Origin: Lunatibacter salilacus
GTDB lineage: Bacteria; Bacteroidota; Bacteroidia; Cytophagales; Cyclobacteriaceae
Length of the DNA stretch: 64,000 nucleotides
Direction: 5' to 3'
NCBI RefSeq assembly: GCF_009797935.1
Contig: NZ_VOLC01000014.1
Coordinates: 1 to 64,000, forward strand
The position numbers and the translations under genes are program-made. Positions 1-64,000 of this stretch are shown one piece after another; position 1 is the first letter of the stretch; each line of letters starts with the position of its first letter. Below the pieces are notes generated by a model that saw nothing but the letters and a program-made list of their open reading frames with translations, did no database searches and was not told the DNA's origin.

Positions 1-1022
1 TTGAAGTTGGCCTCAATGATGGAGTTTATCAAGTTGCGTTGCAACAGCGCATTGGCAGTCTCCTGCATAAAGGCATTTTGATTAGCGCGTAACCAAAGCG
101 TGTAATTTTGACCATATAGATACCTTAAGTGAGTTAAGTACAATAATGCATACCAACGAAAAGAATTCGCCCATGCGGGATTGAACCTTGCTATACTGTT
201 GGCAACGGCTAGTAATCTGTTTCCATATAGGATGGCATATTGTAACCGTTGTTGGTAAAGTGAATACGCCGTCGCGTTTCTCGTTATTAGCCGCTGCTGC
301 GCAGCGGTCAACCTGTTTTGATAATTTGTTTCGGTAGTTGCAAGCTGGGCGGTGCGGGACGCTTCAAGGCGGTCAACAGCCCGGTTGAAAGCAGCCCTTG
401 CCTCATCCGCACAGGGACCGACTAGCGTGGCAGTACGAAGGTTCTCCAACATTAGGCTTTTCTCCAAAGCAGTGCTGAAGTCCTTTCTGCCTTCCGGATC
501 TTCCTCTATCAGTCCTGGAGGGATAATAATGGTAGGAAATAAAAATCCGATATCGCTGCTGCCCAGGGCGGCCTGTACCAGCTCCAACAGGGCGGGGTCA
601 AGTTCCGCACCTTCCTCAAACATCGCCATGATATCCGCTTCCGTAAGCGCTTCCGCTAGTTCCTTTAATTCTTCCGAGGCACCTTCAGGCAGCTCCTCGA
701 CAAATTCTGAAATTTGTTCCAAGAGGTTGACACTAAAAGCATCCACATCCGCTTCGCTCTCAGCGGCTGTCAGATCATCCAGGAGAACGGCTGCCTGGGG
801 TGAGTCTACAATTTCAGGATACTCCGGTTCCTCGATTACCGGATCCTCATCGGGCACCGCTGGCAATTCCCCTATACCGTCAAACTCCTCGTTGACAAAC
901 TGGTAGGGCTGGATGTACTCAAGCTGCTGCGTGCCGCAACGCACAAAGGTCAATACCAGAAAGGATAAAAAAGAAATCCTTAGAAGGCTTTTAAGCCGGT
1001 TTGCTTTTTTGTTATAATTCAT
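1..1022 (-). CDS. Acidic lipoprotein of unknown function, 3' end beyond window
   Basis: The minus strand is open from an ATG at 1022 to the left edge (340 codons) with no stop, so the C-terminus lies outside the window. The N-terminus is basic, then hydrophobic, ending in a lipobox-like LTFVRC with Cys29, so I infer a lipoprotein. Residues about 40-150 are very rich in Glu, Asp and Pro with helical segments full of EE/EL pairs. After about residue 200 the protein becomes Gln/Arg/Asn-rich and probably alpha-helical (AARAAFNRAVDRL, AQQRLITRNATAYSLYQQRL). I do not recognise the family. The long ORF on the opposite strand at 352-906 is a mirror of this gene. Codon use and the good lipoprotein signal make it a real gene. 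Confidence 0.75.
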   Translation of the reverse strand, partial: MNYNKKANRLKSLLRISFLSFLVLTFVRCGTQQLEYIQPYQFVNEEFDGIGELPAVPDEDPVIEEPEYPEIVDSPQAAVLLDDLTAAESEADVDAFSVNLLEQISEFVEELPEGASEELKELAEALTEADIMAMFEEGAELDPALLELVQAALGSSDIGFLFPTIIIPPGLIEEDPEGRKDFSTALEKSLMLENLRTATLVGPCADEARAAFNRAVDRLEASRTAQLATTETNYQNRLTAAQQRLITRNATAYSLYQQRLQYAILYGNRLLAVANSIARFNPAWANSFRWYALLYLTHLRYLYGQNYTLWLRANQNAFMQETANALLQRNLINSIIEANF

Positions 1023-1500
1023 TAGTTTAAAATTTACGCATAATGATTGAAAAGAAATTTAAGATGGTAAAATATAATTATTAATAGAAAAGCATGCCTT
1101 ATAAAATGTAGCATAAAACTAATAAGAAAATAGGCAACAAAAAATTAATGTTTGATTTTATGTCAAAATAAAAATTAAAATACTGTATATCAAAATATAA
1201 CATTGCGTTATATGTATTTAAAATGCATTTTTAATTATATGAATATTCCGGCCTCCTCAGAAGGATTTATAAAAAATCCGCACTATTTGCTTGCGCGAAG
1301 GTACCGAAAGGAACTTAAAAAGAACCCGCTCGTCGTAATTTGCAATTGCGACGTACAGATCAAAAGGAATTTGCAATTCCAGGGGAGGGAGTAAAATTCG
1401 TCGTCAGAAACTAATTATCTCTTATGACGGCATCTAAAGTCCCCCTATATGACGGCATCTAAAGTCCCCCTAGAGGTGGGATTTAGGGAGGTAAAACGGT
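1023..1500. other. AT-rich intergenic region with a 25-bp direct repeat
   Basis: The first 200 bases are strongly A+T-rich and probably hold the promoter of the lipoprotein gene; I cannot place the boxes. A 63-codon frame at 1203-1394 has no recognisable features and I do not call it. At 1424-1448 and 1449-1473 a 25-bp unit beginning ATGACGGCATCTAAAGT is repeated head to tail with one mismatch in the last base. Confidence 0.6.
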
Positions 1501-2204
1501 GGCAGAATCATCCAAAACCGGGTTTTGGCGGGAAAGGCAGGCTTCCTCAACCATCACCGCTGCCAAAACGCAACCGAGATGTTCCTTCTTATCCTGGGGC
1601 TCCGCTTCGCTACACCCCAGGCTACTGATTATACCCCGTTGGGGCTGGGATTACTGATTAGAAATGACTCAATAACCCAGTAACCAGTAACTCAATAACC
1701 AATAACTTAATAACCAATCAACCTAATTACCTATGACCTATCCCGAAAAAGAAAAGGCAGAACCAAACATACCCTGGTTTTGGCGGGAAAGGAATGGCAC
1801 CACAACCATCCCTGCGGCCAAAACACAACCGAGACGTTCCTTTTTTACCTGGGGCTTCGCTACGCTACACCCCAGGCTACTGATTATTCCCCGTTGGGGC
1901 TGGTATTACTGACTAGTAATGACTCAATAACCCAGTAACCAGTAACTCAATAACCAATAACTTAATAACCAATCAACCTAATTACCTATGACCTATCCCG
2001 AAAAAGAAAAGGCAGAACCAAACATACCCTGGTTTTGGCGGGAAAGGAATGGCACCACAACCATCCCCGCTGCCAAAACACATCCGAGATGTTCCTTCTT
2101 ATCCTGGGGCTCCGCTTTGCTACACCCCAGGCTACTGATTATGCCCCGTTGGGGCTGGGATTACTGATTAGTAATGACTCAATAACCCAGTAACCAGTAA
2201 CTCA
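1501..2204. repeat. 255-bp tandem repeat, about 2.8 copies
   Basis: The landmark GGTTTTGGCGGGAAAGG occurs at 1521, 1776 and 2031, exactly 255 bp apart, and the flanking sequence matches with scattered substitutions. Each unit carries a short hairpin with stem CCTGGGG/CCCCAGG (first copy 1593-1599 and 1615-1621), a second GC-rich piece CCCCGTTGGGG, and an AT-rich tail built from AATAACC-like heptamers and octamers. Copies two and three each contain a 59-codon ATG frame (1733-1912 and 1988-2167). Its differences between copies are a mixture of silent and non-conservative changes, so I do not regard it as a gene. The array abuts a broken Rpn-type gene. Confidence 0.85.
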
Positions 2205-2257
2205 TTATGACTTGGCTCGTAATTCTCAATTCGTAATTCTTTCATAAATCCCAAAAA

Positions 2258-2788
2258 TCAAATGACATCCTTCAAAATTCCCTTCACCTTTTCAATATCC
2301 ATACGCATTGCACGAGAAATCATTTCAAGCGACGCTCCTTCTTTATAAAAATTAATGACATCCAAGCGTTTCGTTTCCTCAACACCAACTTGTTTCCCCA
2401 TCTCAAAACCTTTCTCCTCGCTGGAGTCCAACGCATTCTTCAGGTCCCGGTAGTTTTTAAGGCTTTCCTCATAGTCCTTCCGTTCCTTGTTGTCCATATT
2501 TACCAATTCCGCTATATCCATGACTTTCGCAAATATTTTTTCCTGTATCACCTCCGGTAACCGCTCCAGAAACTCAAGGTTCTTCAACACATACATCCAT
2601 TTGTCGAATTTGGTTTCCAAATCCTCCTGTTTCTTCACGAATTTTGGAACTTCCAAATAGACGAACTGAAGCTTGTTGCTGAACACCCTTCCCGTCAACC
2701 TGTCAACCAATCCCACCCGGTGAAGAAAGCTGCCATCCCCGGGTTCGTCCGCAAGACTGAAATCCAATACAGAGATAATATTTAATGG
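2258..2788 (-). pseudogene. Rpn/PD-(D/E)XK family nuclease-transposase relic, N-terminus missing
   Basis: The frame encodes the C-terminal half of an Rpn family recombination-promoting nuclease (PDDEXK_2). It has the landmarks LTGRVFSNKLQFVYLEVPKF, then KFDKWMYVLKNLEFLERLP, a YEESLKNYRDLKNALDSSEE helix and a C-terminal helix-turn-helix-like tail. The family is usually about 280-310 residues. Here only about 176 codons remain, and the N-terminal part with the catalytic D...ExK core is absent. The only in-frame start is a TTG at 2767, and the frame is closed upstream by a TAA inside a TTAATGGTTAA-type repeat at 2789-2791. I infer that the front of the gene was lost by a rearrangement at this repeat. 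Confidence 0.8.
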
Positions 2789-3162
2789 TTAAGGATTAAT
2801 GGTTAATTCAAAAAATTTCCAATTGTATGCGAATAGAGATTACTTGGATATTTTGCCCTGGAAGAAGACAAAATTTGTCAACGATACAATATATAAATTT
2901 ACTATTAGGAATAAAAACAACAATCAAAAATCCCGTAGGGATGGCCGATTGGGGTTTCAACTTAGGGAATAAGAACGACACAAGGTATCATAACCAAAAA
3001 AAATCCGCACCAATCCCGAAAAACCGGGACAAGTTCAGCGTTCCATTGGCTCCAATTCAAGGGGCTCCGAAGGCTACTATTATCCACCCCGTTTGGTCTA
3101 TAATAAATTCATATTTCGTAATCCGAAATCCATAATTCACAATTCACCCATCACCATTTCAA
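2789..3162. other. Non-coding spacer with a short palindrome
   Basis: This gap begins with imperfect TTAATGGTTAAGG repeats where the Rpn-like gene is broken. It contains a small palindrome AATCCCGTAGGGAT at 2929-2942 (stem ATCCC/GGGAT), resembling a REP unit. A 102-codon plus-strand frame at 2827-3135 has no domain, an unusual composition and no context, so I treat it as non-coding. Confidence 0.5.
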
Positions 3163-3192
3163 CAAAAAAGCCGGAATCTTTCGATCCCGGCT
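3163..3192 (-). terminator. Rho-independent terminator of susC-susD
   Basis: Read on the minus strand, a 10-bp stem AGCCGGGATC/GATTCCGGCT with one G-U pair encloses a GAAA tetraloop and is followed by a T-tract (A-run 3164-3168 on the plus strand). It starts 27 bp past the susD stop. Confidence 0.9.
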
Positions 3193-3218
3193 CTTTCTAT
3201 TATGATCAGATTTAAACA

Positions 3219-4661
3219 TTAATCCGCATCCCACCAAACCTTTGTATCCAAGTTGTCGGCACCTTGTCGTGCCACAGCCGCGTTGTAGTTAGTGGAGTTA
3301 AGGTCTCTTTCCGTCACCGGATACCCGTGTCTTCTAGGGATTTGACGGCTCTCATTTACCGCATCAACCGCAGGAGCCAATACCGGGAAACCCGTTCTTC
3401 TCCATTCGGACCATGATTCAGTACCTTGAAGGAATAGGGCCGCCCATTTCTGCTGATGAATTGTTTCCATAGCAGCCGCAGGATTGTAGGCTACTTCCGG
3501 TTGCGCAATATACGCATCGTATGAAGCTTGGTCAAACACGCCCCACTGACGGAACGAAGCTTCAATACCCTGATTGTAAAAATCAGCGGCATCACCCGAT
3601 ATCCAATCTCTCTGAGCACCTTCTGCCAGGGAGAACATCAGCTGCGCAACAGTCATAATCGGAAGTTCGGAACTTTGTTCTCTTGTGGCAGTCCCCAGAT
3701 AAGAAACCTCATCATTTGTGATTTCACCGGCTACGGCATTACTGATTCCGTATGGCATACCCACGATCGTTCCGGTTTCGGCAGCTGGGTCAGAATATAC
3801 TCCCAGTCTAGGATCATTCAAGGGCTCCATAAAATCAACCATTGTATTGCTGGCTACATAATCCACGCGGGTAATAAAACGGGCATACCAGGGGTTTTGA
3901 TTGTTTGTCTCAGGTAAATAAGGGTATAGGAGATCAGCTTCCAAAATACCCGCCTGATAAGCTGCTGCAAATTCGGTTTGCGCAACTTGAGGCTCTACTT
4001 CACTCATTCTCAAAGCCAAAGTAAGCCGTAACGAGTTGGCAAACTGTGCCCATCGTTCCATGTCACCTTCCATCAGAAAATCCCCCTGAACCACAGGTCC
4101 CCCGTCCATCTGGGCCACTGCCTCTTTCAATTCGTTTATCAAATCGAGGTAGATATCCCGCTGGGTATCGTAATTGGGTGAGAAATTAGCATTTCCTAAA
4201 AGCGCACTTGAATAGGGGATCTCTCCCCATCGGTCTGTGATTACAGAGAAATAAAACGCCCTTAGAATTCTTGCTACCGCAATTTGGTTTGCATTGCTTC
4301 CGGCAGCAAGCACGTCTCCACTTGTCTCCGGGTCGGAGTTCAGGTCAATAATTGTCTGAAGGTCAAACAAGGGACCGGAATACATCGGGTTGAAATCGAA
4401 GAAATTGGTCTGATATCTGGACGCTTCCGTGTATTGTTTCTCTGAAATATGCTGCACATACAATACCGTGGTGGCATCGCCAACAATGGAGTTGGCCGCC
4501 GGAGCGGTAAGGCCACGTTGCGCACTTGTCAGCAAACTTGAAGTCAAGGGACTCGATGGTCTGTTTGGATCCACGTTCATGTCCCCAAATTCCCCACAGC
4601 TAGTCAATAATGCTGTTCCCACAAACAGGGTCAAGGCAAAATTATATATTGATTTTTTCAT
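3219..4661 (-). CDS. SusD/RagB-like nutrient-binding outer-membrane lipoprotein
   Basis: This 480-residue protein is the surface glycan- or nutrient-binding partner of the adjacent SusC channel. It has a signal peptide with lipobox ALLTSC (Cys22), then the sequence FGDMNVDPNRPS, typical of the SusD-like_2 subgroup. The helical TPR-like body carries ARILRAFYFSVITDRWGEIPYS (residues split here by family convention), a stretch strongly conserved in SusD proteins. The C-terminus contains the usual WAALFLQGTESWSEWRRTGF segment. It starts 11 bp after the susC stop, so the two are co-transcribed and end at the terminator at 3163-3192. The substrate cannot be read from sequence, and no glycosidase or sigma/anti-sigma gene adjoins the pair. 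Confidence 0.93.
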   Translation of the reverse strand: MKKSIYNFALTLFVGTALLTSCGEFGDMNVDPNRPSSPLTSSLLTSAQRGLTAPAANSIVGDATTVLYVQHISEKQYTEASRYQTNFFDFNPMYSGPLFDLQTIIDLNSDPETSGDVLAAGSNANQIAVARILRAFYFSVITDRWGEIPYSSALLGNANFSPNYDTQRDIYLDLINELKEAVAQMDGGPVVQGDFLMEGDMERWAQFANSLRLTLALRMSEVEPQVAQTEFAAAYQAGILEADLLYPYLPETNNQNPWYARFITRVDYVASNTMVDFMEPLNDPRLGVYSDPAAETGTIVGMPYGISNAVAGEITNDEVSYLGTATREQSSELPIMTVAQLMFSLAEGAQRDWISGDAADFYNQGIEASFRQWGVFDQASYDAYIAQPEVAYNPAAAMETIHQQKWAALFLQGTESWSEWRRTGFPVLAPAVDAVNESRQIPRRHGYPVTERDLNSTNYNAAVARQGADNLDTKVWWDAD

Positions 4662-4672
4662 TTCTAATTCGA

Positions 4673-7600
4673 TTAAAGTACTACACGGAGATTAAAACCA
4701 ATAGACCGAACACCAGGTAACTGACCTGATTCGAAATAAGCGAAGCCATTGGCACCGGAACCAAACTCTGAAGGATCCAATCCGACAACGTTTGTGTGAA
4801 TCAACCAAAGGTTTCTGGCCATTACCGCAAAGTTCGCAGACTGAATAGGTAGATTTCCAATTAAACTTGACGGCAAAGTATATCCTAATCTCAATTCACG
4901 CAGCTTGAAGAAGGTTGCGTCATAAATCCAGTTTTCGTGGAATTGGAACAGACCCTTGTAGTGGGCTGAAGGATCTCTGTAGACCGTCAGTCTTTCACCA
5001 GTTTCGGTAACCCCGTCTATTCTGACTCCACCTCCATCTTCTACTGGATTTCTGATTGGAATACCTTTGTCATTTAGACCTACAGTCTCCTCAGTCAATC
5101 CAGAATAAGGACCAAACATTTTGGTAACAGAATAGAACTGTCCCCCCAACTGGAATTCAAGGAATGCAGTCAGATCAAAGTTTTTGTAAGTAAACGTATT
5201 TCGGAACCCGCCGGTAGCGTCCGGTAAAATTGTTCCCAGTTCAATATTGTCGTTTCTTACAAAACTACCATTCTCACGAATAACGGGTAGGCCGGTAGCA
5301 TCGTCGTAGGTAAAACCATTTCCTCGCAACGTTCCCCAAGGCTCACCCACTTTAGCATTTACCGTCATACCCCAATAGGCGGACTGCAACTGCCTGTTGT
5401 CTAATCCTTCTGCAAGCTCTACGACCTTGTTTCTATTTCTGGCAATGTTAAAACTCATATCCCAAGAGAAATTTGGCCGCTCGATGGGCGTTCCGGTAAT
5501 CATCAACTCGACACCTTCGCTTCGGATATTACCCGCATTGACTGTTGCCGCTGTGTAACCACTGGATCCAGGAACTGTCAAATTAATGATTTGATCAATA
5601 TTGTCATTTCGATAGACTGTTGCGTCCACCCGTAGACGACCCTGTAAGAACCTCAAATCAACACCTGCTTCATAGGAAGAGGAAAGTGCCGGCCTCAATT
5701 CAGGATTGGGGAAAGTATTGGGAACTCCAAGGTTGGGCATCGAGCCGTAAGGTAGTCCCACAGTATATACCCTTGCAATATCATAAGGGTCAATATCTGA
5801 ACCTACCTGAGCGTAGCTGAGTCTAAATTTACCGAAATTCAGCAAATTGGTGTTCTGCATAAGTTCAGTAAACACGAAACTGGTTGAGATAGAAGGGTAC
5901 AAATAACTATTGTTATCTTTTGGTAGGGAGGAGGACCAATCATTTCTCAACGTCAAATCCAAGAAAATGGTGCTTTGATATCCAAATGAAGCACTTCCGT
6001 ACAAGCTTCTTACATTTTTCAAAGATTTGAAGTTGGTTACATCCGGCCTGTCAATAGACGCTTCAATGTTGTAAAAATCAGGAACGGACAGTCCACCCTG
6101 TGTTCTTTGCTCCAACCTGTCAAAGAAATTCCTTCTTATGTTACCACCGCCGTTAATTACTACTGATAGATCACCGAAGTTTTTATTGTATTGGGCTAAA
6201 ACTTCATAGTTGTCCTCTCTTCCAATAGCGTTGCTTACAAAGAACTCATCCAATTCCAATCCTCCTGAGGCTATTCGCTCCTCGATTTTTTGGCTGAAAA
6301 AATCAGTTCTTGCAAAACCTGTTACTCTGAAGTTATCGTTGAACTGATAAGAAAGATTGAAATTACCATATACCCTATCTCGCTGATCCCGGGGGGCATT
6401 CTCTATTGCCTCATAAAATGGGCTGTCCCAATACAATCCTCTAAGATCCAATGGAGATCGGATATTCCATGTTTTAAAGGTTCCGTCGGCGTTTCTATAG
6501 TCCCTCAACGTTTCCATGTCCACCTGTCGCTGAAACCACTGGTTAAATGAATTTGCAGGGTTTCTTCCGGTGTACCCGGACGCGGGTCTACCTTGTCCTT
6601 TCGTGCTGGTGAAATTGAAGTTAAGTGAAGCAGTTAATTTATCGGTAAGTTTGGTACTTCCGTTAAATGAAACGTTGTCCCTTCTCAATTCAGAACCAGG
6701 CATCACACCTGTCTGATTGATGTTATTAAGTGATAATCTGAATTGATTTTCTTCAGTTCCGCCGGAAAGGGCCACTCCGTTGTTTAAGGTTACTCCGGTA
6801 TCGAAGAAATCCCTCACGTTATTTGGATTAGGAAGCAAAGGCCTCAATTCCCCGAAATTTTCTCCTGGATACCAGCTATCCCAATGTCTAACCAGTTGCC
6901 CCTCCATTCTAGGACCCCAGCTTTCATCAGCAGAATAATTCATCACCTGCTGACCGTTGAAAGCCTGCCAAGACGCAGGATGCGTGTTTGGATTAAAAGT
7001 AAAGGTACCTAAAGTCTGGCTATAACCACCTGCATATTCGTTTTGGTAGTTTGGCAATACATATACTTTGTCAAAAGTTGTACTGTGGTTAATTTCAACC
7101 CCAATCCCTTGTCTTGAACTTCCCTTTTTGGTGGTAATAATAATTACTCCATTCGCAGCTCTATTACCATACAACGCCGCAGCCGAAGGTCCTTTCAAAA
7201 CTGAAATAGACTCGATATCGTCCGGATTGATATCCGCAGCCAAGTTACCATAATCTCTACCAGGCAGATCGTTATCCGGAGAAAAACTTTGATTGGAAAT
7301 TGGCGTTCCGTCAACCACGAAAAGCGGGGATCCACCGCCCAGTTGGTTCACACCTCTCAAACGGATGTTCTGAGTACCTCCCAAAGCAGCACCGGAAGAA
7401 CCGATAACCTGAACACCTGCCACTTTACCTGCCAGGGAACCGACGATATTTGATTCTCTAACCGAGGAGAGTTTATCCCCGTCAATGCTTTGAATCGAAT
7501 ATCCCAAAGATCCTTCGTCTCTGGAAACACCCAATGCGGTAACCACGACTTCATTAAGGGACCTGATATCGGGATCCATCGTCACATTTATCACGGACCT

Positions 7601-7861
7601 GCCCCCGATCTCTATTTCCTGACTGGCTAGGCCAATAAAGGAAAACGAAAGGATGTTGTTGCCCGCTGGCACATTTATCAGGTAATTCCCATCCAAATCG
7701 GACACTGTGCCGATGGTGGTACCTTTCACTAGGATACTAACTCCCGGAATAGGATCTGAACCTTCCGAAGAGATGACAGTTCCTCTTACCTCTGCGGTCT
7801 GTGCAAAAGAAAATTGCAGTAAAAGACCGAAGAACAATGTAAACAGTAAATTTTTCTTCAT
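4673..7861 (-). CDS. SusC/RagA family TonB-linked outer-membrane channel
   Basis: The 1062-residue product is a TonB-dependent outer-membrane transporter that imports a substrate captured by the SusD-like lipoprotein. A signal peptide ends near residue 20 (FSFAQ). A carboxypeptidase-regulatory-like Ig fold covers about 23-98 (PGVSILVKGTTIGTVSDLDG), followed by the EVVVTALG box at 104-111. The plug spans about 125-250 with the hallmark IRLRGVNQ, PLFVVDGTPI, INPDDIESISVLKGPSAAAL and YGNRAANGVIIITTKKG segments. The rest is a long beta-barrel. The length is normal for the family. There is no N-terminal STN domain, so anti-sigma signalling is not indicated. A candidate promoter lies about 270 bp upstream. 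Confidence 0.96.
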   Translation of the reverse strand: MKKNLLFTLFFGLLLQFSFAQTAEVRGTVISSEGSDPIPGVSILVKGTTIGTVSDLDGNYLINVPAGNNILSFSFIGLASQEIEIGGRSVINVTMDPDIRSLNEVVVTALGVSRDEGSLGYSIQSIDGDKLSSVRESNIVGSLAGKVAGVQVIGSSGAALGGTQNIRLRGVNQLGGGSPLFVVDGTPISNQSFSPDNDLPGRDYGNLAADINPDDIESISVLKGPSAAALYGNRAANGVIIITTKKGSSRQGIGVEINHSTTFDKVYVLPNYQNEYAGGYSQTLGTFTFNPNTHPASWQAFNGQQVMNYSADESWGPRMEGQLVRHWDSWYPGENFGELRPLLPNPNNVRDFFDTGVTLNNGVALSGGTEENQFRLSLNNINQTGVMPGSELRRDNVSFNGSTKLTDKLTASLNFNFTSTKGQGRPASGYTGRNPANSFNQWFQRQVDMETLRDYRNADGTFKTWNIRSPLDLRGLYWDSPFYEAIENAPRDQRDRVYGNFNLSYQFNDNFRVTGFARTDFFSQKIEERIASGGLELDEFFVSNAIGREDNYEVLAQYNKNFGDLSVVINGGGNIRRNFFDRLEQRTQGGLSVPDFYNIEASIDRPDVTNFKSLKNVRSLYGSASFGYQSTIFLDLTLRNDWSSSLPKDNNSYLYPSISTSFVFTELMQNTNLLNFGKFRLSYAQVGSDIDPYDIARVYTVGLPYGSMPNLGVPNTFPNPELRPALSSSYEAGVDLRFLQGRLRVDATVYRNDNIDQIINLTVPGSSGYTAATVNAGNIRSEGVELMITGTPIERPNFSWDMSFNIARNRNKVVELAEGLDNRQLQSAYWGMTVNAKVGEPWGTLRGNGFTYDDATGLPVIRENGSFVRNDNIELGTILPDATGGFRNTFTYKNFDLTAFLEFQLGGQFYSVTKMFGPYSGLTEETVGLNDKGIPIRNPVEDGGGVRIDGVTETGERLTVYRDPSAHYKGLFQFHENWIYDATFFKLRELRLGYTLPSSLIGNLPIQSANFAVMARNLWLIHTNVVGLDPSEFGSGANGFAYFESGQLPGVRSIGFNLRVVL

Positions 7862-8400
7862 ATTGTTTTAATTTGATTTTAACACAATTTAACTATTGTT
7901 TGATTTAATTGATTATTAGGTCAAAAAAAAATAACTGAACCTTAATGTCCTTTTGATCATTTAACTGATTTTCTGTGTTTTATGTTTTAAAAATAACACT
8001 GAATTTTGACGCACATAGTTAAAATTGACAGAAAAAATATAACAATTTAAATGTTAGATTTTAATAAAAAAAAGCATACAAAAAATTGAATTATTATAAA
8101 TAATCAAAATTTAAGGTTTACCAAATCGCAAAGATACAAATTTACTATCAATAATAATTCGGTCACTTAGTCATTTTGTTCGGTAACGGATATTTGTGTA
8201 TTATGTCCAGGAACTAAGGAATATGAGAAAAAATAATATATCGCGAACGACTTAAATGTCAGAATTTATTAAATTCGATAATTGTTGGATTTTAGAAAAA
8301 TAAAGATATTTTGCAACAATCAGTTTCGACGACTGGCAAAAAAAAATGTAGCGATATACAACCGCTACATTTAATTAAATCATTCATGGTTTGATTCCTC
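7862..8400. other. AT-rich spacer upstream of susC
   Basis: No gene is visible in this 539-bp stretch between cysH and susC, which both run on the minus strand. It is very A+T-rich with many short A and T runs and carries one promoter-like element at 8129-8136. A frame at 8292-8489 overlaps the end of cysH in another phase and is not credible. Confidence 0.6.
8129..8136 (-). promoter_or_regulatory. Candidate Bacteroidota -7 element for susC-susD
   Basis: On the minus strand the sequence TATCTTTG followed by C fits the Bacteroidota -7 consensus TAnnTTTG. No TTTG is visible 19-21 bp upstream, so the -33 box is missing or diverged. Start of transcription would be near 8122, giving a leader of about 260 nt. 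Confidence 0.35.
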
Positions 8401-9093
8401 TCAAAGATGGAGCCCGCATTCTGTCTTGGGACTGTTGTTCCATCTGCCGCTGCGGTCATCACCTGGGACCGTACAATGCTTGCAGCCAATAGAATGGTAA
8501 CCTTTGGCTATTAAAGGATGAAAGGGGTAGTTGTGTTCTTTAATATATTCATCACGCTGCTCGGGACTGACATCCAATAAGGGATAGAACTTGAGTATCC
8601 CTCCCCGCTCCTCAAAAATATCCAACGATGCCCGGTGGTCGCTTTGCCACCACATCAATCCACTTACCCACACGGAAAATTTCTTTTTAATTAGTTCTAG
8701 CGGCTTGACTTTATTGATAGAGCAGCAAAGTTCCGGATCTGATTGCCACGTCTTATTAGCGGTGGTGAACGCATGGTCTTCATCCGAAGCTCCCACAGAT
8801 ACCACGTCCAAGCCATACAATTCGGTCAATTTGGCTTTGTACTCAATCGTTTCGTCAAAATGATACCCTGTATCTATAAAATATATTTTCTGCCTTGCAT
8901 TGGTGGATGCGAATATACTCAACAACAAGGCAGAAGTAGCCGCAAAGGAACTGGTCAACATGACTTCGTTTTCGTTGAAATCCTCGTAAAGTTGAGCTAC
9001 CCTATCCTCCACGGACAACAGGTGATATTTTTTATTTAGTTCTTTAATCTCTTCGGATGAAAAGGTTCTCTTCGAAAGGATGGTGTCATTCAT
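8401..9093 (-). CDS. cysH: Adenylyl-sulfate (APS) reductase, iron-sulfur type
   Basis: The 230-residue enzyme reduces activated sulfate to sulfite in assimilatory sulfate reduction. The nucleotide-binding loop TSSFAATSALLLS is at 47-59. The paired CC at 123-124 and CxxC at 204-207 (GCKHC) form the [4Fe-4S] ligand set that distinguishes APS-type or dual-specificity reductases from PAPS-only CysH. The catalytic KTECGLH motif with Cys226 closes the protein. There is no thioredoxin/glutaredoxin extension of the plant type. The gene stands alone here; cysD/cysN and sulfite reductase genes are not in the window. A palindrome lies 16 bp before the start codon and a promoter candidate about 110 bp before it. 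Confidence 0.93.
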   Translation of the reverse strand: MNDTILSKRTFSSEEIKELNKKYHLLSVEDRVAQLYEDFNENEVMLTSSFAATSALLLSIFASTNARQKIYFIDTGYHFDETIEYKAKLTELYGLDVVSVGASDEDHAFTTANKTWQSDPELCCSINKVKPLELIKKKFSVWVSGLMWWQSDHRASLDIFEERGGILKFYPLLDVSPEQRDEYIKEHNYPFHPLIAKGYHSIGCKHCTVPGDDRSGRWNNSPKTECGLHL

Positions 9094-9109
9094 AAGTAAT
9101 GCTAATTTA

Positions 9110-9124
9110 GTTTGGAAACCAAAC
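9110..9124. promoter_or_regulatory. Perfect palindrome in the cysH leader, possible operator
   Basis: GTTTGG-AAA-CCAAAC is a perfect 6+3+6 inverted repeat ending 16 bp upstream of the cysH start codon. It is downstream of the candidate start of transcription. Its size suits a dimeric repressor site, but the regulator is unknown. Confidence 0.35.
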
Positions 9125-9204
9125 GGGGAATTGGTGCATAAAAGAAATAGGTGCTAACAATTAGAAATGCGCAGTGGCTTTTATTTCTTAGTCTATACTT
9201 CCTA

Positions 9205-9236
9205 CAAAAATGATAGGTTTAATCTACTTAACCAAA
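9205..9236 (-). promoter_or_regulatory. Candidate promoter of cysH
   Basis: On the minus strand TTTG (9233-9236) is followed after 20 bp by CATTTTTG (9205-9212), a one-mismatch version of the Bacteroidota TTTG...TAnnTTTG promoter. The leader to the cysH ATG would be about 105 nt. Confidence 0.45.
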
Positions 9237-9254
9237 AAAACCCCGGAGTTTTTT
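9234..9254 (-). terminator. Possible terminator of the MFS transporter gene
   Basis: AAAAAACTCC-GGGG-TTTTTTT on the minus strand folds into a short hairpin ending in T residues about 90 bp after the transporter stop. The loop is very tight, so this is a weak candidate. It also overlaps the -33 box of the cysH promoter. Confidence 0.3.
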
Positions 9255-9343
9255 AAAATTTTTTACAAGAAATTGATTTTATAAAAAAGAATTACCTTTT
9301 CCCGGTGTAAAATAACTCTCTCAAAGTTGCGGGAAAAAACGAA

Positions 9344-10495
9344 TCAGGCGGTTACAAATACTTTTTGCCGCACACTTACCAGAACCGCAATAGCCAGTCC
9401 CATAATTGAGATAAGGGCAAATGATGTTTTCAAATTAAATATTTCTGCAATAAATCCGATTAGAGGCGGGCCTAATAAAAACCCAAAGAATGAAATGGAG
9501 GACACCATGGCTATAGCAATTCCGGGAGGATATGTCTGGGATCTGCCAACTATGCTGTAGGACAAGGGGACAACTGAAGCTGTACCCAAACCCACCAATG
9601 CAAACCCCACCAATACAACTATCAAATTCGGAACGAGGACAGCCAAACATAAGCCTGAAAAAATCAATATTCCACTCATCCTCAATACCCAGATTTTCCC
9701 GTACCTGTTTGCGACCTTATCTGCCAAAAAACGACCGAGGGCCATAGCCCCCATAAATGCGAAAAAGCCTAAAGGAACCAATGCCGTAGGAGCGTTCACC
9801 GCCTTGGCCATATACACTCCCGACCAATCAAACATGCACCCTTCGCACATCATCCCGCAAAAACCCACCAAACCTATACGCATAATAAGGGCATCGGGCT
9901 TTTTAAAAACAAACCCGCCTCCGGAACTTTCCTTTCCCGAGACTTCTGAAATGATAAACCGTTGGGACCACAGGATTATACCTCCCCCAATTACCAATAT
10001 AAAGAGATAGTGGATCAGGGGACTTAAATCTAAAAAAACCATCCCCGCACCTATCCCAGCTCCAACAAACCCGGCCAAACTCCACGAACCGTGAAATGAG
10101 CTGAGAATACTTCTTCCATAATCTTTTTCAATGGATAGCGCCTGCGTATTCAGCGAAATATTCATGACATTGCCCAACACGCCCACGACTATAACCAACA
10201 GCGCCAACTGAAAGCTTGTTGTTGCAAAACCCAAAGACACCAAGCTTATTATATATAGACTCATGCCGGCCAACACAACATACCGACTGCCATACCTATA
10301 CACCGCCCATGCCGCCAACGGAAGGGCAATCAAAGAGCCTGCGGGCATGCCTAGCAGCAATGTTCCCAACTGACCTTCGCTAAGACTAAACATGCGCTGG
10401 AAATCCGGGATCCGGGAAGCCCATGACGAAAAACATAACCCCGTCAAAAAAAAGAAGGCACCGACTGCCAATCTTCTTCTTTTCAAAACATTCAT
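9344..10495 (-). CDS. MFS transporter, YbjJ-like
   Basis: The 383-residue hydrophobic protein has about twelve membrane segments in the pattern of the major facilitator superfamily. The N-terminal part SSWASRIPDFQRMFSLSEGQ followed by LGTLLLGMPAGSL and RYGSRYVVLAG resembles the YbjJ-type subgroup, whose substrates are poorly defined. An acidic or basic intracellular loop separates the two six-helix halves near residue 190. It is monocistronic, with no enzyme neighbour that would suggest a substrate. The start codon is followed by a basic MNVLKRRR stretch, as expected for an inner-membrane protein with its N-terminus inside. Confidence 0.85.
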   Translation of the reverse strand: MNVLKRRRLAVGAFFFLTGLCFSSWASRIPDFQRMFSLSEGQLGTLLLGMPAGSLIALPLAAWAVYRYGSRYVVLAGMSLYIISLVSLGFATTSFQLALLVIVVGVLGNVMNISLNTQALSIEKDYGRSILSSFHGSWSLAGFVGAGIGAGMVFLDLSPLIHYLFILVIGGGIILWSQRFIISEVSGKESSGGGFVFKKPDALIMRIGLVGFCGMMCEGCMFDWSGVYMAKAVNAPTALVPLGFFAFMGAMALGRFLADKVANRYGKIWVLRMSGILIFSGLCLAVLVPNLIVVLVGFALVGLGTASVVPLSYSIVGRSQTYPPGIAIAMVSSISFFGFLLGPPLIGFIAEIFNLKTSFALISIMGLAIAVLVSVRQKVFVTA

Positions 10496-10906
10496 ATCGA
10501 TTACCTGTAATTTAGGCGCAAGTTAAGCCCGATTCCAGTCATATCTTATAAAAAACAACATAATAGTTCTTTATTGAATTGTTATCGCTGATAGCGTTGA
10601 TTTAAACTATTAATGGGTTATTGGGTTAGTAGGTTATTGGGTTAGTAGGTTATTGGGTTATTGGGTTATTGGGTTAATGGGTTATTGGGTTATTGGGTTG
10701 ATGGGTTATTGGGTTGATGGGTTTTTGGGTTATTAAATCCGGAGTCTGCCAGGTTTTGTTGGTAATCAGGTAGGTAGTCAAATTAAACGGGTGAAACCTG
10801 GAAGGTTTTTCTTCACATGCAATAGGACAGTTCTACGGAATTAGTTACGATTAAATCCGGTACAATAAATTGAATCATAGAGCTTTAAACTAAATCAATA
10901 TCAGAA
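10496..10906. other. Intergenic region holding an octamer minisatellite
   Basis: This stretch is free of genes. Apart from the octamer array at 10615-10734 it contains only AT-rich unique sequence. Confidence 0.6.
10615..10734. repeat. Minisatellite of 15 octamers, consensus GGGTTATT
   Basis: Exactly 120 bp read as fifteen consecutive 8-mers. Eight are GGGTTATT and the rest are one- or two-base variants (GGGTTAGT, AGGTTATT, GGGTTAAT, GGGTTGAT, GGGTTTTT). No indels interrupt the phase. The reverse complement, AATAACCC, is the theme of the AT-rich tail of the 255-bp repeats at 1501-2204. Confidence 0.95.
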
Positions 10907-10987
10907 ATGGAATTTGTGATCGCCGGTGCCACTATAGGAATGGCCATTTGCATTATTTACGTCGTTATCAAAAAAGTCTTTGACTAG
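10907..10987 (+). CDS. Possible 26-residue single-span membrane peptide
   Basis: An ATG frame of 26 codons encodes a peptide starting MEFVIAGATIG, with one strongly hydrophobic stretch (about residues 4-21) and a Lys-Lys-Val-Phe-Asp end, the layout of a small inner-membrane protein with a cytoplasmic tail. It lies 56 bp before the crtA-like gene on the same strand. Nothing but the composition supports it; there is no recognisable family. Confidence 0.35.
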   Translation: MEFVIAGATIGMAICIIYVVIKKVFD

Positions 10988-11043
10988 GACTTATATTTGC
11001 AAAAGTAATTGTCCAAATCAGATACATGTCGCCATTCTAGTCA

Positions 11044-11718
11044 ATGAATTCAGAAAACACCATTTGTTCCATTACCTTTTTTGAGTACGGAAAGGATAAA
11101 AGGCGGTGGGCCTTCAACCAAATGAAACTTGCTATAGAGCCACTGCAAAAATCTGTGGGAATTTCTTTTTTTAAGCTGCTTGGAACGGGTAGTGGCTTTG
11201 GTTTTTCTCTTAAGCCGGACTTTCGAACCTATGCGCTCCTTATTGTATGGAAGGACAAGCTGGCCGCAAAACAGTACACCCTTTCCGATGCCTATCTCAG
11301 ATTCAATACCCAATGCAAGTCCAACTTCACCTATTGGATGGGATGCATTCAAAGTCACGGTACATGGGCGGGAAAAAACCCCTTCACGGTTAACCACACG
11401 CACTCAGGGGGGCCGGTTATGGTGATTACCCGGGCGCGGGTAAGGTGGATTAAGGTTTTGCGGTTTTTACGAAATGTGTCAAAAGCAAGTAGATCAGCCG
11501 AAAACGCACGCGGACTAATTTTCACAAAGGGCATCGGAGAATGGCCGGGAATTGAACAGGCTACCTTTAGTTTTTGGGAGTCGCTGGAAGCCATGCAAGC
11601 CTATGCCTACACGGAAGAACATAAAAAAATAATCTCTTTGGTCAAAAAAGAGGGTTGGTACAAAGAAGAGTTATTCGCCCGCTTCGTCCCGCTTGACCCT
11701 TCTCTTTTCCATGAATAA
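11044..11718 (+). CDS. CrtA-like (spheroidene monooxygenase family) protein
   Basis: The 224-residue protein matches the overall pattern of spheroidene monooxygenase CrtA. That includes FFKLLGTGSGFGFSLKP near 42-58, YALLIVWKD near 64-72, and ARVRWIKVLRFLRNVSKAS followed by ARGLIFTKGIGEWPGIEQAT and TFSFWES in the second half. CrtA adds a keto group to acyclic carotenoids in phototrophs. Many non-phototrophic Bacteroidota carry homologues whose substrate is unproven, and no crtB/crtI genes are visible here. It overlaps the downstream gluQ start by 8 nt, so the two are probably translated together. No signal peptide or membrane span is seen. Confidence 0.75.
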   Translation: MNSENTICSITFFEYGKDKRRWAFNQMKLAIEPLQKSVGISFFKLLGTGSGFGFSLKPDFRTYALLIVWKDKLAAKQYTLSDAYLRFNTQCKSNFTYWMGCIQSHGTWAGKNPFTVNHTHSGGPVMVITRARVRWIKVLRFLRNVSKASRSAENARGLIFTKGIGEWPGIEQATFSFWESLEAMQAYAYTEEHKKIISLVKKEGWYKEELFARFVPLDPSLFHE

Positions 11719-12616
11719 TCTCCCGACTTTCACGAAAACCAGACTTGCCCCCACCCCGAGTGGATACCTTCACCTTGGAAATATCCTTTCTTTTCTAATT
11801 ACTTCGGCGTTGGCTCGGAGGCATCAGGCAAAAATATTGCTTCGAATTGATGACTTGGACAGATCCCGCGTTAAGGATGCTTTTATTGACGATATCTTTG
11901 AAACCCTTCATTTTCTTGAAATACCTTGGGACGAAGGGCCTAAAGACACCGCTGACTTTAAAAGCAACTTCTCCCAAGTGCAGCGAATGGACCTTTATGA
12001 AAATGCATTAAAAGAGCTTGCCGAAAAAAACGCCTGCTTTGCCTGCGTTTGCAGTAGAAAAAAAATAGTTGAGTCGGGTAAATCCAAGGGATACCCAGGT
12101 TTCTGTAAGCGACTGCACATACCTCTGAGCAGAAAGGGATGCTGCTGGAGGTACGGTACAAGCCGCGAAAAATCAGTACCCATAATAATTTATCCCGACC
12201 AACTGGTAAACAGTGATTTTCCGGTAGGGATGAAAGATTATGTAGTAAGGAAAAAAGACGGATATCCGGCATATCAGCTCAGTTCTGTAGTAGATGATGT
12301 TCATTTCGGGATAGACCTTATCGTGAGAGGAGTTGACTTATGGGACTCTACCCTGGCTCAAATCGACCTTGCTTCCAACTTGCCGGACTGTCAGCCATTT
12401 CAATCCGCGGTCTTTTTCCATCACCAACTTATGAAAGACGGTGAACACAAAATGGCCAAGTCAAGTGGCAGTACCTCCATACAGTTCCTAAGAAAAAACG
12501 GCGCAAAAAAAGCGGATATCTACCGTGAAATAAGCAAATTTTTAAATTTACCCACTTTGGCTACTAGCCATGATCAGTTCATCGAGCTATATAACAGGGA
12601 TGCTTCCCAACAATAG
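11711..12616 (+). CDS. gluQ: Glutamyl-queuosine tRNA(Asp) synthetase
   Basis: The 301-residue protein is a GluRS catalytic core without an anticodon-binding domain. This is the signature of GluQ-RS, which attaches glutamate to queuosine in the anticodon of tRNA-Asp. Visible features are the HIGH-like PSGYLHLGN (residues 16-24), the LRIDDLDRSR stretch at 44-53, the zinc site Cys112-x-Cys114...Tyr128-x3-Cys132 with family spacing, and the KMSKS-like KMAKSSG. A start at 11693 is possible, but the ATG at 11711 gives the usual short N-terminus. It overlaps the preceding stop as ATGAATAA, suggesting translational coupling. Confidence 0.9.
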   Translation: MNNLPTFTKTRLAPTPSGYLHLGNILSFLITSALARRHQAKILLRIDDLDRSRVKDAFIDDIFETLHFLEIPWDEGPKDTADFKSNFSQVQRMDLYENALKELAEKNACFACVCSRKKIVESGKSKGYPGFCKRLHIPLSRKGCCWRYGTSREKSVPIIIYPDQLVNSDFPVGMKDYVVRKKDGYPAYQLSSVVDDVHFGIDLIVRGVDLWDSTLAQIDLASNLPDCQPFQSAVFFHHQLMKDGEHKMAKSSGSTSIQFLRKNGAKKADIYREISKFLNLPTLATSHDQFIELYNRDASQQ

Positions 12617-12639
12617 CATAAATTAGATTTTCGCCAAAA

Positions 12640-12830
12640 TCCGCAACATCCGTATTCTATTAACCTCCAAAAAGTATGTCCCGCAGATTGCGCTGATTTC
12701 CACAGATGGTTTTGACCGACGTCGAATTCGATTTCCACAAAAAAATCCGCTTCATCCGATTTATCCGTGTTCTATTGACCTCCAAATAGTATTTCCCGCA
12801 GATTGCGCTGATTTCCGCAGATTAGTTTTA
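12640..12830. repeat. Two copies of a 115-bp repeat with a CCGCAGATTGCGCTGATTTC core
   Basis: CCGTATTCTATTAACCTCC starts at 12650 and a near-identical CCGTGTTCTATTGACCTCC at 12765, 115 bp apart. Each is followed by CCCGCAGATTGCGCTGATTT. The 28-bp core read in reverse matches the core of the next array at 24 of 28 positions, so the two arrays are one family in opposite orientation. Confidence 0.75.
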
Positions 12831-12946
12831 TTAACTTTACCTTTATTTCACAAAAAATCCGCCTTATACCTGCCGAGGCTGTGTGAAAAGACTAATTATA
12901 AAAACTTTCAACGTACAATAATTCGTTTCAAGAAATCATTAAAATC

Positions 12947-13805
12947 CTCTGCGTACATCTGCGCAATCCGCGGGAAAAAATTCTCCGCAGAACTTGTCCC
13001 GAGTTTTCAGAAATTGGCGGACTCGTGTTTCTTTTTTAACAACTATAGTCCACATAGTTTTTTAACACAAACTTTGAGGACTCTGCGCGTACTTTGCGGT
13101 TACTTTTTAACCCCTGTAGTTCCCATTTGAAAAATATTTCCTGGCAGATGTTTTTCTGCGTACATCTGCGAAATCCGCGGGAAAAAAGTCTCCGCAGAAC
13201 TTGTCCCCTGTTTTCAGGATTTGGCGGACTCGTGTTTCCTTTTTAACCACTATAGTCCACATAGTTTTTTAACACAAACTTTGAGGACTCTGCGCGTACT
13301 TTGCGGTTACTTTTTAACCCCTGTAGTTCCCATTTGAAAAATATTTCCTGGCAGATGTTTTTCTGCGTACATCTGCGAAATCCGCGGGAAAAAAGTCTCC
13401 GCAGAACTTGTCCCCTGTTTTCAGGATTTGGCGGACTCGTGTTTCTTTTTTAACCACTATATTCCACATAGTTTTTTAACACAAACTTTGAGGACTCTGC
13501 GCAAACTTTGCGGTTACTTTTTTACCCAGTAGTTCCCATTTGAAAAATATTTCCTGGCAGATGTTTTTCTGCGTACATCTGCGCAATCCGCGGGAAAAAA
13601 GTCTCCGCAGAACTTGTCCCCTGTTTTCAGGATTTGGCGGACTCGTGTTTCCTTTTTAACCACTATAGTCCACATAGTTTTTTAACACAAACTTTGAGGA
13701 CTCTGCGCGTACTTTGCGGTTACTTTTTTACCCAGTAGTTCCCATTTGAAAAATATCTCCTGGCAAATGTTTTTCTGCGTACATCTGCGAAATCCGCGGG
13801 AAAAA
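12947..13805. repeat. 206-207-bp tandem repeat, four full copies and a partial fifth
   Basis: The landmark CTGCGTACATCTGCG occurs at 12949, 13156, 13363, 13569 and 13775 with spacings of 207, 207, 206 and 206 bp. The units differ by a few substitutions, and the first is the most diverged. Each unit includes TCCGCGGGAAAAAAG, TTGGCGGACTCGTGTTTC and AACTTTGAGGACTCTGCGC. All frames have stops, so the array is non-coding. It ends about 130 bp before the gene at 13933. Confidence 0.9.
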
Positions 13806-13932
13806 AGGTCCCGATTTTTTGGGATTTACCGGATTGTATTCGTATTCCAATTTTTTCTCTCTTTTTTCGAATAATATGTTATTTTTACGTTTAATAAAAA
13901 ATTAGAATAAAAAAGAATAAACCTAAAATAAT

Positions 13933-16900
13933 ATGCCATCAACTCTAATCAACAAATGGGGTTTTATTTTCATTGTGGGAATAGGCCTTATGTACGCTTG
14001 CCAGCCGGCTCAACATAAAGATGCCGACAATGAAGTCCATCCTTTTGATGAACTTTCTGAGGACGAAAAAAGACTTCCTGAAAACGCTTTGGTGGGAATA
14101 AAGGTACATGAGGACTTGGAAGCAACTTTATTCGCTTCCGAACCAATGATTACTAATCCCACAAATATTGACATTGACCACCGCGGACGGGTGTGGGTCT
14201 GCGAGGCCTACAACTACAGGCCTGCCATTACTGGAAACCCCACCAAAGAAGAAGGTGATCGGATCGTAATTCTAGAAGACACCAACGGCGATGGTAAAGC
14301 CGACAAAAGCACTGTGTTTTACCAAGATCCGGAACTAAATGCCCCCTTGGGAATATGGGTGATGGGAAACCAGGCCATTGTATCCCAAAGTCCCTATGTA
14401 TGGCTGCTTACAGATACCGATGGAGACGATGTGGCAGATAAAAAAGAAGTGATTTTTCAAGGCATAGATGGTGATCAACACGACCACGGTATGCATGCGT
14501 TTATTTTTGGCCCAGACGGAAAATATTATTTCAATTTTGGGAATTCAGGAGGTCAAATTCTTGATGGGAAGGGAAACGTGGTAATAGATAAAGATGGAAA
14601 TCCCGTAAACAAAGACAGCTACAAAGAAGGGTTGGTTTTCCGATGCAATCCTGATTTTACAGAATTTGAAGTTTTGGGACAAAACTTCCGCAACAACTAC
14701 GAAGTAGCTGTGGACTCCTACGGAACCATGTGGCAGTCGGATAACGATGATGACGGCAACAAGGGGGTCCGAATTAATTTCGTAATGGAATATGGCAACT
14801 ATGGGTATAAAGATGAGATGACAGGAGCAGGTTGGCGAGTCAACCGAACAAATAAAGAAAAGGAAATACCGCTACAGCACTGGCATTTGAATGACCCCGG
14901 CGTAGTCCCTAACCTACTTCAGACCGGAGCGGGTTCGCCCACCGGAATGGTCGTTTATGAAGGGGATCTGTTGCCCGAAGTATTCCAAAACCAAATGATC
15001 CATACAGATGCCGGTCCCAATGTGGTTCGGGCCTATCCGGTAGAAAATTCCGGAGCTGGCTATACCGCCTCTATTGTAAATATTATGGAAGGTGACAAAG
15101 ACCAGTGGTTTCGGCCCTCGGATGTAGGCGTTGCTCCCGACGGTTCGCTAATGGTAGCGGACTGGTATGACCCGGGAGTTGGGGGGCATCAGGTGGGCGA
15201 TCTTAATCGGGGGAGAATATTCCGTGTTGCTCCCTCAAACGCATCGTATACCATACCCAAATTAGACTTAACAAGTGTAGAAGGAGCCCTTAAAGCACTA
15301 GAAAATCCCAACCTCTCCGTCAGGTATCACGCTTGGCAGAAGCTTCACTCCGCCGGGACTGCCGCGGAGACGGGTCTGAAAACACTATTCGAAACACACT
15401 CCAATCCTAGAATTCAAGCCCGGGCTTTTTGGGTTTTGGCTAAAATTGAAGGAATAGAGAAGAAATACATCGATCAGGCCATCGCCCACGAAAACCCCAA
15501 TCTACGAATCGCAGGTATACGTGCCGCCAGGCAAGTAGATTTGGACCTGATCCCTTATCTCTCGGACTTGGTAAACGACTCAGATCCCCAGGTAAGAAGG
15601 GAAGCTGCTATTGCACTGAGACATCACAGTTCCCCCAAAGCCCCTGCCTTATGGGCTACCTTGGCTAGCCATCATGACGGGGAGGATCGTTGGTATCTGG
15701 AGGCACTTGGAATCGGTGCTGATCAGCAATGGGATGCCTATTATGCGGCGTGGCTCAAGCAGGTCGGAGATAAAGCATCTGAAAACAAGGCAAACAAAGA
15801 TATCACATGGAGGTCACGAACGGGTCTGGCCGTTCCGCAGCTTGCAAGTCTGGCCAAGGACAAAGATGTTCCCCTAGATGACCGGTTGAGGTACTTTAGG
15901 GCCTTCGATTTTAATCCGGATAAGGCCAAAAAATCCAATGCCCTTTTGGAAATGCTGGAGGATAATCAAATTCGCCAGGAGGGCCAAGAGGATGCGGATG
16001 AGATTAACCGGCTGGTTCTTACACACCTCGATCCCGCATATCTTGGCAAATCAGTAGCTGCTCAGAACGCTTTATCGGCTGTGTTGGACGAAACCTACGG
16101 TACGGAAGAATATCTCGAAATGGTTCAACGGTTTGAAGTGAAAAAGGAAAATCCCAGACTCCTTCAGCTAGCCATAGATCAAAGCGACAATAATTTAGGC
16201 CGGACGGCAGCGGCTATGCTATTACGTCAGAATGGAAAACCATTAATTACGCAAGTAATCAAAAGTGAAGATGAAAAAGCTATTCTTAACACCCTCATGG
16301 CGTTGCGCGGCGTGGGTACCAAAGAATCATTGGAGATTTTAGAGGGTGTGACATTTGACCAGCAAACACCATTAACTATCCGCAGAGAAGCCGCAGCTTC
16401 CATTGGCGGGAGCTACAGTGGCGAAGACCGGGTGATTGCCTTATTAAAGGAAGGGAAGCTTCCTGAGAATCTGGTCGCATCTGCCGTCACCGGGGTGAGC
16501 AGGGCGTGGAGAAAAAGTATTCGGATGGAAGCAAATTCATACCTGGATAATGGAGACACGGAGGGAAACAACCTCCCTCCTATGAATGAGCTTTTGGCTA
16601 TGTCCGGTGATACCGATAACGGTAAAAATGTTTATAAGACTAATTGTGCTGTCTGTCATCAAGCAGGGGAGTTGGGCATGGATTTCGGGCCCAAACTGTC
16701 TGAGATAGGAAGTAAATTATCCAAAGAAGCCCAATATATATCCATCATTCATCCAGATGCCGGCATTAGCTTCGGGTATGAAGGGTATATGCTTCAAATG
16801 AAGGATGGCAGTACGCTAGGTGGAATCATATCTAGCCAGACCGAAACAGATATAGAACTCAAAGTGCCTGGCGGAAGTACAATACCCTTAAAAACCGGTG

Positions 16901-17022
16901 ACGTGGAATCCATGACACAAATGGAAAACTCCATGATGCCAGCAGGTTTGGAACGATCCATGAGCACTCAGGAGTTGGTTGATTTGGTGGAATTCCTGAT
17001 GAGCTTGAAAACTAATTCTTAA
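13933..17022 (+). CDS. Lipoprotein with propeller, HEAT and haem c domains (PVC-type haem-binding protein)
   Basis: The 1029-residue exported protein resembles the putative membrane-bound dehydrogenases (TIGR02604/TIGR02603) abundant in Planctomycetes and Verrucomicrobia and also found in Bacteroidota. A lipobox GLMYAC puts a lipidated Cys at 23. Residues about 60-450 form a beta-propeller-like region with NHL-type strands and Ca-binding-like DTNGDGKAD and DTDGDDVAD motifs. Residues about 450-880 look like HEAT repeats. A cytochrome c motif CAVCH is at 905-909, followed by FGPKLSEIG. The C-terminal module matches the haem-binding domain family. It is followed after 12 bp by a sugar isomerase-like gene, so a role in periplasmic sugar or glycoside oxidation is plausible; the substrate is unknown. 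Confidence 0.88.
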   Translation: MPSTLINKWGFIFIVGIGLMYACQPAQHKDADNEVHPFDELSEDEKRLPENALVGIKVHEDLEATLFASEPMITNPTNIDIDHRGRVWVCEAYNYRPAITGNPTKEEGDRIVILEDTNGDGKADKSTVFYQDPELNAPLGIWVMGNQAIVSQSPYVWLLTDTDGDDVADKKEVIFQGIDGDQHDHGMHAFIFGPDGKYYFNFGNSGGQILDGKGNVVIDKDGNPVNKDSYKEGLVFRCNPDFTEFEVLGQNFRNNYEVAVDSYGTMWQSDNDDDGNKGVRINFVMEYGNYGYKDEMTGAGWRVNRTNKEKEIPLQHWHLNDPGVVPNLLQTGAGSPTGMVVYEGDLLPEVFQNQMIHTDAGPNVVRAYPVENSGAGYTASIVNIMEGDKDQWFRPSDVGVAPDGSLMVADWYDPGVGGHQVGDLNRGRIFRVAPSNASYTIPKLDLTSVEGALKALENPNLSVRYHAWQKLHSAGTAAETGLKTLFETHSNPRIQARAFWVLAKIEGIEKKYIDQAIAHENPNLRIAGIRAARQVDLDLIPYLSDLVNDSDPQVRREAAIALRHHSSPKAPALWATLASHHDGEDRWYLEALGIGADQQWDAYYAAWLKQVGDKASENKANKDITWRSRTGLAVPQLASLAKDKDVPLDDRLRYFRAFDFNPDKAKKSNALLEMLEDNQIRQEGQEDADEINRLVLTHLDPAYLGKSVAAQNALSAVLDETYGTEEYLEMVQRFEVKKENPRLLQLAIDQSDNNLGRTAAAMLLRQNGKPLITQVIKSEDEKAILNTLMALRGVGTKESLEILEGVTFDQQTPLTIRREAAASIGGSYSGEDRVIALLKEGKLPENLVASAVTGVSRAWRKSIRMEANSYLDNGDTEGNNLPPMNELLAMSGDTDNGKNVYKTNCAVCHQAGELGMDFGPKLSEIGSKLSKEAQYISIIHPDAGISFGYEGYMLQMKDGSTLGGIISSQTETDIELKVPGGSTIPLKTGDVESMTQMENSMMPAGLERSMSTQELVDLVEFLMSLKTNS

Positions 17023-17034
17023 ATTAACCCAAAA

Positions 17035-17922
17035 ATGAATATGCAACAAAAACGAAGAAACGCAATAAAAAAACTTGCCGGCACCGCTGCTTTGGGAATG
17101 GTAATTCCCGGATTGAGCCAGCGGCTCTTCGCCGCTGAAAATAGCCTGCCAGCAAATTTAAAAGGAAATATAAATCATTCCGTATGCAGATGGTGCTACA
17201 ATGACATAGCATTTGAGGATCTTTGTGTCGCTGCAAAAGAAATTGGATTAAAATCAATTGAACTGGCAGGACCTGAGGAATGGCCCATATTGAAAAAGCA
17301 CGGTCTGGACTGTGCCATGCCTTGGGGAGCAGGAATGGGCATAGAGAAGGGATGGAACAATCCTGAACTACATGATGAACTCGTAAAAAGTTACGAAGAA
17401 GTTATACCAAAAGTAGCAGAAGCAGGGTTAAAACAAATCATTTGTTTTTCGGGAAACAGAAATGGGATAGATGATCAAACCGGCATGGACAACTGCGTGA
17501 AAGGCCTTAAACGGATTATGCCGGTAGCCGAAAAACACAACGTCATCATGTGCATGGAATTACTTAACAGTAAGGTAAACCACAAGGATTACCAAGCTGA
17601 CCACACCGCTTGGGGCGCAGAACTATGCAAGGGAGTGGGGTCTGAGAATATCAAACTGCTCTATGACATCTATCACATGCAAATCATGGAGGGAGATGTC
17701 ATTGCCACTATCAAAAAATTCCATCCCTATATTTCCCACTATCATACAGGGGGAGTTCCTGGAAGGAATGAGATCGATGAAACCCAGGAATTGTATTATC
17801 CGGCCATTATGAAAGCTATTCTTGATACGGGATACAAAGGATATGTGGGGCAGGAATTTATCCCGAAGAGAAAGGATCAGTTGGCCTCTCTAAAACAGGG
17901 CGTGGAAATTTGTGATGTTTAA
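17035..17922 (+). CDS. Tat-exported TIM-barrel sugar isomerase (hydroxypyruvate isomerase-like)
   Basis: The 295-residue protein starts with a twin-arginine signal (RR at 7-8, then AIKKLAGTAALGMVIPG) and continues as an AP-endonuclease-2/xylose-isomerase-like barrel. The phrases SVCRWCYNDI, MELLNSKVNH, LLYDIYHMQIMEGD and YISHYHTGGVPGRNEID match the hydroxypyruvate isomerase (Hyi) subgroup. They contain the Glu, Asp, His and Glu metal ligands of that fold. Export to the periplasm and the 12-bp gap after the haem c lipoprotein suggest the two act together on a sugar derivative outside the cytoplasm. The exact reaction cannot be read. A bidirectional terminator follows. Confidence 0.85.
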   Translation: MNMQQKRRNAIKKLAGTAALGMVIPGLSQRLFAAENSLPANLKGNINHSVCRWCYNDIAFEDLCVAAKEIGLKSIELAGPEEWPILKKHGLDCAMPWGAGMGIEKGWNNPELHDELVKSYEEVIPKVAEAGLKQIICFSGNRNGIDDQTGMDNCVKGLKRIMPVAEKHNVIMCMELLNSKVNHKDYQADHTAWGAELCKGVGSENIKLLYDIYHMQIMEGDVIATIKKFHPYISHYHTGGVPGRNEIDETQELYYPAIMKAILDTGYKGYVGQEFIPKRKDQLASLKQGVEICDV

Positions 17923-17940
17923 AATCTGTATTAAAACAAA

Positions 17941-17966
17941 AAAAGCCAATCTTTCGATTGGCTTTT
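17941..17966. terminator. Bidirectional terminator between the isomerase gene and the polysaccharide locus
   Basis: AAAAGCCAATC and GATTGGCTTTT form an 11-bp stem around a TTTC loop with T-runs on both strands. It serves the plus-strand gene ending at 17922 and the long minus-strand operon ending at 17989. Confidence 0.92.
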
Positions 17967-17988
17967 TTGTTTTAAAATTGTTTTAAAT

Positions 17989-19152
17989 TCAATTCATATT
18001 CAACGTATCTTTTTTGATAATACCATTTGAAATAATTGGATTCTTTTCTAATTGCTCTTTAGTTTTGGTTTTTAGCTTTTCAGAAAATGGAGGTGTTGTA
18101 AGTATGTTTGCCTTAACATATTTTAGTGTTTTAGAATCCATCCACAACCCGAGAGCTACCGCTAAAAGCACTAAAAAAGGAAATAGTATATGATCATTTA
18201 CATCGGATAGAAGAAATGGTAACGCAATAAAAAGACAGGTAATCCCACCAAGTGTCAAGGCAACCCTATCATGCCCTAATCCCATTCGAATAAGAAAATG
18301 ATGCACATGGCTTTTATCAGGTTTAAGAGGGGATTTTCCTTTTAATATTCTTTTCACAAAGATTCGGATCGTATCGTAGATGGGAACTATCATCAGTCCT
18401 AGACCAGCGGCAATTGGGGCTTCCAATTTTGGTCCCTCCCATCCAGACATGGTTCCGTTTTTATCAACAAATAGAATAACAAAAACCGTTAACGCAAAAC
18501 CCAAACTAAGTGATCCGGTGTCACCCATGAAAATTTTAGCTGGATGCCAATTAAAAACAAGAAAGGAAAGAACTCCTCCGACCAGCGTAAAAGCTATTAC
18601 ACTATAAGCATGGAGGCCGACAAAGTGAAACCAAATTCCCAAAACTGCAAACGATATTGTACTTAAGGACCCAGCTAGACCATCAGCCCCGTCAATAAGA
18701 TTGAAAGAATTAGTAAGTACAATCAACAAGAAAAAGGTAATGATAATGCTCAGAACATAGGGAATTTCATAGATTCCTAGAAAACCATAGAATCCTGATA
18801 TCCTTATATCTGCCATACTGATAATGAAAAACGCTGGAATACACTGACCTAATAATTTCTGACCTGCCGAAAGTTCCATCAAATCATCCCGTATGCCTAC
18901 CGAAAACATAATGGCTAAAGCCACTAAAAAGTAACGGGATTGCATAATCTCCTCAAATGAAAGCCAGGAAAGCATGCCAAAAAAAGCAGCAAAAATAAAG
19001 GTCAATCCTCCCATAGAAGGGATATAACCACGATGAATCTTCCTACCACCCGGAATTTCCGCAAAATTAAATTTTTTAAACACCAAAATTATCACAGGGG
19101 TAAGGATAAACCCCACAAAAAAAGACGTAAATAAGGCAAGAAAAAGATCCAT
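17989..19152 (-). CDS. WecA-type undecaprenyl-phosphate sugar-1-phosphate transferase
   Basis: This 387-residue polytopic membrane enzyme of the MraY/WecA family starts lipid-linked glycan assembly by moving a HexNAc-1-phosphate to undecaprenyl phosphate. The motifs are all present: Asp-Asp at 89-90, NLIDGADGLAG at 151-161, NWHPAKIFMGDTGS at 201-214 and the HVHH cluster at 282-285 on a basic cytoplasmic loop. It has about eleven hydrophobic segments. It is the last gene of the locus, 79 bp after the epimerase gene. Since no WbaP/WcaJ-type initiator is visible, it is the likely priming enzyme, with a HexNAc or derivative as first sugar. Confidence 0.92.
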   Translation of the reverse strand: MDLFLALFTSFFVGFILTPVIILVFKKFNFAEIPGGRKIHRGYIPSMGGLTFIFAAFFGMLSWLSFEEIMQSRYFLVALAIMFSVGIRDDLMELSAGQKLLGQCIPAFFIISMADIRISGFYGFLGIYEIPYVLSIIITFFLLIVLTNSFNLIDGADGLAGSLSTISFAVLGIWFHFVGLHAYSVIAFTLVGGVLSFLVFNWHPAKIFMGDTGSLSLGFALTVFVILFVDKNGTMSGWEGPKLEAPIAAGLGLMIVPIYDTIRIFVKRILKGKSPLKPDKSHVHHFLIRMGLGHDRVALTLGGITCLFIALPFLLSDVNDHILFPFLVLLAVALGLWMDSKTLKYVKANILTTPPFSEKLKTKTKEQLEKNPIISNGIIKKDTLNMN

Positions 19153-19231
19153 ACTCGTGCTTGGCTAAAGTGGTAGTTAAAATTTCAACTGACAAAATGG
19201 AATAAAAGCTAACTATTCATTGCAAACCTAA

Positions 19232-20284
19232 TTACTTTTTATAAAATAATTGATACCATTTGACAAATTCACCTATTCCAAATTCTATGGAAGTATTTGG
19301 TTTGTAACCCAATTCCGCTTCCAATGCAGCAGTATCCGCATAGGTGGCCGGGACATCCCCAGGTTGAATTGGAAGCAGATCCTTCTTAGCCTCCTTACCA
19401 AGAGCCTTTTCAATAGTTGTAATGAAATCCATCAATTTTACGGGGGAAGAATTACCTATGTTGTATATTTTATAAGGCGCCTTCGATTTGCTGGGGTCTG
19501 TATTGCTGGATTCGAGATTTGGATTAGCAACTGGAGGATGGTCTATCACGCGTACTACCCCTTCGATAATGTCTGATATATACGTGAAGTCCCGCATCAT
19601 TTCCCCAAAGTTAAACACTTGAATGGGTTTATTTTCCAATATTGCTTTGGTGAACAAAAATAAAGCCATATCTGGACGTCCCCATGGACCATAGACTGTG
19701 AAAAAACGTAATCCAGTAGTAGGTATCCCAAAAAGATGGCTGTAGGTGTGGGCCATTAATTCATTGGACTTTTTGGAGGCGGCGTACAGTGAAACCGGGT
19801 GATCCACATTGTCACTTGTGGAAAACGGCATGTGAGTATTGGATCCATACACAGAACTGGACGAGGCATAAGCAAGATGCTTGATTTTGTAATGTCTACA
19901 CGCCTCCAAAAGATTGATGAATCCAATTATATTCGCCTCAATATATGCGTCAGGGTTTGTGAGAGAATACCTGACGCCGGCTTGGGCGGCAAGATTGACC
20001 ACTTTGTCAAATTTCTCGGCTTCAAACAGCTTCAACAAATTCTCTTTATCTTCCAGCTTTAATTGAATAAACCGATAGTTTGCATTCGAATCACTTTGGA
20101 CTATTTTTCCATATTCTAACTCATCTTTACGAATCCCATTTTTTTCAAGGCGACCATATTTTAAATTAATATCATAATAATCGTTGATACTATCAAGACC
20201 AACGACTTGGTCGCCTCTTTTTAAGAGCTTTTCAGCCAAATGCATTCCGATAAAACCAGCTGTTCCGGTAATTAAGATTTTCAT
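19232..20284 (-). CDS. UDP-glucuronate 4-epimerase (CapI-like)
   Basis: The 350-residue short-chain dehydrogenase/reductase carries GTAGFIG at 7-13 for NAD binding, the subgroup mark NDYYDINLK at 34-42, SSSSVYG near 141-147 and the catalytic YAASK (Tyr167, Lys171). These features place it with UDP-glucuronate 4-epimerases, which make UDP-galacturonate, so the polymer probably contains galacturonic acid. It is separated from the preceding glycosyltransferase gene by 261 bp and could have its own start of transcription. No UDP-glucose dehydrogenase gene lies in the window, so the precursor must come from elsewhere. Confidence 0.88.
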   Translation of the reverse strand: MKILITGTAGFIGMHLAEKLLKRGDQVVGLDSINDYYDINLKYGRLEKNGIRKDELEYGKIVQSDSNANYRFIQLKLEDKENLLKLFEAEKFDKVVNLAAQAGVRYSLTNPDAYIEANIIGFINLLEACRHYKIKHLAYASSSSVYGSNTHMPFSTSDNVDHPVSLYAASKKSNELMAHTYSHLFGIPTTGLRFFTVYGPWGRPDMALFLFTKAILENKPIQVFNFGEMMRDFTYISDIIEGVVRVIDHPPVANPNLESSNTDPSKSKAPYKIYNIGNSSPVKLMDFITTIEKALGKEAKKDLLPIQPGDVPATYADTAALEAELGYKPNTSIEFGIGEFVKWYQLFYKK

Positions 20285-20545
20285 GTGTCGTTCAATTTAT
20301 TAGGTTAGCGTCACAGAAATAAAAATCAAATTGATGTAGATCTTTATAACTAAAACTAAATAATATAAGGCGAATGTACCAATTTAAATAAAGGATTTTT
20401 CTATCTCCCGATAGCTAAAGATATTCTTTTCTTATCCTCTTTTTTTCTACAAACGAAAAAGAAAAAGTTACCCATAAAGGGAAATATTTCCAAAGATGTT
20501 GTTTTTATATGTCGGGATATGATCATATGTTATCATGACCGATAT

Positions 20546-21301
20546 TTATTTAAAATACGTTTTTAAAATACCATTAACCGTATAAAAAGTAAAAAAGTAT
20601 ACAGATTGAAGAATATTCATTTTCTCAACTTTCCTATAAACTTGCCATTGGTACCTGGAAGCTTTCCATTTATTGCCGGAAATAGAATTATTTCTTACAC
20701 GATATTTCGCTAGGGGCCGGTGGATGCCATATCCTTTTGGGATAATTTTCAATATTTTAAGCCAAAGGGCAAAATCTTGTCTTTTTTTAATTTCTGGCAT
20801 AAATACCTTCCCTATTAAGGAAACGTCATAAACTGCTGTAAGACAGCCAACAGAGCAAGTCTTTACCAGATTTTCATAGGTGACCGCTTCCGGAGCCTCC
20901 ACCCTCCCTTTATAAACACCATCTTCTGACATTTTATCATATGAAGAAAAGGTGAAAGCATATCCATTTTTCAACATAAATGATATTTGTGTTTCCAACT
21001 TTTCCGGATACCAAATGTCATCACTGTCCAAAAAAGCGATGAATCTACCGTTTGCCATTTCAATGGCTTTATTGCGGCTGAATGCAGGGCCGGAGTTGAC
21101 CATATTCCTATAATACCTGATTCTATTATCTTTTTCAGAATACTTAGATATTATGGAAGGACCATCATCATTTGAACAATCATCCACGACGATCAATTCA
21201 AAATTAGCGTAACTTTGGGCCAACACAGAATCAATAGTTTTACTGATAAACTTTCCCGAGTTATGCGAAGGAGTAATGATAGAAACCAATTCATTTTTCA
21301 T
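20546..21301 (-). CDS. Family 2 glycosyltransferase
   Basis: The 251-residue protein has the GT-A fold of GT2 enzymes: VSIITPSHNSGKFI at the N-terminus, VVDDCSND (38-45) for nucleotide binding, and the metal-binding FLDSDDIW with Asp92-x-Asp94. The C-terminal section is basic. It overlaps the upstream gene by 4 nt (ATGA), typical of this operon. It probably adds one sugar on the cytoplasmic side to the lipid-linked repeat; the donor is unknown. Confidence 0.88.
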   Translation of the reverse strand: MKNELVSIITPSHNSGKFISKTIDSVLAQSYANFELIVVDDCSNDDGPSIISKYSEKDNRIRYYRNMVNSGPAFSRNKAIEMANGRFIAFLDSDDIWYPEKLETQISFMLKNGYAFTFSSYDKMSEDGVYKGRVEAPEAVTYENLVKTCSVGCLTAVYDVSLIGKVFMPEIKKRQDFALWLKILKIIPKGYGIHRPLAKYRVRNNSISGNKWKASRYQWQVYRKVEKMNILQSVYFFTFYTVNGILKTYFK

Positions 21302-22425
21302 GACAATAATCTGGAATAAACCTGTAGAAGCTTACTTTCCTGCACCTCCCAATTATACTTATTTAAAACAGCATTTCGACCATTTTTACACATTTGTTCA
21401 TAAACCGTCTGGTCTTCATACAACGTAGTGATTGCCTTCTCAATTTCCGCAAAATTGTCGGGATCAACTGCTATTCCACATTGATTTTCTTCAACCAGTG
21501 CTTTCCAAACAGGAAAGTCTGAGCATATTATGGGTAATCCGTAGGTCATGTATTCAAAAAATTTTGTCAACTCTTTTTTTTCATAGTGTTTGGTTTTAGG
21601 AAATATAGCCAGTCCTGCGACCCATTTTCTTTCCAAATATTTTGTAGTAATCTGATCAAAGGGAACAAATTCTCCCTTTCCAATTAAACGCATCCTATCA
21701 ACATTTTCTCCAATTGATTTTTCCAATTCACGTGCCAAATCCATTTTACAAAACCCAATAAATGAAATATGGATATCTGGTATATGGTTTAGCAACCTGG
21801 TTTGGGTATAAGCCCCTCTTACTTCCGTTAGGTTCCCTGTATAAATGAGGTCTTTGCCCTTAAATCCTGAATGCACTTTCGCCAGGTTGCCAGCAGCCTT
21901 TTCGGATACAATTGGATAGTTCAAAATGAGAGTCCCTTCCGGGAATCTTTCCTGATAATATTTTTCCGCAAGCAACAGGGTTGTATTTTTAGAAAATATC
22001 TTTTCCAATTTATCAAGCATTTTGGCGGCAACACCCTTTACCCATCTGGGAAGGTATTCCTTCTGGCCGATTCCTGTTACATAATCTTCATGGATATCGT
22101 ATATGACTTTCTTTCCCTGCTTCGCCAATATATAAGCATAGGGGAGCAGTTCAGGATCATGTATTTGATAGACATCTGGGTTCAATTTTTTAGCCGCCTT
22201 ATACACTGCCCTTGCCTGAAAGACCATCCTGTGCAGTAGACCCTTATTTGCTCCAACATCAACGATAGTAACCCCCTCAAACTCCTGAGGTCCTTTCCCA
22301 TCAGCAACTATTAAATTAACGTCATATCCTGCATTTTTTAATGAAACGCATTGTTTAATTAAAATCCTATTATCATAACGGGAATGAACGCTAGTAAGAT
22401 GGGCTATTTTCGGATAATTCTTCAA
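21298..22425 (-). CDS. GT4-type glycosyltransferase
   Basis: This 375-residue protein has the two-domain GT-B layout. The N-terminal half reads KIAHLTSVHSRYDNRILIKQ, then DVYQIHDPELLPYA. The C-terminal half includes YTGNLTEVRGA, IGFC and the donor-site region KKELTKFFEYMTYGLPIICS, where family 4 enzymes carry their E-x7-E motif. It overlaps wzy upstream by 35 nt and the next GT2 gene by 4 nt. The start is supported by the conserved beginning of the first beta strand. It likely adds one residue of the repeat unit. Confidence 0.85.
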   Translation of the reverse strand: MKNYPKIAHLTSVHSRYDNRILIKQCVSLKNAGYDVNLIVADGKGPQEFEGVTIVDVGANKGLLHRMVFQARAVYKAAKKLNPDVYQIHDPELLPYAYILAKQGKKVIYDIHEDYVTGIGQKEYLPRWVKGVAAKMLDKLEKIFSKNTTLLLAEKYYQERFPEGTLILNYPIVSEKAAGNLAKVHSGFKGKDLIYTGNLTEVRGAYTQTRLLNHIPDIHISFIGFCKMDLARELEKSIGENVDRMRLIGKGEFVPFDQITTKYLERKWVAGLAIFPKTKHYEKKELTKFFEYMTYGLPIICSDFPVWKALVEENQCGIAVDPDNFAEIEKAITTLYEDQTVYEQMCKNGRNAVLNKYNWEVQESKLLQVYSRLLS

Positions 22426-23695
22426 GATGTTTAGGGTTTTTATACAAGTACCTGACCATTACACCTATAGTCCCATAATATAAGATAACGAACCTGGGTT
22501 GATCTGTGATCACACTGGACACTGAAGTCAAGGGTAAAATGAAGCAGAAAATTGAGAAAGAAATAAAAAAAGCAGCCACTCCATAATCCTTGTCTCTTAT
22601 TGCCTTTTTATAAGATTTCAAACTCATCAAATACGTTGCGACTAATAAAATAACGTACAAGAGTATCCCAATAATTCCATATCTATACAAATATAAGGCA
22701 TAAAAGGATTCCAATTGTGGTCCGGTAGATTTTCCTATTCCAACTCCAATAAGGGGTATTGAAAATTGATTTTCCAATACCCACAATAATTGTTGGTATC
22801 GTATATTTGCAGAACCTCCCCCGGTAGCCGAAACCCCGCCCTTTTCAATTAAAGCATTGATGCCTAAGTAAAGATACGGATAGGTTCTTTCTGCCCAATT
22901 CAAAATAGGTTGATAAATAATAAACACAATTCCAATAAATAGAAAAAAGAAAATATAGACCGTTTTTTTATGTGGCAACCCTTCAAAACTCCAATAAATG
23001 AAAAATACATACAGATAGGAGAAAAGTAAGGCTATGAGCATAGTCCTGCTTTGAGAGGCCAGTACACAAACTAAAGACAACAAATAAAAAATGAGATCTT
23101 TTTTGTTTCTTTCAAAAAGGTATTTAAAAAAAAAATAATATGATGAAAATATCATAAAAACAGCAAAAAAATAGGTTATCCCAAATGACCCGGTTGATTT
23201 ACCATAAAGAATGGGACGATCGGTTTTGTAAATAATAGTACTTACTTTATTCCCCAAACTGCCACCAAAAGCCTCAAAAAGAGCATAAATAATTGAAAGA
23301 ACAAAAACAAGCCGGAAAACATTGACCAAGTATTTCTTGATAGTTTGGGTATCCCAACTAACGGAAGAGAACAAAAAAAATACTAAAATAATATATATAG
23401 GCTTATGGAATTCAAATAAATCTCGGATTGAAATATATTCCAATTCTATGAATATTGATATACATATCAACAAAATAAAAATTGAAAAGTAAATCAATGC
23501 ATAAAACACATGCCTAGATTTTAGGGAAGATTTAAAGAATAGAAGGTAGATAGCCATTAATCCGATAGCTGATCCAACCATAACGATATCACCTAATCTT
23601 CCTCCCGAAGTTCTAGTAAATGCAGGGAAAGCAGGAAACAGGATTATAAATGGGATAAAAAATTTAAAAAACGTTAGCCGATTAATTGTAATCAT
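22391..23695 (-). CDS. O-antigen/exopolysaccharide polymerase (Wzy-like)
   Basis: The 434-residue product is a membrane protein with roughly ten to twelve hydrophobic segments and a large periplasmic loop in the second half (from about 260 to 330) that contains GVGIGKSTGPQLESFYALYL, the pattern of the O-antigen ligase/polymerase (Wzy_C) family. It would join lipid-linked repeat units in the periplasm. Sequence conservation in Wzy proteins is poor, so the call leans on topology and position beside wzx and wzz. It overlaps the upstream gene by 4 nt. Confidence 0.8.
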   Translation of the reverse strand: MITINRLTFFKFFIPFIILFPAFPAFTRTSGGRLGDIVMVGSAIGLMAIYLLFFKSSLKSRHVFYALIYFSIFILLICISIFIELEYISIRDLFEFHKPIYIILVFFLFSSVSWDTQTIKKYLVNVFRLVFVLSIIYALFEAFGGSLGNKVSTIIYKTDRPILYGKSTGSFGITYFFAVFMIFSSYYFFFKYLFERNKKDLIFYLLSLVCVLASQSRTMLIALLFSYLYVFFIYWSFEGLPHKKTVYIFFFLFIGIVFIIYQPILNWAERTYPYLYLGINALIEKGGVSATGGGSANIRYQQLLWVLENQFSIPLIGVGIGKSTGPQLESFYALYLYRYGIIGILLYVILLVATYLMSLKSYKKAIRDKDYGVAAFFISFSIFCFILPLTSVSSVITDQPRFVILYYGTIGVMVRYLYKNPKHLEELSENSPSY

Positions 23696-24768
23696 ATTAA
23701 GGCTATTGCTAATTCGTAAGCCCTACTTGACAAAGTTAGCGGATCTGGATTATTATCGGAAAGGAAATAACCTTGCTGATTTTGAGTTTTCTGAATCTGT
23801 ATTTCGAGGGAGTCAATTATTCCTTTTTCGTTAATATTTAAAAGCAAATGCTTAAAAACCCCGTAAACCAATGGTAATTCAAAAGCTGGGGAATTATAGG
23901 TATATGCATATTTGTTTTCAACCAACCGATTCAAAAAGGGTGTGGAAAACCCATACTTCAAAGCTTTGATGAAATTATTTGATTTGAAGAGCTTATGGTC
24001 TGGAAATATCCGGTATAAACGGGCCAAAGGGAAAAGGTTATATAAATGATAACCAATTTCTTTTTCAATTACTGAATTCCTATCTCTCTTCAAATACAAT
24101 TCATACCTTAAAGATAAAATTTTACTCTTAAATGAATTGGCTTTTAAAAGATGTATAATCAGACCATCATCACGAATCTCAAAGCCTTGGGAAAGAAGGT
24201 GGTCTAAGAATAACTCAACGTTATCTAAGTGCATACTTTCTCCGGTCTCTGCTAGTGCAGAAGCATACCACAACTGATGGTTAAGGGTATAATCCACTTT
24301 GCTGGTACCTTGGATAGGATCTTTTGCTATCCAAGCCTTCACCCTTTTGTCAAATGGAAAAGCGTCTGCGATATGCCTGGAATAATCGAGATAATCAGGA
24401 TCATTTAAACATTTAGACGCTATAGAAAAAGCCTCTATGACCCATGCTTGTCCAATTACGCCATTACAGCCATCTTTTCCGGATTTTTGCCTTTGGATAA
24501 ATACGCCATTCTTTTGAAGCTTTTCACTTCCTTTAAGGTATTTCAACAACAATAAAGCAGTATTTTTATACTCATCTTTTTGCGTCAAATAATATAAAAC
24601 ACTGAAGATTATAGCAACATGGGCAGAGTTTCTGACCGGCGTTTCCAGGTCGAAATAAGGACCGTTTTCTCCACCTGGGAAAAATCCCGTCTCATTTCCG
24701 ATTTTTACGATTTTCCCGGAAAGTTCCGGAGCCAAATTTTCAAGAAAAGAAATGTTATTATTTACCAT
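23692..24768 (-). CDS. Unassigned alpha/alpha-toroid-like protein in the polysaccharide operon
   Basis: The 358-residue protein (counting from the second ATG) is soluble, without signal peptide, and largely helical. Repeated helix pairs such as HVAIIFSVLYYLTQKDEY, GQAWVIEAFSIASKCLNDPD and NHQLWYASALAETGE are reminiscent of six-hairpin glycosidases, polysaccharide lyases and the C-terminal domain of glucuronyl C5-epimerases. No catalytic residues can be named. An upstream ATG at 24801 would add 11 residues but deepens the overlap with the preceding gene from 11 to 44 nt. It sits between a GT2 and wzy, so a role in modifying or trimming the repeat unit is possible; this is inference. Confidence 0.7.
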   Translation of the reverse strand: MVNNNISFLENLAPELSGKIVKIGNETGFFPGGENGPYFDLETPVRNSAHVAIIFSVLYYLTQKDEYKNTALLLLKYLKGSEKLQKNGVFIQRQKSGKDGCNGVIGQAWVIEAFSIASKCLNDPDYLDYSRHIADAFPFDKRVKAWIAKDPIQGTSKVDYTLNHQLWYASALAETGESMHLDNVELFLDHLLSQGFEIRDDGLIIHLLKANSFKSKILSLRYELYLKRDRNSVIEKEIGYHLYNLFPLARLYRIFPDHKLFKSNNFIKALKYGFSTPFLNRLVENKYAYTYNSPAFELPLVYGVFKHLLLNINEKGIIDSLEIQIQKTQNQQGYFLSDNNPDPLTLSSRAYELAIALI

Positions 24769-25660
24769 TTGTTCCTCCCCATAATCTAAATATTCCAACA
24801 AATATTCCGGCAGCTGTCACCCACCTTAAAAAATAACCTAGAAAAAACAAGCGGAAAAATCTCTTATGCAAAAATAGATGGCCTCCCTTATCAATCGCAT
24901 CTTTTAACCGACCGGGGTGGGGAGGAACCCAAAATAAAATAAATCTATTTACCATATTTATAACAAATGATTTTTCTTCCATCCATACGGTTGGTTGCCC
25001 TTTAGCAACCCGAAACTGCTTCTTTACCAATGGTGAAAACCCCCTAGGGAGCATTAAAACTTTGGCATTCTCACTGTATATTAGTTTGAAATTGTTATTT
25101 GTGGCCTTTTTTGTCCAACGCACATCACCGCCAGATCTTAAGCCTTCCGGGAAGGCTCCTATTTCCTCAAAAACTTCCTTTCTAACAAACAAGTTACCAG
25201 TTTTTGCAACTTGCCTTTGGTTTATGGATTCTTCCATTCTAATATTGAATAACGAATCATAACTTTTGCCAATTGAATCGCTTTCGTGAAGTAAAAACTT
25301 CACTGCTCCACCAACTAACTTAACTTCGTAATCCTTAGCAAAACATTGCACAGCGGAAGATAGCCACGTTTTAATAGGAGCACTTGTTGTATCCAAAAAA
25401 GAAATTATATCCCCTTTGGAAATTTCCAACCCCCGATTCCGGGCAGAATAAGGACTTCCCAAGTATTTTTTTTCTTCCAGAAATATGGCATTGAATTTCA
25501 TCGCAATATCCCTAGGGTTATCTTGGGAACCGTTGTCTATAACGATAACTTCATATAAACTGCTTGGGTAATCTTGTAATGAGATTGCTTTTAAGACCCT
25601 ATCAAGGCCCTTAGCATTATTAAAAACCGGAATTATAATAGAAACAAAATAATTGTTCAT
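24758..25660 (-). CDS. Family 2 glycosyltransferase with an altered DxD site
   Basis: The 300-residue protein begins VSIIIPVFNNAKGL and has IDNGSQDN (41-48) for nucleotide binding, as in GT2. Where the metal-binding DxD is expected, the sequence is FLDTTSAP with only Asp90. The later GGDVRWTKKA stretch corresponds to the acceptor region of AglE/TuaG-like enzymes. Two hydrophobic segments at the C-terminus suggest membrane attachment. It lies 3 bp downstream of wzz. Confidence 0.82.
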   Translation of the reverse strand: MNNYFVSIIIPVFNNAKGLDRVLKAISLQDYPSSLYEVIVIDNGSQDNPRDIAMKFNAIFLEEKKYLGSPYSARNRGLEISKGDIISFLDTTSAPIKTWLSSAVQCFAKDYEVKLVGGAVKFLLHESDSIGKSYDSLFNIRMEESINQRQVAKTGNLFVRKEVFEEIGAFPEGLRSGGDVRWTKKATNNNFKLIYSENAKVLMLPRGFSPLVKKQFRVAKGQPTVWMEEKSFVINMVNRFILFWVPPHPGRLKDAIDKGGHLFLHKRFFRLFFLGYFLRWVTAAGIFVGIFRLWGGTNGK

Positions 25661-25663
25661 GAA

Positions 25664-26785
25664 TTAATTTTGAATGTAATTTTTAAATAGCAAAATTATT
25701 ATAAATACTACTCCGAAAAATGTGCCCAAAAATGCGAAAATAAGAATCGTTAAAATTAAATTTGGTTCACTAGGAGCCAAAGGAACCTTGGGCTTTTGAA
25801 AAATTGTCAAAATCGGCTTTGCTTCCTGAAATTTTAACTTTGATTGTTGGTATTGTTGTGCTAATGAATTATAAAGTTGAAAAGCCAATTCATATTCAGC
25901 CTGTAACCGCTGTTCTGTAGTTTTCGCACTTTGTGTGACAATCCCCATGTTTTTATCTCTAAATGACGCCAATTTCATTTGCGAAACTTCAAAATTGTTT
26001 TTGGCTTCCTCGGTCTGAATTTCCACAAACTCCAAATTTTCTCTTTCCCGGTCAGTATTAATCTTTATTACATAATCAGTGAGTGCATTGATAATTTTAT
26101 TGTTTACTTCTGTTGACACTTCGCTATCAGGCATTTTAATACTAATCTCTATTATCCTATCCAGTTTGGTGATTTCTATTCTAGATGTTAATTTTCTTAT
26201 AGCCAAACTTTCCCTAGGACCAATCCTATAAAGGTCGTCTACATTTTGGGCCAACATAGATGAATCATTCTTAACCTCTTCATTGTTACTTTTAATTTTT
26301 GACACTATAAGCCTTGGTAAAGAGAATAATACTTCAAACCAGTTTTTCTCTTCATATTCAGAAAAAAAGGTTACCAGATCCATTGATTTTCCTAAACTTT
26401 TAAAGTAGAGCGTGTCTTGTGCGATAATTAGTAAAAAATCATCATTAAAAATTATTTCCGGATATAATTCCGGTGTAATTATTTCCCCATCACTTCTGGA
26501 AGTGTTCAAATTACCGACACCTGACAATACCGACAGTCCGGAAAATCCCTTCCCTAATAAATTAGTATTTTGATTGGTAAGCACTTTAGAGGTGGAATGA
26601 AATTCTTCCGGTGATGTCAACGATTTAATTATCCCTAATAGAGAAAAGAAAAGTGCAAATAGAAAAATAACTTTCCTACCGGCATAAAAAATTAACAACA
26701 GCTTATTGATCTCAATTGTATCAGAAGCTTTTGTTTCTTTTACAAAAGTATTTACTTTGTTTTTTAATTTATTCAATTGAATCAT
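25664..26785 (-). CDS. Wzz-type chain-length determinant
   Basis: The 373-residue protein is a polysaccharide co-polymerase. One membrane helix is near 37-55 and the second near 345-367, and a long periplasmic coiled-coil-rich domain lies between them (from about 60 to 330; ERENLEFVEIQTEEAKNNFE). A proline-rich KVPLAPSEPN precedes the second helix, as in Wzz. There is no cytoplasmic tyrosine kinase domain, so it resembles a Wzz or WzcN rather than a full Wzc. It would set the modal chain length together with Wzy. Confidence 0.88.
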   Translation of the reverse strand: MIQLNKLKNKVNTFVKETKASDTIEINKLLLIFYAGRKVIFLFALFFSLLGIIKSLTSPEEFHSTSKVLTNQNTNLLGKGFSGLSVLSGVGNLNTSRSDGEIITPELYPEIIFNDDFLLIIAQDTLYFKSLGKSMDLVTFFSEYEEKNWFEVLFSLPRLIVSKIKSNNEEVKNDSSMLAQNVDDLYRIGPRESLAIRKLTSRIEITKLDRIIEISIKMPDSEVSTEVNNKIINALTDYVIKINTDRERENLEFVEIQTEEAKNNFEVSQMKLASFRDKNMGIVTQSAKTTEQRLQAEYELAFQLYNSLAQQYQQSKLKFQEAKPILTIFQKPKVPLAPSEPNLILTILIFAFLGTFFGVVFIIILLFKNYIQN

Positions 26786-26809
26786 TTGTAAATAGAAATA
26801 TTGCTATAA

Positions 26810-27739
26810 TTATTTCTGAAAGATTTGTTTGGCAGTAACATTAACATAATAAATCACCCTCCAAATTATTTTGACAATACTTGAATTGGAATTTAACTTT
26901 TTTTGGGTTTTAGAAGAAATGTAATTACGTATGATCAAATTTCTAGCCTTCTGGTCCAAATCCGCCTGTTTAGCCCAATTATAAATATACTGATCTTTTA
27001 ACAGTACTGAATGAAAGTTTCTATTCTGAATCCTATTTTCTTCGTGTACCCTTCTTATTGCCACTGGATTACGGTGGCCTCCCGGATAAAATCTACCCCT
27101 TGATGCTATTTTTATCCAAAAAGCAGAATCCTGATGCAATTTTAAATTCTTATCGAATATATATTCTCCAATTAGAACCTCCTTCTTTATGGTTATACCA
27201 TTGATGTGTGGAGTGCCATTCTTCCCTTCTAGTATAGCATGGAAAAATGGGATTCCTGAATATTCTATTTTAGGGTAGGTAATGTATTTTTCGGAGGCTT
27301 CTATCGATAACCTCCTCCATTTGCAAAATGCCAATTGGGCTTCCTCACTTTCAAAAAATGTTCCCACAGGTTCATACAAGGCTTCAATCGAGGGATCTTC
27401 AGAAAATCTTTTTTTTGTAAACTCGAATCGGTCCGGCATAAAATAATCATCCGCATCCAAAAACGCTATATACTCATATTTTGCGTGTTGAATTCCCAAA
27501 TTCCTACTTGCTCCTGCCCCCCTATTCTCTCTATTGGGATGGTGAAGTAATATAACTTTGCCATGGATTTTCTCGAGCTTCTGACAGATTTCCAGACAGT
27601 TATCAGGTGAGTTATCCTCTATTAATATAACTTCCTCCACCTCAGGTAAACCTATGGCTGATTTTACCGCATGCTCCAAGTAGGTTTCAGCATTATAAAC
27701 TGGGATAATTACAGAAACCTTAAATTCATTCAATTCCAT
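26810..27739 (-). CDS. Family 2 glycosyltransferase
   Basis: The 309-residue protein shows the GT2 core: VSVIIPVYNAETYLEHAV, LIEDNSPDNC and the metal-binding FLDADDYF. The C-terminal part is basic and ends in a hydrophobic stretch that may touch the membrane. It overlaps the acetyltransferase gene upstream by 14 nt. Donor and linkage cannot be predicted. Confidence 0.88.
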   Translation of the reverse strand: MELNEFKVSVIIPVYNAETYLEHAVKSAIGLPEVEEVILIEDNSPDNCLEICQKLEKIHGKVILLHHPNRENRGAGASRNLGIQHAKYEYIAFLDADDYFMPDRFEFTKKRFSEDPSIEALYEPVGTFFESEEAQLAFCKWRRLSIEASEKYITYPKIEYSGIPFFHAILEGKNGTPHINGITIKKEVLIGEYIFDKNLKLHQDSAFWIKIASRGRFYPGGHRNPVAIRRVHEENRIQNRNFHSVLLKDQYIYNWAKQADLDQKARNLIIRNYISSKTQKKLNSNSSIVKIIWRVIYYVNVTAKQIFQK

Positions 27740-28433
27740 TCTTCTGGCATAGGTGTTGCAGTGATTTTATATTCAATGGTTCTTTAAAAAAATCAGCATT
27801 TGATCTAATTTTCTCCAATTCCCATTCCCACCATTTTAGTTTAATTAACAATTCAATTACCTCCGGGGAAAAGCGGTATTTAATAACTTTCGCTGGTGTC
27901 CCCACAGCGATGGCATAGGGAGGGATCTCACCGGATACTACACTATTTGCACCAATGATGGCGCCATCACCTATCCGGGCCCCGCTAAGTACAATACATT
28001 GCGCTCCTATCCAAACATCATTTCCGATTTTAATGGGTCCTTTAGAAGAAATATCACTCTTTTCGTTGCCTCCAAGCAAATTTTGTAGTACAAAGTAAGT
28101 CGAGATTCGCTTTGTATTATGGTTAAATTCCTGAATAATCGAACCGCGTGCCAGGCTGCAGAATGAACCAATTTCAACTGAATGGATCATACTTCTGATG
28201 TCAAAAGATGGGCCGTTTAAAGAACTATATCTTCCAATTTTAACTTGAGATTTGGCTGATATATTTATTCCATTAATCAATTTAGCACCTTCGCCAATCA
28301 AAACTTCGCCCCTAATTTTGGTCCCTTTTAGAATTACAGAGTGATGAATAGAAGATGCTTCGGAAATCTCCACATCATTAAACTTATCAATTAATGATTT
28401 GATTCTTCGTATTAACCTATGATGTAATTTCAT
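27726..28433 (-). CDS. Hexapeptide-repeat acetyltransferase
   Basis: The 235-residue protein is a left-handed beta-helix acyltransferase. It has isoleucine-rich hexapeptides from about 25 to 190, the active-site region FNHNTKRIS, and the C-terminal GNDVWIGAQCIVLSGARIGD and GTPAKVIKYRF signatures of the CatB/LacA/WcaF group. It would O- or N-acetylate a sugar of the repeat unit using acetyl-CoA. It overlaps the upstream gene by 17 nt and the downstream gene by 14 nt, so it belongs to the operon. Confidence 0.87.
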   Translation of the reverse strand: MKLHHRLIRRIKSLIDKFNDVEISEASSIHHSVILKGTKIRGEVLIGEGAKLINGINISAKSQVKIGRYSSLNGPSFDIRSMIHSVEIGSFCSLARGSIIQEFNHNTKRISTYFVLQNLLGGNEKSDISSKGPIKIGNDVWIGAQCIVLSGARIGDGAIIGANSVVSGEIPPYAIAVGTPAKVIKYRFSPEVIELLIKLKWWEWELEKIRSNADFFKEPLNIKSLQHLCQKNGIE

Positions 28434-29838
28434 CTACCAAATGGGTAAAGTCCTTTAATTCGCTTTTTTTGTTTGGTTTATTCAGCATCAATTGTTGAAT
28501 AATATCTAAAATTACTTTTTTTGAGGGGTTATCGATACCTATTACCCTTCCCGGTTCCATGATTGTTGAAAAGGTTTTTATACCTATTTGTTCCAATATA
28601 ATGGTAGGGGTATTAAGGGCTACTCCTTCGATGATGGCTCCAGAAAATTTTGAAATATGTATTGATGCATGCTCTAGAAGCAACGGCAATGCTAACTCAT
28701 TGGCAATTTTTAAATCAATTTTATCCAACACACCCTCCTCTTTTAAAATTGCGATAAGCGAATTCCTATCTTCAACTGTAATCCTGGGATGTAGACGAAT
28801 CATCCATAAAAAGTCCTCACATGTGTCTTTAATGGATTGCACCAAGTATTCATTTATCACCGGTACAAGCGGTTGATGCGTAAATAATATGATGGGTTTT
28901 TCCTTGGGAATGTCCGTTACAACCGCTCTCTCTTTTACATATAACAGCCAAGGGTTTCCGGATACTTTTGCTTTATGTTTGGTCCCATTGGACCATTGTG
29001 CTATAAACCGATAGGAATGATCATCCCAGCACCAAAATTCCTTGGGTAAAGAATTATATCCATTGGTTGGGACTTTGGAATAATGGTAAGCCGGATGTAG
29101 TTCCCCTTGAGCACCATGTTGCATATCAATTGCCGTGATACCCATTGAATTGGCAGCTAAATTCATTCCAAACATCGCTGGGGAATAATAACAAAGTCCG
29201 AATGAAGCTTTGGGCTTGGTCTTTTTGAAAATGTAGAGATATAGCTTTTTCCACCTTGCGACAGTATTCAAATTACGAATCAAGCCCGATAAAAATTGTG
29301 CTTGATTCATCCCGAAATATTCGTTGACAGAGGTAAGGAATGCTTCGAAACCGGGAAGCTTTTTTAGATCCCTTATTTTAACTTTATCACCTCTAAACAA
29401 TGGGATTAATTTATCTATTGCAAAATCATCCCCTTTGCTTTGAGGCGAAGAATCAAAATTTAAATTCAGAAAAGAGATGTTCTTCTCCGCTAAGTATTGA
29501 TTGACGGGTTTAAAATACCTATTAATAAATTGATCCTGATAATAAACTTTATGGCTTGCTGCTCCGGAAAAGACAATTTCGCATTTTCCGATTTTAAGCT
29601 TTAATATATAATTCAGAGCACTTAATAAACTAGCCGCCTTATTGGTGAAGATCTTCAATTTACCGCTCTTTACTTTTTCTGTTGTGTGTAGGGAATTTCC
29701 TGAATTAAGTGAGAAAAATAAGTGCTTTTTGAAAAGGGGCCATACATGCATTCCATTTATTTCCCAAGTTTCAACCGGAAAGTTTTGTTCCAGTAAATTA
29801 ATTTTTTGGATCAGAATAGCTCTATTTTCGGAACTCAT
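28417..29838 (-). CDS. GT-B-like protein, possible nonulosonate (sialic-acid-like) transferase
   Basis: The 473-residue soluble protein is not a standard GT family member that I recognise. It shows a QHG at 240-242 followed by LHPAYHYSKVP, a later beta strand IRLHPR with His350-Pro351, and ISKFSGAIIEG at 395-405. Histidine-proline and serine-containing motifs at matching places occur in bacterial sialyl- and polysialyltransferases (GT52, GT38 and related families), where they bind the CMP donor. It lies directly after the CMP-nonulosonate synthetase and flippase genes, and no other gene here is an obvious candidate for that transfer. The assignment is inference. A CDP-glycerol-type transferase is an alternative. 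Confidence 0.6.
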   Translation of the reverse strand: MSSENRAILIQKINLLEQNFPVETWEINGMHVWPLFKKHLFFSLNSGNSLHTTEKVKSGKLKIFTNKAASLLSALNYILKLKIGKCEIVFSGAASHKVYYQDQFINRYFKPVNQYLAEKNISFLNLNFDSSPQSKGDDFAIDKLIPLFRGDKVKIRDLKKLPGFEAFLTSVNEYFGMNQAQFLSGLIRNLNTVARWKKLYLYIFKKTKPKASFGLCYYSPAMFGMNLAANSMGITAIDMQHGAQGELHPAYHYSKVPTNGYNSLPKEFWCWDDHSYRFIAQWSNGTKHKAKVSGNPWLLYVKERAVVTDIPKEKPIILFTHQPLVPVINEYLVQSIKDTCEDFLWMIRLHPRITVEDRNSLIAILKEEGVLDKIDLKIANELALPLLLEHASIHISKFSGAIIEGVALNTPTIILEQIGIKTFSTIMEPGRVIGIDNPSKKVILDIIQQLMLNKPNKKSELKDFTHLVDEITS

Positions 29839-31237
29839 TTATTTTTTTCTTAAAAAACAAAAACAACAAACCTAAAATAAAGACAAATAAAGAAGTAAGC
29901 ACTAATTTACTAGGAATTGGGAGCTCCACCAAGTAATAAGCCATCCCGGTAAGAATCACGGTAATAAGCAGCCATCTAATCGGATAATATTCAGCATTGT
30001 TGATCCTTTTAAAGATCTTGAGATAAAAGCCGATATAACCCATAAACATCAGAGAAACAAAGGTGGTAAATGCGGCAATTTGGAAACCAAATATCGGAAT
30101 GAGCAAAAAGTTGGATACTACATTAATTACCCCTGCTACAAATGTTACCCTCCAAAGAACTTTTGTTTTTTCAGTATAAAACAGCTTATTATTTGACCCC
30201 ATATACATGGGCCTGTAATTATATCCCATTACAATGATTATTCCCAAAGAATACATACTAGCCAACGTATCATTCCGAATTAGAAAGGCGAAAATTTCCC
30301 TAAGCCAAATGCAGGCCAAAAAAGTACAAATTAAAAAAAGGATTTGAAGGACAAAAACAAGGTTTCTTGCCCCTATATCATCCCCCTTTTTGTACTTTTC
30401 CATCATCATAGGCCCTATGGCCAATCCGCTGGCTGTACCTACTTGCTGAACTATATTTCCTATCGTATAGGCCACATTATATTTCCCTATGTCTCCCGTA
30501 CCCACATTAACCATGTCCATGACCATTTTATCAGAACTATTTAATAAATAACCGGAATAGAAATGAGGAACTGTAGGTAGGCTTATCTTCAGGCTTTTTT
30601 TAATCAATTTCCATTTAAAGTTAAATATTGGCTTTATACCCAATTGAATGTTCATTGGGTACCAATAGGAAAAATTCGATATTACCCCTACCAGAAATGT
30701 AGACCAAAACCACCCCATATACCCCATTTTTAAATAGGATATAAAATAAAGATTTAAAAAAACACCCAAAATACCAAGAATTGCAGTGCGCAAACCTACC
30801 TGTACAGGTTTTTGATTAATTTGATAATAAGTGGTGCCAATGGTCGCTATCGGTCCAAATAATATAAACGGCCCAATGTTCAAAAGCATGATTTCTATCC
30901 GGTTTTCGCTGGCCTGCTCAGGAACTACCAAGTATATTAAAAATCCGAGTATTATTGCATAAAAAAAATTCCAAAGAGTTAAAAATCCATAAATCTGCCT
31001 CCATGCCCACTTGTATTGGCCGCTGGATTTAAAAAATGAATTAATTAAGACGACTCTCAGTCCCAACACTGCTAAAACGGAAATTGCAGTGGTATAAGCT
31101 GTCATAATACCAGCAACTCCAAAATCCAAATCGGTCAAGTCCTGGGTAATAATTGGCAATACAAAAATTTGGGCAATTTTTGCTACCTGCGGTGCCAATC
31201 CATAAATAGCAGTGTGGCTAAATAGCTTTTTTATCAC
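29822..31237 (-). CDS. Polysaccharide flippase (Wzx-like)
   Basis: The 471-residue membrane protein has about fourteen hydrophobic helices in the MATE/PST arrangement. Its N-terminus, FSHTAIYGLAPQVAKIAQIF, is typical of the polysaccharide biosynthesis flippase family. It would move undecaprenyl-linked repeat units to the periplasmic face for Wzy. The start codon overlaps the legF stop by 20 nt and its end overlaps the GT-B gene by 17 nt. Confidence 0.9.
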   Translation of the reverse strand: MIKKLFSHTAIYGLAPQVAKIAQIFVLPIITQDLTDLDFGVAGIMTAYTTAISVLAVLGLRVVLINSFFKSSGQYKWAWRQIYGFLTLWNFFYAIILGFLIYLVVPEQASENRIEIMLLNIGPFILFGPIATIGTTYYQINQKPVQVGLRTAILGILGVFLNLYFISYLKMGYMGWFWSTFLVGVISNFSYWYPMNIQLGIKPIFNFKWKLIKKSLKISLPTVPHFYSGYLLNSSDKMVMDMVNVGTGDIGKYNVAYTIGNIVQQVGTASGLAIGPMMMEKYKKGDDIGARNLVFVLQILFLICTFLACIWLREIFAFLIRNDTLASMYSLGIIIVMGYNYRPMYMGSNNKLFYTEKTKVLWRVTFVAGVINVVSNFLLIPIFGFQIAAFTTFVSLMFMGYIGFYLKIFKRINNAEYYPIRWLLITVILTGMAYYLVELPIPSKLVLTSLFVFILGLLFLFFKKKINEFRK

Positions 31238-31910
31238 TCAGCACAGCTTCTGCAACTTTCCAATCCAATAAGGTATCAATATCAAGAGAACTTATTTCAT
31301 CCATCAGGAATTTCTTGACCCTGCTAAATTCTCCGATACTTCTTTTTTTTAAGGCTTCTACGGAAATAATGTAAATGGCCCCATTCAATTCATATACTTT
31401 AGGACATTCCTGTCTACTTTTAAAATTTCCCTCTTTTGATTTTACCAACCAGCCTTCCGGGTTTTCTTCCCTGAGCACATAATAAGGATTGGATTTAGTT
31501 TCCATGACTGAAACCACCATCTCGCAATCATTAGAATATAGGCTTAAGGCATTTTGTATGTGGCGCCCAGTTCTAAACGGTGAGGTGGCCTGAAGCATGA
31601 TCAAAATGTCTGGAAAATACTTCCTGTTTTTTTCATAAAAGTTAACTGCATGAACTAATACTTCATATGATCCTGCTCCATCGCTTGCCAATTCTGAAGG
31701 CCTTAAAAAAGGCACCTGCAATCCTGCCTTTTCTACTACTTCCTTAATTTCTTGATCGTCTGTTGAAACACATATTATCTCATCAGAGAAAATCTCTCTT
31801 GCCGCTTCAATCGTATAATGAATTAACGGTTTACCATTAAGAGGTTTAATGTTTTTCCGAGGGACCCCCTTGGATCCGCCTCTAGCTGGAATAACTATCA
31901 ATGGCTTCAA
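31218..31910 (-). CDS. legF: CMP-nonulosonate (CMP-legionaminate-type) synthetase
   Basis: The 230-residue cytidylyltransferase activates a nonulosonic acid with CTP. The N-terminal IPARGGSKGVPRKNIKPL is the CTP-binding signature of the NeuA/PseF/LegF family, followed by CVSTDDQEI and MLQATSPFRTG. The C-terminal phosphatase domain of some animal and bacterial NeuA proteins is absent. With the synthase and hydrolysing epimerase genes next to it, legionaminate or a relative is more likely than pseudaminate. It overlaps the upstream gene by 4 nt. Confidence 0.88.
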   Translation of the reverse strand: MKPLIVIPARGGSKGVPRKNIKPLNGKPLIHYTIEAAREIFSDEIICVSTDDQEIKEVVEKAGLQVPFLRPSELASDGAGSYEVLVHAVNFYEKNRKYFPDILIMLQATSPFRTGRHIQNALSLYSNDCEMVVSVMETKSNPYYVLREENPEGWLVKSKEGNFKSRQECPKVYELNGAIYIISVEALKKRSIGEFSRVKKFLMDEISSLDIDTLLDWKVAEAVLSDKKAI

Positions 31911-32956
31911 AATTTGATATGGCTTATATCTTCCTTCGCTTTTTCAAAGTCCTCATGCTTACCAATGTCCAGCCAGTAACCTCTTAATGGGTAAGAATGA
32001 ACTTTCTTACCCAGCATAATAATTTTTTCAATCAAATCTGTTGCGTTAAAATGAGCGCCAACAGGGATCAACTCTATTACTTCACGTCTCATTAAATATA
32101 TACCCCCATTTGAAAAATAAGTATAGGTCGGTTTCTCCTTTAAACTTACCACATCACCTTTGTTTGTTTCTAATACAGCGTAAGGAATATTGACATCATA
32201 GGGAATAGTGACTACAGATAAATCTGCTCCAGATTCGACAAATGACCGATAGAAATCTTCATAATCAAGGTTAGTGAGAATATCAGAGTTAGTGACCAAA
32301 ATAGTATCATGTTGAAAATTGAATATACTGGTAACCGCTCCTATAGTCCCCAAAGGTTGGTCTTCTGTAACATATTCAATCGTAACCCCTTTCGATTCTC
32401 CATCCCCAAAATAGGATTTTAACTGATCTCCTAAATACCCTAAAGAAATCCAATAATCAGCAATACCAAACGATATCAACCTGTCCAAATTATGTTCTAT
32501 AATTGGTTTTTCACCTATAGGCAGCATTGGCTTTGGAGTATTATTTGTAAGGGGTTTTAACCTTTCGCCTCTTCCGCCCGCCATAATAACAGCATCTACT
32601 GGTAGGTATGATTTGAATATCCTAAAATTAATAATATTTAAAATCCTACCGTCTTCATCCAATATGGGGATTACTTTAAAATTACCATTTCTGAAAGCGA
32701 TGATCTGATCTAAGTCAACCGCATTTTTTCTAATAAATTTGGGGTTAGGCTGAATAAAATCAACAATATTACTACTCGTATTTAACCCTTTTAAGAGCCC
32801 CCTCCTTACATCACCATCCGTTAAAGAACCAATCAGACCATTGTCTTTATCCACCACAAACAAAATAGCATCTTTGGCAAGTTTGTCCAACTTGGCCAAA
32901 GCATGTAGGATTGTTTGGTCCTTGGATATTAGATGCTCTTTAAAATTACTGAACAT
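31907..32956 (-). CDS. CBS-domain sugar nucleotidyltransferase (PtmE-like)
   Basis: The 349-residue protein joins a CBS pair (about 1-115; LIGSLTDGDVRRGLLKG and KVIPILDEDGRILNIINF) to a GT-A nucleotidyltransferase (from 121; VIMAGGRGERLKPLTNNTPK, then PMLPIGEKP). This arrangement is that of Campylobacter PtmE, which makes GDP-GlcNAc for legionaminic acid synthesis. That role would explain its place between legG and legF. The CBS pair could sense a nucleotide. It overlaps legG upstream by 11 nt and legF by 4 nt. Confidence 0.85.
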   Translation of the reverse strand: MFSNFKEHLISKDQTILHALAKLDKLAKDAILFVVDKDNGLIGSLTDGDVRRGLLKGLNTSSNIVDFIQPNPKFIRKNAVDLDQIIAFRNGNFKVIPILDEDGRILNIINFRIFKSYLPVDAVIMAGGRGERLKPLTNNTPKPMLPIGEKPIIEHNLDRLISFGIADYWISLGYLGDQLKSYFGDGESKGVTIEYVTEDQPLGTIGAVTSIFNFQHDTILVTNSDILTNLDYEDFYRSFVESGADLSVVTIPYDVNIPYAVLETNKGDVVSLKEKPTYTYFSNGGIYLMRREVIELIPVGAHFNATDLIEKIIMLGKKVHSYPLRGYWLDIGKHEDFEKAKEDISHIKF

Positions 32957-34061
32957 ATTCTGTTAGCCATTTTTTTATAATATCCGTCGCACCACCCAAG
33001 TCATAAATGTTCCTTCCTGAAAATTTCTTCCCCGCAAACTCATTAATTTTCTCAAATATCAATTGCTCATTATAGGGAACATGAATTACATTTTCACCGC
33101 TTTCTCTGCCTTTTTGCCGACTACCTAAATTGATAACAAATTTTTGAAAACTTGCTGCCTCAATTATTCCGCTGGAGGTGTTACCTACCATTAAAATGGC
33201 ATGTTTCATGCATGTAAAGTAACTTTGCGTTCCAAAGTTTTCAATAAGTTTAATTTTGCTTTTATCTTGAGAAGCAAGCTTATTGAACATTTCACGATAC
33301 AAGGTACCTACAGTATCTGCATTTGGCATTGTTATGATAATTTGATAGTCATCTTTCAGTTTTACTATCAAAGATTCCAGAAGGGCGATGGTGCATTTAT
33401 TTGAGTCAAAATCAATCGTTTCTGGATGTACCGTAAATAACAGCGTGGGAATGGTAAGGTCTATTTTCCATTTTTCGTAAAAACCCTCTACACTCAGCAA
33501 ATCTATCTCCTTAAGATTATCTAAACTTAAGGCACCGACTACATGGCAATGGTCATCATCTCCTAATAAACCTTTTAACTTTTGCTTGAAAGAAGGCAAA
33601 GCCACGAAATGAATTTTAGAGGCCAATGAAATACTATGCCTATAAACGTTATCAATTGCACCCAGCGTGGTTTCCCCACCATGAATATGAACAAATTGGA
33701 TATTAAATGGAATACCTGCCGCAACAGCTGCTGCCATTTCGAAACGGTCTCCAAGGACAATAGTAAACTTATATTGGCCTGAAATGCTTTTCCAAAAATC
33801 AGAGAACTTTAATGCAGTCAGACCGTATGCCGTAGCAATATCTTCTGCCTTGTCCCCAATGACCATATTATTTATCTCATATTTCACAGGTACACCCAAG
33901 CGTGTAATATCATCTAGGGTATATCCATGGAATTTCGATAAATGAGTACCAAAAACACAAAGATCAAGTTCAAAAGCATTATCTGTGGAAACTGATTTGA
34001 TTAAAGGTAAATAAATCCCAAAATCTGCCCTTGAGCTTGTCAACAACAAAATTTTTATCAT
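32946..34061 (-). CDS. legG: Hydrolysing NDP-sugar 2-epimerase (LegG/NeuC-like)
   Basis: This member of the UDP-GlcNAc 2-epimerase fold releases the nucleotide and yields a mannosamine-type sugar for nonulosonate synthesis. Motifs include SSRADFGIYLPLI, GDRFEMAAAVAA, FVHIHGGETTLGAIDN, FTVHPETIDFD and GNTSSGIIEAASF. The first ATG at 34076 overlaps legI by 19 nt; the ATG at 34061 gives a 4-nt ATGA overlap and the usual MIKILLLTSSRAD start, so I prefer it (371 residues). The neighbours define the pathway. Confidence 0.88.
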   Translation of the reverse strand: MIKILLLTSSRADFGIYLPLIKSVSTDNAFELDLCVFGTHLSKFHGYTLDDITRLGVPVKYEINNMVIGDKAEDIATAYGLTALKFSDFWKSISGQYKFTIVLGDRFEMAAAVAAGIPFNIQFVHIHGGETTLGAIDNVYRHSISLASKIHFVALPSFKQKLKGLLGDDDHCHVVGALSLDNLKEIDLLSVEGFYEKWKIDLTIPTLLFTVHPETIDFDSNKCTIALLESLIVKLKDDYQIIITMPNADTVGTLYREMFNKLASQDKSKIKLIENFGTQSYFTCMKHAILMVGNTSSGIIEAASFQKFVINLGSRQKGRESGENVIHVPYNEQLIFEKINEFAGKKFSGRNIYDLGGATDIIKKWLTEYVQ

Positions 34062-35080
34062 TGAATTTGGCTCCATTCTACCATGGTGTCGGCTGGTACA
34101 TCGACACTCACTTTTTTCCCTATAATTTGATCAATATCCATTGGAGAAATGCCATTTCCTGGCCTTTTTACAGTAAGTCTTTCTTTGGTAATGATGTCTC
34201 CTACTGAAATATTATCAATGAAAAATATTGATTTTCTAGCAACTATCTTATTAGGAATTTCAGAGTCACTTGGCGATTTAATTCCACTGCCTGAAATTGC
34301 TAATTCAATATTCCGAATTCCCCTAACCATATCTTTTAATTCACCCGGTTCAAGAGATGCTTTATGATCCGGACCTGGTAGGGATCTGTCCAAAGTAAAA
34401 TGCTTTTCAATTACCCCTGCTCCCAGAGCTACAGCGGCAATAGGCACCTCTATACCCAGAGTATGGTCGGAATATCCAATAGCTACCTTTAGTTCATCCC
34501 TTATGTGCAGCATGGCTTTTAGGTTGACATCCTTCATCGGTGTGGGGTACTCTGTATTGCAATGTAAAACGGTAATTTCATCACGTCTTCGATTACAGGA
34601 TTCAAAAACCGCAAGTGCTTGCGAAATTTCCTGAATATTAGCCATACCCGTGGATAAAATTATAGGCTTACCTTTTAAAGCGACATGCTTAAGGTAAGGC
34701 TTATTGGTGATTTCACCTGATGGAATTTTAAACAATTCCAAACCTATTTGATCTAGGAAATCTATGCTTTCTTCATCAAAACCTGTAGATAAAAATTTAA
34801 TTCCCGCATCCGCCGAAAATTGAAGCAATTCACTATACCAATCCTCCGGCATCTCCAGTTTTTTCAACATATTATATTGAGAATCATCAGCGTCTTTGAA
34901 ATTTTTTGATTGATAAGCAGCTTTTTTAGCAGCTTTCGAAACCAATTTATCTGCATTAAAAGTCTGAAATTTCACATAATCTGCACCTGCATCAGCGGCT
35001 ACCTGAATCAGCTCTTTGGCTAAATTCAAATCTCCATTGTGATTTACACCAGCCTCTGCAATAATGATCACTCTATCCAT
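34058..35080 (-). CDS. legI: Nonulosonate synthase (NeuB/LegI family)
   Basis: The 340-residue enzyme condenses phosphoenolpyruvate with a six-carbon N-acyl mannosamine derivative to make a nine-carbon nonulosonic acid. The TIM barrel opens with IIAEAGVNHNGDLNLAKELI and carries VKFQTFNAD, LFKIPSGEI, ILSTGMANI, VLHCNTEYPTP, IGYSDHTLGIEVPIAAVALG and EKHFTLDR, all family hallmarks. The C-terminal SAF (antifreeze-like) domain starts near residue 285 (ISVGDIITKERLTVKRPGNG). It abuts legH with no gap. Confidence 0.93.
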   Translation of the reverse strand: MDRVIIIAEAGVNHNGDLNLAKELIQVAADAGADYVKFQTFNADKLVSKAAKKAAYQSKNFKDADDSQYNMLKKLEMPEDWYSELLQFSADAGIKFLSTGFDEESIDFLDQIGLELFKIPSGEITNKPYLKHVALKGKPIILSTGMANIQEISQALAVFESCNRRRDEITVLHCNTEYPTPMKDVNLKAMLHIRDELKVAIGYSDHTLGIEVPIAAVALGAGVIEKHFTLDRSLPGPDHKASLEPGELKDMVRGIRNIELAISGSGIKSPSDSEIPNKIVARKSIFFIDNISVGDIITKERLTVKRPGNGISPMDIDQIIGKKVSVDVPADTMVEWSQIQ

Positions 35081-35710
35081 TTATTTTATTTTTTTTACAG
35101 GCGATCCAATATATATTCCAGGATCACAAATGTCTTTTAAAACCAAAGATCCTGCGCCGACTATTATATTTTCTCCGATTTTAACACCTTCTTTGATTAC
35201 CGATCCAGCGCCAATAAAACTATTTCTTCCCACCTTTACATCACCGGCAAGAACTGCACCTGGGGCAACGTGAACAAAATCCTCCAATTTACATTCATGC
35301 TCTACCACAGCACCTGAATTAATTATGCACCCTACCCCTACTGTAGCAAAGCTATTGACCACCGCTTTGGGACAAACCAATGTGGACAAACCCAGGGTAG
35401 CGTAGTCACTGACAGTCGCACTCCTATCCACTAAATGTACCTGTCTCCAATCCCTGAAAGTTAAAAACTCCACTAACTTCTTTCGAATGGGGCCATCACC
35501 AACGGCCGGAAAAAAAAACAAGTCCGTAACATCATCTTTAGGCTGATAATCCTTTTCATTTCCAAGGTATTCTAATTGATGTGGGTTTTTTTCCTTTTCA
35601 AATCGTTCGAGGTAACCTATTACCCTATATCCTAGAGAGCTGGCAACATCCAAAACTACAAAGGAATGCCCTGAATATCCCAACAATATTAACTTCCTAA
35701 AACCGGGCAC
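35081..35710 (-). CDS. legH: NeuD/LegH-type sugar N- or O-acetyltransferase
   Basis: The 209-residue protein combines a small Rossmann-like N-terminal domain (LILLGYSGHSFVVLDVASSL) with a left-handed beta-helix, the layout of PglD, NeuD and LegH. The hexapeptide region includes GVGCIINSGAVVEHECKLED, with the catalytic-type His, and APGAVLAGDVKVG. In the legionaminate route it acetylates the 4-amino sugar made by LegC. It overlaps legC by 14 nt and is immediately followed by legI. Confidence 0.88.
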   Translation of the reverse strand: MPGFRKLILLGYSGHSFVVLDVASSLGYRVIGYLERFEKEKNPHQLEYLGNEKDYQPKDDVTDLFFFPAVGDGPIRKKLVEFLTFRDWRQVHLVDRSATVSDYATLGLSTLVCPKAVVNSFATVGVGCIINSGAVVEHECKLEDFVHVAPGAVLAGDVKVGRNSFIGAGSVIKEGVKIGENIIVGAGSLVLKDICDPGIYIGSPVKKIK

Positions 35711-36860
35711 TACTGGGGATATTTACAAGCCTGTCTGCCAAATAATTGGTGTTTTCCAGGCCATCTTTCAAAAACTCTTTGAACATGGGTAGCTGGTGCA
35801 TCGGCCTCCAAACTGGCCGGGTCATTACCTGAGCCGCATTTGAAATGGCTAAAAATTCATCTCTTTCCTTTTTATCAGAAAACAAAACAGCATTTAGCCA
35901 GAAATTGGATCTGCTATTTGGAGGTTCATCAAAATAGTGATACGCTTTATCCGAAAAAAAGGCTTTATATGTTTCTGCTATCGCTCTTTTATCCGTAATC
36001 AATTTCTGAAGTTGTTCCAACTGGGCACATGCCAAAGCTGCATTTAGGTTGGGCATGCGATAATTGTATCCTATTTCGTCATGAATAAATTCCCATTGAT
36101 GAGGAACCTTGGCTTGGGTAGTTAAATGCTTTGCCTTCTTGGCCATATCTCCATCATTTGTGACTATCGCACCACCCCCACCGCAGGTAACGGTTTTATT
36201 CCCGTTAAAACTAAATGTTCCAAGTAAACCAAATCCTCCCGTTTGCCTTCCCCTATAGCTGCTTCCCAGGGACTCAGCTGCATCTTCCACTACAGGAATT
36301 CCATAATTTTCGCAAATGTTAACGATTTCTTCAATCATTACCGGGTGACCAAAAGTATGCATGGGAACCACAGCGGCAACTCTTTTATTTGTTAAATGGT
36401 GGTAGCAGTTTAATTTACCTATATCCTTATCTGTTTTTAAATATGTATTGTTCTTCAACCAATGTTCTAGACTTTCAGGTGATAGACCAGCAGAAGACCT
36501 ATCAACATCTAAAAAAACTGGTTCAGCACCAATATAACTTATGGCGTTACAGGTAGCTATAAATGTCAATGACTGCGTGATCACCAAATCGTCCCGTTTT
36601 ACCCCAGCCACTAACATCGCCATGTGGAGTGCAGAAGTGCCGTTAACGGTTGCCACCGCATATTGGGTTCCTGCGATTTCAGCAATCATTTCTTCAAATT
36701 TGTTGACATAGGCTCCGACAGAGGAAACAAAGGTCGAGTCAATGGCATCGCAAAGATATTTTTTTTCATTACCGAGAAATTTCGGTTCGTGGAGAGGAAT
36801 GAAATCTTTCTCTGGGTATATTGACTTTATAAATGAAATGATTTCCTGAAATTTGTTCAT
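35697..36860 (-). CDS. legC: PLP-dependent sugar aminotransferase (LegC family)
   Basis: The 387-residue DegT/DnrJ/EryC1 protein transfers an amino group to the 4-keto sugar made by the preceding dehydratase. It has the N-terminal FIPLHEPKFLGNEKKYLCDA typical of LegC proteins, VNGTSALHMAM for the phosphate group, VEDAAESLGS around Asp193, and the PLP lysine at 222 in FSFNGNKTVTCGGGG. The stop of the dehydratase gene lies 3 bp before its start. Confidence 0.9.
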   Translation of the reverse strand: MNKFQEIISFIKSIYPEKDFIPLHEPKFLGNEKKYLCDAIDSTFVSSVGAYVNKFEEMIAEIAGTQYAVATVNGTSALHMAMLVAGVKRDDLVITQSLTFIATCNAISYIGAEPVFLDVDRSSAGLSPESLEHWLKNNTYLKTDKDIGKLNCYHHLTNKRVAAVVPMHTFGHPVMIEEIVNICENYGIPVVEDAAESLGSSYRGRQTGGFGLLGTFSFNGNKTVTCGGGGAIVTNDGDMAKKAKHLTTQAKVPHQWEFIHDEIGYNYRMPNLNAALACAQLEQLQKLITDKRAIAETYKAFFSDKAYHYFDEPPNSRSNFWLNAVLFSDKKERDEFLAISNAAQVMTRPVWRPMHQLPMFKEFLKDGLENTNYLADRLVNIPSSARF

Positions 36861-36863
36861 TTT

Positions 36864-38051
36864 TTACATTTTACTCTCTAAGAACTTTCCAGTTTCCTTA
36901 TGGGAAAAAGAAGGAAGCATATATTTGAAAAGTTTGGTTAAATCATTTTTTGTCCAGCTTAGGCTCTGCTTCATCTTATTGATTTCATCTAAAAAATAAG
37001 TTAGGTTTTTTCTGTCAAAATCAAAATTGCTTTTTATAATTCCTAGATTATGAAATTTGTCCAAATCCAAAACTTCCCCCTTCACAAAAAATTCTTCAAA
37101 ATCTTTTTCCCCCGTGGTATCACTATTGGTAAATAAACAGGGCCATTTGCCTTGGGATGGAAGATCATTAATCAATGCCCTCGCTTCATTTTCAGATTGA
37201 CATAAATAGGGTTCGTAACCCATTTGTTTTAAATATTTGAGGGCAATTTCAGCGAAAGTGATCAAATGCAGCTTTTCACTAAGTTTAGGAAAGAAGATGT
37301 CCTTGGAATCACCCAATAAACAGGACATTAAACAAAGTTCACCTGATTCTTGAGGGGTTACAAAATACCTCTTTATATCATTTGGGGCTACTATGGGCTG
37401 TTTTTTTATTATTCTTTGATTAAATCCATGCAACAGTGAACCATCTGAAAAAGCAACGTTGGCAAATCTGGCTGTTGAAATGGGAATTTCTTTGTTTTTT
37501 TCCAATAAAAACATTTCCATGATCCTTTTTGAGGCTCCCATCATGTTCACAGGATTGGCCGCCTTATCAGTCGAAACACAAAAATACTTCTTCCCTCCCT
37601 TCAATACCGCCTGGTCAATGGTCTTTATAGTATTCAGAATATTGACATCAATCATCCGCATTAAAGTAAATGGATCCTTTTCGCTTCTTACATGCTTTAA
37701 AGCTGAAAGATTTAATATGTAATCATAATATCCATCACTTTTCACAAAGGCATCATACTCCAAAGAACCTACATCAAGTGCGAAGGTCTCGAATTGGCCA
37801 TCGATGTAACCCATGGAACTTCTGATATCCCTTACCAATTCTACAAGGTTATTTTCGCTGATATCAACCACATGAAGCTTTTTGGGATTTCTTCTGAAAA
37901 TTTCCTTTGACACAGCCTGACCTATGGATCCAGCACCCCCAATTACCAAAAAAGATGACTTACCAACTATTTTAGCGAGTTCAACCTCATGGTTGCGAAC
38001 ATCCTCTTCAAAAAGTAATTGTTCTCTGCCTATCAGCTTTAAAATATCCAT
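36864..38051 (-). CDS. NDP-HexNAc 4,6-dehydratase (CapD-type, LegB role)
   Basis: This 395-residue short-chain dehydrogenase/reductase starts nonulosonate synthesis by converting an NDP-GlcNAc to the 4-keto-6-deoxy sugar. It has GGAGSIGQAV at 38-47, a conserved LSALKHVRSEKDP, and STDKAANPVNMMGASKR with Met171-x3-Lys175. That places a Met at the position of the classical Tyr, as in CapD/WbpM. This class keeps the C5 configuration, which fits legionaminate rather than pseudaminate (PseB). The long C-terminal part after about residue 290 is unlike Campylobacter LegB. It begins 71 bp after wza. Confidence 0.85.
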   Translation of the reverse strand: MDILKLIGREQLLFEEDVRNHEVELAKIVGKSSFLVIGGAGSIGQAVSKEIFRRNPKKLHVVDISENNLVELVRDIRSSMGYIDGQFETFALDVGSLEYDAFVKSDGYYDYILNLSALKHVRSEKDPFTLMRMIDVNILNTIKTIDQAVLKGGKKYFCVSTDKAANPVNMMGASKRIMEMFLLEKNKEIPISTARFANVAFSDGSLLHGFNQRIIKKQPIVAPNDIKRYFVTPQESGELCLMSCLLGDSKDIFFPKLSEKLHLITFAEIALKYLKQMGYEPYLCQSENEARALINDLPSQGKWPCLFTNSDTTGEKDFEEFFVKGEVLDLDKFHNLGIIKSNFDFDRKNLTYFLDEINKMKQSLSWTKNDLTKLFKYMLPSFSHKETGKFLESKM

Positions 38052-38122
38052 TGCAAATTAATTATGTTAGAAATGGTACTTACTAAAATGGCATTACGGA
38101 TCGTTAGAGTTTTGGCTCTGGA

Positions 38123-40738
38123 CTATTGCGACAACCTATCCACCAAAATCGCCAACGTAGCCAAACTGGAGGCCATCCCTATCCATGCCTGCACGCTTAG
38201 TGGTTGCCTTGGTTTACGCTTAGGGACAATTATTTCCGCTCCGGGCTCTACGTGTGGAAAAAATGTGAAAAACAGGAATTTGTTGGTCCGTCTAACATCC
38301 CCGTTGGCATAGATGATATAGGACCGCCCCTTTCTAGCCTCTTCCGTAAAACCACCCGCACGGGAAATGTAATTCCTAAACCCCCTGACTTCTTCGTACC
38401 TGGCTGTGGTTGGGTATAATACTTCCCCACGCATACGCACTGTTTGAAGCTCCTTGGGAACACTTATAACATCCCCTTCCTGAAGAATCAAATCATATTT
38501 TGAACCCGGAAATTGTAAAATCCTGTCCAACTCGATGCCGATAAGTTCATGCTCCCGCATTGCAATTTGCATTACGGAGCTATCTGTACCATCTAATGAA
38601 GAATATCTATCTTCGGCAAATGAGTCATCTTCTTGTTGTAACTGTGTATCTTTCCTTCGTTCCTCACGAAGCAATTGTACTCTTTTCTCCAATCGTTCGA
38701 GCAGTTGTTTTTCAGTTTCGGAGTTGTCTATAGCTTCATCCCGGTCCATATTACGCGATAGCGATTCCAAGCTCTCCAGCTTCTTCTCATTGTCGCCCTT
38801 GTCTTCATAGTTTTCTGTCCGTCGAATTAGCGTCGCTCCTTTGAGATAGGCAAATTGATTTAATCCGCCAGCCCTTTTTATGATATCCGAGATACGTTCA
38901 TCTCTTTTTTCAAGCGAAAATTCTCCGGGATAATTGATTTCCCCTTCCACCTGCACTAATCTGTCCCGCTGAAATCCTATGCTTTTCCTCACAAAGACAT
39001 GATCAAAGGGCCTTAAAGTGATACCTTTTTCTTCATCAGTTAGATTCAGATCACTGTTTACCGTTAAGGTGAATATTTCTGCTATCTTTCCGCTGGAATC
39101 ATCTTTTACCCGTCTGGCAATTTCGATCATTGAATTGGAAGCTGATTCCTTGAATCCTCTCGCTTTCACTATCAAATCCCCAACTGTCATCTGTTCCCCA
39201 TACTGATACACGCCCGTCCTGTTTACCTCTCCCGAGATTCGAACATAATATTCTTCCTTTAGGTCATAAATACTCGGGACGTTCAATATATCCTCCCGTT
39301 TCAACGGGATATCCTGCTGCCTTCCGTCTAGTATAGCGTCCAAATCAACCGACAGTATCTCCATAGTGAAATCCGGCTTAGTCCGGTATAAGGTTGCCCG
39401 CTTGGTATACGCATCTCCTCTCAGCCCTTCCGCAAGGGCTATCAACTCACTCAACGTCATGTTGTCCCCCATGGCAAATTCACCCGGTCTGAATACCGCA
39501 CCTGATACTTGGATTCGATTTTCATACCTTTTTAGAAGCTCTCCGACTTTAAATTGATCGCCATCTTTGATTAGGAAGGTCTCAAATTCAGATGCGGAAA
39601 CATTGTCTATCTTCAATTCCCTTTCCGTCCTTCTGTGGACAGTAAGAAGAGATCCATATGCTTCACTTGCAAAGCCACCGGCAAATTTCAACATATCCTG
39701 AATAGTTTCCCCAGATTTTAGCTCAAACAAACCGGGCCTTCGAACGGGGCCTTCGATTTCCACTCTACTGGTAAAAGGAGGAACAATGATAACGTCATTA
39801 TCACGCAAAATCACATCCTGCGCCATATTGCCTGAAATCAAAAACGAATAAATATCAACCTCCTGAACGAGCTTACTACCTCGGTATACTTGGATGCTTC
39901 TAAAACTTCCACGCTCATTTGGGCCGCCTGCAGCATAGAGTGCATTAAATACAGAAGAAAAGGAAGGAATTGAATAACTTCCAGGCTTCCTGAGTTCGCC
40001 TGCTAAGGTGACTTTTATGGTTCGGATATTTCCTACCCTCAATTGCATAAACGTATTGGGATTACTCCCTCCCATTCCTGAATAAATGCGTTCCAAGGAT
40101 TTTTTAATCCTTGAGGAAGCAACTTCCACCGAACTGCCTCCCACCTCAACAGGACCAACGTTTGGAATAAAAATCCTTCCCTCCGGGTTTACTGTCAAAT
40201 CATAATTTTGTTGGGATGCACCGTAGATATCTATTAGCAGCTGGTCACCGGATCCTAATTCATAGGATGGCGGTGTAGGTAGGTTTAAGTTGGGAGCAAA
40301 GTCTAACTCCCTATTATGAAAAAGCGTAAACCCAAAAATTTTCTTTTGCTCTTCGCTGAGGTCATAGTACGGGTCACTCCGCCGCAGAGAGTCAAAAATA
40401 TCCGGATCGTATTGCATCCCTGTTACCTGCCTTCCTCTATCTTGGCCAACAGCTCCACTCCGGCTATCTTGAGCATTACGCCCTGACTTCAACGACTGAA
40501 TTCGCTGTCTTAATTTTGAGACTTCCGAAGCTGGCATACCCCTTTCCCTTGCCATCGCCTCAAGTTGCTGTTCATTCATACCTGATGATTCCGCACGTCT
40601 TATCAATTGCTCAATCTGTGCGTCGGACAATTCATCCACCTTTACGTTCTGAATATCTTGAAGTGACTGCCCCATGGACAAGCCCCACAAAGAAAATAGC
40701 AATACGAGGGAAAATAAAAGCGTGTTGCGTAGCATCAT
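38123..40738 (-). CDS. Outer-membrane polysaccharide export protein (Wza-like, multiple SLBB domains)
   Basis: The 871-residue protein has a signal peptide ending near residue 24 (SLWGLSMGQS). A low-complexity helical stretch follows, then the Poly_export domain (about 159-230; YELGSGDQLLIDIYGAS, then LTVNPEGRIFIPNVGPVEVG). At least five SLBB domains come next, among them KVTLAGELRKPGSYSIPSFS, RVEIEGPVRRPGLFELKSGE, RIQVSGAVFRPGEFAMGDN, YVRISGEVNRTGVYQYGEQ, LVQVEGEINYPGEFSLEKRD and VRMRGEVLYPTTARYEEV. A C-terminal membrane span lies at about 846-865. It is longer than E. coli Wza and is typical of Bacteroidota. It heads the long operon after a 360-bp leader. Confidence 0.93.
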   Translation of the reverse strand: MMLRNTLLFSLVLLFSLWGLSMGQSLQDIQNVKVDELSDAQIEQLIRRAESSGMNEQQLEAMARERGMPASEVSKLRQRIQSLKSGRNAQDSRSGAVGQDRGRQVTGMQYDPDIFDSLRRSDPYYDLSEEQKKIFGFTLFHNRELDFAPNLNLPTPPSYELGSGDQLLIDIYGASQQNYDLTVNPEGRIFIPNVGPVEVGGSSVEVASSRIKKSLERIYSGMGGSNPNTFMQLRVGNIRTIKVTLAGELRKPGSYSIPSFSSVFNALYAAGGPNERGSFRSIQVYRGSKLVQEVDIYSFLISGNMAQDVILRDNDVIIVPPFTSRVEIEGPVRRPGLFELKSGETIQDMLKFAGGFASEAYGSLLTVHRRTERELKIDNVSASEFETFLIKDGDQFKVGELLKRYENRIQVSGAVFRPGEFAMGDNMTLSELIALAEGLRGDAYTKRATLYRTKPDFTMEILSVDLDAILDGRQQDIPLKREDILNVPSIYDLKEEYYVRISGEVNRTGVYQYGEQMTVGDLIVKARGFKESASNSMIEIARRVKDDSSGKIAEIFTLTVNSDLNLTDEEKGITLRPFDHVFVRKSIGFQRDRLVQVEGEINYPGEFSLEKRDERISDIIKRAGGLNQFAYLKGATLIRRTENYEDKGDNEKKLESLESLSRNMDRDEAIDNSETEKQLLERLEKRVQLLREERRKDTQLQQEDDSFAEDRYSSLDGTDSSVMQIAMREHELIGIELDRILQFPGSKYDLILQEGDVISVPKELQTVRMRGEVLYPTTARYEEVRGFRNYISRAGGFTEEARKGRSYIIYANGDVRRTNKFLFFTFFPHVEPGAEIIVPKRKPRQPLSVQAWIGMASSLATLAILVDRLSQ

Positions 40739-40918
40739 AGAATATAATATGGGTTATATATGAGGGATCGTAGCTGCCAAAAACAACTGAAAACTAAAAA
40801 TTACATTATGGTTTTGGTATAGCTTCGCCTCCTCAATCCCATTTTGTAGAATTGAACTTAAGACAAAATATTTTGCTAAAAAACGGAAACAACTGTAGGG
40901 TTATTTCAAATGACGACG

Positions 40919-40951
40919 CAAAAATACACATTCCAATTGTAAATACGTAAA
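40919..40951 (-). promoter_or_regulatory. Candidate promoter of the wza-leg operon
   Basis: TATTTTTG followed by C at 40919-40926 (minus strand) matches the Bacteroidota -7 box exactly. A TTTA at 40948-40951, 21 bp further upstream, is a one-mismatch -33 box. The leader would be about 174 nt, long enough for a regulatory structure. Confidence 0.45.
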
Positions 40952-41030
40952 GATGATTTAATCAAATCGAGGAATTATTAATCGGCAAATCAAAAAAAAA
41001 ACTTGTAAAAATGTAAAAAGCAAAATAATA

Positions 41031-41089
41031 ATCCACCGACAAAGCTATCCAGGTCAGAAATACTGAGTGGGTTAAGTTAGTCGGTGGAT
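41031..41089 (-). terminator. Inverted repeat with a 39-nt loop after gmd, possible terminator or attenuator
   Basis: ATCCACCGAC at 41031-41040 and GTCGGTGGAT at 41080-41089 are perfect reverse complements. The loop is long for a normal terminator, but the minus strand continues TATTATTTTGCTTTTTAC after the stem. It starts 12 bp past the gmd stop. Confidence 0.45.
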
Positions 41090-41100
41090 GTTACTGTTTT

Positions 41101-42240
41101 TTACTCTACTTGATTAAGAATACGGTGTCCACCTTTCATCAGGTGAATGTCCTTAAGGAAAAGCTCCACATCGGATTTCACCATATCTTCTACCAACATG
41201 GCCAAGTTATATTTTGGCTTCCAGCCTAGTTTCGTCATAGCCTTGGTAGGGTCTCCAATTAGCAAATCAACTTCCGTAGGTCTAAAGTATGTCGGATCAA
41301 TTTCGACCAAAACATCTCCGGCACTTACTTTAAATGTATCCGTACCCAGAATTTGCATAGACTTCTCGGTATCAATTCTTTCCAAAATCCCCTTTTCGTT
41401 GATTCCTTCTCCTTCAAATCTGAGATGAAAACCGATCTCTTCAAAAGCCATTTTGATGAAATCCCTTACTTTCGTCGTCACGCCGGTAGCTATCACATAA
41501 TCCTCGGCAACATCCTGCTGCAAAATTCTCCACATCGCTTCCACGTAATCTTTGGCATGTCCCCAGTCCCGCTTGGCGTCCAAATTGCCCATAAACAGGT
41601 TTTTCTGAAGTCCTAATCCTATTTTAGCAACGGCTCGGGTAATTTTCCTTGTGACGAATGTCTCACCCCGTAGCGGAGACTCATGGTTAAACAAAATCCC
41701 GTTACAGGCAAACATATTATAGGCTTCCCTGTAATTAACGGTAATCCAATAACCGTAAATTTTCGCAACTGCATAGGGAGAGCGGGGATAAAATGGAGTC
41801 GTTTCCGATTGTGGAACCTGCTGAACAAGTCCGTAAAGCTCGGAGGTAGATGCCTGATACACTTTGCAGGTCTTTTCCATTCCCAAAAGCCTTACAGCTT
41901 CCAAGATACGCAACGTCCCAATTCCGTCTGCATTTGCCGTGTATTCGGGTGTGTCGAAACTCACCTTAACATGGCTCATCGCAGCGAGATTGTAAATTTC
42001 GTCCGGTTTGGTTTCCTGGATAATTCGGGTAAGATTCATAGAATCCGTCAAGTCCCCATAATGCAAAAATAGACGTTGGTTTTCGTCATGGGGATCCTGA
42101 TAGAGGTGGTCGATCCTGTCTGTATTAAACATGGATGCTCTTCGTTTGATGCCGTGAACGATATAGCCTTTCTCTAAAAGTAATTCGGCCAAATAGGCTC
42201 CATCTTGTCCCGTAATTCCTGTAATAAGTGCTGTTTTCAT
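41101..42240 (-). CDS. gmd: GDP-mannose 4,6-dehydratase
   Basis: The 379-residue dehydrogenase converts GDP-mannose to GDP-4-keto-6-deoxymannose, the first step to GDP-L-fucose. Visible are the NAD loop [31 protein letters not shown], the catalytic [10 protein letters not shown] and the GDP-binding [18 protein letters not shown]. An ATG 15 bp further upstream (42255) would add MEKKI; I chose MKTALITG because it is the normal family start. It follows fcl by about 28 bp and precedes the inverted repeat at 41031-41089. Confidence 0.95.
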
Positions 42241-42268
42241 AATTTTCTTTTCCAAATCAAATATACCG

Positions 42269-43222
42269 TTACAATTTTACCTGCTTAAAATGGTTGATGT
42301 TTTCCAAAAACCATTCGTACGTACGGCGGACCCCCGCCTCTAAAGAAATGGATGCCTTCCAACCAGCGTCTGCCATTTTAGAAACATCCATCAATTTGCG
42401 CGGTGTTCCGTCCGGTTTGGTGCTATCCCAAACAATCTCCCCCTCATGTCCAACTATCCGCTGTATCATCCTAGCCAACTCCTTAATGGTCAGATCCTCC
42501 CCAGTACCTACGTTGTACAAATTGTCCCGAAATTCATTTTCCAATGCAAATATAACAGCGTCAGCCATATCATTAACGTGAAGAAATTCACGCATAGGCT
42601 TTCCTGTTCCCCATAGTGTCACCGGTTCATGGTTTCGGGATTTGGCCTCATGGAATTTGCGAATCATCGCAGGCAAAACATGACTAGTTTCCAAGTCAAA
42701 ATTGTCATGGGACCCATATAGATTGGTAGGCATTAAGCTAATAAAATCTTTACCATACTGTTTTCTGATAGCTTCACATGCTTTGACACCGGAAATTTTA
42801 GCCAGTGCATACCATTCATTTGTTTCCTCCAGGGAGGAAGTGAGCAAGTATTCTTCTTTTAGCGGCTGAGGAGCCAGTTTTGGATAAATGCATGAACTCC
42901 CCAAGAAAATAAATTTTTCCACTCCAGATTGAAGCGAAGAATCTATCAGATTGTTTTGAATTTGCATGTTCTCCATTAAAAAATGGTAGGGATAATTATT
43001 GTTTGCAAGAATCCCTCCTACCCTGGCAGCTGCATCGATTACTACTTCCGGTGAGCTTGTTTTAAAAAAATCAGAAACTTGTTGCTGTGATTTTAAATCC
43101 ACCTCCCCGCTACCCTTACCTATAAGCTGGGTATACCCTTTATTTTCCAAAGCTCTCCAAACCGCAGAGCCTACCATTCCCCGATGACCGGCAATGTATA
43201 TTTTAGTGTCTTTTCTGAGCAT
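42269..43222 (-). CDS. fcl: GDP-L-fucose synthase
   Basis: The 317-residue epimerase/reductase finishes GDP-L-fucose synthesis using NADPH. Its motifs are [11 protein letters not shown] at 10-20, [28 protein letters not shown] at 108-124, YALAK with Tyr138 and Lys142, and [14 protein letters not shown]. It lies 14 bp downstream of manC and 28 bp upstream of gmd, giving a manC-fcl-gmd cassette. L-fucose in the polymer is likely, and a FucP-like transporter occurs elsewhere in the window. Confidence 0.95.
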
Positions 43223-43236
43223 TATAATTGTCGTAA

Positions 43237-44223
43237 TTAAGCTAACAGGGTGGGTTCTTCCTTTTCCAACCTTTCGTAAATTTTTTTCACATCCTGGGCA
43301 TATTTTCTGTCCAAAACCAAAATAGCGTCACTGGTCTCTACCAAAATAATATCATTGACTCCCATGAACTCCACTTTTTTGTCTGATCCAAGAACAAGGT
43401 TGGACCCTGACTTTCGGGGATCATCTTCAGAAATATACTCATATAGTGCCTCAAATGAACCCATGTCAGACCATTTGAATGAGGAAGCAACTACCCGGAT
43501 TTTATCTGACCTTTCCATCACTGCATAGTCAACGCTGATAGAAGGGATTTTCATGCTTTCCACTTCCGGTAAGAATCCTCCTTTTGATTTCTTAAAAGCC
43601 TCCAGCGAGGTTTCAAAAACGGTGGGTTCATATTTTTGTAGCTGCTCCAAATAGACTCCTGCCGAAAAGCAAAACATCCCGCTGTTCCACAAAAAATTTT
43701 CTGATTTAATAAATTCTTCCGCTGTTTCTTTATTAGGCTTTTCCCGAAAGGACAGTACCTCATTTCCATTATATTCAATGTAACCAAATCCTGTTTCAGG
43801 CTTGGTGGGGCGAAGACCGAACGTAACCAGAAACCCCTCTTTTGCTAAACGAACTGCTTCTAAAATTGCCGATTCATACGCTTCCGTATCTTCAATCAGA
43901 TGGTCAGATGGCGTAACCAAAAGTATATCTTCCGACCTCTGTGAAAAAGCCGCAAAAGCTATGGCTGCCGCTGTGTTTCTCGGGGCAGCTTCAATAATTT
44001 CCACATAGGAAGAATCTGTCAACAGCTTTCTGGATAACTCAAAATTGTCCTTCCCTCCAACCACAAGGACCTGGTCGCAAACTTTCCTATTTCGTTCTAC
44101 GGTGAGTTCAAATAATGATTTTCCATTGAATAACGGAAGATACTGTTTAGGTTTGGATTTTCGGGAAAGGGGCCAAAGTCTGCTGCCAACCCCTCCTGAT
44201 AAAATTACATTGGTGACTTTCAT
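43237..44223 (-). CDS. manC: Mannose-1-phosphate guanylyltransferase
   Basis: The 328-residue nucleotidyltransferase makes GDP-mannose from GTP and mannose-1-phosphate. The N-terminus ILSGGVGSRLWPLSRKSKPK followed by QYLPLF is the signature loop. Also present are PRNTAAAIAFAAF, TPSDHLI, FREKPNKETAEEF and FLWNSGMFCF. It lacks the fused C-terminal isomerase domain of long AlgA/ManC enzymes. First gene of the fucose-precursor cassette, with a promoter candidate about 87 bp upstream. Confidence 0.95.
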   Translation of the reverse strand: MKVTNVILSGGVGSRLWPLSRKSKPKQYLPLFNGKSLFELTVERNRKVCDQVLVVGGKDNFELSRKLLTDSSYVEIIEAAPRNTAAAIAFAAFSQRSEDILLVTPSDHLIEDTEAYESAILEAVRLAKEGFLVTFGLRPTKPETGFGYIEYNGNEVLSFREKPNKETAEEFIKSENFLWNSGMFCFSAGVYLEQLQKYEPTVFETSLEAFKKSKGGFLPEVESMKIPSISVDYAVMERSDKIRVVASSFKWSDMGSFEALYEYISEDDPRKSGSNLVLGSDKKVEFMGVNDIILVETSDAILVLDRKYAQDVKKIYERLEKEEPTLLA

Positions 44224-44309
44224 TGTATTATTAAAAATTAAATATCAGTCAAAATGCCTATGGCTGATGTATGCTAGGTAATCTAGAAACTCAAATATAT
44301 AATCAGGCA

Positions 44310-44317
44310 CAAAAATA
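44310..44317 (-). promoter_or_regulatory. Candidate -7 element for manC-fcl-gmd
   Basis: TATTTTTG on the minus strand matches TAnnTTTG. The nearest TTTA is 23 bp upstream, slightly far for a -33 box. The leader would be about 80 nt. Confidence 0.35.
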
Positions 44318-44435
44318 AATAAAAAAAATGGATTACTTTGTAAAAGTCAACAAAATACATCCCAACTAATTTAACGGCTCTAGGTTATAGCAACCACCTC
44401 CCCTTTCTCGTTAAAAAATAAATGGTTTCCAAATC

Positions 44436-44443
44436 TATTTTTG
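44436..44443 (+). promoter_or_regulatory. Candidate -7 element for the nusG/upxY-like gene
   Basis: TATTTTTG followed by C fits TAnnTTTG. No TTTG is seen 19-21 bp upstream. The leader would be about 58 nt. Confidence 0.35.
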
Positions 44444-44507
44444 CATGTCTTAGATTGGTATATCAGTTGGTAATGAATAATTTTGTCTTCAAATCACTAC
44501 AAAATTA

Positions 44508-45014
44508 ATGAACGAAAAGAAGAATTGGTTCGTCATGTACACCGCTCCAAGGGCAGAAAAAAAAGTTGCGCAGCGGTTAAAAGAGCAGGAAATTGAGGTA
44601 TATCTTCCAATGATTGAAGAGATAAGGCAGTGGAGTGACCGGAAGAAGAAAGTACAACGTCCCCTCTTCAACGGTTATTTGTTCGTTAATATTAGCAAAG
44701 ATCACCTTTGGCAAGCCTTACAAGTCAATGGAGCCGTAAAATTCGTGAACTTTTCGGGAGAACATGCCACGATTCAACAAAAAGAATTGGATACTATCCG
44801 AAGAATTATCGATACCGGTGTGGCGGTTGAAGTAAATAACGAGCCTATTGAAAAAGGAGAAAAAGTTAAGATTTTAGGAGGTGCACTGGTAGGATTTGAG
44901 GGCGAATGTGTCCAAAAGTCCAATCAGGATTATTTTATCATACGAATTCCAAGTATAAACCAAAACATGCTGATAAACGTCCCACGAAAATTCTTGGAAG
45001 TAATTAAAGAGTGA
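44508..45014 (+). CDS. NusG-like (UpxY/RfaH-type) transcription antiterminator
   Basis: The 168-residue protein has an NGN domain (WFVMYTAPRAEKKVAQRL, then PLFNGYLFVNI) and a C-terminal KOW module (EKGEKVKILGGALVGFEG). It is shorter than housekeeping NusG and belongs with the specialised paralogues UpxY and RfaH. These bind transcribing polymerase and let it read through long polysaccharide operons. It lies divergently next to the GDP-fucose genes, at the promoter end of the locus. I infer that it controls the wza-to-wecA transcript; no recognition element could be identified. Confidence 0.88.
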   Translation: MNEKKNWFVMYTAPRAEKKVAQRLKEQEIEVYLPMIEEIRQWSDRKKKVQRPLFNGYLFVNISKDHLWQALQVNGAVKFVNFSGEHATIQQKELDTIRRIIDTGVAVEVNNEPIEKGEKVKILGGALVGFEGECVQKSNQDYFIIRIPSINQNMLINVPRKFLEVIKE

Positions 45015-45123
45015 TGGGAAGCTGATGATTTGCTTAATTTCCGTTGCAGTTTTTCTGTAGCATGTAAATCCATATATTAGCCCCCTTACAGATATGACTT
45101 TTATAATTTAAAATTAAATTAAT

Positions 45124-46911
45124 ATGGAAAAACACCTTTACGAAAGTGGCCTAATAGGTAACTGTAGCTATTTAGCCCATATCGAAAAAGATACAAACAT
45201 AAGCTGGCTATGCTTTCCACGGTTCGACAGTGACTTTATTTTCGGTGGAATGTTGGATAGGAATAAGGGGGGTGAATTTACAATCCTTCCCCAAAATGGC
45301 GGATACACATCCGAACAATCCTACTTAGAAAACACCAATGTCCTTCAAACAAAAATAGTGTCCTCCTCAGGGGATTCCTACACCGTCACCGACTTCGCTC
45401 CCAGGTTTAATAATTATGAAAGGTATTATAAGCCGCTAATGGTTGTAAGGAAGATTGAACCTATTAAAGGTGAGCCACAAATAAAAATTAAATGCCAGCC
45501 CGTTACTGAGTACGGCAGCCGCATGCTGAAACCCTCACCTGGCAGCAACCATATTTCATATTTTGGCGCGGGTCAGGAAATCCGGTTAACTACTAACTGC
45601 TCCATCGCCTACATTTTGGAGGAGAAGGCGTTTCGGGTCAACAGACCTATTTATTTGGTTTTAACTTATGGGAGACCCTTGGAGGCTGCCATAGAAATAA
45701 CCATCGAACGGTTTCTAAAATCAACGATTCAATATTGGAGAGATTGGATTAAATCCACCAGCATACCGAATTTCAATCAAATAATGGTCGTAAGATCTGC
45801 CTTGGTTTTGAAAATGCACCAATATGAAGATACCGGCGCTATCATCGCCTCATCCACCAGCAGCTTGCCGGAGTCCCCGGGATCTACAAGAAACTGGGAT
45901 TATCGGTATTGTTGGATGAGAGACACCTATTATACGCTCAATGTCTTTAACCATCTTGGACATTTCGAGGAATTGGAAAGATATTTTGAATATATTCAAA
46001 ATTTGCCCACAGATAGCGAAGGTAGGTATCAACCCCTTTATTCGATCACGGGTTCAGCTCTTTTGGAAGAAAAAATTGTCGATTTAGACGGCTATATGCA
46101 AAACAAGCCCGTAAGGTTTGGCAATCAGGCATATACTCACGTGCAAAATGATCTATATGGGCAGGTATTGGTCAGTCTACTGCCACTATATGCGGACAAA
46201 CGGTTTATTGAATCTGAAAAAAGCCACTCCAAGCCATTTATTCACAACCTGCTTTCAAAAATCGAAGCCACTATGGATGAAAAGGATGCCGGCCTATGGG
46301 AATTTAGAAATCTCCAACAGCAGCATTGCTATACCTTCCTATTTCACTGGGCAGGGGCCTGTTCTGCAATTAAAATTGCAGACCGACTTAAAGACCCGGA
46401 GATGAAAAGCAAAGCACTTGAACTAAAGGCAAAAGCGACAGAAAAAATCGAGGCCTGTTACGTACCAGAACTCAAGGCCTATTCCCAAGCTATCGGTACG
46501 ACCAATATGGATGCCAGTACCCTACAGCTCATTACCATGGGATATTTTGGCGACAATATCGAACGGGCAAACGACCACTTAATCATGCTGGAAAAGGACT
46601 TATTGGCCAAAAATTTCCTGTTTTATAGGTATAAGCATGCAGACGATTTTGGAGAACCGGAAACGACCTTTTTAATTTGTGCGTTTTGGTATATTGAAGC
46701 ACTAGCCTGTGTAAACCGACTGGATGAAGCCATTGAAGGGTTTGAAACACTTTCGAAATACTGTAATCATCTTCGTCTATTTTCTGAAGACGTAGATCAG
46801 CATACCGGCAGCCAATGGGGTAACTTCCCACAGACCTATAGCCATGTGGGTCTGATGAACGCAGCCTATCGAATCGGCCAAAAAATAAATAAACCGGATT
46901 TTTTAGCATAA
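45124..46911 (+). CDS. Glycoside hydrolase family 15-like protein
   Basis: The 595-residue protein has the two-part structure of bacterial GH15 enzymes: an N-terminal beta-sandwich (about 1-210; LYESGLIGNCSYLAHIEKD) and a C-terminal (alpha/alpha)6 barrel. The barrel begins with SSLPESPGSTRNWDYRYCWM, holding the typical NWDYRYCW-RD element, and ends with a FSEDVDQHTGSQWGNFPQTY segment near the second catalytic acid. There is no signal peptide, so it acts in the cytoplasm, probably on trehalose or alpha-glucans. It is followed by a strong bidirectional terminator. Close relatives are annotated as glucoamylase or trehalase without proof. Confidence 0.87.
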   Translation: MEKHLYESGLIGNCSYLAHIEKDTNISWLCFPRFDSDFIFGGMLDRNKGGEFTILPQNGGYTSEQSYLENTNVLQTKIVSSSGDSYTVTDFAPRFNNYERYYKPLMVVRKIEPIKGEPQIKIKCQPVTEYGSRMLKPSPGSNHISYFGAGQEIRLTTNCSIAYILEEKAFRVNRPIYLVLTYGRPLEAAIEITIERFLKSTIQYWRDWIKSTSIPNFNQIMVVRSALVLKMHQYEDTGAIIASSTSSLPESPGSTRNWDYRYCWMRDTYYTLNVFNHLGHFEELERYFEYIQNLPTDSEGRYQPLYSITGSALLEEKIVDLDGYMQNKPVRFGNQAYTHVQNDLYGQVLVSLLPLYADKRFIESEKSHSKPFIHNLLSKIEATMDEKDAGLWEFRNLQQQHCYTFLFHWAGACSAIKIADRLKDPEMKSKALELKAKATEKIEACYVPELKAYSQAIGTTNMDASTLQLITMGYFGDNIERANDHLIMLEKDLLAKNFLFYRYKHADDFGEPETTFLICAFWYIEALACVNRLDEAIEGFETLSKYCNHLRLFSEDVDQHTGSQWGNFPQTYSHVGLMNAAYRIGQKINKPDFLA

Positions 46912-46950
46912 AATAGAAAGGGGTGTCGAAATCCGACACCCCTTTCTATT
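46912..46950. terminator. Strong bidirectional terminator
   Basis: A perfect 17-bp stem AATAGAAAGGGGTGTCG with a 5-nt loop, followed by T-rich sequence on both strands. It ends the GH15 gene and the convergent DUF6600 gene. Confidence 0.92.
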
Positions 46951-47004
46951 TGTTTGTTCAATCTAAATGTCGCATCACAAAACGGCTCTAGCTCCTACCC
47001 GAAA

Positions 47005-48609
47005 TTAATTGCCTCTTCTACTGTTTCCAGTTGCTGACCTGGTAGTTGTGCCGCCACTTGTAGACCGTGACTGCCGTGGGGCCTGAACATTCGTCCTGCT
47101 TTGACTGCCGCCAGAAGATCTCACGCTGGGAGCAGATGTCCGTGATTGAGGACTTGGAGCCCGATTTACCTGGGACCTTGACGAGGGCGCAGCAGTCTGT
47201 CGGCGCGAATTGGTGTTTAATTGACTGTTGCGGTTCGGAGTATTAACGGACTGCCTGCTAGGTGCCGCTGTAACCTGCCGCTGACTTGGTGCTGCCTGAG
47301 GCCTTGCCTGTGGCTGTCTCGGCTCATTCACACTCCGCTGATTTGGAGCCGCTGTAGGCCTAGTAACTTGACGTTGCCCTGAAACCACTCCCCTCTGACT
47401 AGGCGGAGCTTGCCCCTGGGAAATTCGATTGGGAGCAGTCTGCTGTCTATTGCTTGGTGACATTGTGGTGCTTACACCTTGTCTTTGTTGGGGAGCTACC
47501 TCTACAGATACAGGTGCTGTACCTGCATTTCTTCCACCATTTGAGATCCGGGAATTAGAGGATGAGGCAGCATTTCTTTCCACATTCCTTCTTGATTCGG
47601 GTATCTGTGTTGTCCCATCTTGCGCCCTTTGAGCTGCACCAAGTGAGTTTCGGTTCTGATTCGTCGAAGAGTCGACGGTTCGTGGATTTGTAGTTCCAGG
47701 TACCGTAGCTGACCGCCTGCCTGATTGCTCAATCGCCCTTTGGCTTGAAGCGGTTTCACTGGTTCGGGCTGGCGCAGCGGAAGCTCTTCTAGAAGAATAT
47801 TCGTCCGATGTATAAACCCGAGCAGGTCTTGAACTTTGCGAATTACTTCGTGAATTCGCTGATTCCAACTGAGGTTGATAAATTTGCACCCTTTTGTTTT
47901 CAACTAGTGTCCTTCCTGGTCTTCTTCCATTTGAAACTTCATATACAGGAACGTTACTTCTCGTTACCCGCTGTAATTCAGTCCTGCTTGGTCCTGCCAC
48001 GTAGGTTCTATTATTATATATATAAGTATTGTTGATTATAGTGGTTCGGTTGTAAATCACAGCGACATTTCTCTGCGGAATATAATAGTTATATATGTTT
48101 CTCGCCAAAAACCTCCTTCTGGGAACAAAGACCCAATGATGCATCGGAAAACCAATCGATACATGTACGCCTATACTTGGCCAAAGTGGTGCCCAACCAT
48201 AGTATCCACGTCCGGTTCTCCAACTAACCCATGCAGGAGCCCATTCATATCCGGGCACCCAAGCCCAACCGTAAAAGTCGGTAAAAAACCACCTGCCATA
48301 GTGAAAAGGTGCCCATCCCCAGTCATAGAGGGAAACCCAAGTATTTCCAAATCGGGAATTTACCCAATACCCATTGGTCTGATAAGGCTGAAATCCCGCA
48401 TCCACATATGGGATCCAAACATACCCGTGGGTAGGATCACTTACCCAGTCACCATAGGGTGATAGTTCATCATAAAATACCTGGAAAGAGACATTCATCG
48501 GCGCAACACTCGCGTCGACCCGATTTAATGACCCATATATTAACATACTTATAAATACCCATCCAACAAATTGGAAGTTTGAAAGCCGGTTGATTATGAA
48601 AGTTCTCAT
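47005..48609 (-). CDS. DUF6600-type exported protein with long disordered tail
   Basis: The 534-residue protein has an N-terminal hydrophobic export signal (residues about 12-33) and then a Trp/Tyr/Gly-rich domain to about residue 185. There YDELSPYGDWVSDPTHGYVW, GYWVNSRFGNTWVSLYDWGW and GWAPLWPSIG repeat the W/Y/G pattern of DUF6600 proteins. From about residue 220 the chain is low-complexity, rich in Ser, Arg, Gln, Asn and Pro, with repeated QRxV and APSQRQV-like pieces; it is probably disordered and exported. Function unknown; such proteins sit in the envelope of many Bacteroidota. Confidence 0.85.
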   Translation of the reverse strand: MRTFIINRLSNFQFVGWVFISMLIYGSLNRVDASVAPMNVSFQVFYDELSPYGDWVSDPTHGYVWIPYVDAGFQPYQTNGYWVNSRFGNTWVSLYDWGWAPFHYGRWFFTDFYGWAWVPGYEWAPAWVSWRTGRGYYGWAPLWPSIGVHVSIGFPMHHWVFVPRRRFLARNIYNYYIPQRNVAVIYNRTTIINNTYIYNNRTYVAGPSRTELQRVTRSNVPVYEVSNGRRPGRTLVENKRVQIYQPQLESANSRSNSQSSRPARVYTSDEYSSRRASAAPARTSETASSQRAIEQSGRRSATVPGTTNPRTVDSSTNQNRNSLGAAQRAQDGTTQIPESRRNVERNAASSSNSRISNGGRNAGTAPVSVEVAPQQRQGVSTTMSPSNRQQTAPNRISQGQAPPSQRGVVSGQRQVTRPTAAPNQRSVNEPRQPQARPQAAPSQRQVTAAPSRQSVNTPNRNSQLNTNSRRQTAAPSSRSQVNRAPSPQSRTSAPSVRSSGGSQSRTNVQAPRQSRSTSGGTTTRSATGNSRRGN

Positions 48610-48730
48610 AGCTTCTAAGGTTTAGTAATTATTATTGTTTACGCATCAAACCCAATAATGTTGCCTAAATACTAAAAATATAAATGAAAAGATTATATAT
48701 TTTAAATTCAAAGAATAAAAAATTAAAAAA

Positions 48731-48754
48731 AGCCGTAAAACCAAATTTACGACT
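48731..48754 (-). terminator. Terminator of the Lacal_2735-type gene
   Basis: On the minus strand AGTCGTAAA/TTTACGGCT (one G-U pair) encloses a 6-nt loop and is followed by a T-run, 29 bp after the stop. Confidence 0.8.
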
Positions 48755-48783
48755 TTCTTGAATTAGACGGTGCTGTACGGTGT

Positions 48784-48948
48784 CTATTCTAGCAAATCAA
48801 TTTTTTTTGCTATTATTTCTGCTTCTACCATTAGTTTGTCCGCTGCGGTACGATCCGAATGGGACATTATGTGAGCCTTTTCAAGAAGCTTTTTGTACGC
48901 TTCATTGAGTTTCTCCTTTTCAGTTTTTTTCTTAAATAATCCGAACAT
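48784..48948 (-). CDS. Lacal_2735 family small protein
   Basis: A 54-residue protein starting MFGLFKKKTEKEKLNEAYKK, a pattern I recognise as the Lacal_2735 family of small Bacteroidota proteins. It is highly charged with one or two amphipathic helices. An upstream ATG at 48999 would extend it by 17 residues, but the extension (NRMILCMFTNKKGK) is unlike the family and overlaps the preceding gene. Function unknown. Confidence 0.8.
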   Translation of the reverse strand: MFGLFKKKTEKEKLNEAYKKLLEKAHIMSHSDRTAADKLMVEAEIIAKKIDLLE

Positions 48949-48995
48949 CTTTCCTTTTTTGTTAGTAAACATGCACAGAATCATTCTGTTCAAAA

Positions 48996-50579
48996 TCAAT
49001 CAAAGTTCTGAAATAACAAATCGTCACGCTGAACCTCTTCTTCTACAATTTCATCATTTTTAAACGTAATGATATCCTCAAGGTTCCCTGCTCGGGAATA
49101 GTATTTCCAAGGTCCTTCCTTCTTGCCATCAGTCATCCGGCCCTCAGATGCCAGTTTCCCGTTGTCATGGAAATATTTCCAGTTGCCATCTCCTTTTCCA
49201 CCTTTGTAATTCCCCTCCGATTCAATACTTTCATTGATGTAATAGGTGATTCTGGTGCCATTTCCATCACTAAGCGTACCCGGATTCAATTGCTTGGTTC
49301 CGGTATAATTGTTATATTCGCTCACGTTTAGCAGTCTTCCGAACCTCCAAGTTTCTTCTTGAGTAAGTTGCTTATTGTCATAGAACAATCCCCAAACCCC
49401 ATCTTCCTGGCCCAAGAAATAACTTCCTACTGATTTTAGCTGACCTCCATCGTAGTAGTAGAACCACTGTCCGTCTTCATTACCCAGCTTATATTCTCCT
49501 TCTGCAACTAGTATGCCAATTTTGTTAAAATATTTCCATAGTCCAGTCCGCTGATCGTTCCGATATTCACCGATGGAATATAGGTTTCCCTCCGGAAAAT
49601 AACTTCTCCAGATTCCGGATTTCATGCCGTTCTCGTACACGCCTCTAACGGACGGTTTTCCGTTACTGTGATTTTCTTCATACTCTCCCACTGGAACGCC
49701 GACCTCATAAGTCATCTTTTTGGATAACCCTCTATTTGGAAAAAACTCTTCCCAAGTACCTACCGAAATATCATTTTCATACATTTCAACCCGCGCAGTA
49801 CGGCGGTTTTCATAATAAAAAGTCCATGTACCAGTCTTTTTTCCAGAGGTATCATACATTTTTTCAGATTCAAGAATATTAGTCTCGGGGAAATAGCTTT
49901 TCCATTCCCCTACCTTTCGACCTTGCTCGTACCTGCCTTCCTCCAAAACTCGCTTATTGACACTAAATCGTTTGAAATCTCCGTGAGGACGGTTTTTCTC
50001 GTAGGATGTCTGTACAGCCAATTCTCCAAAAGGAGTATATTCCAAATAAGGGCCTTCCTTGACATCTCTAACAAATGTCTGTTTGACAGCAATCTGACCA
50101 TTTTCGTAGTATGTAAGCCATTCACCATCCTTCTTTCCTTCCACATACCTCCCCTCAGTTTTCACTTGCTTGGGATCTACATAGGAATTCCTGCCAGTCG
50201 TACCATAAAACTCCCTATATGGACCTACCAACAAACTGTCTTGAAAAACTCCCTCTTTTATCAAAGCGCCGTCTCTGTCGAACTCCATATAAGCGCCATT
50301 AAGCCGATTATTTTTATAATCGGCGACAATATGCCGCCTATTGTTACTATGGTAGGTTGCCCATTGACCGTCTTTTAGGCCATTCTGAAAATTCCCCTGC
50401 TGAATAAGACTATTTGTCTTGGGGTTGGTGAATTTCCACAAGCCATCCATTTTACTGTTGATCATCACTCCTGAGCCCATAAGGGTGGAGTCCTTATTAT
50501 ATATGTTGACTGCTTGACCTTGGGCTAGGCTATTCGACAAGAAAACCAAACTCAAACCAACTGCAAAAAGATATTTCAT
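48996..50579 (-). CDS. Exported MORN-repeat (YwqK-like) protein
   Basis: The 527-residue protein begins with a signal peptide (YLFAVGLSLVFLSNSLAQ, mature from about residue 21). The rest is a chain of about eighteen MORN-2 type repeats of 22-24 residues with the core G-x-W-x-x-Y-x-x-N-G-x-x (for example GKKDGEWLTYYENGQIAVKQ and GNEDGQWFYYYDGGQLKSVG). Such repeats form an extended beta solenoid. Database names such as YwqK-family antitoxin are inherited and say little here. No toxin gene adjoins it. Likely an envelope or periplasmic scaffold. Confidence 0.87.
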   Translation of the reverse strand: MKYLFAVGLSLVFLSNSLAQGQAVNIYNKDSTLMGSGVMINSKMDGLWKFTNPKTNSLIQQGNFQNGLKDGQWATYHSNNRRHIVADYKNNRLNGAYMEFDRDGALIKEGVFQDSLLVGPYREFYGTTGRNSYVDPKQVKTEGRYVEGKKDGEWLTYYENGQIAVKQTFVRDVKEGPYLEYTPFGELAVQTSYEKNRPHGDFKRFSVNKRVLEEGRYEQGRKVGEWKSYFPETNILESEKMYDTSGKKTGTWTFYYENRRTARVEMYENDISVGTWEEFFPNRGLSKKMTYEVGVPVGEYEENHSNGKPSVRGVYENGMKSGIWRSYFPEGNLYSIGEYRNDQRTGLWKYFNKIGILVAEGEYKLGNEDGQWFYYYDGGQLKSVGSYFLGQEDGVWGLFYDNKQLTQEETWRFGRLLNVSEYNNYTGTKQLNPGTLSDGNGTRITYYINESIESEGNYKGGKGDGNWKYFHDNGKLASEGRMTDGKKEGPWKYYSRAGNLEDIITFKNDEIVEEEVQRDDLLFQNFD

Positions 50580-50742
50580 AGAGTTTTTTGGTGGATGCTT
50601 TTAAATCTTACGGTAAGACTGCAAACTTGGTTCCAATTTAACTTTTATCATGCAAAAAAAGTACAGTTTTTCACGATATTTTAAAACCAGTGAAAAGAAA
50701 GCGCCAACCCTTGAAATACAAAGACCCACGATCTCTTTAGTA

Positions 50743-51330
50743 CTATTCACCTTTAATCTTTCGAAGCGCAGATAAAATCCGTTTCAGTTCTGAAAAAAGA
50801 ATTTCCTCGGTTTCAGTAAAATCAACGCCAAAGGGGACTTTTTTTACTAACTGAAACCTCCCCAACAATGAATTGTTTGGTACCGAGTCCGCAGAAGGTA
50901 TTTTATTAAATTCATAATCTCCCACTATTTGCTTATATGAAAATGGCGAGGAAGCTATTGAAATAAAAAATCCGTCAAGACTTCTATCCTTGAGAAAATT
51001 CTCTAATTGCTTACCATCAAAAAAACTTTTACTTATTAAAACAAAAAGAAACATACCTTTTCCCCACCAATGAAGTAATCTGATATTCAGGCCTGTTTCA
51101 GGGTCGAAGTCGCGGATAATGTCTAAAACTTGGTAGGGACAATGCTCCAGTTCATTTCCTTTGCTAATTTTTGTCCCTTTATGATTAGGGTGGACTTCCT
51201 TAAGATCGTCTAGAACGATAATATTGGAAATGTTCTCCAACATACCAATAAAGGCTTTTTTTGCCTCATGGATTTCCTCAAATAACTCTTTATTTCTGTA
51301 GATAAATAATGCCTTTTGGAAAGAATCCAT
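50743..51330 (-). CDS. Conserved-looking protein of unknown function
   Basis: The 195-residue soluble protein has no signal or membrane segment and no family I recognise. Short hydrophobic strands alternate with charged loops (LNIRLLHWWGKGMFLFVLIS, SLDGFFISIASSPFS), suggesting an alpha/beta fold. It ends with basic helices (FSELKRILSALRKIKGE). It lies 21 bp downstream of fabH on the same strand and may be co-transcribed. Confidence 0.6.
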   Translation of the reverse strand: MDSFQKALFIYRNKELFEEIHEAKKAFIGMLENISNIIVLDDLKEVHPNHKGTKISKGNELEHCPYQVLDIIRDFDPETGLNIRLLHWWGKGMFLFVLISKSFFDGKQLENFLKDRSLDGFFISIASSPFSYKQIVGDYEFNKIPSADSVPNNSLLGRFQLVKKVPFGVDFTETEEILFSELKRILSALRKIKGE

Positions 51331-51351
51331 GCTGTTTGTGATTTTATACGC

Positions 51352-52350
51352 CTACCATTGAATTAATGCCGATCCCCAGGCAAATCCGCTACCAAAGGCA
51401 GCCAGGCATATTAAATCTCCCTCCTTAATCCTACCCAGCTCCATTGCCTCGCTAATTGCTATCGGAATTGTTGCCGCAGTGGTGTTTCCGTACTTCATAA
51501 TGTTGTTAAAGACCTTTTCATCTGGAAGTTGCAATTTCTGTTGAATAAATTGGCTAATTCTCAAATTTGCCTGATGTGGAATCAATAAATCAATATCCGC
51601 GATGTCTTTCTTGTTCGCCTGTAAAGCCTCCAAGATAACCTCGTGAAAGCGGACTATTGCATGTTTAAAAACAGTATTACCGTTCATGTGCAGGTTAAAC
51701 CCTCCCTCCTCAATCATTTCTTGAGAAATCCGGACTTCCCTGCTGCTTCCCGGGTCTTTCACGTAGAGTTCCTCAGCGAAATCTCCGTCTGCATGTAAAT
51801 GCGTAGAAAGAACACCTCTGCCCGGTGAATCTGTCGGCTGCATTATAACGGCTCCCGCACCATCAGCAAAAATGACCGCACTGGACCTACCTTCATTACT
51901 TTTATCCAACGCGGAGGACTGGATCTCAGCACCAACTACGAGAATTGCCTTATACATCCCCGTCTTGATGTATTGGTCCGCCACAGAAAGTGCATAGATG
52001 AAACCGGAACAGGCATTTCGTATATCCAACGCACCGATACCCTGAAGTCCCAACTCCCGCTGTAAAAGAACACCATTTCCAGGTATAAAGTAATCTGGGG
52101 TGATGGTTGCGAAAATGATAAAATCAATTTCCAGGGTTTTTATTCCTGCCCGCTCAATAGCCATTTTTGCGGCCTCAACAGCCATGCTGGTTATCGTATC
52201 TTTTCCAGGAGTAAACCATCGACGTTCCTCAATTCCGGTTCGTTCCACAATCCAATCGTGATTCGTGTCCATCATTTGAGCCAAATCATCGTTGGTTACG
52301 ATCCTGTCAGGCAGGTAATGTCCTGCTCCCGTTATTCTGGATGTCTTCAT
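51352..52350 (-). CDS. fabH: 3-oxoacyl-ACP synthase III (FabH family)
   Basis: The 332-residue ketosynthase has the full FabH set: Cys114 in DIRNACSGF, His259 in LIPHQANLRI and Asn289 in KYGNTTAAT. The N-terminus is MKTSRITGAGHYLPDRIVTN and the end GDLICLAAFGSGFAWGSALI. It joins an acyl-CoA primer to malonyl-ACP. No other fatty-acid genes lie nearby, so this may be a stand-alone paralogue acting on a special primer. It is followed by an unknown gene after 21 bp. Confidence 0.92.
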   Translation of the reverse strand: MKTSRITGAGHYLPDRIVTNDDLAQMMDTNHDWIVERTGIEERRWFTPGKDTITSMAVEAAKMAIERAGIKTLEIDFIIFATITPDYFIPGNGVLLQRELGLQGIGALDIRNACSGFIYALSVADQYIKTGMYKAILVVGAEIQSSALDKSNEGRSSAVIFADGAGAVIMQPTDSPGRGVLSTHLHADGDFAEELYVKDPGSSREVRISQEMIEEGGFNLHMNGNTVFKHAIVRFHEVILEALQANKKDIADIDLLIPHQANLRISQFIQQKLQLPDEKVFNNIMKYGNTTAATIPIAISEAMELGRIKEGDLICLAAFGSGFAWGSALIQW

Positions 52351-52848
52351 AGGTGATGTTAATTCAAAAACTTGACGTACTTACAACAAATATCCTATAT
52401 TATCGGGAGAATACAAGTTTGGACATTAATTGACTGTCCCGATTACAATTGAAACAAAATTCAACCATCCCATTGTCATCAAGCGGATGATTGTAGGTTC
52501 GGAACCCGTTGTGGAATAAAACTTGCTGAACTATATCGTGAAAAATATAATTTTTTTGAAAACATTTTGTTGTCATTCCAATTATGGAAAGTGCAAAAAA
52601 AATCGTTTTTAGCCAAAAACACCATAATTACTTTTACGGCTGATTAAAAAAAAATAAACATTCATTTGCTTATTTGATTAATTGGTAACTATTTAAGCTA
52701 TTGTTATAACTTGACGGAAAGGTTAATTGAATAGTACAAATTGCATTTATTTATATTCTAAATATCAAAATACAAAAAATGCTATTTGTTTTTCGTTTTT
52801 GTCCAAATAATTTAATTTTAATTAAATCCCTATATCTCTAATAGATCT
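52351..52848. other. Divergent AT-rich spacer
   Basis: About 500 bp between fabH and the plus-strand T9SS gene, very A+T-rich in its right half. Promoters for both genes must lie here, but I see no clear TTTG/TAnnTTTG pair. No ORF is credible. Confidence 0.5.
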
Positions 52849-53550
52849 ATGAACTCATCTAGCTACTTCAAAATTTCATCCGCTCTTATGTGCCTGCTTT
52901 TCATGGCGACATTTGGGTTCGCTAAAGGAGAAATGCTTACATGGATGAAAACCCAACGTACCTTTAATCATTCTCTTGAAACAGAGCCTATCCGCAAGGT
53001 AGAAGATACTGTTTTTCGGATAAATAGAGCTGTTCTTTCACCTATTAATTCATCCAATATTGTTAGCAGAAAAAACGAGATTTATACCAAACATCTCGAT
53101 CTTTCCATAAAACAAGAAACCCTCCATGCGCTGGCCAAAACCACCAATATGACTGAAAATCCACAAAAAAATGGCGAATTTGGAGCTCAGATGCGTGGGG
53201 GAGGCAAAGCCAGAGGGTACCGGGAAATGAGGGGGTATCGGGAAATGGACTCAGAAAGCCAATTTTTCGAAGATTCAGAAGTGGTAGACAACGCACGGGT
53301 TATACGGGTATTCCCGAACCCAGCCATAGATTGGATAGCTATTTATCTTCCTGGCACCATAGACGTGAATCAAATTTTACTTCATGATATGACTGGAACT
53401 GTTGTTAAAGACTGGATACCAGAAACCAATTTTGCTGAAGCAGGTTTGATAAAAATAAGCACGGAAAACATTTCGCCAGGCACCTACTCGTTGCGAATTA
53501 TTGGTAGCAATATTGCATTAAAGCCTATAAGGGTTCTGATAAAAAAATAG
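52849..53550 (+). CDS. Short secreted protein with type IX secretion C-terminal domain
   Basis: The 233-residue protein has a signal peptide (ALMCLLFMATFGFAKG, cleavage near 26) and ends in a roughly 80-residue Por/T9SS sorting domain: VFPNPAIDWIAIYLPGTIDV, ILLHDMTGTVVKDW, ISTENISPGTYSLRI. Such tails direct passage through the type IX system to the cell surface. Between them lies only about 125 residues with no recognisable catalytic domain and a small direct repeat (RGYREM twice, around 125-136). It may be a structural or adhesive peptide, or the remains of a larger protein. Confidence 0.78.
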   Translation: MNSSSYFKISSALMCLLFMATFGFAKGEMLTWMKTQRTFNHSLETEPIRKVEDTVFRINRAVLSPINSSNIVSRKNEIYTKHLDLSIKQETLHALAKTTNMTENPQKNGEFGAQMRGGGKARGYREMRGYREMDSESQFFEDSEVVDNARVIRVFPNPAIDWIAIYLPGTIDVNQILLHDMTGTVVKDWIPETNFAEAGLIKISTENISPGTYSLRIIGSNIALKPIRVLIKK

Positions 53551-53575
53551 GTTTAACCCGGATCATGTAGTTGGA

Positions 53576-53618
53576 TTTGTGCAGCCTGTCCCGACTAAGT
53601 CAGGACAGGCTGCACAAA
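53576..53618. repeat. Perfect 16-bp inverted repeat after the T9SS gene
   Basis: TTTGTGCAGCCTGTCC (53576-53591) and its exact reverse complement (53603-53618) enclose an 11-nt loop that contains a further GACT/AGTC pair. The lack of a T-run on the plus strand argues against a simple intrinsic terminator, although it lies 26 bp after the stop. Confidence 0.75.
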
Positions 53619-53746
53619 CCCAAGAAAATCAGTAACTTTATAGAGGTAGACGTAGTCATCCCTACGGTAAATTCGAAAAGTGAAGCGACGCCGCTGATTT
53701 TAAAGCGTTTTAGGTCCGCAGCAGAAATTATATGCCTATTCCGGGT

Positions 53747-54646
53747 TTAAATTCTGCCTTGAGACTTCAATTTCCAATATCTCATCAGACCGGCTACGGA
53801 CATCCAACTGGGATTAGCAAATTCATATAGATTTCTTGTTTCATCAGACACATTCAAAGACAGCATTTGTTGGGTGGTATAGGCCATAAATTCAGGGATG
53901 ATCTCTTGGGGGTCTAAGCCCATATCGAACTTAGGTTTCATCCAATATGACCAGTCGTCCAACATTTCCTCCAGCGCTTGAAGGTGATCATGAACCAAAG
54001 AAATCTCACCAAAATGGGTTAGCACCATTTTTTGTGGATTGATAGTTTTTATAAGATTTATAGAGCGTTTCCATTCTTCTATGTTGATATCCGGAGGGGG
54101 ACATGGGGGTACTACTGGTCCTTCTGCAATTTTGACTCCCGCTACATCTCCGGTGAACAGCAATTCACCTATCTCCCAGGCGATGTGATGAACGGCATGA
54201 CCTGGAGTATGCCAAGCCTTTACCCGAAGTCCGTCTAGGTCAAGTACTTCTTCATGCTCTACGGCTACCAACAACTCTTTGGGAATGGATTCCATTTTCC
54301 CCCAAAGCTTATCCATATTCTCCCCGTAAATCTGGGCTGCGGAATTCCAAAGCTTCTCTGGAGATGCCAAATGTGGTAGTCCTATTGGATGTACATAAAT
54401 CTTCGCTCCTTCGTTGGCCAGTTTCCATGCAGCACCGGCATGGTCAAAATGAATATGGGTCAGCAACACGTGCCTGACTTGGTCCAACGAATAGCCTACG
54501 TCCTCTATGCCCTTCTTCAACATTGGAAATGTACTTTCCGGGCCACATTCAACAAGCACAACGCCCGATTCGGAAGGTATTAAAAAGCAGCCAATGGTTT
54601 GTTTGGAGTTCATAAACTCCAAATCGATTATTTGGTATTGTCGCAT
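53747..54646 (-). CDS. MBL-fold metal hydrolase
   Basis: The 299-residue protein has the metallo-beta-lactamase signature LLTHIHFDHAG (His64, His66, Asp68, His69), then the second-metal pieces HTPGHAVHHIAW and LFTGDVAG and a late LTHFGE. It resembles the glyoxalase-II-like and lactonase-like hydrolases; the substrate is unknown. Its ATG shares one base with the SRAP stop (TAATG), so the two are translationally coupled. Confidence 0.88.
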   Translation of the reverse strand: MRQYQIIDLEFMNSKQTIGCFLIPSESGVVLVECGPESTFPMLKKGIEDVGYSLDQVRHVLLTHIHFDHAGAAWKLANEGAKIYVHPIGLPHLASPEKLWNSAAQIYGENMDKLWGKMESIPKELLVAVEHEEVLDLDGLRVKAWHTPGHAVHHIAWEIGELLFTGDVAGVKIAEGPVVPPCPPPDINIEEWKRSINLIKTINPQKMVLTHFGEISLVHDHLQALEEMLDDWSYWMKPKFDMGLDPQEIIPEFMAYTTQQMLSLNVSDETRNLYEFANPSWMSVAGLMRYWKLKSQGRI

Positions 54647-55344
54647 TAGCCAAAGAGAGTATAATTTCCAAACTGATCCATAGGAAGGGTCTTACGAATG
54701 ACGAAGGGCGTATCATTCCCTACTTGGTTGACAAGGGGAGAGACAGTGTAGCTAAGCATGGCACTGTCCGGATAAGGCTTCAACATGGCCAGCAACTCCT
54801 CCTCGGAAGTGGAATCGTTCAACCAAGCGGTTTCCATATTTTTATCTATTATCACAGGCATCCTGTCGTGGACATCCGTCAATAATTCATTTGGTGTGGT
54901 AGTCAAAATTAGAAATGTATGTTTTACATCTCCTTCAGTCGTCTCATATTCATCCCAAATCCCCGCCATGGCAAACAGCCCCCCGTCCAAGAGGGTGAAC
55001 CGATACGGGGTTTTTGTCTTTTTGCCCACCCGTTTCCATTCAAAAAACCCATCAGCAGGGACAAGACAACGTTTTCGTTGAAAAGATGCCTTAAATGAAA
55101 CTTTTTCATTGATCGTTTCCGACCGGGCATTTATAAATTTCTGGGAAACAGGTTTGTTTTTGGCAAAATCCGGCGTAATTCCCCAATAAAAGTGGGAAAA
55201 ACCATGTGGACTTTCTGCCGTGATTACAGGTACAAGTTGGGTCGGCGCAATATTATACCTCGGCTGGAAAGGTTCTAACATTTCAGCTTGAAACCGTTCT
55301 TCCAATTCCAGTTTGTTTTTTGCCAGTGAATATCTTCCGCACAT
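54646..55344 (-). CDS. SOS-response-associated peptidase (SRAP/YedK, HMCES family)
   Basis: The 232-residue protein covalently caps abasic sites in single-stranded DNA through an N-terminal cysteine. The open frame reaches back to 55506, but the function requires Cys as residue 2 after Met removal, so the start is the ATG at 55344 giving MCGRYSLAKNK. Other family residues are FINARSETI, the Glu in VPADGFFEWKR and the His in VHDRMPVI. The stop overlaps the next ATG. It lies 31 bp after the YheT-like gene. Confidence 0.92.
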   Translation of the reverse strand: MCGRYSLAKNKLELEERFQAEMLEPFQPRYNIAPTQLVPVITAESPHGFSHFYWGITPDFAKNKPVSQKFINARSETINEKVSFKASFQRKRCLVPADGFFEWKRVGKKTKTPYRFTLLDGGLFAMAGIWDEYETTEGDVKHTFLILTTTPNELLTDVHDRMPVIIDKNMETAWLNDSTSEEELLAMLKPYPDSAMLSYTVSPLVNQVGNDTPFVIRKTLPMDQFGNYTLFG

Positions 55345-55375
55345 AGTAGCTTCAGTAGAATTGAGTTTTGATAAG

Positions 55376-56335
55376 TTAATAATCTGATTGGAGAAATTCA
55401 AGTGCTCTTTTTTCAGACCAATATACATCCTTTCGGTTTCTTGGGGCAAAACCGACATGACCGCCATTTTCCGGGAAATCCATGTAGATGTAGGGGAATT
55501 GAACACCCAGTACTTCCGGATAACAAGAGCTACTCAAGAAAGGATCATTCCGTGCATTTAATATTAAAACGCGAGCCGAAATTTTTGAAAGGAAATTTAT
55601 AGAAGAACATCGGGTATAGTAGTCCTCCGCTCCCTCAAAGCCATGAAGAGGCCCAGTGTAGACGTCGTCAAATTGCCGTAGACTCCGTATGCTGCTCAAT
55701 GTTTTTATTTGGATTTCCTTTGGGAAAACCCGTGATTTTTGAAGAATCTTTTCTTTCAGAGTTTTCAAAAACCGCTTGGTATAGAGTGAATTTTCTCTTC
55801 TGCCTATTTGATTACTTGAACCTGAAAGATCTAATGGAACTGAAATTGCTACAGCTTTTTTAACCTTGTACTTTGTCGGATGATCTTCTCCGAGATATTT
55901 AAGCGTAAGATTTCCCCCCAAACTAAACCCAATCAGGCATATTTCACGGTATCCACTGTGAGCGTGTGCGATGACGGTTTCCAGATCATCGGTGGCTCCG
56001 GAATGGTAGAAGATAGGCCTTCGGTTCATTTCTCCACTACACCCGCGGAAATTCCAAGAAAGCACATCCCATCCGTTTGAGAAAAAATAATTGGCCATGC
56101 CGACCATGTAGGGTCTTCTGCTATCACCCTCCAAACCGTGGCTGATTATAAGAAGCCGTTCTGACGAAGATTTAAGCCAGTCCAAATCTAAAAAATCCCC
56201 ATCCGGGGTAGTAATCCTTTCTCTATCAAAGGATAATGGACACGGCGTTCTCAAAAGGGCCGGAACAATCGTTTGAATGTGCCCATTGAACATGAGAAAT
56301 GGATGAACATAATTTTGATTTTTTATAACTGGCAT
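55376..56335 (-). CDS. Alpha/beta hydrolase, YheT family
   Basis: The 319-residue protein starts like YheT esterases (HPFLMFNGHIQTIVPALL). It carries ISHGLEGDSRRPYMVGMAN, the nucleophile Ser138 in LIGFSLGGNLTLKYLG, Asp in LNARNDPFLSS and His in GGHVGFAPR. No signal peptide is seen. Natural substrates of the family are mostly unknown esters. It starts a minus-strand group with the SRAP and MBL genes. Confidence 0.88.
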   Translation of the reverse strand: MPVIKNQNYVHPFLMFNGHIQTIVPALLRTPCPLSFDRERITTPDGDFLDLDWLKSSSERLLIISHGLEGDSRRPYMVGMANYFFSNGWDVLSWNFRGCSGEMNRRPIFYHSGATDDLETVIAHAHSGYREICLIGFSLGGNLTLKYLGEDHPTKYKVKKAVAISVPLDLSGSSNQIGRRENSLYTKRFLKTLKEKILQKSRVFPKEIQIKTLSSIRSLRQFDDVYTGPLHGFEGAEDYYTRCSSINFLSKISARVLILNARNDPFLSSSCYPEVLGVQFPYIYMDFPENGGHVGFAPRNRKDVYWSEKRALEFLQSDY

Positions 56336-56457
56336 TTCATTAATTTGCAGACCCTAGTTTGTGTGCCGACGTGAAAATACTATTATTAAATTTGAATAAA
56401 CATATTTTAAGAACTATTTTTGGATTGCGGAAATTTAGAATTCGAATAATTTAACAT

Positions 56458-58128
56458 ATGGCCGAGATAATACGAATGCCCAAAATGAGCGATACCATGG
56501 AAGAAGGGGTCATCGCACAATGGTTGAAGAAAGTAGGTGATGATATCAAACCGGGAGATATTCTGGCAGAAGTGGAGACCGATAAAGCTACCATGGAATT
56601 GGAATCCTACGAAGAGGGAATTTTGCTTCACATAGGAGTAGAGGAAAAAGACTCCGTGCCGGTAAATGGTGTCATTGCCATCTTGGGTGAAAAGGGCGAA
56701 AACATAGATGAAATTTTAAAGGATCTTAAAAGCGGCGGTGACGGAGGTTCGAAACCGGAAAACGCTAAAAAAGAGGAAGAACCTAAGAAAGAGGAGGAGT
56801 CAAAGGATAAGCCATCTCCTGATAAAGAAAAATCCGAGGAAAAAATCGATGTCTCCGGAATAGCCGCCACAGTAATCACCATGCCAAAAATGAGTGATAC
56901 CATGCAGGAGGGAACAATTGCTGCCTGGCTTAAAAAAGTGGGAGATGATGTCAAATCAGGTGATATCTTGGCTGAAGTGGAGACCGATAAGGCAACTATG
57001 GAACTGGAATCCTATGAAGATGGCAATTTGCTGTTTATTGGAGTAGAAGAAGGTGACGCTATTGAAGTTGACGGTGTAATTGCGATCATTGGAGAAAAAG
57101 GTGCGGATTTTGAGGCTTTACTAAAAGCGCACAAACAAAAAGGCAGCGGCGAAGAGGAAAAATCAGCAGCTCCCGAAAAAGCGGAAAAATCTACGGAAAA
57201 AGACGCTGAAGACAAAGGTGAGCAGCAAAAAAATACGCCTAAGACAACCTCTACAGCTGAGGGAGACCGTATAAAGGCCTCTCCGTTAGCAAAAAAGATA
57301 GCCCAAGAAAAAGGAATTGATATCGCCCAGGTTTCCGGTTCCGGTGACCACGGCCGAATAGTCAAAAAAGATATTGAAAGCTTCAGTCCAGCGGAGGCAA
57401 AAACCGACGCTTCAGCAGCTACAGCCACCGGAGTTGGCTTAGGACAGGAATCCTTTAGGGAGGAGAAAGTTTCTCAGATGCGGAAAGTGATCGCCAAGCG
57501 CTTGGCGGAAAGTAAATTCTCCGCGCCTCATTTTTATCTTACCATGGAAATCAACATGGACAAGGCGATAGAAGCGAGAAAAAGCATGAACGAAGTAGCC
57601 CCTGTCAAAATATCGTTCAACGACCTGGTCATCAAAGCTTCCGCAGTAGCTTTAAAGCAAAATCCGAAAGCAAACTCTTCCTGGCTTGGAGACAAAATAA
57701 GGTTTAATGATCACGTACACATCGGGATGGCCGTCGCCGTTGATGAAGGCCTGCTGGTACCCGTCATAAGATTTGCAGATGCCAAATCCCTTTCACAAAT
57801 CTCCAACGAAGCCAAATCCCTTGCTGGAAAAGCAAAGAAAAAAGAACTCCAGCCCAAGGATTGGGAAGGCAATACCTTTACCATTTCCAACTTGGGAATG
57901 TTTGGCATCGATGAGTTTACAGCGATTATAAATCCGCCAGATGCCTGCATCCTGGCCGTAGGAGGTATAAAAGAAACGGTAGTCGTGAAGAATGGCGAAA
58001 TGAAAGTGGGAAATATCATGAAAGTGACACTCTCCTGTGACCACCGAGTCGTAGATGGAGCTGTGGGCTCTGCTTTCCTTCTCAGTCTTAAGAATCTATT
58101 GGAAGATCCCGTAAGGTTACTGATCTAA
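56458..58128 (+). CDS. Pyruvate dehydrogenase E2 (dihydrolipoamide acetyltransferase), two lipoyl domains
   Basis: The 556-residue protein carries two lipoyl domains. Lys43 and Lys178 sit in identical EVETDKATMELES loops, within segments of about 80 residues that look like a duplication. A peripheral-subunit-binding domain spans about 272-308 (IKASPLAKKIAQEKGIDI), and the catalytic domain starts near 335. Its active site is SCDHRVVDGAVG with His529 and Asp533. Acidic Lys/Glu-rich and Ala/Pro-type linkers separate the parts. It transfers acetyl groups to CoA in the pyruvate dehydrogenase complex. E1 and E3 genes are not adjacent in this window. Confidence 0.93.
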   Translation: MAEIIRMPKMSDTMEEGVIAQWLKKVGDDIKPGDILAEVETDKATMELESYEEGILLHIGVEEKDSVPVNGVIAILGEKGENIDEILKDLKSGGDGGSKPENAKKEEEPKKEEESKDKPSPDKEKSEEKIDVSGIAATVITMPKMSDTMQEGTIAAWLKKVGDDVKSGDILAEVETDKATMELESYEDGNLLFIGVEEGDAIEVDGVIAIIGEKGADFEALLKAHKQKGSGEEEKSAAPEKAEKSTEKDAEDKGEQQKNTPKTTSTAEGDRIKASPLAKKIAQEKGIDIAQVSGSGDHGRIVKKDIESFSPAEAKTDASAATATGVGLGQESFREEKVSQMRKVIAKRLAESKFSAPHFYLTMEINMDKAIEARKSMNEVAPVKISFNDLVIKASAVALKQNPKANSSWLGDKIRFNDHVHIGMAVAVDEGLLVPVIRFADAKSLSQISNEAKSLAGKAKKKELQPKDWEGNTFTISNLGMFGIDEFTAIINPPDACILAVGGIKETVVVKNGEMKVGNIMKVTLSCDHRVVDGAVGSAFLLSLKNLLEDPVRLLI

Positions 58129-58151
58129 GGTCTCCAATTGTTAATCATGTC

Positions 58152-58178
58152 AAAAAGTCCTATTTTTTAGGACTTTTT
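58152..58178. terminator. Terminator after the E2 gene
   Basis: AAAAAGTCCTA-TTTTT-TAGGACTTTTT forms an 11-bp stem with a T-tail, 24 bp past the stop. Confidence 0.9.
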
Positions 58179-58222
58179 GCTTTAAGTACAGTATTTGAAA
58201 TGAACGAATCAAAGATATTTTC

Positions 58223-58765
58223 ATGGAAAAATTAAAATCCACTACCGTGGTAGCCGTCAAGCACGGTGGCCAGGTAGTTATAGGCGCCGACGGGCAAGCC
58301 ACCCTTGGCAACACAATAGCCAAAAGCAGTGTCAATAAAATTCGAAAACTTCAGGGGGGGAAAATTGTTACCGGTTTCGCCGGATCTACGGCGGATGCAT
58401 TTACGCTGTTGGAAAAATTTGAGGAGAAACTGGATGCCTACGGTAATAACATGAAGCGTGCCGCTGTAGAATTGGCGAAGGAATGGCGGACGGACCGCAT
58501 GCTCAGCAAATTGGAGGCTATGATGGTGGTTGCTGATGCTGAGGACATTCTGATTATATCGGGCACAGGCGATGTAATCGAGCCGGATTTGGCTATAGCA
58601 TCGATCGGCTCCGGAAGTATGTATGCGCAGGCAGCCGCACGGGCGTTGAAAAAATATGCCCCTCATCTTACTGCGGAAGAGATGGTCAGAGAAAGCCTGA
58701 ATATCGCCGCGGATATTTGCATTTATACCAACCATAATATCATTATAGAGAAAGTGGCCATGTAA
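58223..58765 (+). CDS. hslV: HslV proteasome-like peptidase subunit
   Basis: The 180-residue protein is the peptidase ring of the HslUV ATP-dependent protease. The catalytic threonine is Thr7 in LKSTTVVAV after a short propeptide, followed by [46 protein letters not shown] and [16 protein letters not shown], all typical. The length is normal. hslU is not in the window, so the partner ATPase gene lies elsewhere. It has its own terminator. Confidence 0.95.
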
Positions 58766-58774
58766 CAAAAAAAA

Positions 58775-58795
58775 ACAGGGGAAACTTTCCCCTGT
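58775..58795 (+). terminator. Terminator of hslV
   Basis: ACAGGGGAAAC-TTTCCCCTGT is an inverted repeat of about 9-10 bp with a minimal loop, flanked by an A-run, 9 bp after the stop. It may also serve the minus strand. Confidence 0.8.
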
Positions 58796-58819
58796 CTTTG
58801 GAATATATATAGTCGGTTT

Positions 58820-58921
58820 TTAATTGGTTATCTCAATTTTTCCAGAATTCACCTCTCCTTCCTGAAGATTAGGTATGGAAAAAATCCATGTTTTTGATTT
58901 TTGATTTGCTTCCGTTTTCAT
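58820..58921 (-). CDS. Uncertain 33-residue frame
   Basis: A short frame beginning MKTEANQKSKTWIFSIPNL. The frame stays open to 59068, but the extension looks random. No family, promoter or neighbour supports it. Confidence 0.15.
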   Translation of the reverse strand: MKTEANQKSKTWIFSIPNLQEGEVNSGKIEITN

Positions 58922-59178
58922 AGTTAGCCTTAATTGTAGAGATTTTTTTTTGAGTAGATATATAGCACTGTATACCCAAGAATATGCCAAATCATTTTTT
59001 TTTAGAAAACACGTAATTGGCCTCCATGGAGCAGTTAAATATAGGTGCAGCTTGTAAGGTGTGTTCATTTATGGACATACACTAAATGAAATTCGGACAA
59101 TTTCACCCACTTAATATTCTTCCCAAAAAAACGGCAGGAGTCCTTGATTGCCTGTGTTGATTTATTTACCTTACCAAG

Positions 59179-59499
59179 ATGATTGCGTTTACTCCCTCCC
59201 CTCCTTACTATGCGGTAATTTTCACTAGTGTAAAAACCGATAAAGATTCAGGTTATGCGGAAATGGCCCATTACATGGAAAAGCTGGTAATAAATCAACC
59301 GGGCTATTTGGGACATGAATCTGCCCGGTCGGAATTGGGGATAACGGTCAGCTATTGGGAAAGTCTGGAAGCCATTGAAGGATGGAAAAATCAACTTGCA
59401 CACCGCATTGCCCAGGAAAAGGGAAAAGAACAGTGGTATGCCTCTTACCGGATACGTGTGTGCTTGGTAGAAAGGGAATATGGTTTCCCAAACACCTGA
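59179..59499 (+). CDS. Antibiotic biosynthesis monooxygenase (ABM)-domain protein
   Basis: The 106-residue protein is a single ferredoxin-like ABM domain. It has YYAVIFTSVKTDKDSGYAEM at the N-terminus, then QPGYLGHESARSELGITVSY and WESLEAIEGWKNQLAH, matching the YqjZ-like group. Such small proteins are haem-degrading or quinol-type monooxygenases or have no known activity; the substrate is unknown. It is a single gene 114 bp before the oxidoreductase gene. Confidence 0.85.
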   Translation: MIAFTPSPPYYAVIFTSVKTDKDSGYAEMAHYMEKLVINQPGYLGHESARSELGITVSYWESLEAIEGWKNQLAHRIAQEKGKEQWYASYRIRVCLVEREYGFPNT

Positions 59500-59612
59500 T
59501 GACATCCTAATCCCTGCTAAATACCATAAATCAACTATTTTTGATTTATTACTTATTATTTTAATAGTTTAGAAAATTGATACCGATAAATTATACAACT
59601 TAACAAATACGA

Positions 59613-61082
59613 ATGAAAGCAAACAATTCACCCGAAAAGGACAATGCCCGCAGGTCCTTTTTGAAAACTTCGGCTACCGCAATAGCGGGATTTTATATTG
59701 TCCCAAGACATGTATTGGGAGGGCCTGGCTTCAAAGCCCCGAGTGACAAATTGAACATTGCAGGAATCGGTGTAGGTGGTAAGGGATACAGTGATATCAG
59801 AAGTTTTTTCCAAAGTGGAAATGCGGAGATCGTGGCCTTATGTGATGTGGATGATGAAAGAGCAGCTAGAAGTGTCGCTGATTACCCTAAAGCAAAGTAC
59901 TTTAGGGACTATCGGGAGATGTTGGAAAAAGATCATGCTTCATTTGATGCCGTTTCTGTATCCACCGCTGATCACAATCATGCTGTACAGGCTTTAGCGG
60001 CCATGCAGTTGGGTAAACACGTTTATGTCCAAAAACCTCTTACACACGACATCTACGAAGCCCGTATCCTTACTCAGGCGGCAGAAAAATACAAAGTTGT
60101 CACCCAGATGGGGAATCAGGGATCATCGGGTGACGGTGTCCGTATAATGCGGGAATGGTACGCTGCGGGTCTAATTGGAGAGGCAACCAGTGTATGGTGC
60201 TGGACGGATCGGCCAGTTTGGCCTCAGGGCGTTCCTTGGCCTGCGAGCTCGGCGAAAAAAGCCCCAAAAACCTTGGACTGGAATTTATGGTTGGGGACAG
60301 CTCCGAAAAAGCCATTTACTGAAAATATACACCCCTTCAACTGGAGAGGCTGGTGGGATTACGGAACGGGCGCATTGGGAGACATGGCCTGCCACATTAT
60401 GGAACCCGCATACAGGGTCCTGGATTTGGGCTATCCTACGGAAGCCGAATGTAGTGTTGGATCAGTTTTTACCGGGGAGTTTACTCGCGGATATTTCCCG
60501 GAGAGTTGCCCCCCTTCTTCACACATTACCTTAAAATTCAAAAGACCTAGTGGAAGAAACTTGGATTTTCATTGGATGGACGGTGGCATCAAGCCGTCAA
60601 GACCTGACGAACTCGGAGCAAATGAACAAATGGGTGATGGTGGAAATGGAGTAATCATCGAAGGAACTCGCGGTAAAATGATGTGTGACACATACGGCAT
60701 TAATCCAAGGTTGTTACCTATCAGTCTGAACGAAAGCATTAGTGTGCCGGCTACCCTCCCTCGGGTTCCTGACGCTATTGGAGGGCACTATGCCCAATGG
60801 GTCAATGCTTGCATCGCAGGTCATGGCAGTCAGGAATTTAAGGAATTAAGCTCTCCTTTTTCCATTGCCGGTCCATTGACTGAGACTGTACTGATGGGTA
60901 ACTTGGCGATCCGAAGCTACGATTATCGTACTGAAAAAGCAGATGGAAAAGGATACAACTACCCTGGTAGGGATATTAAATTGCTGTGGGATGGAACGAA
61001 CATGAAGGTTACTAATTTCGACCCGGCCAATGAATTTGTAAAACGGGAATATCCGGCGGGTTTTGAACTGCCTAAAATGTAA
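59613..61082 (+). CDS. Tat-exported Gfo/Idh/MocA family oxidoreductase
   Basis: The 489-residue protein starts with a twin-arginine signal (Arg13-Arg14, RRSFLKTSATAIAGF). It continues with an NAD(P)-binding Rossmann domain (LNIAGIGVGGKGYSD, ALCDVDDERAA) and the EKP-like LGKHVYVQKPLTHDIYEA. Periplasmic members with this signal are frequent in Bacteroidota and Planctomycetes and act on sugars or glycosides; the tightly bound cofactor is carried through Tat. The segment WRGWWDYGTGALGDMACHIM is a common mark of this subgroup. It may work in the same kind of pathway as the exported isomerase at 17035-17922. Confidence 0.92.
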   Translation: MKANNSPEKDNARRSFLKTSATAIAGFYIVPRHVLGGPGFKAPSDKLNIAGIGVGGKGYSDIRSFFQSGNAEIVALCDVDDERAARSVADYPKAKYFRDYREMLEKDHASFDAVSVSTADHNHAVQALAAMQLGKHVYVQKPLTHDIYEARILTQAAEKYKVVTQMGNQGSSGDGVRIMREWYAAGLIGEATSVWCWTDRPVWPQGVPWPASSAKKAPKTLDWNLWLGTAPKKPFTENIHPFNWRGWWDYGTGALGDMACHIMEPAYRVLDLGYPTEAECSVGSVFTGEFTRGYFPESCPPSSHITLKFKRPSGRNLDFHWMDGGIKPSRPDELGANEQMGDGGNGVIIEGTRGKMMCDTYGINPRLLPISLNESISVPATLPRVPDAIGGHYAQWVNACIAGHGSQEFKELSSPFSIAGPLTETVLMGNLAIRSYDYRTEKADGKGYNYPGRDIKLLWDGTNMKVTNFDPANEFVKREYPAGFELPKM

Positions 61083-61086
61083 AACA

Positions 61087-61116
61087 AAAAAAGGAAAGCC
61101 AAGGCTTTCCTTTTTT
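61087..61116 (+). terminator. Terminator of the Gfo/Idh/MocA gene
   Basis: AAAAAGGAAAGCC-AA-GGCTTTCCTTTTT forms a 13-bp stem with a T-run just after the stop. Confidence 0.92.
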
Positions 61117-61272
61117 ATTTTTCAGTCTCTTATGTAAATCAACCTTTGGCAATCTATTACATCACAGTTAGATCCAGAAATATGTCAATTTGTTGAACCT
61201 ATTTTCATAGACTGTAATCCGAAACCAACCGATCTCAGAGTCGATATGTATCTCATTTGGTTCTAGTAATAA

Positions 61273-61872
61273 TTAGCATGCCATTTCTTCTAATTCTTTC
61301 TTTATCAACTCACTAGATCCCCTACCTATTTTCTTATGTCTCCAGACGGCCATAATATAGGTTTCAGCTTGTTGCAACCCACGGTAACCATTGCAAATTT
61401 TAGCCTGTAAAGCTTTGACATCAGAAAAATTTTGAATTAGTCCATATTCATTAAGATCCTCGGCTGTTACCGGGCCTAAAATACTCCCTAAATTAGATAG
61501 CGCACTATATCCATATCCGGTGTCAAGAAGGTCGTATCCCGCAAATTCAAACCCCTCCAATATCAGTTCATTACAAGACTCGCCTGGCTCCTTGATAACC
61601 GCCAACAAATTGCAGTTTTCCCCGTCGCCTATAATACCCTTGACATATTCCAGAGAGGTAAATAAACCTGTGCGTTTACCTTGCTCATGATAGCTAAAGG
61701 CATCGTTATTTCCCATTTTTAATATGTTCAGTTCGGGGTTAAGGAATTGGTCTAAAGACAAAAGTTCTTTCATCTGGCTAAAACCGTTCCATACTTTAAA
61801 TTCTTCCCACGTCAATCCCTCCTTCGGAAAAGCCTGATTGAATGGCTCTCTTCCCGTATATAAAACAGTCAT
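61273..61872 (-). CDS. Unknown protein, immunity-protein-like pattern
   Basis: The 199-residue soluble protein has no signal peptide. The stretch FEFAGYDLLDTGYGYSALSN, followed by LNEYGLIQNFSDVKALQ and a final YIMAVWRH, reminds me of a family of small alpha/beta proteins, some encoded beside polymorphic toxins as immunity proteins. No toxin gene is nearby. I cannot assign a function. It is an isolated gene flanked by the sigma/TPR scar on one side and the Tat oxidoreductase on the other. Confidence 0.65.
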   Translation of the reverse strand: MTVLYTGREPFNQAFPKEGLTWEEFKVWNGFSQMKELLSLDQFLNPELNILKMGNNDAFSYHEQGKRTGLFTSLEYVKGIIGDGENCNLLAVIKEPGESCNELILEGFEFAGYDLLDTGYGYSALSNLGSILGPVTAEDLNEYGLIQNFSDVKALQAKICNGYRGLQQAETYIMAVWRHKKIGRGSSELIKKELEEMAC

Positions 61873-62021
61873 ACTAATAATTTATTGGTTAAAACAGCAT
61901 CAAAAATGAGAACGATAAATTGGATCATCTTCATAATATCTACAACGATTTATTAGCAAATTTATATAAAATAAATTGGGATCTTGTTTTTATTGAGAAA
62001 ACTTTTTAAGAAAAAAAATAC

Positions 62022-62279
62022 TTAAAGTGCTTCAAGCCACCTTTTTGCTTCTTTATTGCGTGCCAACTGCAAATTCACGACTTCGCTCAACAATATTTCA
62101 GCTAAATAAAAATCTTCAGAATCCCCCGTTTTCAATAGAGCCATGGCCTGCAGAAATTTACCCTCATTGGAATGAAGGTCTCTGGAAGCCAGCTTTTCAA
62201 AGTATATCAATGCTTGATCAAATTCATCCTGTGCCAAGTGGGCTAAACCTAGATTTTTTTCAGCCTCACTATTTAGTCT
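62022..62279 (-). pseudogene. C-terminal fragment of a TPR protein
   Basis: The frame is open for 85 codons from just after a TGA at 62280-62282 to a stop at 62022. It reads as TPR helices: EAEKNLGLAHLAQDEFDQAL followed by IYFEKLASRDLHSNEGKFLQ. The only start in the frame is a TTG at 62237 that would cut the first TPR helix in half. A whole protein of this kind would be several hundred residues, so this is the tail of a lost gene. Confidence 0.7.
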
Positions 62280-62341
62280 TCAAATAAAGCTTGGTCGTTG
62301 GTGATAAGTGCCTCTATGTATTTTTGATCGGGGTGAACCAA
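62273..62341 (-). pseudogene. N-terminal fragment of an ECF sigma factor
   Basis: Twenty-two codons read LVHPDQKYIEALITNDQALF plus two residues and a stop. This matches the beginning of a subgroup of Bacteroidota ECF sigma factors (DQKYIEAL..ND). The frame ends after the junction with the TPR fragment, which it overlaps by 7 bases in another phase. Homology is judged by eye from a short stretch. Confidence 0.5.
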
Positions 62342-62648
62342 CGTCCCAATATAATTTCAATATGGCTGAAAAAAAAGAAATAGACTCAAACAAAAATATA
62401 AAATCAATGATTTTTCTTATTCAGCATACCAAATCTCAATCTGTCTACCTATCATCATGATTTTAGGCCTTATCAGACGACGTGATTTTAAGGGTTCTGA
62501 CAGAGAGTTCATCCCTAGAGCAGTAGTAGACTCATAGATAAGGTCAAAACACTTATGAAAATACCTATACGGGAGACAATAGTAGACAAATCCGGCTCGA
62601 TATTGTTACCAATGCCCCCCTATTTTAAATCGGTCTATTTTAACATTC
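62342..62648. other. Spacer without recognisable genes
   Basis: About 300 bp between the sigma/TPR scar and the fucP-like gene. No tRNA, terminator or coding frame could be supported. Confidence 0.4.
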
Positions 62649-63965
62649 TCAGTTAGGTGTTACCATTTTTACAGGGGGGGCCATGGGTTTGTTTTTAGAG
62701 AAATAATTGTTTAATCCAAAATACATCACCACGGCAAAGCACACTACCGGCACATAATAGGATAGCCCTATATTTCCCGTTATATCCGATACTTGACCTT
62801 GTGCAGCAGTGATCACTGCACCACCCAGTATAGCCATAATCAGTCCCGAACCCCCAAGTTTTGTGTCATTCCCCAATCCAACTGCGGACAATCCATAAAT
62901 AGTTGGGAACATAAGCGACATACATACAGATACCATGACCAAAGCGATGACGCCTACCATTCCGTTGGAGTAAATCACCAGCAGACAGCAGATTAAAGCA
63001 GCAAACGAGGAGATAGCCAAAAGGATTGAAGGTTTGAAAAATTTCATTAGGCCGGTAAACAAAAAGCGGCTCAACGCAAACAAAATTAAAGATAACAGAT
63101 AGTAATCGGAAGCTTCACTTTCATTCATGTTGAGTTCTACCATGACATACCGGATAGTAAATGACCAAACTCCAATCTGGGCGCCCACATAGAAAAACTG
63201 AGCCATTACCCCAAGTTTGTAATTCTTATTTTTAAGCAAGCGCTTAAATCCGGCAATGACACCGTCCGTCTCGACCGTCTCCGATGCCACTGGCATGCGG
63301 ACTGCTTTTATGACAAACCAAACGACAACTAAAAATAAAGCAACTCCCACGTAAGTACCCATAACCCCGATTAATTCCTCAGATTGTATTGCCTTGAGCG
63401 CTTCCGGACTCATGCTCGACCGATCCGTAGCTTCGGCAGTGTTCAAATTGGAAAGAATAAACACCTTACTCAGATAAACGCCAACTACCGAACCTATTGG
63501 GTTAAAGGACTGTGCCAAATTAAGGCGTTGAGTGGCAGTTTCTTGGGGTCCGATTACAAGGATATAAGGATTGGCAGCAGTTTCTAATATCGAAAGACCT
63601 CCTGCCAACACGTACAGTGCAAGGAGGAAAAAACCGTACGACATGGTGACACCGGCGGGATAAAACAATAAAGAGCCGACCGCAAAAAGTCCAAGACCTA
63701 ATAAAATCCCGGATTTGTAAGTGTATTTTCGGATAAAAAGTGCGGCAGGCAAGGCAAGGCAAAAATAGGAACCGTAAAATGCCAGTTGTATCCAGGAAGT
63801 CTGGAAATCTGTCATACTCATAATGCGTTTGAACGCCGCCAACAGGGTATCAGTCATGTTGTGCGCAACACCCCATAGGGCAAATAGCGAGGTCAATAAA
63901 AGAAAGGGCCAGAAATCTTTCTTCGAAATAAGGCTGGATTTGGCTGTTGTGCTGGATTGGGACAT
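62649..63965 (-). CDS. FucP-like sugar/proton symporter (MFS)
   Basis: The 438-residue protein has twelve predicted membrane helices and the N-terminus of the fucose/glucose permease subgroup: FALWGVAHNMTDTLLAAFKR, FYGSYFCLALPAALFIRKYT and LETAANPYILVIGPQETATQ with RLNLAQSFNPIG. L-fucose is the classic substrate of FucP, but Bacteroidota have many paralogues for other hexoses. Only about 35 bp lie upstream inside the window, so its promoter and neighbours are not visible. Confidence 0.9.
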   Translation of the reverse strand: MSQSSTTAKSSLISKKDFWPFLLLTSLFALWGVAHNMTDTLLAAFKRIMSMTDFQTSWIQLAFYGSYFCLALPAALFIRKYTYKSGILLGLGLFAVGSLLFYPAGVTMSYGFFLLALYVLAGGLSILETAANPYILVIGPQETATQRLNLAQSFNPIGSVVGVYLSKVFILSNLNTAEATDRSSMSPEALKAIQSEELIGVMGTYVGVALFLVVVWFVIKAVRMPVASETVETDGVIAGFKRLLKNKNYKLGVMAQFFYVGAQIGVWSFTIRYVMVELNMNESEASDYYLLSLILFALSRFLFTGLMKFFKPSILLAISSFAALICCLLVIYSNGMVGVIALVMVSVCMSLMFPTIYGLSAVGLGNDTKLGGSGLIMAILGGAVITAAQGQVSDITGNIGLSYYVPVVCFAVVMYFGLNNYFSKNKPMAPPVKMVTPN

Positions 63966-64000
63966 GGGTTTATTTGGAGGTAAATGGTTTACAGAAAGCT

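Follow-up and report, generated by a model that had tools for sequence, protein, structure and literature searches.

The 64,000-nucleotide stretch of Lunatibacter salilacus DNA analyzed here (the window) carries a set of genes for a legionaminate-type sugar, and it raises the question of which enzyme attaches this sugar to its acceptor. Many bacteria have pathways to CMP-legionaminate and CMP-pseudaminate, but few of the cognate transferases have been identified. A protein of GT-B type encoded in this operon, P0001, had been proposed to be such an enzyme, and its reading frame, motifs, relatives and predicted structure were analyzed.

The reading frame and its operon

The proposed gene was confirmed as a single ATG open reading frame of 473 codons (473 aa), and its strand, left unstated in the earlier note, is the minus strand (Table 1). 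A legionaminate-type pathway of seven genes sits directly upstream. The gene had been described as lying beside both the CMP-nonulosonate synthetase and a flippase; the flippase-like gene, which had no Pfam or NCBIfam match, does adjoin it, and the synthetase was found one gene further upstream. The reading frames of the synthetase, the flippase, P0001 and the acetyltransferase overlap, in this order, by 20, 17 and 17 nt. The order flippase, glycosyltransferase and acetyltransferase was kept in a Cytophagales relative (36% identity), and the acetyltransferase neighbor was found in the relatives L007, L035, L037 and L038. By Pfam, three further sugar transferase genes of the operon belong to GT2 and one to GT4, as had been claimed, and one more is of the Glycos_transf_4 type. 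P0001 stood alone among the glycosyltransferase-like genes in belonging to neither GT2 nor GT4.

Table 1. Positions in the window of P0001, its operon neighbors and its motifs.
Feature	Position	Strand	Evidence
P0001, GT-B protein, predicted CMP-nonulosonate (legionaminate) transferase	28417..29838	minus	ORF, AF2 model, no family match
Acetyltransferase of the hexapeptide (Vat/CatB-like) type, immediately downstream of P0001	27726..28433	minus	Pfam, NCBIfam
Flippase-like hydrophobic protein, 471 aa	29822..31237	minus	translation; homologue in same position in L007
CMP-nonulosonate synthetase (CTP_transf_3)	31218..31910	minus	Pfam 2e-26; best NCBIfam PseF, below its cut-off
CBS + nucleotidyltransferase, PtmE-type; putative role in GDP-GlcN branch of legionaminate pathway	31907..32956	minus	Pfam NTP_transferase 4.3e-40, CBS 1.3e-7
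NeuC/LegG-type nucleotide-sugar 2-epimerase	32946..34076	minus	TIGR03568 over cut-off
NeuB/LegI-type nonulosonate synthase	34058..35080	minus	TIGR03569 over cut-off; PseI below cut-off
NeuD/LegH-type sugar N-acetyltransferase	35081..35710	minus	TIGR03570 over cut-off
LegC-family aminotransferase	35697..36860	minus	TIGR04181 over cut-off, E 4.4e-159
LegB-type sugar 4,6-dehydratase (Polysacc_synt_2)	36864..38051	minus	Pfam 1.2e-40
Polyprenyl-phosphate sugar transferase type (Glycos_transf_4)	17989-19152		Pfam
W33-P34, N-terminal WP motif typical of family	29737..29742	minus	W33 invariant, P34 at least 90% (15 members)
Q240-H241-G242, where sialyl/Kdo transferases have D/E-D/E-G	29113..29121	minus	profile alignment to KpsC/S-type EDG
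R348-L349-H350-P351, (K/R)xHP, predicted cytosine/phosphate-binding motif	28786..28797	minus	conservation in 15/15 core members
S399-G-A-I-I-E404, predicted CMP ligands (Ser phosphate, Glu ribose)	28627..28644	minus	conservation; S-x4-E spacing as in KrkA

The claim that the protein matches no GT family was borne out, since no Pfam, NCBIfam or PHROG family was matched at E ≤ 1. The models without a match at this threshold included the Pfam sialyltransferases (e.g., PF07388 and PF07922), the Maf flagellin glycosyltransferase, Epimerase_2 and the NCBIfam epimerases, Glyphos_transf (TagF/TarL) and Capsule_synth. Comparison of the P0001 family with three proteins that match PF07388, the GT38-type model, gave probabilities of 0–4%, which, with single sequences, is a weak test. 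A PDB sequence search gave nothing meaningful (best match, an alginate lyase at E 0.29), no phage sequence was matched by tblastn at E ≤ 0.01, and the source genome contained one match only to P0001. As a single sequence, P0001 retrieved no relatives from the genome-contig collection, and relatives were found there when an alignment of P0001 with its plasmid relatives was used as the query. Among the seven Pfam families matched at E ≤ 0.1 by 20 relatives, none was a sialyltransferase family, and Capsule_synth was matched weakly by three of these proteins.

Conserved motifs and nonulosonate genes around the relatives

The relatives of P0001 came from several bacterial phyla, with 18–36% identity in the core set. 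All of the motifs reported for the protein were present: QHG at 240–242, HP at exactly 350–351, and the Ser-rich GxIxEG-like site, which reads S396-K-F-S399-G-A-I-I-E404-G405 (S-G-x3-E-G at 399–405). W33, Q240, H350, P351 and S399 were invariant across 15 diverse aligned members, and H241, R348 and E404 were at least 90% conserved (one core member, L034, has QKD in place of QHG). This conservation indicated that the motifs exceed chance.

The dipeptide HP on its own was dropped as evidence of CMP binding, because it also occurs in epimerases and TagF-like proteins; both the HP and the S/E positions of P0001 are present in UDP-sugar epimerases as well (alignment to 9cm8). Hence, only the basic residue two positions before HP is discriminating here. 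The complete (K/R)xHP was found in 15/15 core members, in 8/8 NF046086 proteins and in 2/2 KpsC/S-type proteins, and in 0/8 NeuC-type epimerases (one from the window and seven from the loci of relatives), where it was absent from the entire sequence. The HP of the NeuC of the window, at position 217, aligned opposite P0001 residues near 322 and not opposite 350. The basic residue was kept in all 19 alignable relatives from the phylum of the window, one of which, the wider relative L041, lacks HP.

The resemblance to the CMP-binding sites of sialyltransferases that the earlier note had seen in these motifs held for the full (K/R)xHP and failed for QHG, which is not a sialyltransferase motif. 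In the alignment to a KpsC/S-type protein (49% probability) QHG faced the acidic D/E-D/E-G, and at this site P0001 lacks the D/E-D/E-G of GT38, GT52 and GT80. The only [DE][DE]G of P0001 is EEG at 367–369, C-terminal to HP. The pattern was absent anywhere in 11 of 14 relatives, and in L013 (position 133), L011 (354) and L006 (466) it was located at other distances from (K/R)xHP. That QHG stands in for the acidic motif suggests that the catalytic apparatus of P0001 should differ.

Furthermore, the proposed link with nonulosonate genes was upheld by a controlled association. NeuB or a CMP-nonulosonate synthetase was encoded nearby (within about 10 kb) for 15 of 20 relatives from the phylum of the window, compared with 1 of 40 GT4 loci taken as controls from these 20 genomes (Fisher, 4e-9), and the sole positive control shares its cluster with the relative L050. 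These genes were also near 5/7 relatives from the genome-contig collection and 3/3 plasmid-borne ones (L005 and L012 have the same sequence). Additionally, among 13 gammaproteobacterial matches they were found beside 5 of the 6 proteins with the aligned K/R and beside none of the 7 without it (p 0.005).

Such an association could also arise if P0001 were a GT-B transferase that helps to build the same polysaccharide from another nucleotide sugar (e.g., UDP-linked), with the neighborhood reflecting shared polysaccharide clusters. NeuB and the synthetase were out of reach in 5 of the 20 relatives from the phylum. The three core relatives that lack both genes, L009, L011 and L034, lie on contigs of 15.2, 4.4 and 10.2 kb, and contig truncation may explain the absence. 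A precedent is SpsB of Bacillus subtilis, a TagB-domain protein with DEG and HP encoded beside CMP-Leg genes, which is dispensable for Leg transfer (PMC7439481), so neighborhood and motif together can mislead. The predicted fold of P0001 is also closest to UDP-sugar enzymes, and for a two-sequence profile of P0001 and L007 the GT4 control set was the nearest match (63%, with 7.5% for epimerases and 3.6% for NF046086). Nevertheless, the contrast with the GT4 loci, the retention of the basic residue of (K/R)xHP in the family and its coincidence with nonulosonate genes in Gammaproteobacteria make another sugar donor unlikely.

Fold and profile comparisons

The AlphaFold2 model of P0001 (pLDDT 85.3, pTM 0.84) displayed two Rossmann-like domains, in agreement with the GT-B assignment of the earlier note. 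In the structure search 798 of 1000 aligned chains had Z ≥ 8, and the matches listed were GT-B enzymes covering P0001 residues 84–473. The top matches were UDP-GlcNAc 2-epimerases (Z 20.4, rmsd 4.0, 318 aligned residues, 16% identity), and NeuC was among the epimerases found. The earlier note had regarded a confident match to a non-sialyl structure as evidence against its proposal, and this point is formally touched by the epimerases ranking first. The match was not taken as decisive, because identities to the epimerases were 9–16% and other GT-B enzymes followed close behind.

An epimerase-like or other non-transferase activity toward one of the pathway's nucleotide sugars would fit this ranking, and Epimerase_2 was weakly matched by 4 of 20 relatives (best, 1.9e-5). 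P0001 itself had no such match, however, the operon already contains a NeuC/LegG epimerase scoring over its family cut-off, and the NeuC-type proteins lack (K/R)xHP; this activity is the least probable of those considered.

When the donor domain alone was searched with Foldseek, TagF with CDP-glycerol ranked second (E 3.2e-5), and TarL, the CMP-Kdo domain of WaaA and KpsC were also retrieved. A TagF/TarL/TagB-like transferase using a CDP-linked polyol or another CDP donor would bind cytidine through (K/R)xHP too; TarL was a weak profile match, and Glyphos_transf was matched by one of 20 relatives (8.5e-8). Against this stand the lack of a Glyphos_transf match for P0001 and the family-matched operon genes, which were nonulosonate, transferase and assembly genes and among which no CDP-polyol synthase was identified, leaving a CDP donor improbable. 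No GT42, GT52 or GT80 structure was among the matches listed in either the whole-model or the donor-domain search. Judged on the predicted model, the fold searches do not discriminate between donor families: UDP-sugar epimerases lead and generic GT-B enzymes follow.

Profile comparisons gave a similar ranking. A wider profile searched against the PDB found a UDP-GlcNAc 2-epimerase first (E 3e-4), ahead of TarL (E 2e-3) and KpsC. The 15-member core profile matched NeuC-type epimerases at 96.1% and NF046086 (BFO_1060 family glycosyltransferase) at 95.7%, and a profile of five close members matched epimerases at 93%, GT4 at 37% and NF046086 at 36%. NF046086 was matched by 11 of 20 relatives, and 7 of the 8 members over its curated cut-off of 200 bits lie beside NeuB. 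P0001 had no match to this model even at E ≤ 10, there was none in its source genome, and among ten proteins scanned one by one the highest score was 37.3 bits. Membership of P0001 in NF046086 was therefore rejected, the similarity of the core profile to it being no stronger than that to epimerases, and on these sequence comparisons the link is at the superfamily level. The prefix BFO_ is presumably that of Tannerella forsythia loci, and a literature search for the name BFO_1060 found no paper.

Predicted function and comparison with known transferases

Taken together, sequence and model argue that P0001 is a CMP-nonulosonate transferase, probably for CMP-legionaminate, with a probability of roughly 70%. 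By the membership tests run, its sequence falls outside the catalogued sialyl, Kdo, Maf and BFO_1060 families, and its group is widespread and unnamed in the family databases searched here. The enzyme would act in the cytoplasm on a nonulosonate activated with CMP; the seven upstream genes would most likely supply this as a CMP-legionaminic acid, and the donor sugar would probably be Leg rather than Pse or Neu. As acceptor it would use the repeat unit that the operon assembles on a lipid for an exopolysaccharide or O-antigen, and this unit would then pass to the adjacent flippase. By homology, R348 would read the cytosine, H350 and S399 would hold the phosphate and E404 the ribose. More speculatively, H241 may be the general base of an inverting reaction, at the site where sialyltransferases have an acidic residue of D/E-D/E-G.

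The idea of a new family of nonulosonate transferase was sustained in that the group is uncatalogued in Pfam and NCBIfam, and not in that it would be a new kind of enzyme, since the T. forsythia proteins GtfS and TFUB4_00887 precede it and wider relatives match NF046086. We only tentatively propose that the core family with WP, QHG, (K/R)xHP and S-x4-E, present in several phyla and with H241 replacing the acidic residue of D/E-D/E-G, might be a new CMP-nonulosonate transferase family at the CAZy level. An uncatalogued family with so clear a signature offers transferase candidates that can be tested in several phyla, and perhaps also enzymes for the synthesis of legionaminyl glycans.

Among the known systems, the UDP-GlcNAc 2-epimerases were the best fold match (Z about 20) and differ from P0001 in sequence family and, in the eight NeuC-type proteins compared, in (K/R)xHP. 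NF046086 proteins share (K/R)xHP and NeuB proximity with P0001, which has no match to that model. Among the retaining Kdo/Pse transferases, which comprise GT99, GT107, GT118 (KpsS1) and GT140 (KrkA), those of GT99 and GT107 have (K/R)xHP in common with P0001, and KrkA bound to CMP, with Ser271 and Glu276 as ligands, has the same S-x4-E spacing (PMC12887879). GT140 itself has Ser instead of K/R; in sialyl- and Kdo-transferases (K/R)xHP contacts the cytosine. The Asp of EDG, which we take to be the nucleophile of KpsC, was not found at the EDG-type position of P0001, where His241 is located, and QHG at this KpsC/S-type site argues against the same retaining mechanism.

Bacterial sialyltransferases use HP for binding CMP-Neu5Ac; GT80 structures show a GT-B fold, and the same fold is predicted for GT38 (PMC2169525). 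P0001 shares HP with GT38, GT52 and GT80 and its predicted GT-B fold with GT38 and GT80, without a sequence-family match and with QHG in place of their essential D/E-D/E-G. The closest functional precedents are GtfS (Tanf_01245; 445 aa) and TFUB4_00887 (442 aa) of T. forsythia, transferases of Pse and Leg derivatives; HP, DXD and D/E-D/E-G motifs are described in them, along with GT-B homology of GtfS and its position adjoining CMP-Pse genes, and the loss of the terminal nonulosonate in the knock-outs, as supported by mass spectrometry (PMC6388019, PMC6120980). Before these enzymes, according to the 2019 paper, no such transferase had been shown experimentally (PMC6388019). Compared by description only, they share HP with P0001, and their D/E-D/E-G corresponds to its QHG. 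If the predicted activity is true, QHG in place of the acidic motif would represent a different catalytic solution within the same CMP-binding frame.

Genetic context of P0001

P0001, a putative GT-B protein, is predicted to be a CMP-nonulosonate transferase, and its donor sugar is probably legionaminic acid; the sequence family to which it belongs has no match in Pfam or NCBIfam. The gene was found in a tightly packed minus-strand operon and overlapped both the flippase ORF and the next hexapeptide acetyltransferase ORF by 17 nt. The gene set fits legionaminic acid synthesis by the GDP-GlcN route, the most specific database match behind this assignment being LegC; operon genes presumably fill the PtmE, LegB, LegG, LegI and LegF roles of this pathway. 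As the earlier note had maintained, the other transferases were of the GT2 or GT4 type, and P0001 was the sole glycosyltransferase-like gene of the block outside these families.

Features of the operon and of the other loci discussed
Feature	Position	Strand	Basis or remark
P0001 ORF, 473 codons	window 28417-29838	minus	translation
Polysacc_synt_2 dehydratase	upstream of P0001	minus	family match
LegC-family aminotransferase	upstream of P0001	minus	over cut-off
NeuD-type acetyltransferase	upstream of P0001	minus	over cut-off
NeuB	upstream of P0001	minus	over cut-off NeuB_NnaB, below cut-off PseI
NeuC-type 2-epimerase	upstream of P0001	minus	over cut-off
CBS + nucleotidyltransferase	upstream of P0001	minus	
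CMP-nonulosonate synthetase	upstream of P0001	minus	CTP_transf_3; best NCBIfam PseF, below cut-off
Flippase-like hydrophobic protein	window 29822-31237, upstream of P0001	minus	translation
Hexapeptide acetyltransferase	window 27726-28433		directly 3' of P0001
GT2, Wzz/GNVR, GT2, protein without family match, Wzy_C-like, GT4, GT2	downstream of P0001, in this order		Wzy_C-like below cut-off
369-aa protein between GT2 and Wzy-like genes	window 23692-24801		no Pfam, NCBIfam or PHROG match
Operon	window 20546-38051	minus	GC 36.3% (whole window 40.6%)
Second nonulosonate locus	L190 5858-10784		
398-aa protein near second locus	L190 12046-13242		RLHP motif; no Pfam match above cut-off
Over-long CMP-synthetase- or NeuB-like ORFs (~545-560 aa)	L046 5736-7373; L185 122-1792; L037 5841-7517; L038 12304-13983		possible fusions with another domain

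An acetyltransferase gene was located directly 3' of the transferase gene in five of the 15 loci of the core family (P0001 and 14 diverse relatives), namely the window, L007, L035, L037 and L038, with ORF overlaps of 4-23 nt in four of them; this arrangement suggests that the transferred sugar is acetylated by the adjoining enzyme. The translation of the flippase-like gene was very hydrophobic, yet it matched neither Pfam nor NCBIfam; L007 and L049 are among the relatives' loci that contain homologues, which also occurred near members of NF046086 (the BFO_1060 glycosyltransferase family). The lower GC content of the operon may reflect horizontal acquisition. Additionally, a second nonulosonate locus with dehydratase, DegT aminotransferase, CTP_transf_3 and NeuB genes was observed on contig 6 of the same genome (L190, 5000-24900), and the 398-aa protein near it may be its transferase.

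Motifs and fold

P0001 gave no family match at E<=1 in Pfam, NCBIfam or PHROGs, and no meaningful match in a PDB sequence search. The motifs reported from the sequence in the earlier note were all located: QHG at 240-242, HP at 350-351 within R348-L-H350-P351, and the Ser/Glu site S399-G-A-I-I-E404-G405. Across the 15-member alignment, W33, P209, Q240, P265, W271, G294, H350, P351 and S399 were invariant, and P34, H241, R348 and E404 were at least 90% conserved. The pattern (K/R)xHP was present in 15/15 core members, 8/8 NF046086 members and both KpsC/S-type (Kdo-transferase-like) proteins, and in none of the eight NeuC-type epimerases compared. A K or R occupied the aligned position in all 19 alignable relatives from the phylum of the window (20 in the set), one of which, L041, lacked HP itself.

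The AF2 model of P0001, built from eight sequences, reached a pLDDT of 85.3 and a pTM of 0.84. UDP-GlcNAc 2-epimerases ranked first (Foldseek, VIA-align; best Z 20.4, rmsd 4.0, 318 aligned residues, 16% identity), followed by MurG and by antibiotic and other GT-B transferases (Z ~17). When the donor domain was modelled alone (pLDDT 80.4), Foldseek returned NeuC (E 2.9e-5), TagF with CDP-glycerol (3.2e-5), TarL (3.8e-4), the CMP-Kdo domain of WaaA (1.7e-3) and KpsC (1.9e-3), and the ranking by Z consisted mostly of UDP- or TDP-sugar enzymes. The sequence profile of 20 relatives against the PDB was likewise headed by an epimerase (E 3e-4), followed by diacylglycerol glucosyltransferase, TarL (2e-3) and KpsC (9e-3). 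The model thus supports a GT-B fold, and the nucleotide base is not told by the fold.

Relatives and their association with nonulosonate genes

Three alphaproteobacterial relatives (21-25% identity) were found on plasmids by tblastn, each near CMP-nonulosonate synthetase and NeuB genes. Their alignment with P0001, used as the query for genome_contigs and for the phylum of the window, retrieved seven relatives in the former, from Cytophagales (36% identity), Bacteroidia, Polyangiaceae, Marinimicrobia, an alphaproteobacterium, Sinorhizobium (identical to a plasmid relative) and the gammaproteobacterial family Acidiferrobacteraceae, and matched 19 of 395 genomes in the latter, the window's own included. 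The phylum in question is probably Bacteroidota, given that a Cytophagales MAG was the closest relative with a name. A single-sequence search added two genomes from the family of the window's genome (3/98 with its own). The 15-row profile matched 32/369 genomes of the class to which the Acidiferrobacteraceae genome belongs, only three of them strongly (E<1e-90), including the seed genome.

Flanks of up to ~10 kb around 20 phylum relatives were searched with NeuB and CMP-synthetase queries (phmmer, E<=1e-10). NeuB was detected near 15 of them, in nine cases together with the synthetase; the control, which consisted of two GT4 (PF13439) places per genome from the top of the list for these 20 genomes, gave 0/20 and 1/20 positives, the sole one sharing a cluster with L050, a relative (Fisher's exact test, 15/20 vs 1/40, 4e-9, a statistic that ignores genome kinship). 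One or other gene was also near five of the seven genome_contigs relatives, 3/3 plasmid relatives and 11 of the 14 other core members, the three negatives lying on 4-15 kb contigs.

Among 13 gammaproteobacterial matches, NeuB or CMP-synthetase accompanied 5/6 with the aligned K/R and 0/7 without it; one of the latter, L177, had aminotransferase and nucleotidyltransferase matches nearby. Since six of these seven, ~340-355 aa long, may be epimerases, this contrast separates subfamilies, not point mutants.

Comparison with known transferases

NF046086 matched 11 of the 20 wider relatives at E<=0.1, and P0001 itself did not match this model. Its over-cut-off members occurred in 8/296 genomes, and because seven of the eight adjoined NeuB (members L085-L090 and L044), this family may also comprise nonulosonate transferases.

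NmB-polyST is reported to bind CMP-Neu5Ac through HP and to require a D/E-D/E-G motif, E153A and G154A being inactive (PMC2169525). The EDG of a KpsC/S-type protein aligned opposite the QHG of P0001 in a profile alignment with an overall probability of only 49%, and the core family carried Q-H-G (12/15), Q-H-S (2/15) or Q-K-D (1/15) at this site. Judging from sequence, H241 may act as the catalytic base, and the retaining mechanism of Kdo/Pse transferases, in which an Asp occupies the QHG place, seems unlikely.

The founding of a new family of nonulosonate transferase, as previously proposed, may hold for the sequence family, which together with its QHG variant appears uncatalogued in Pfam and NCBIfam, and not for the kind of enzyme: T. 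forsythia GtfS and TFUB4_00887 provide experimental precedent (PMC6388019, PMC6120980). Among the openly licensed PMC papers listed for nonulosonate, legionaminyl and pseudaminyl transferases, titles and abstract openings contained no description of P0001's family. A counter-example is SpsB of B. subtilis, which contains a TagB domain, carries HP and DEG motifs and is encoded beside CMP-Leg genes; deleting it did not change the Leg of the spores (PMC7439481). The motif (K/R)xHP is reported to be conserved in sialyltransferases GT29, 38, 42, 52 and 80 and in Kdo transferases GT99 and 107, where its basic residue in most cases touches O2 and N3 of cytosine, and in KrkA the phosphate is contacted by the motif His and Ser271 and the ribose by Glu276 (PMC12887879). 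S399 and E404 of P0001 share the five-residue spacing of Ser271 and Glu276, and P0001 also has HP and the basic R348.
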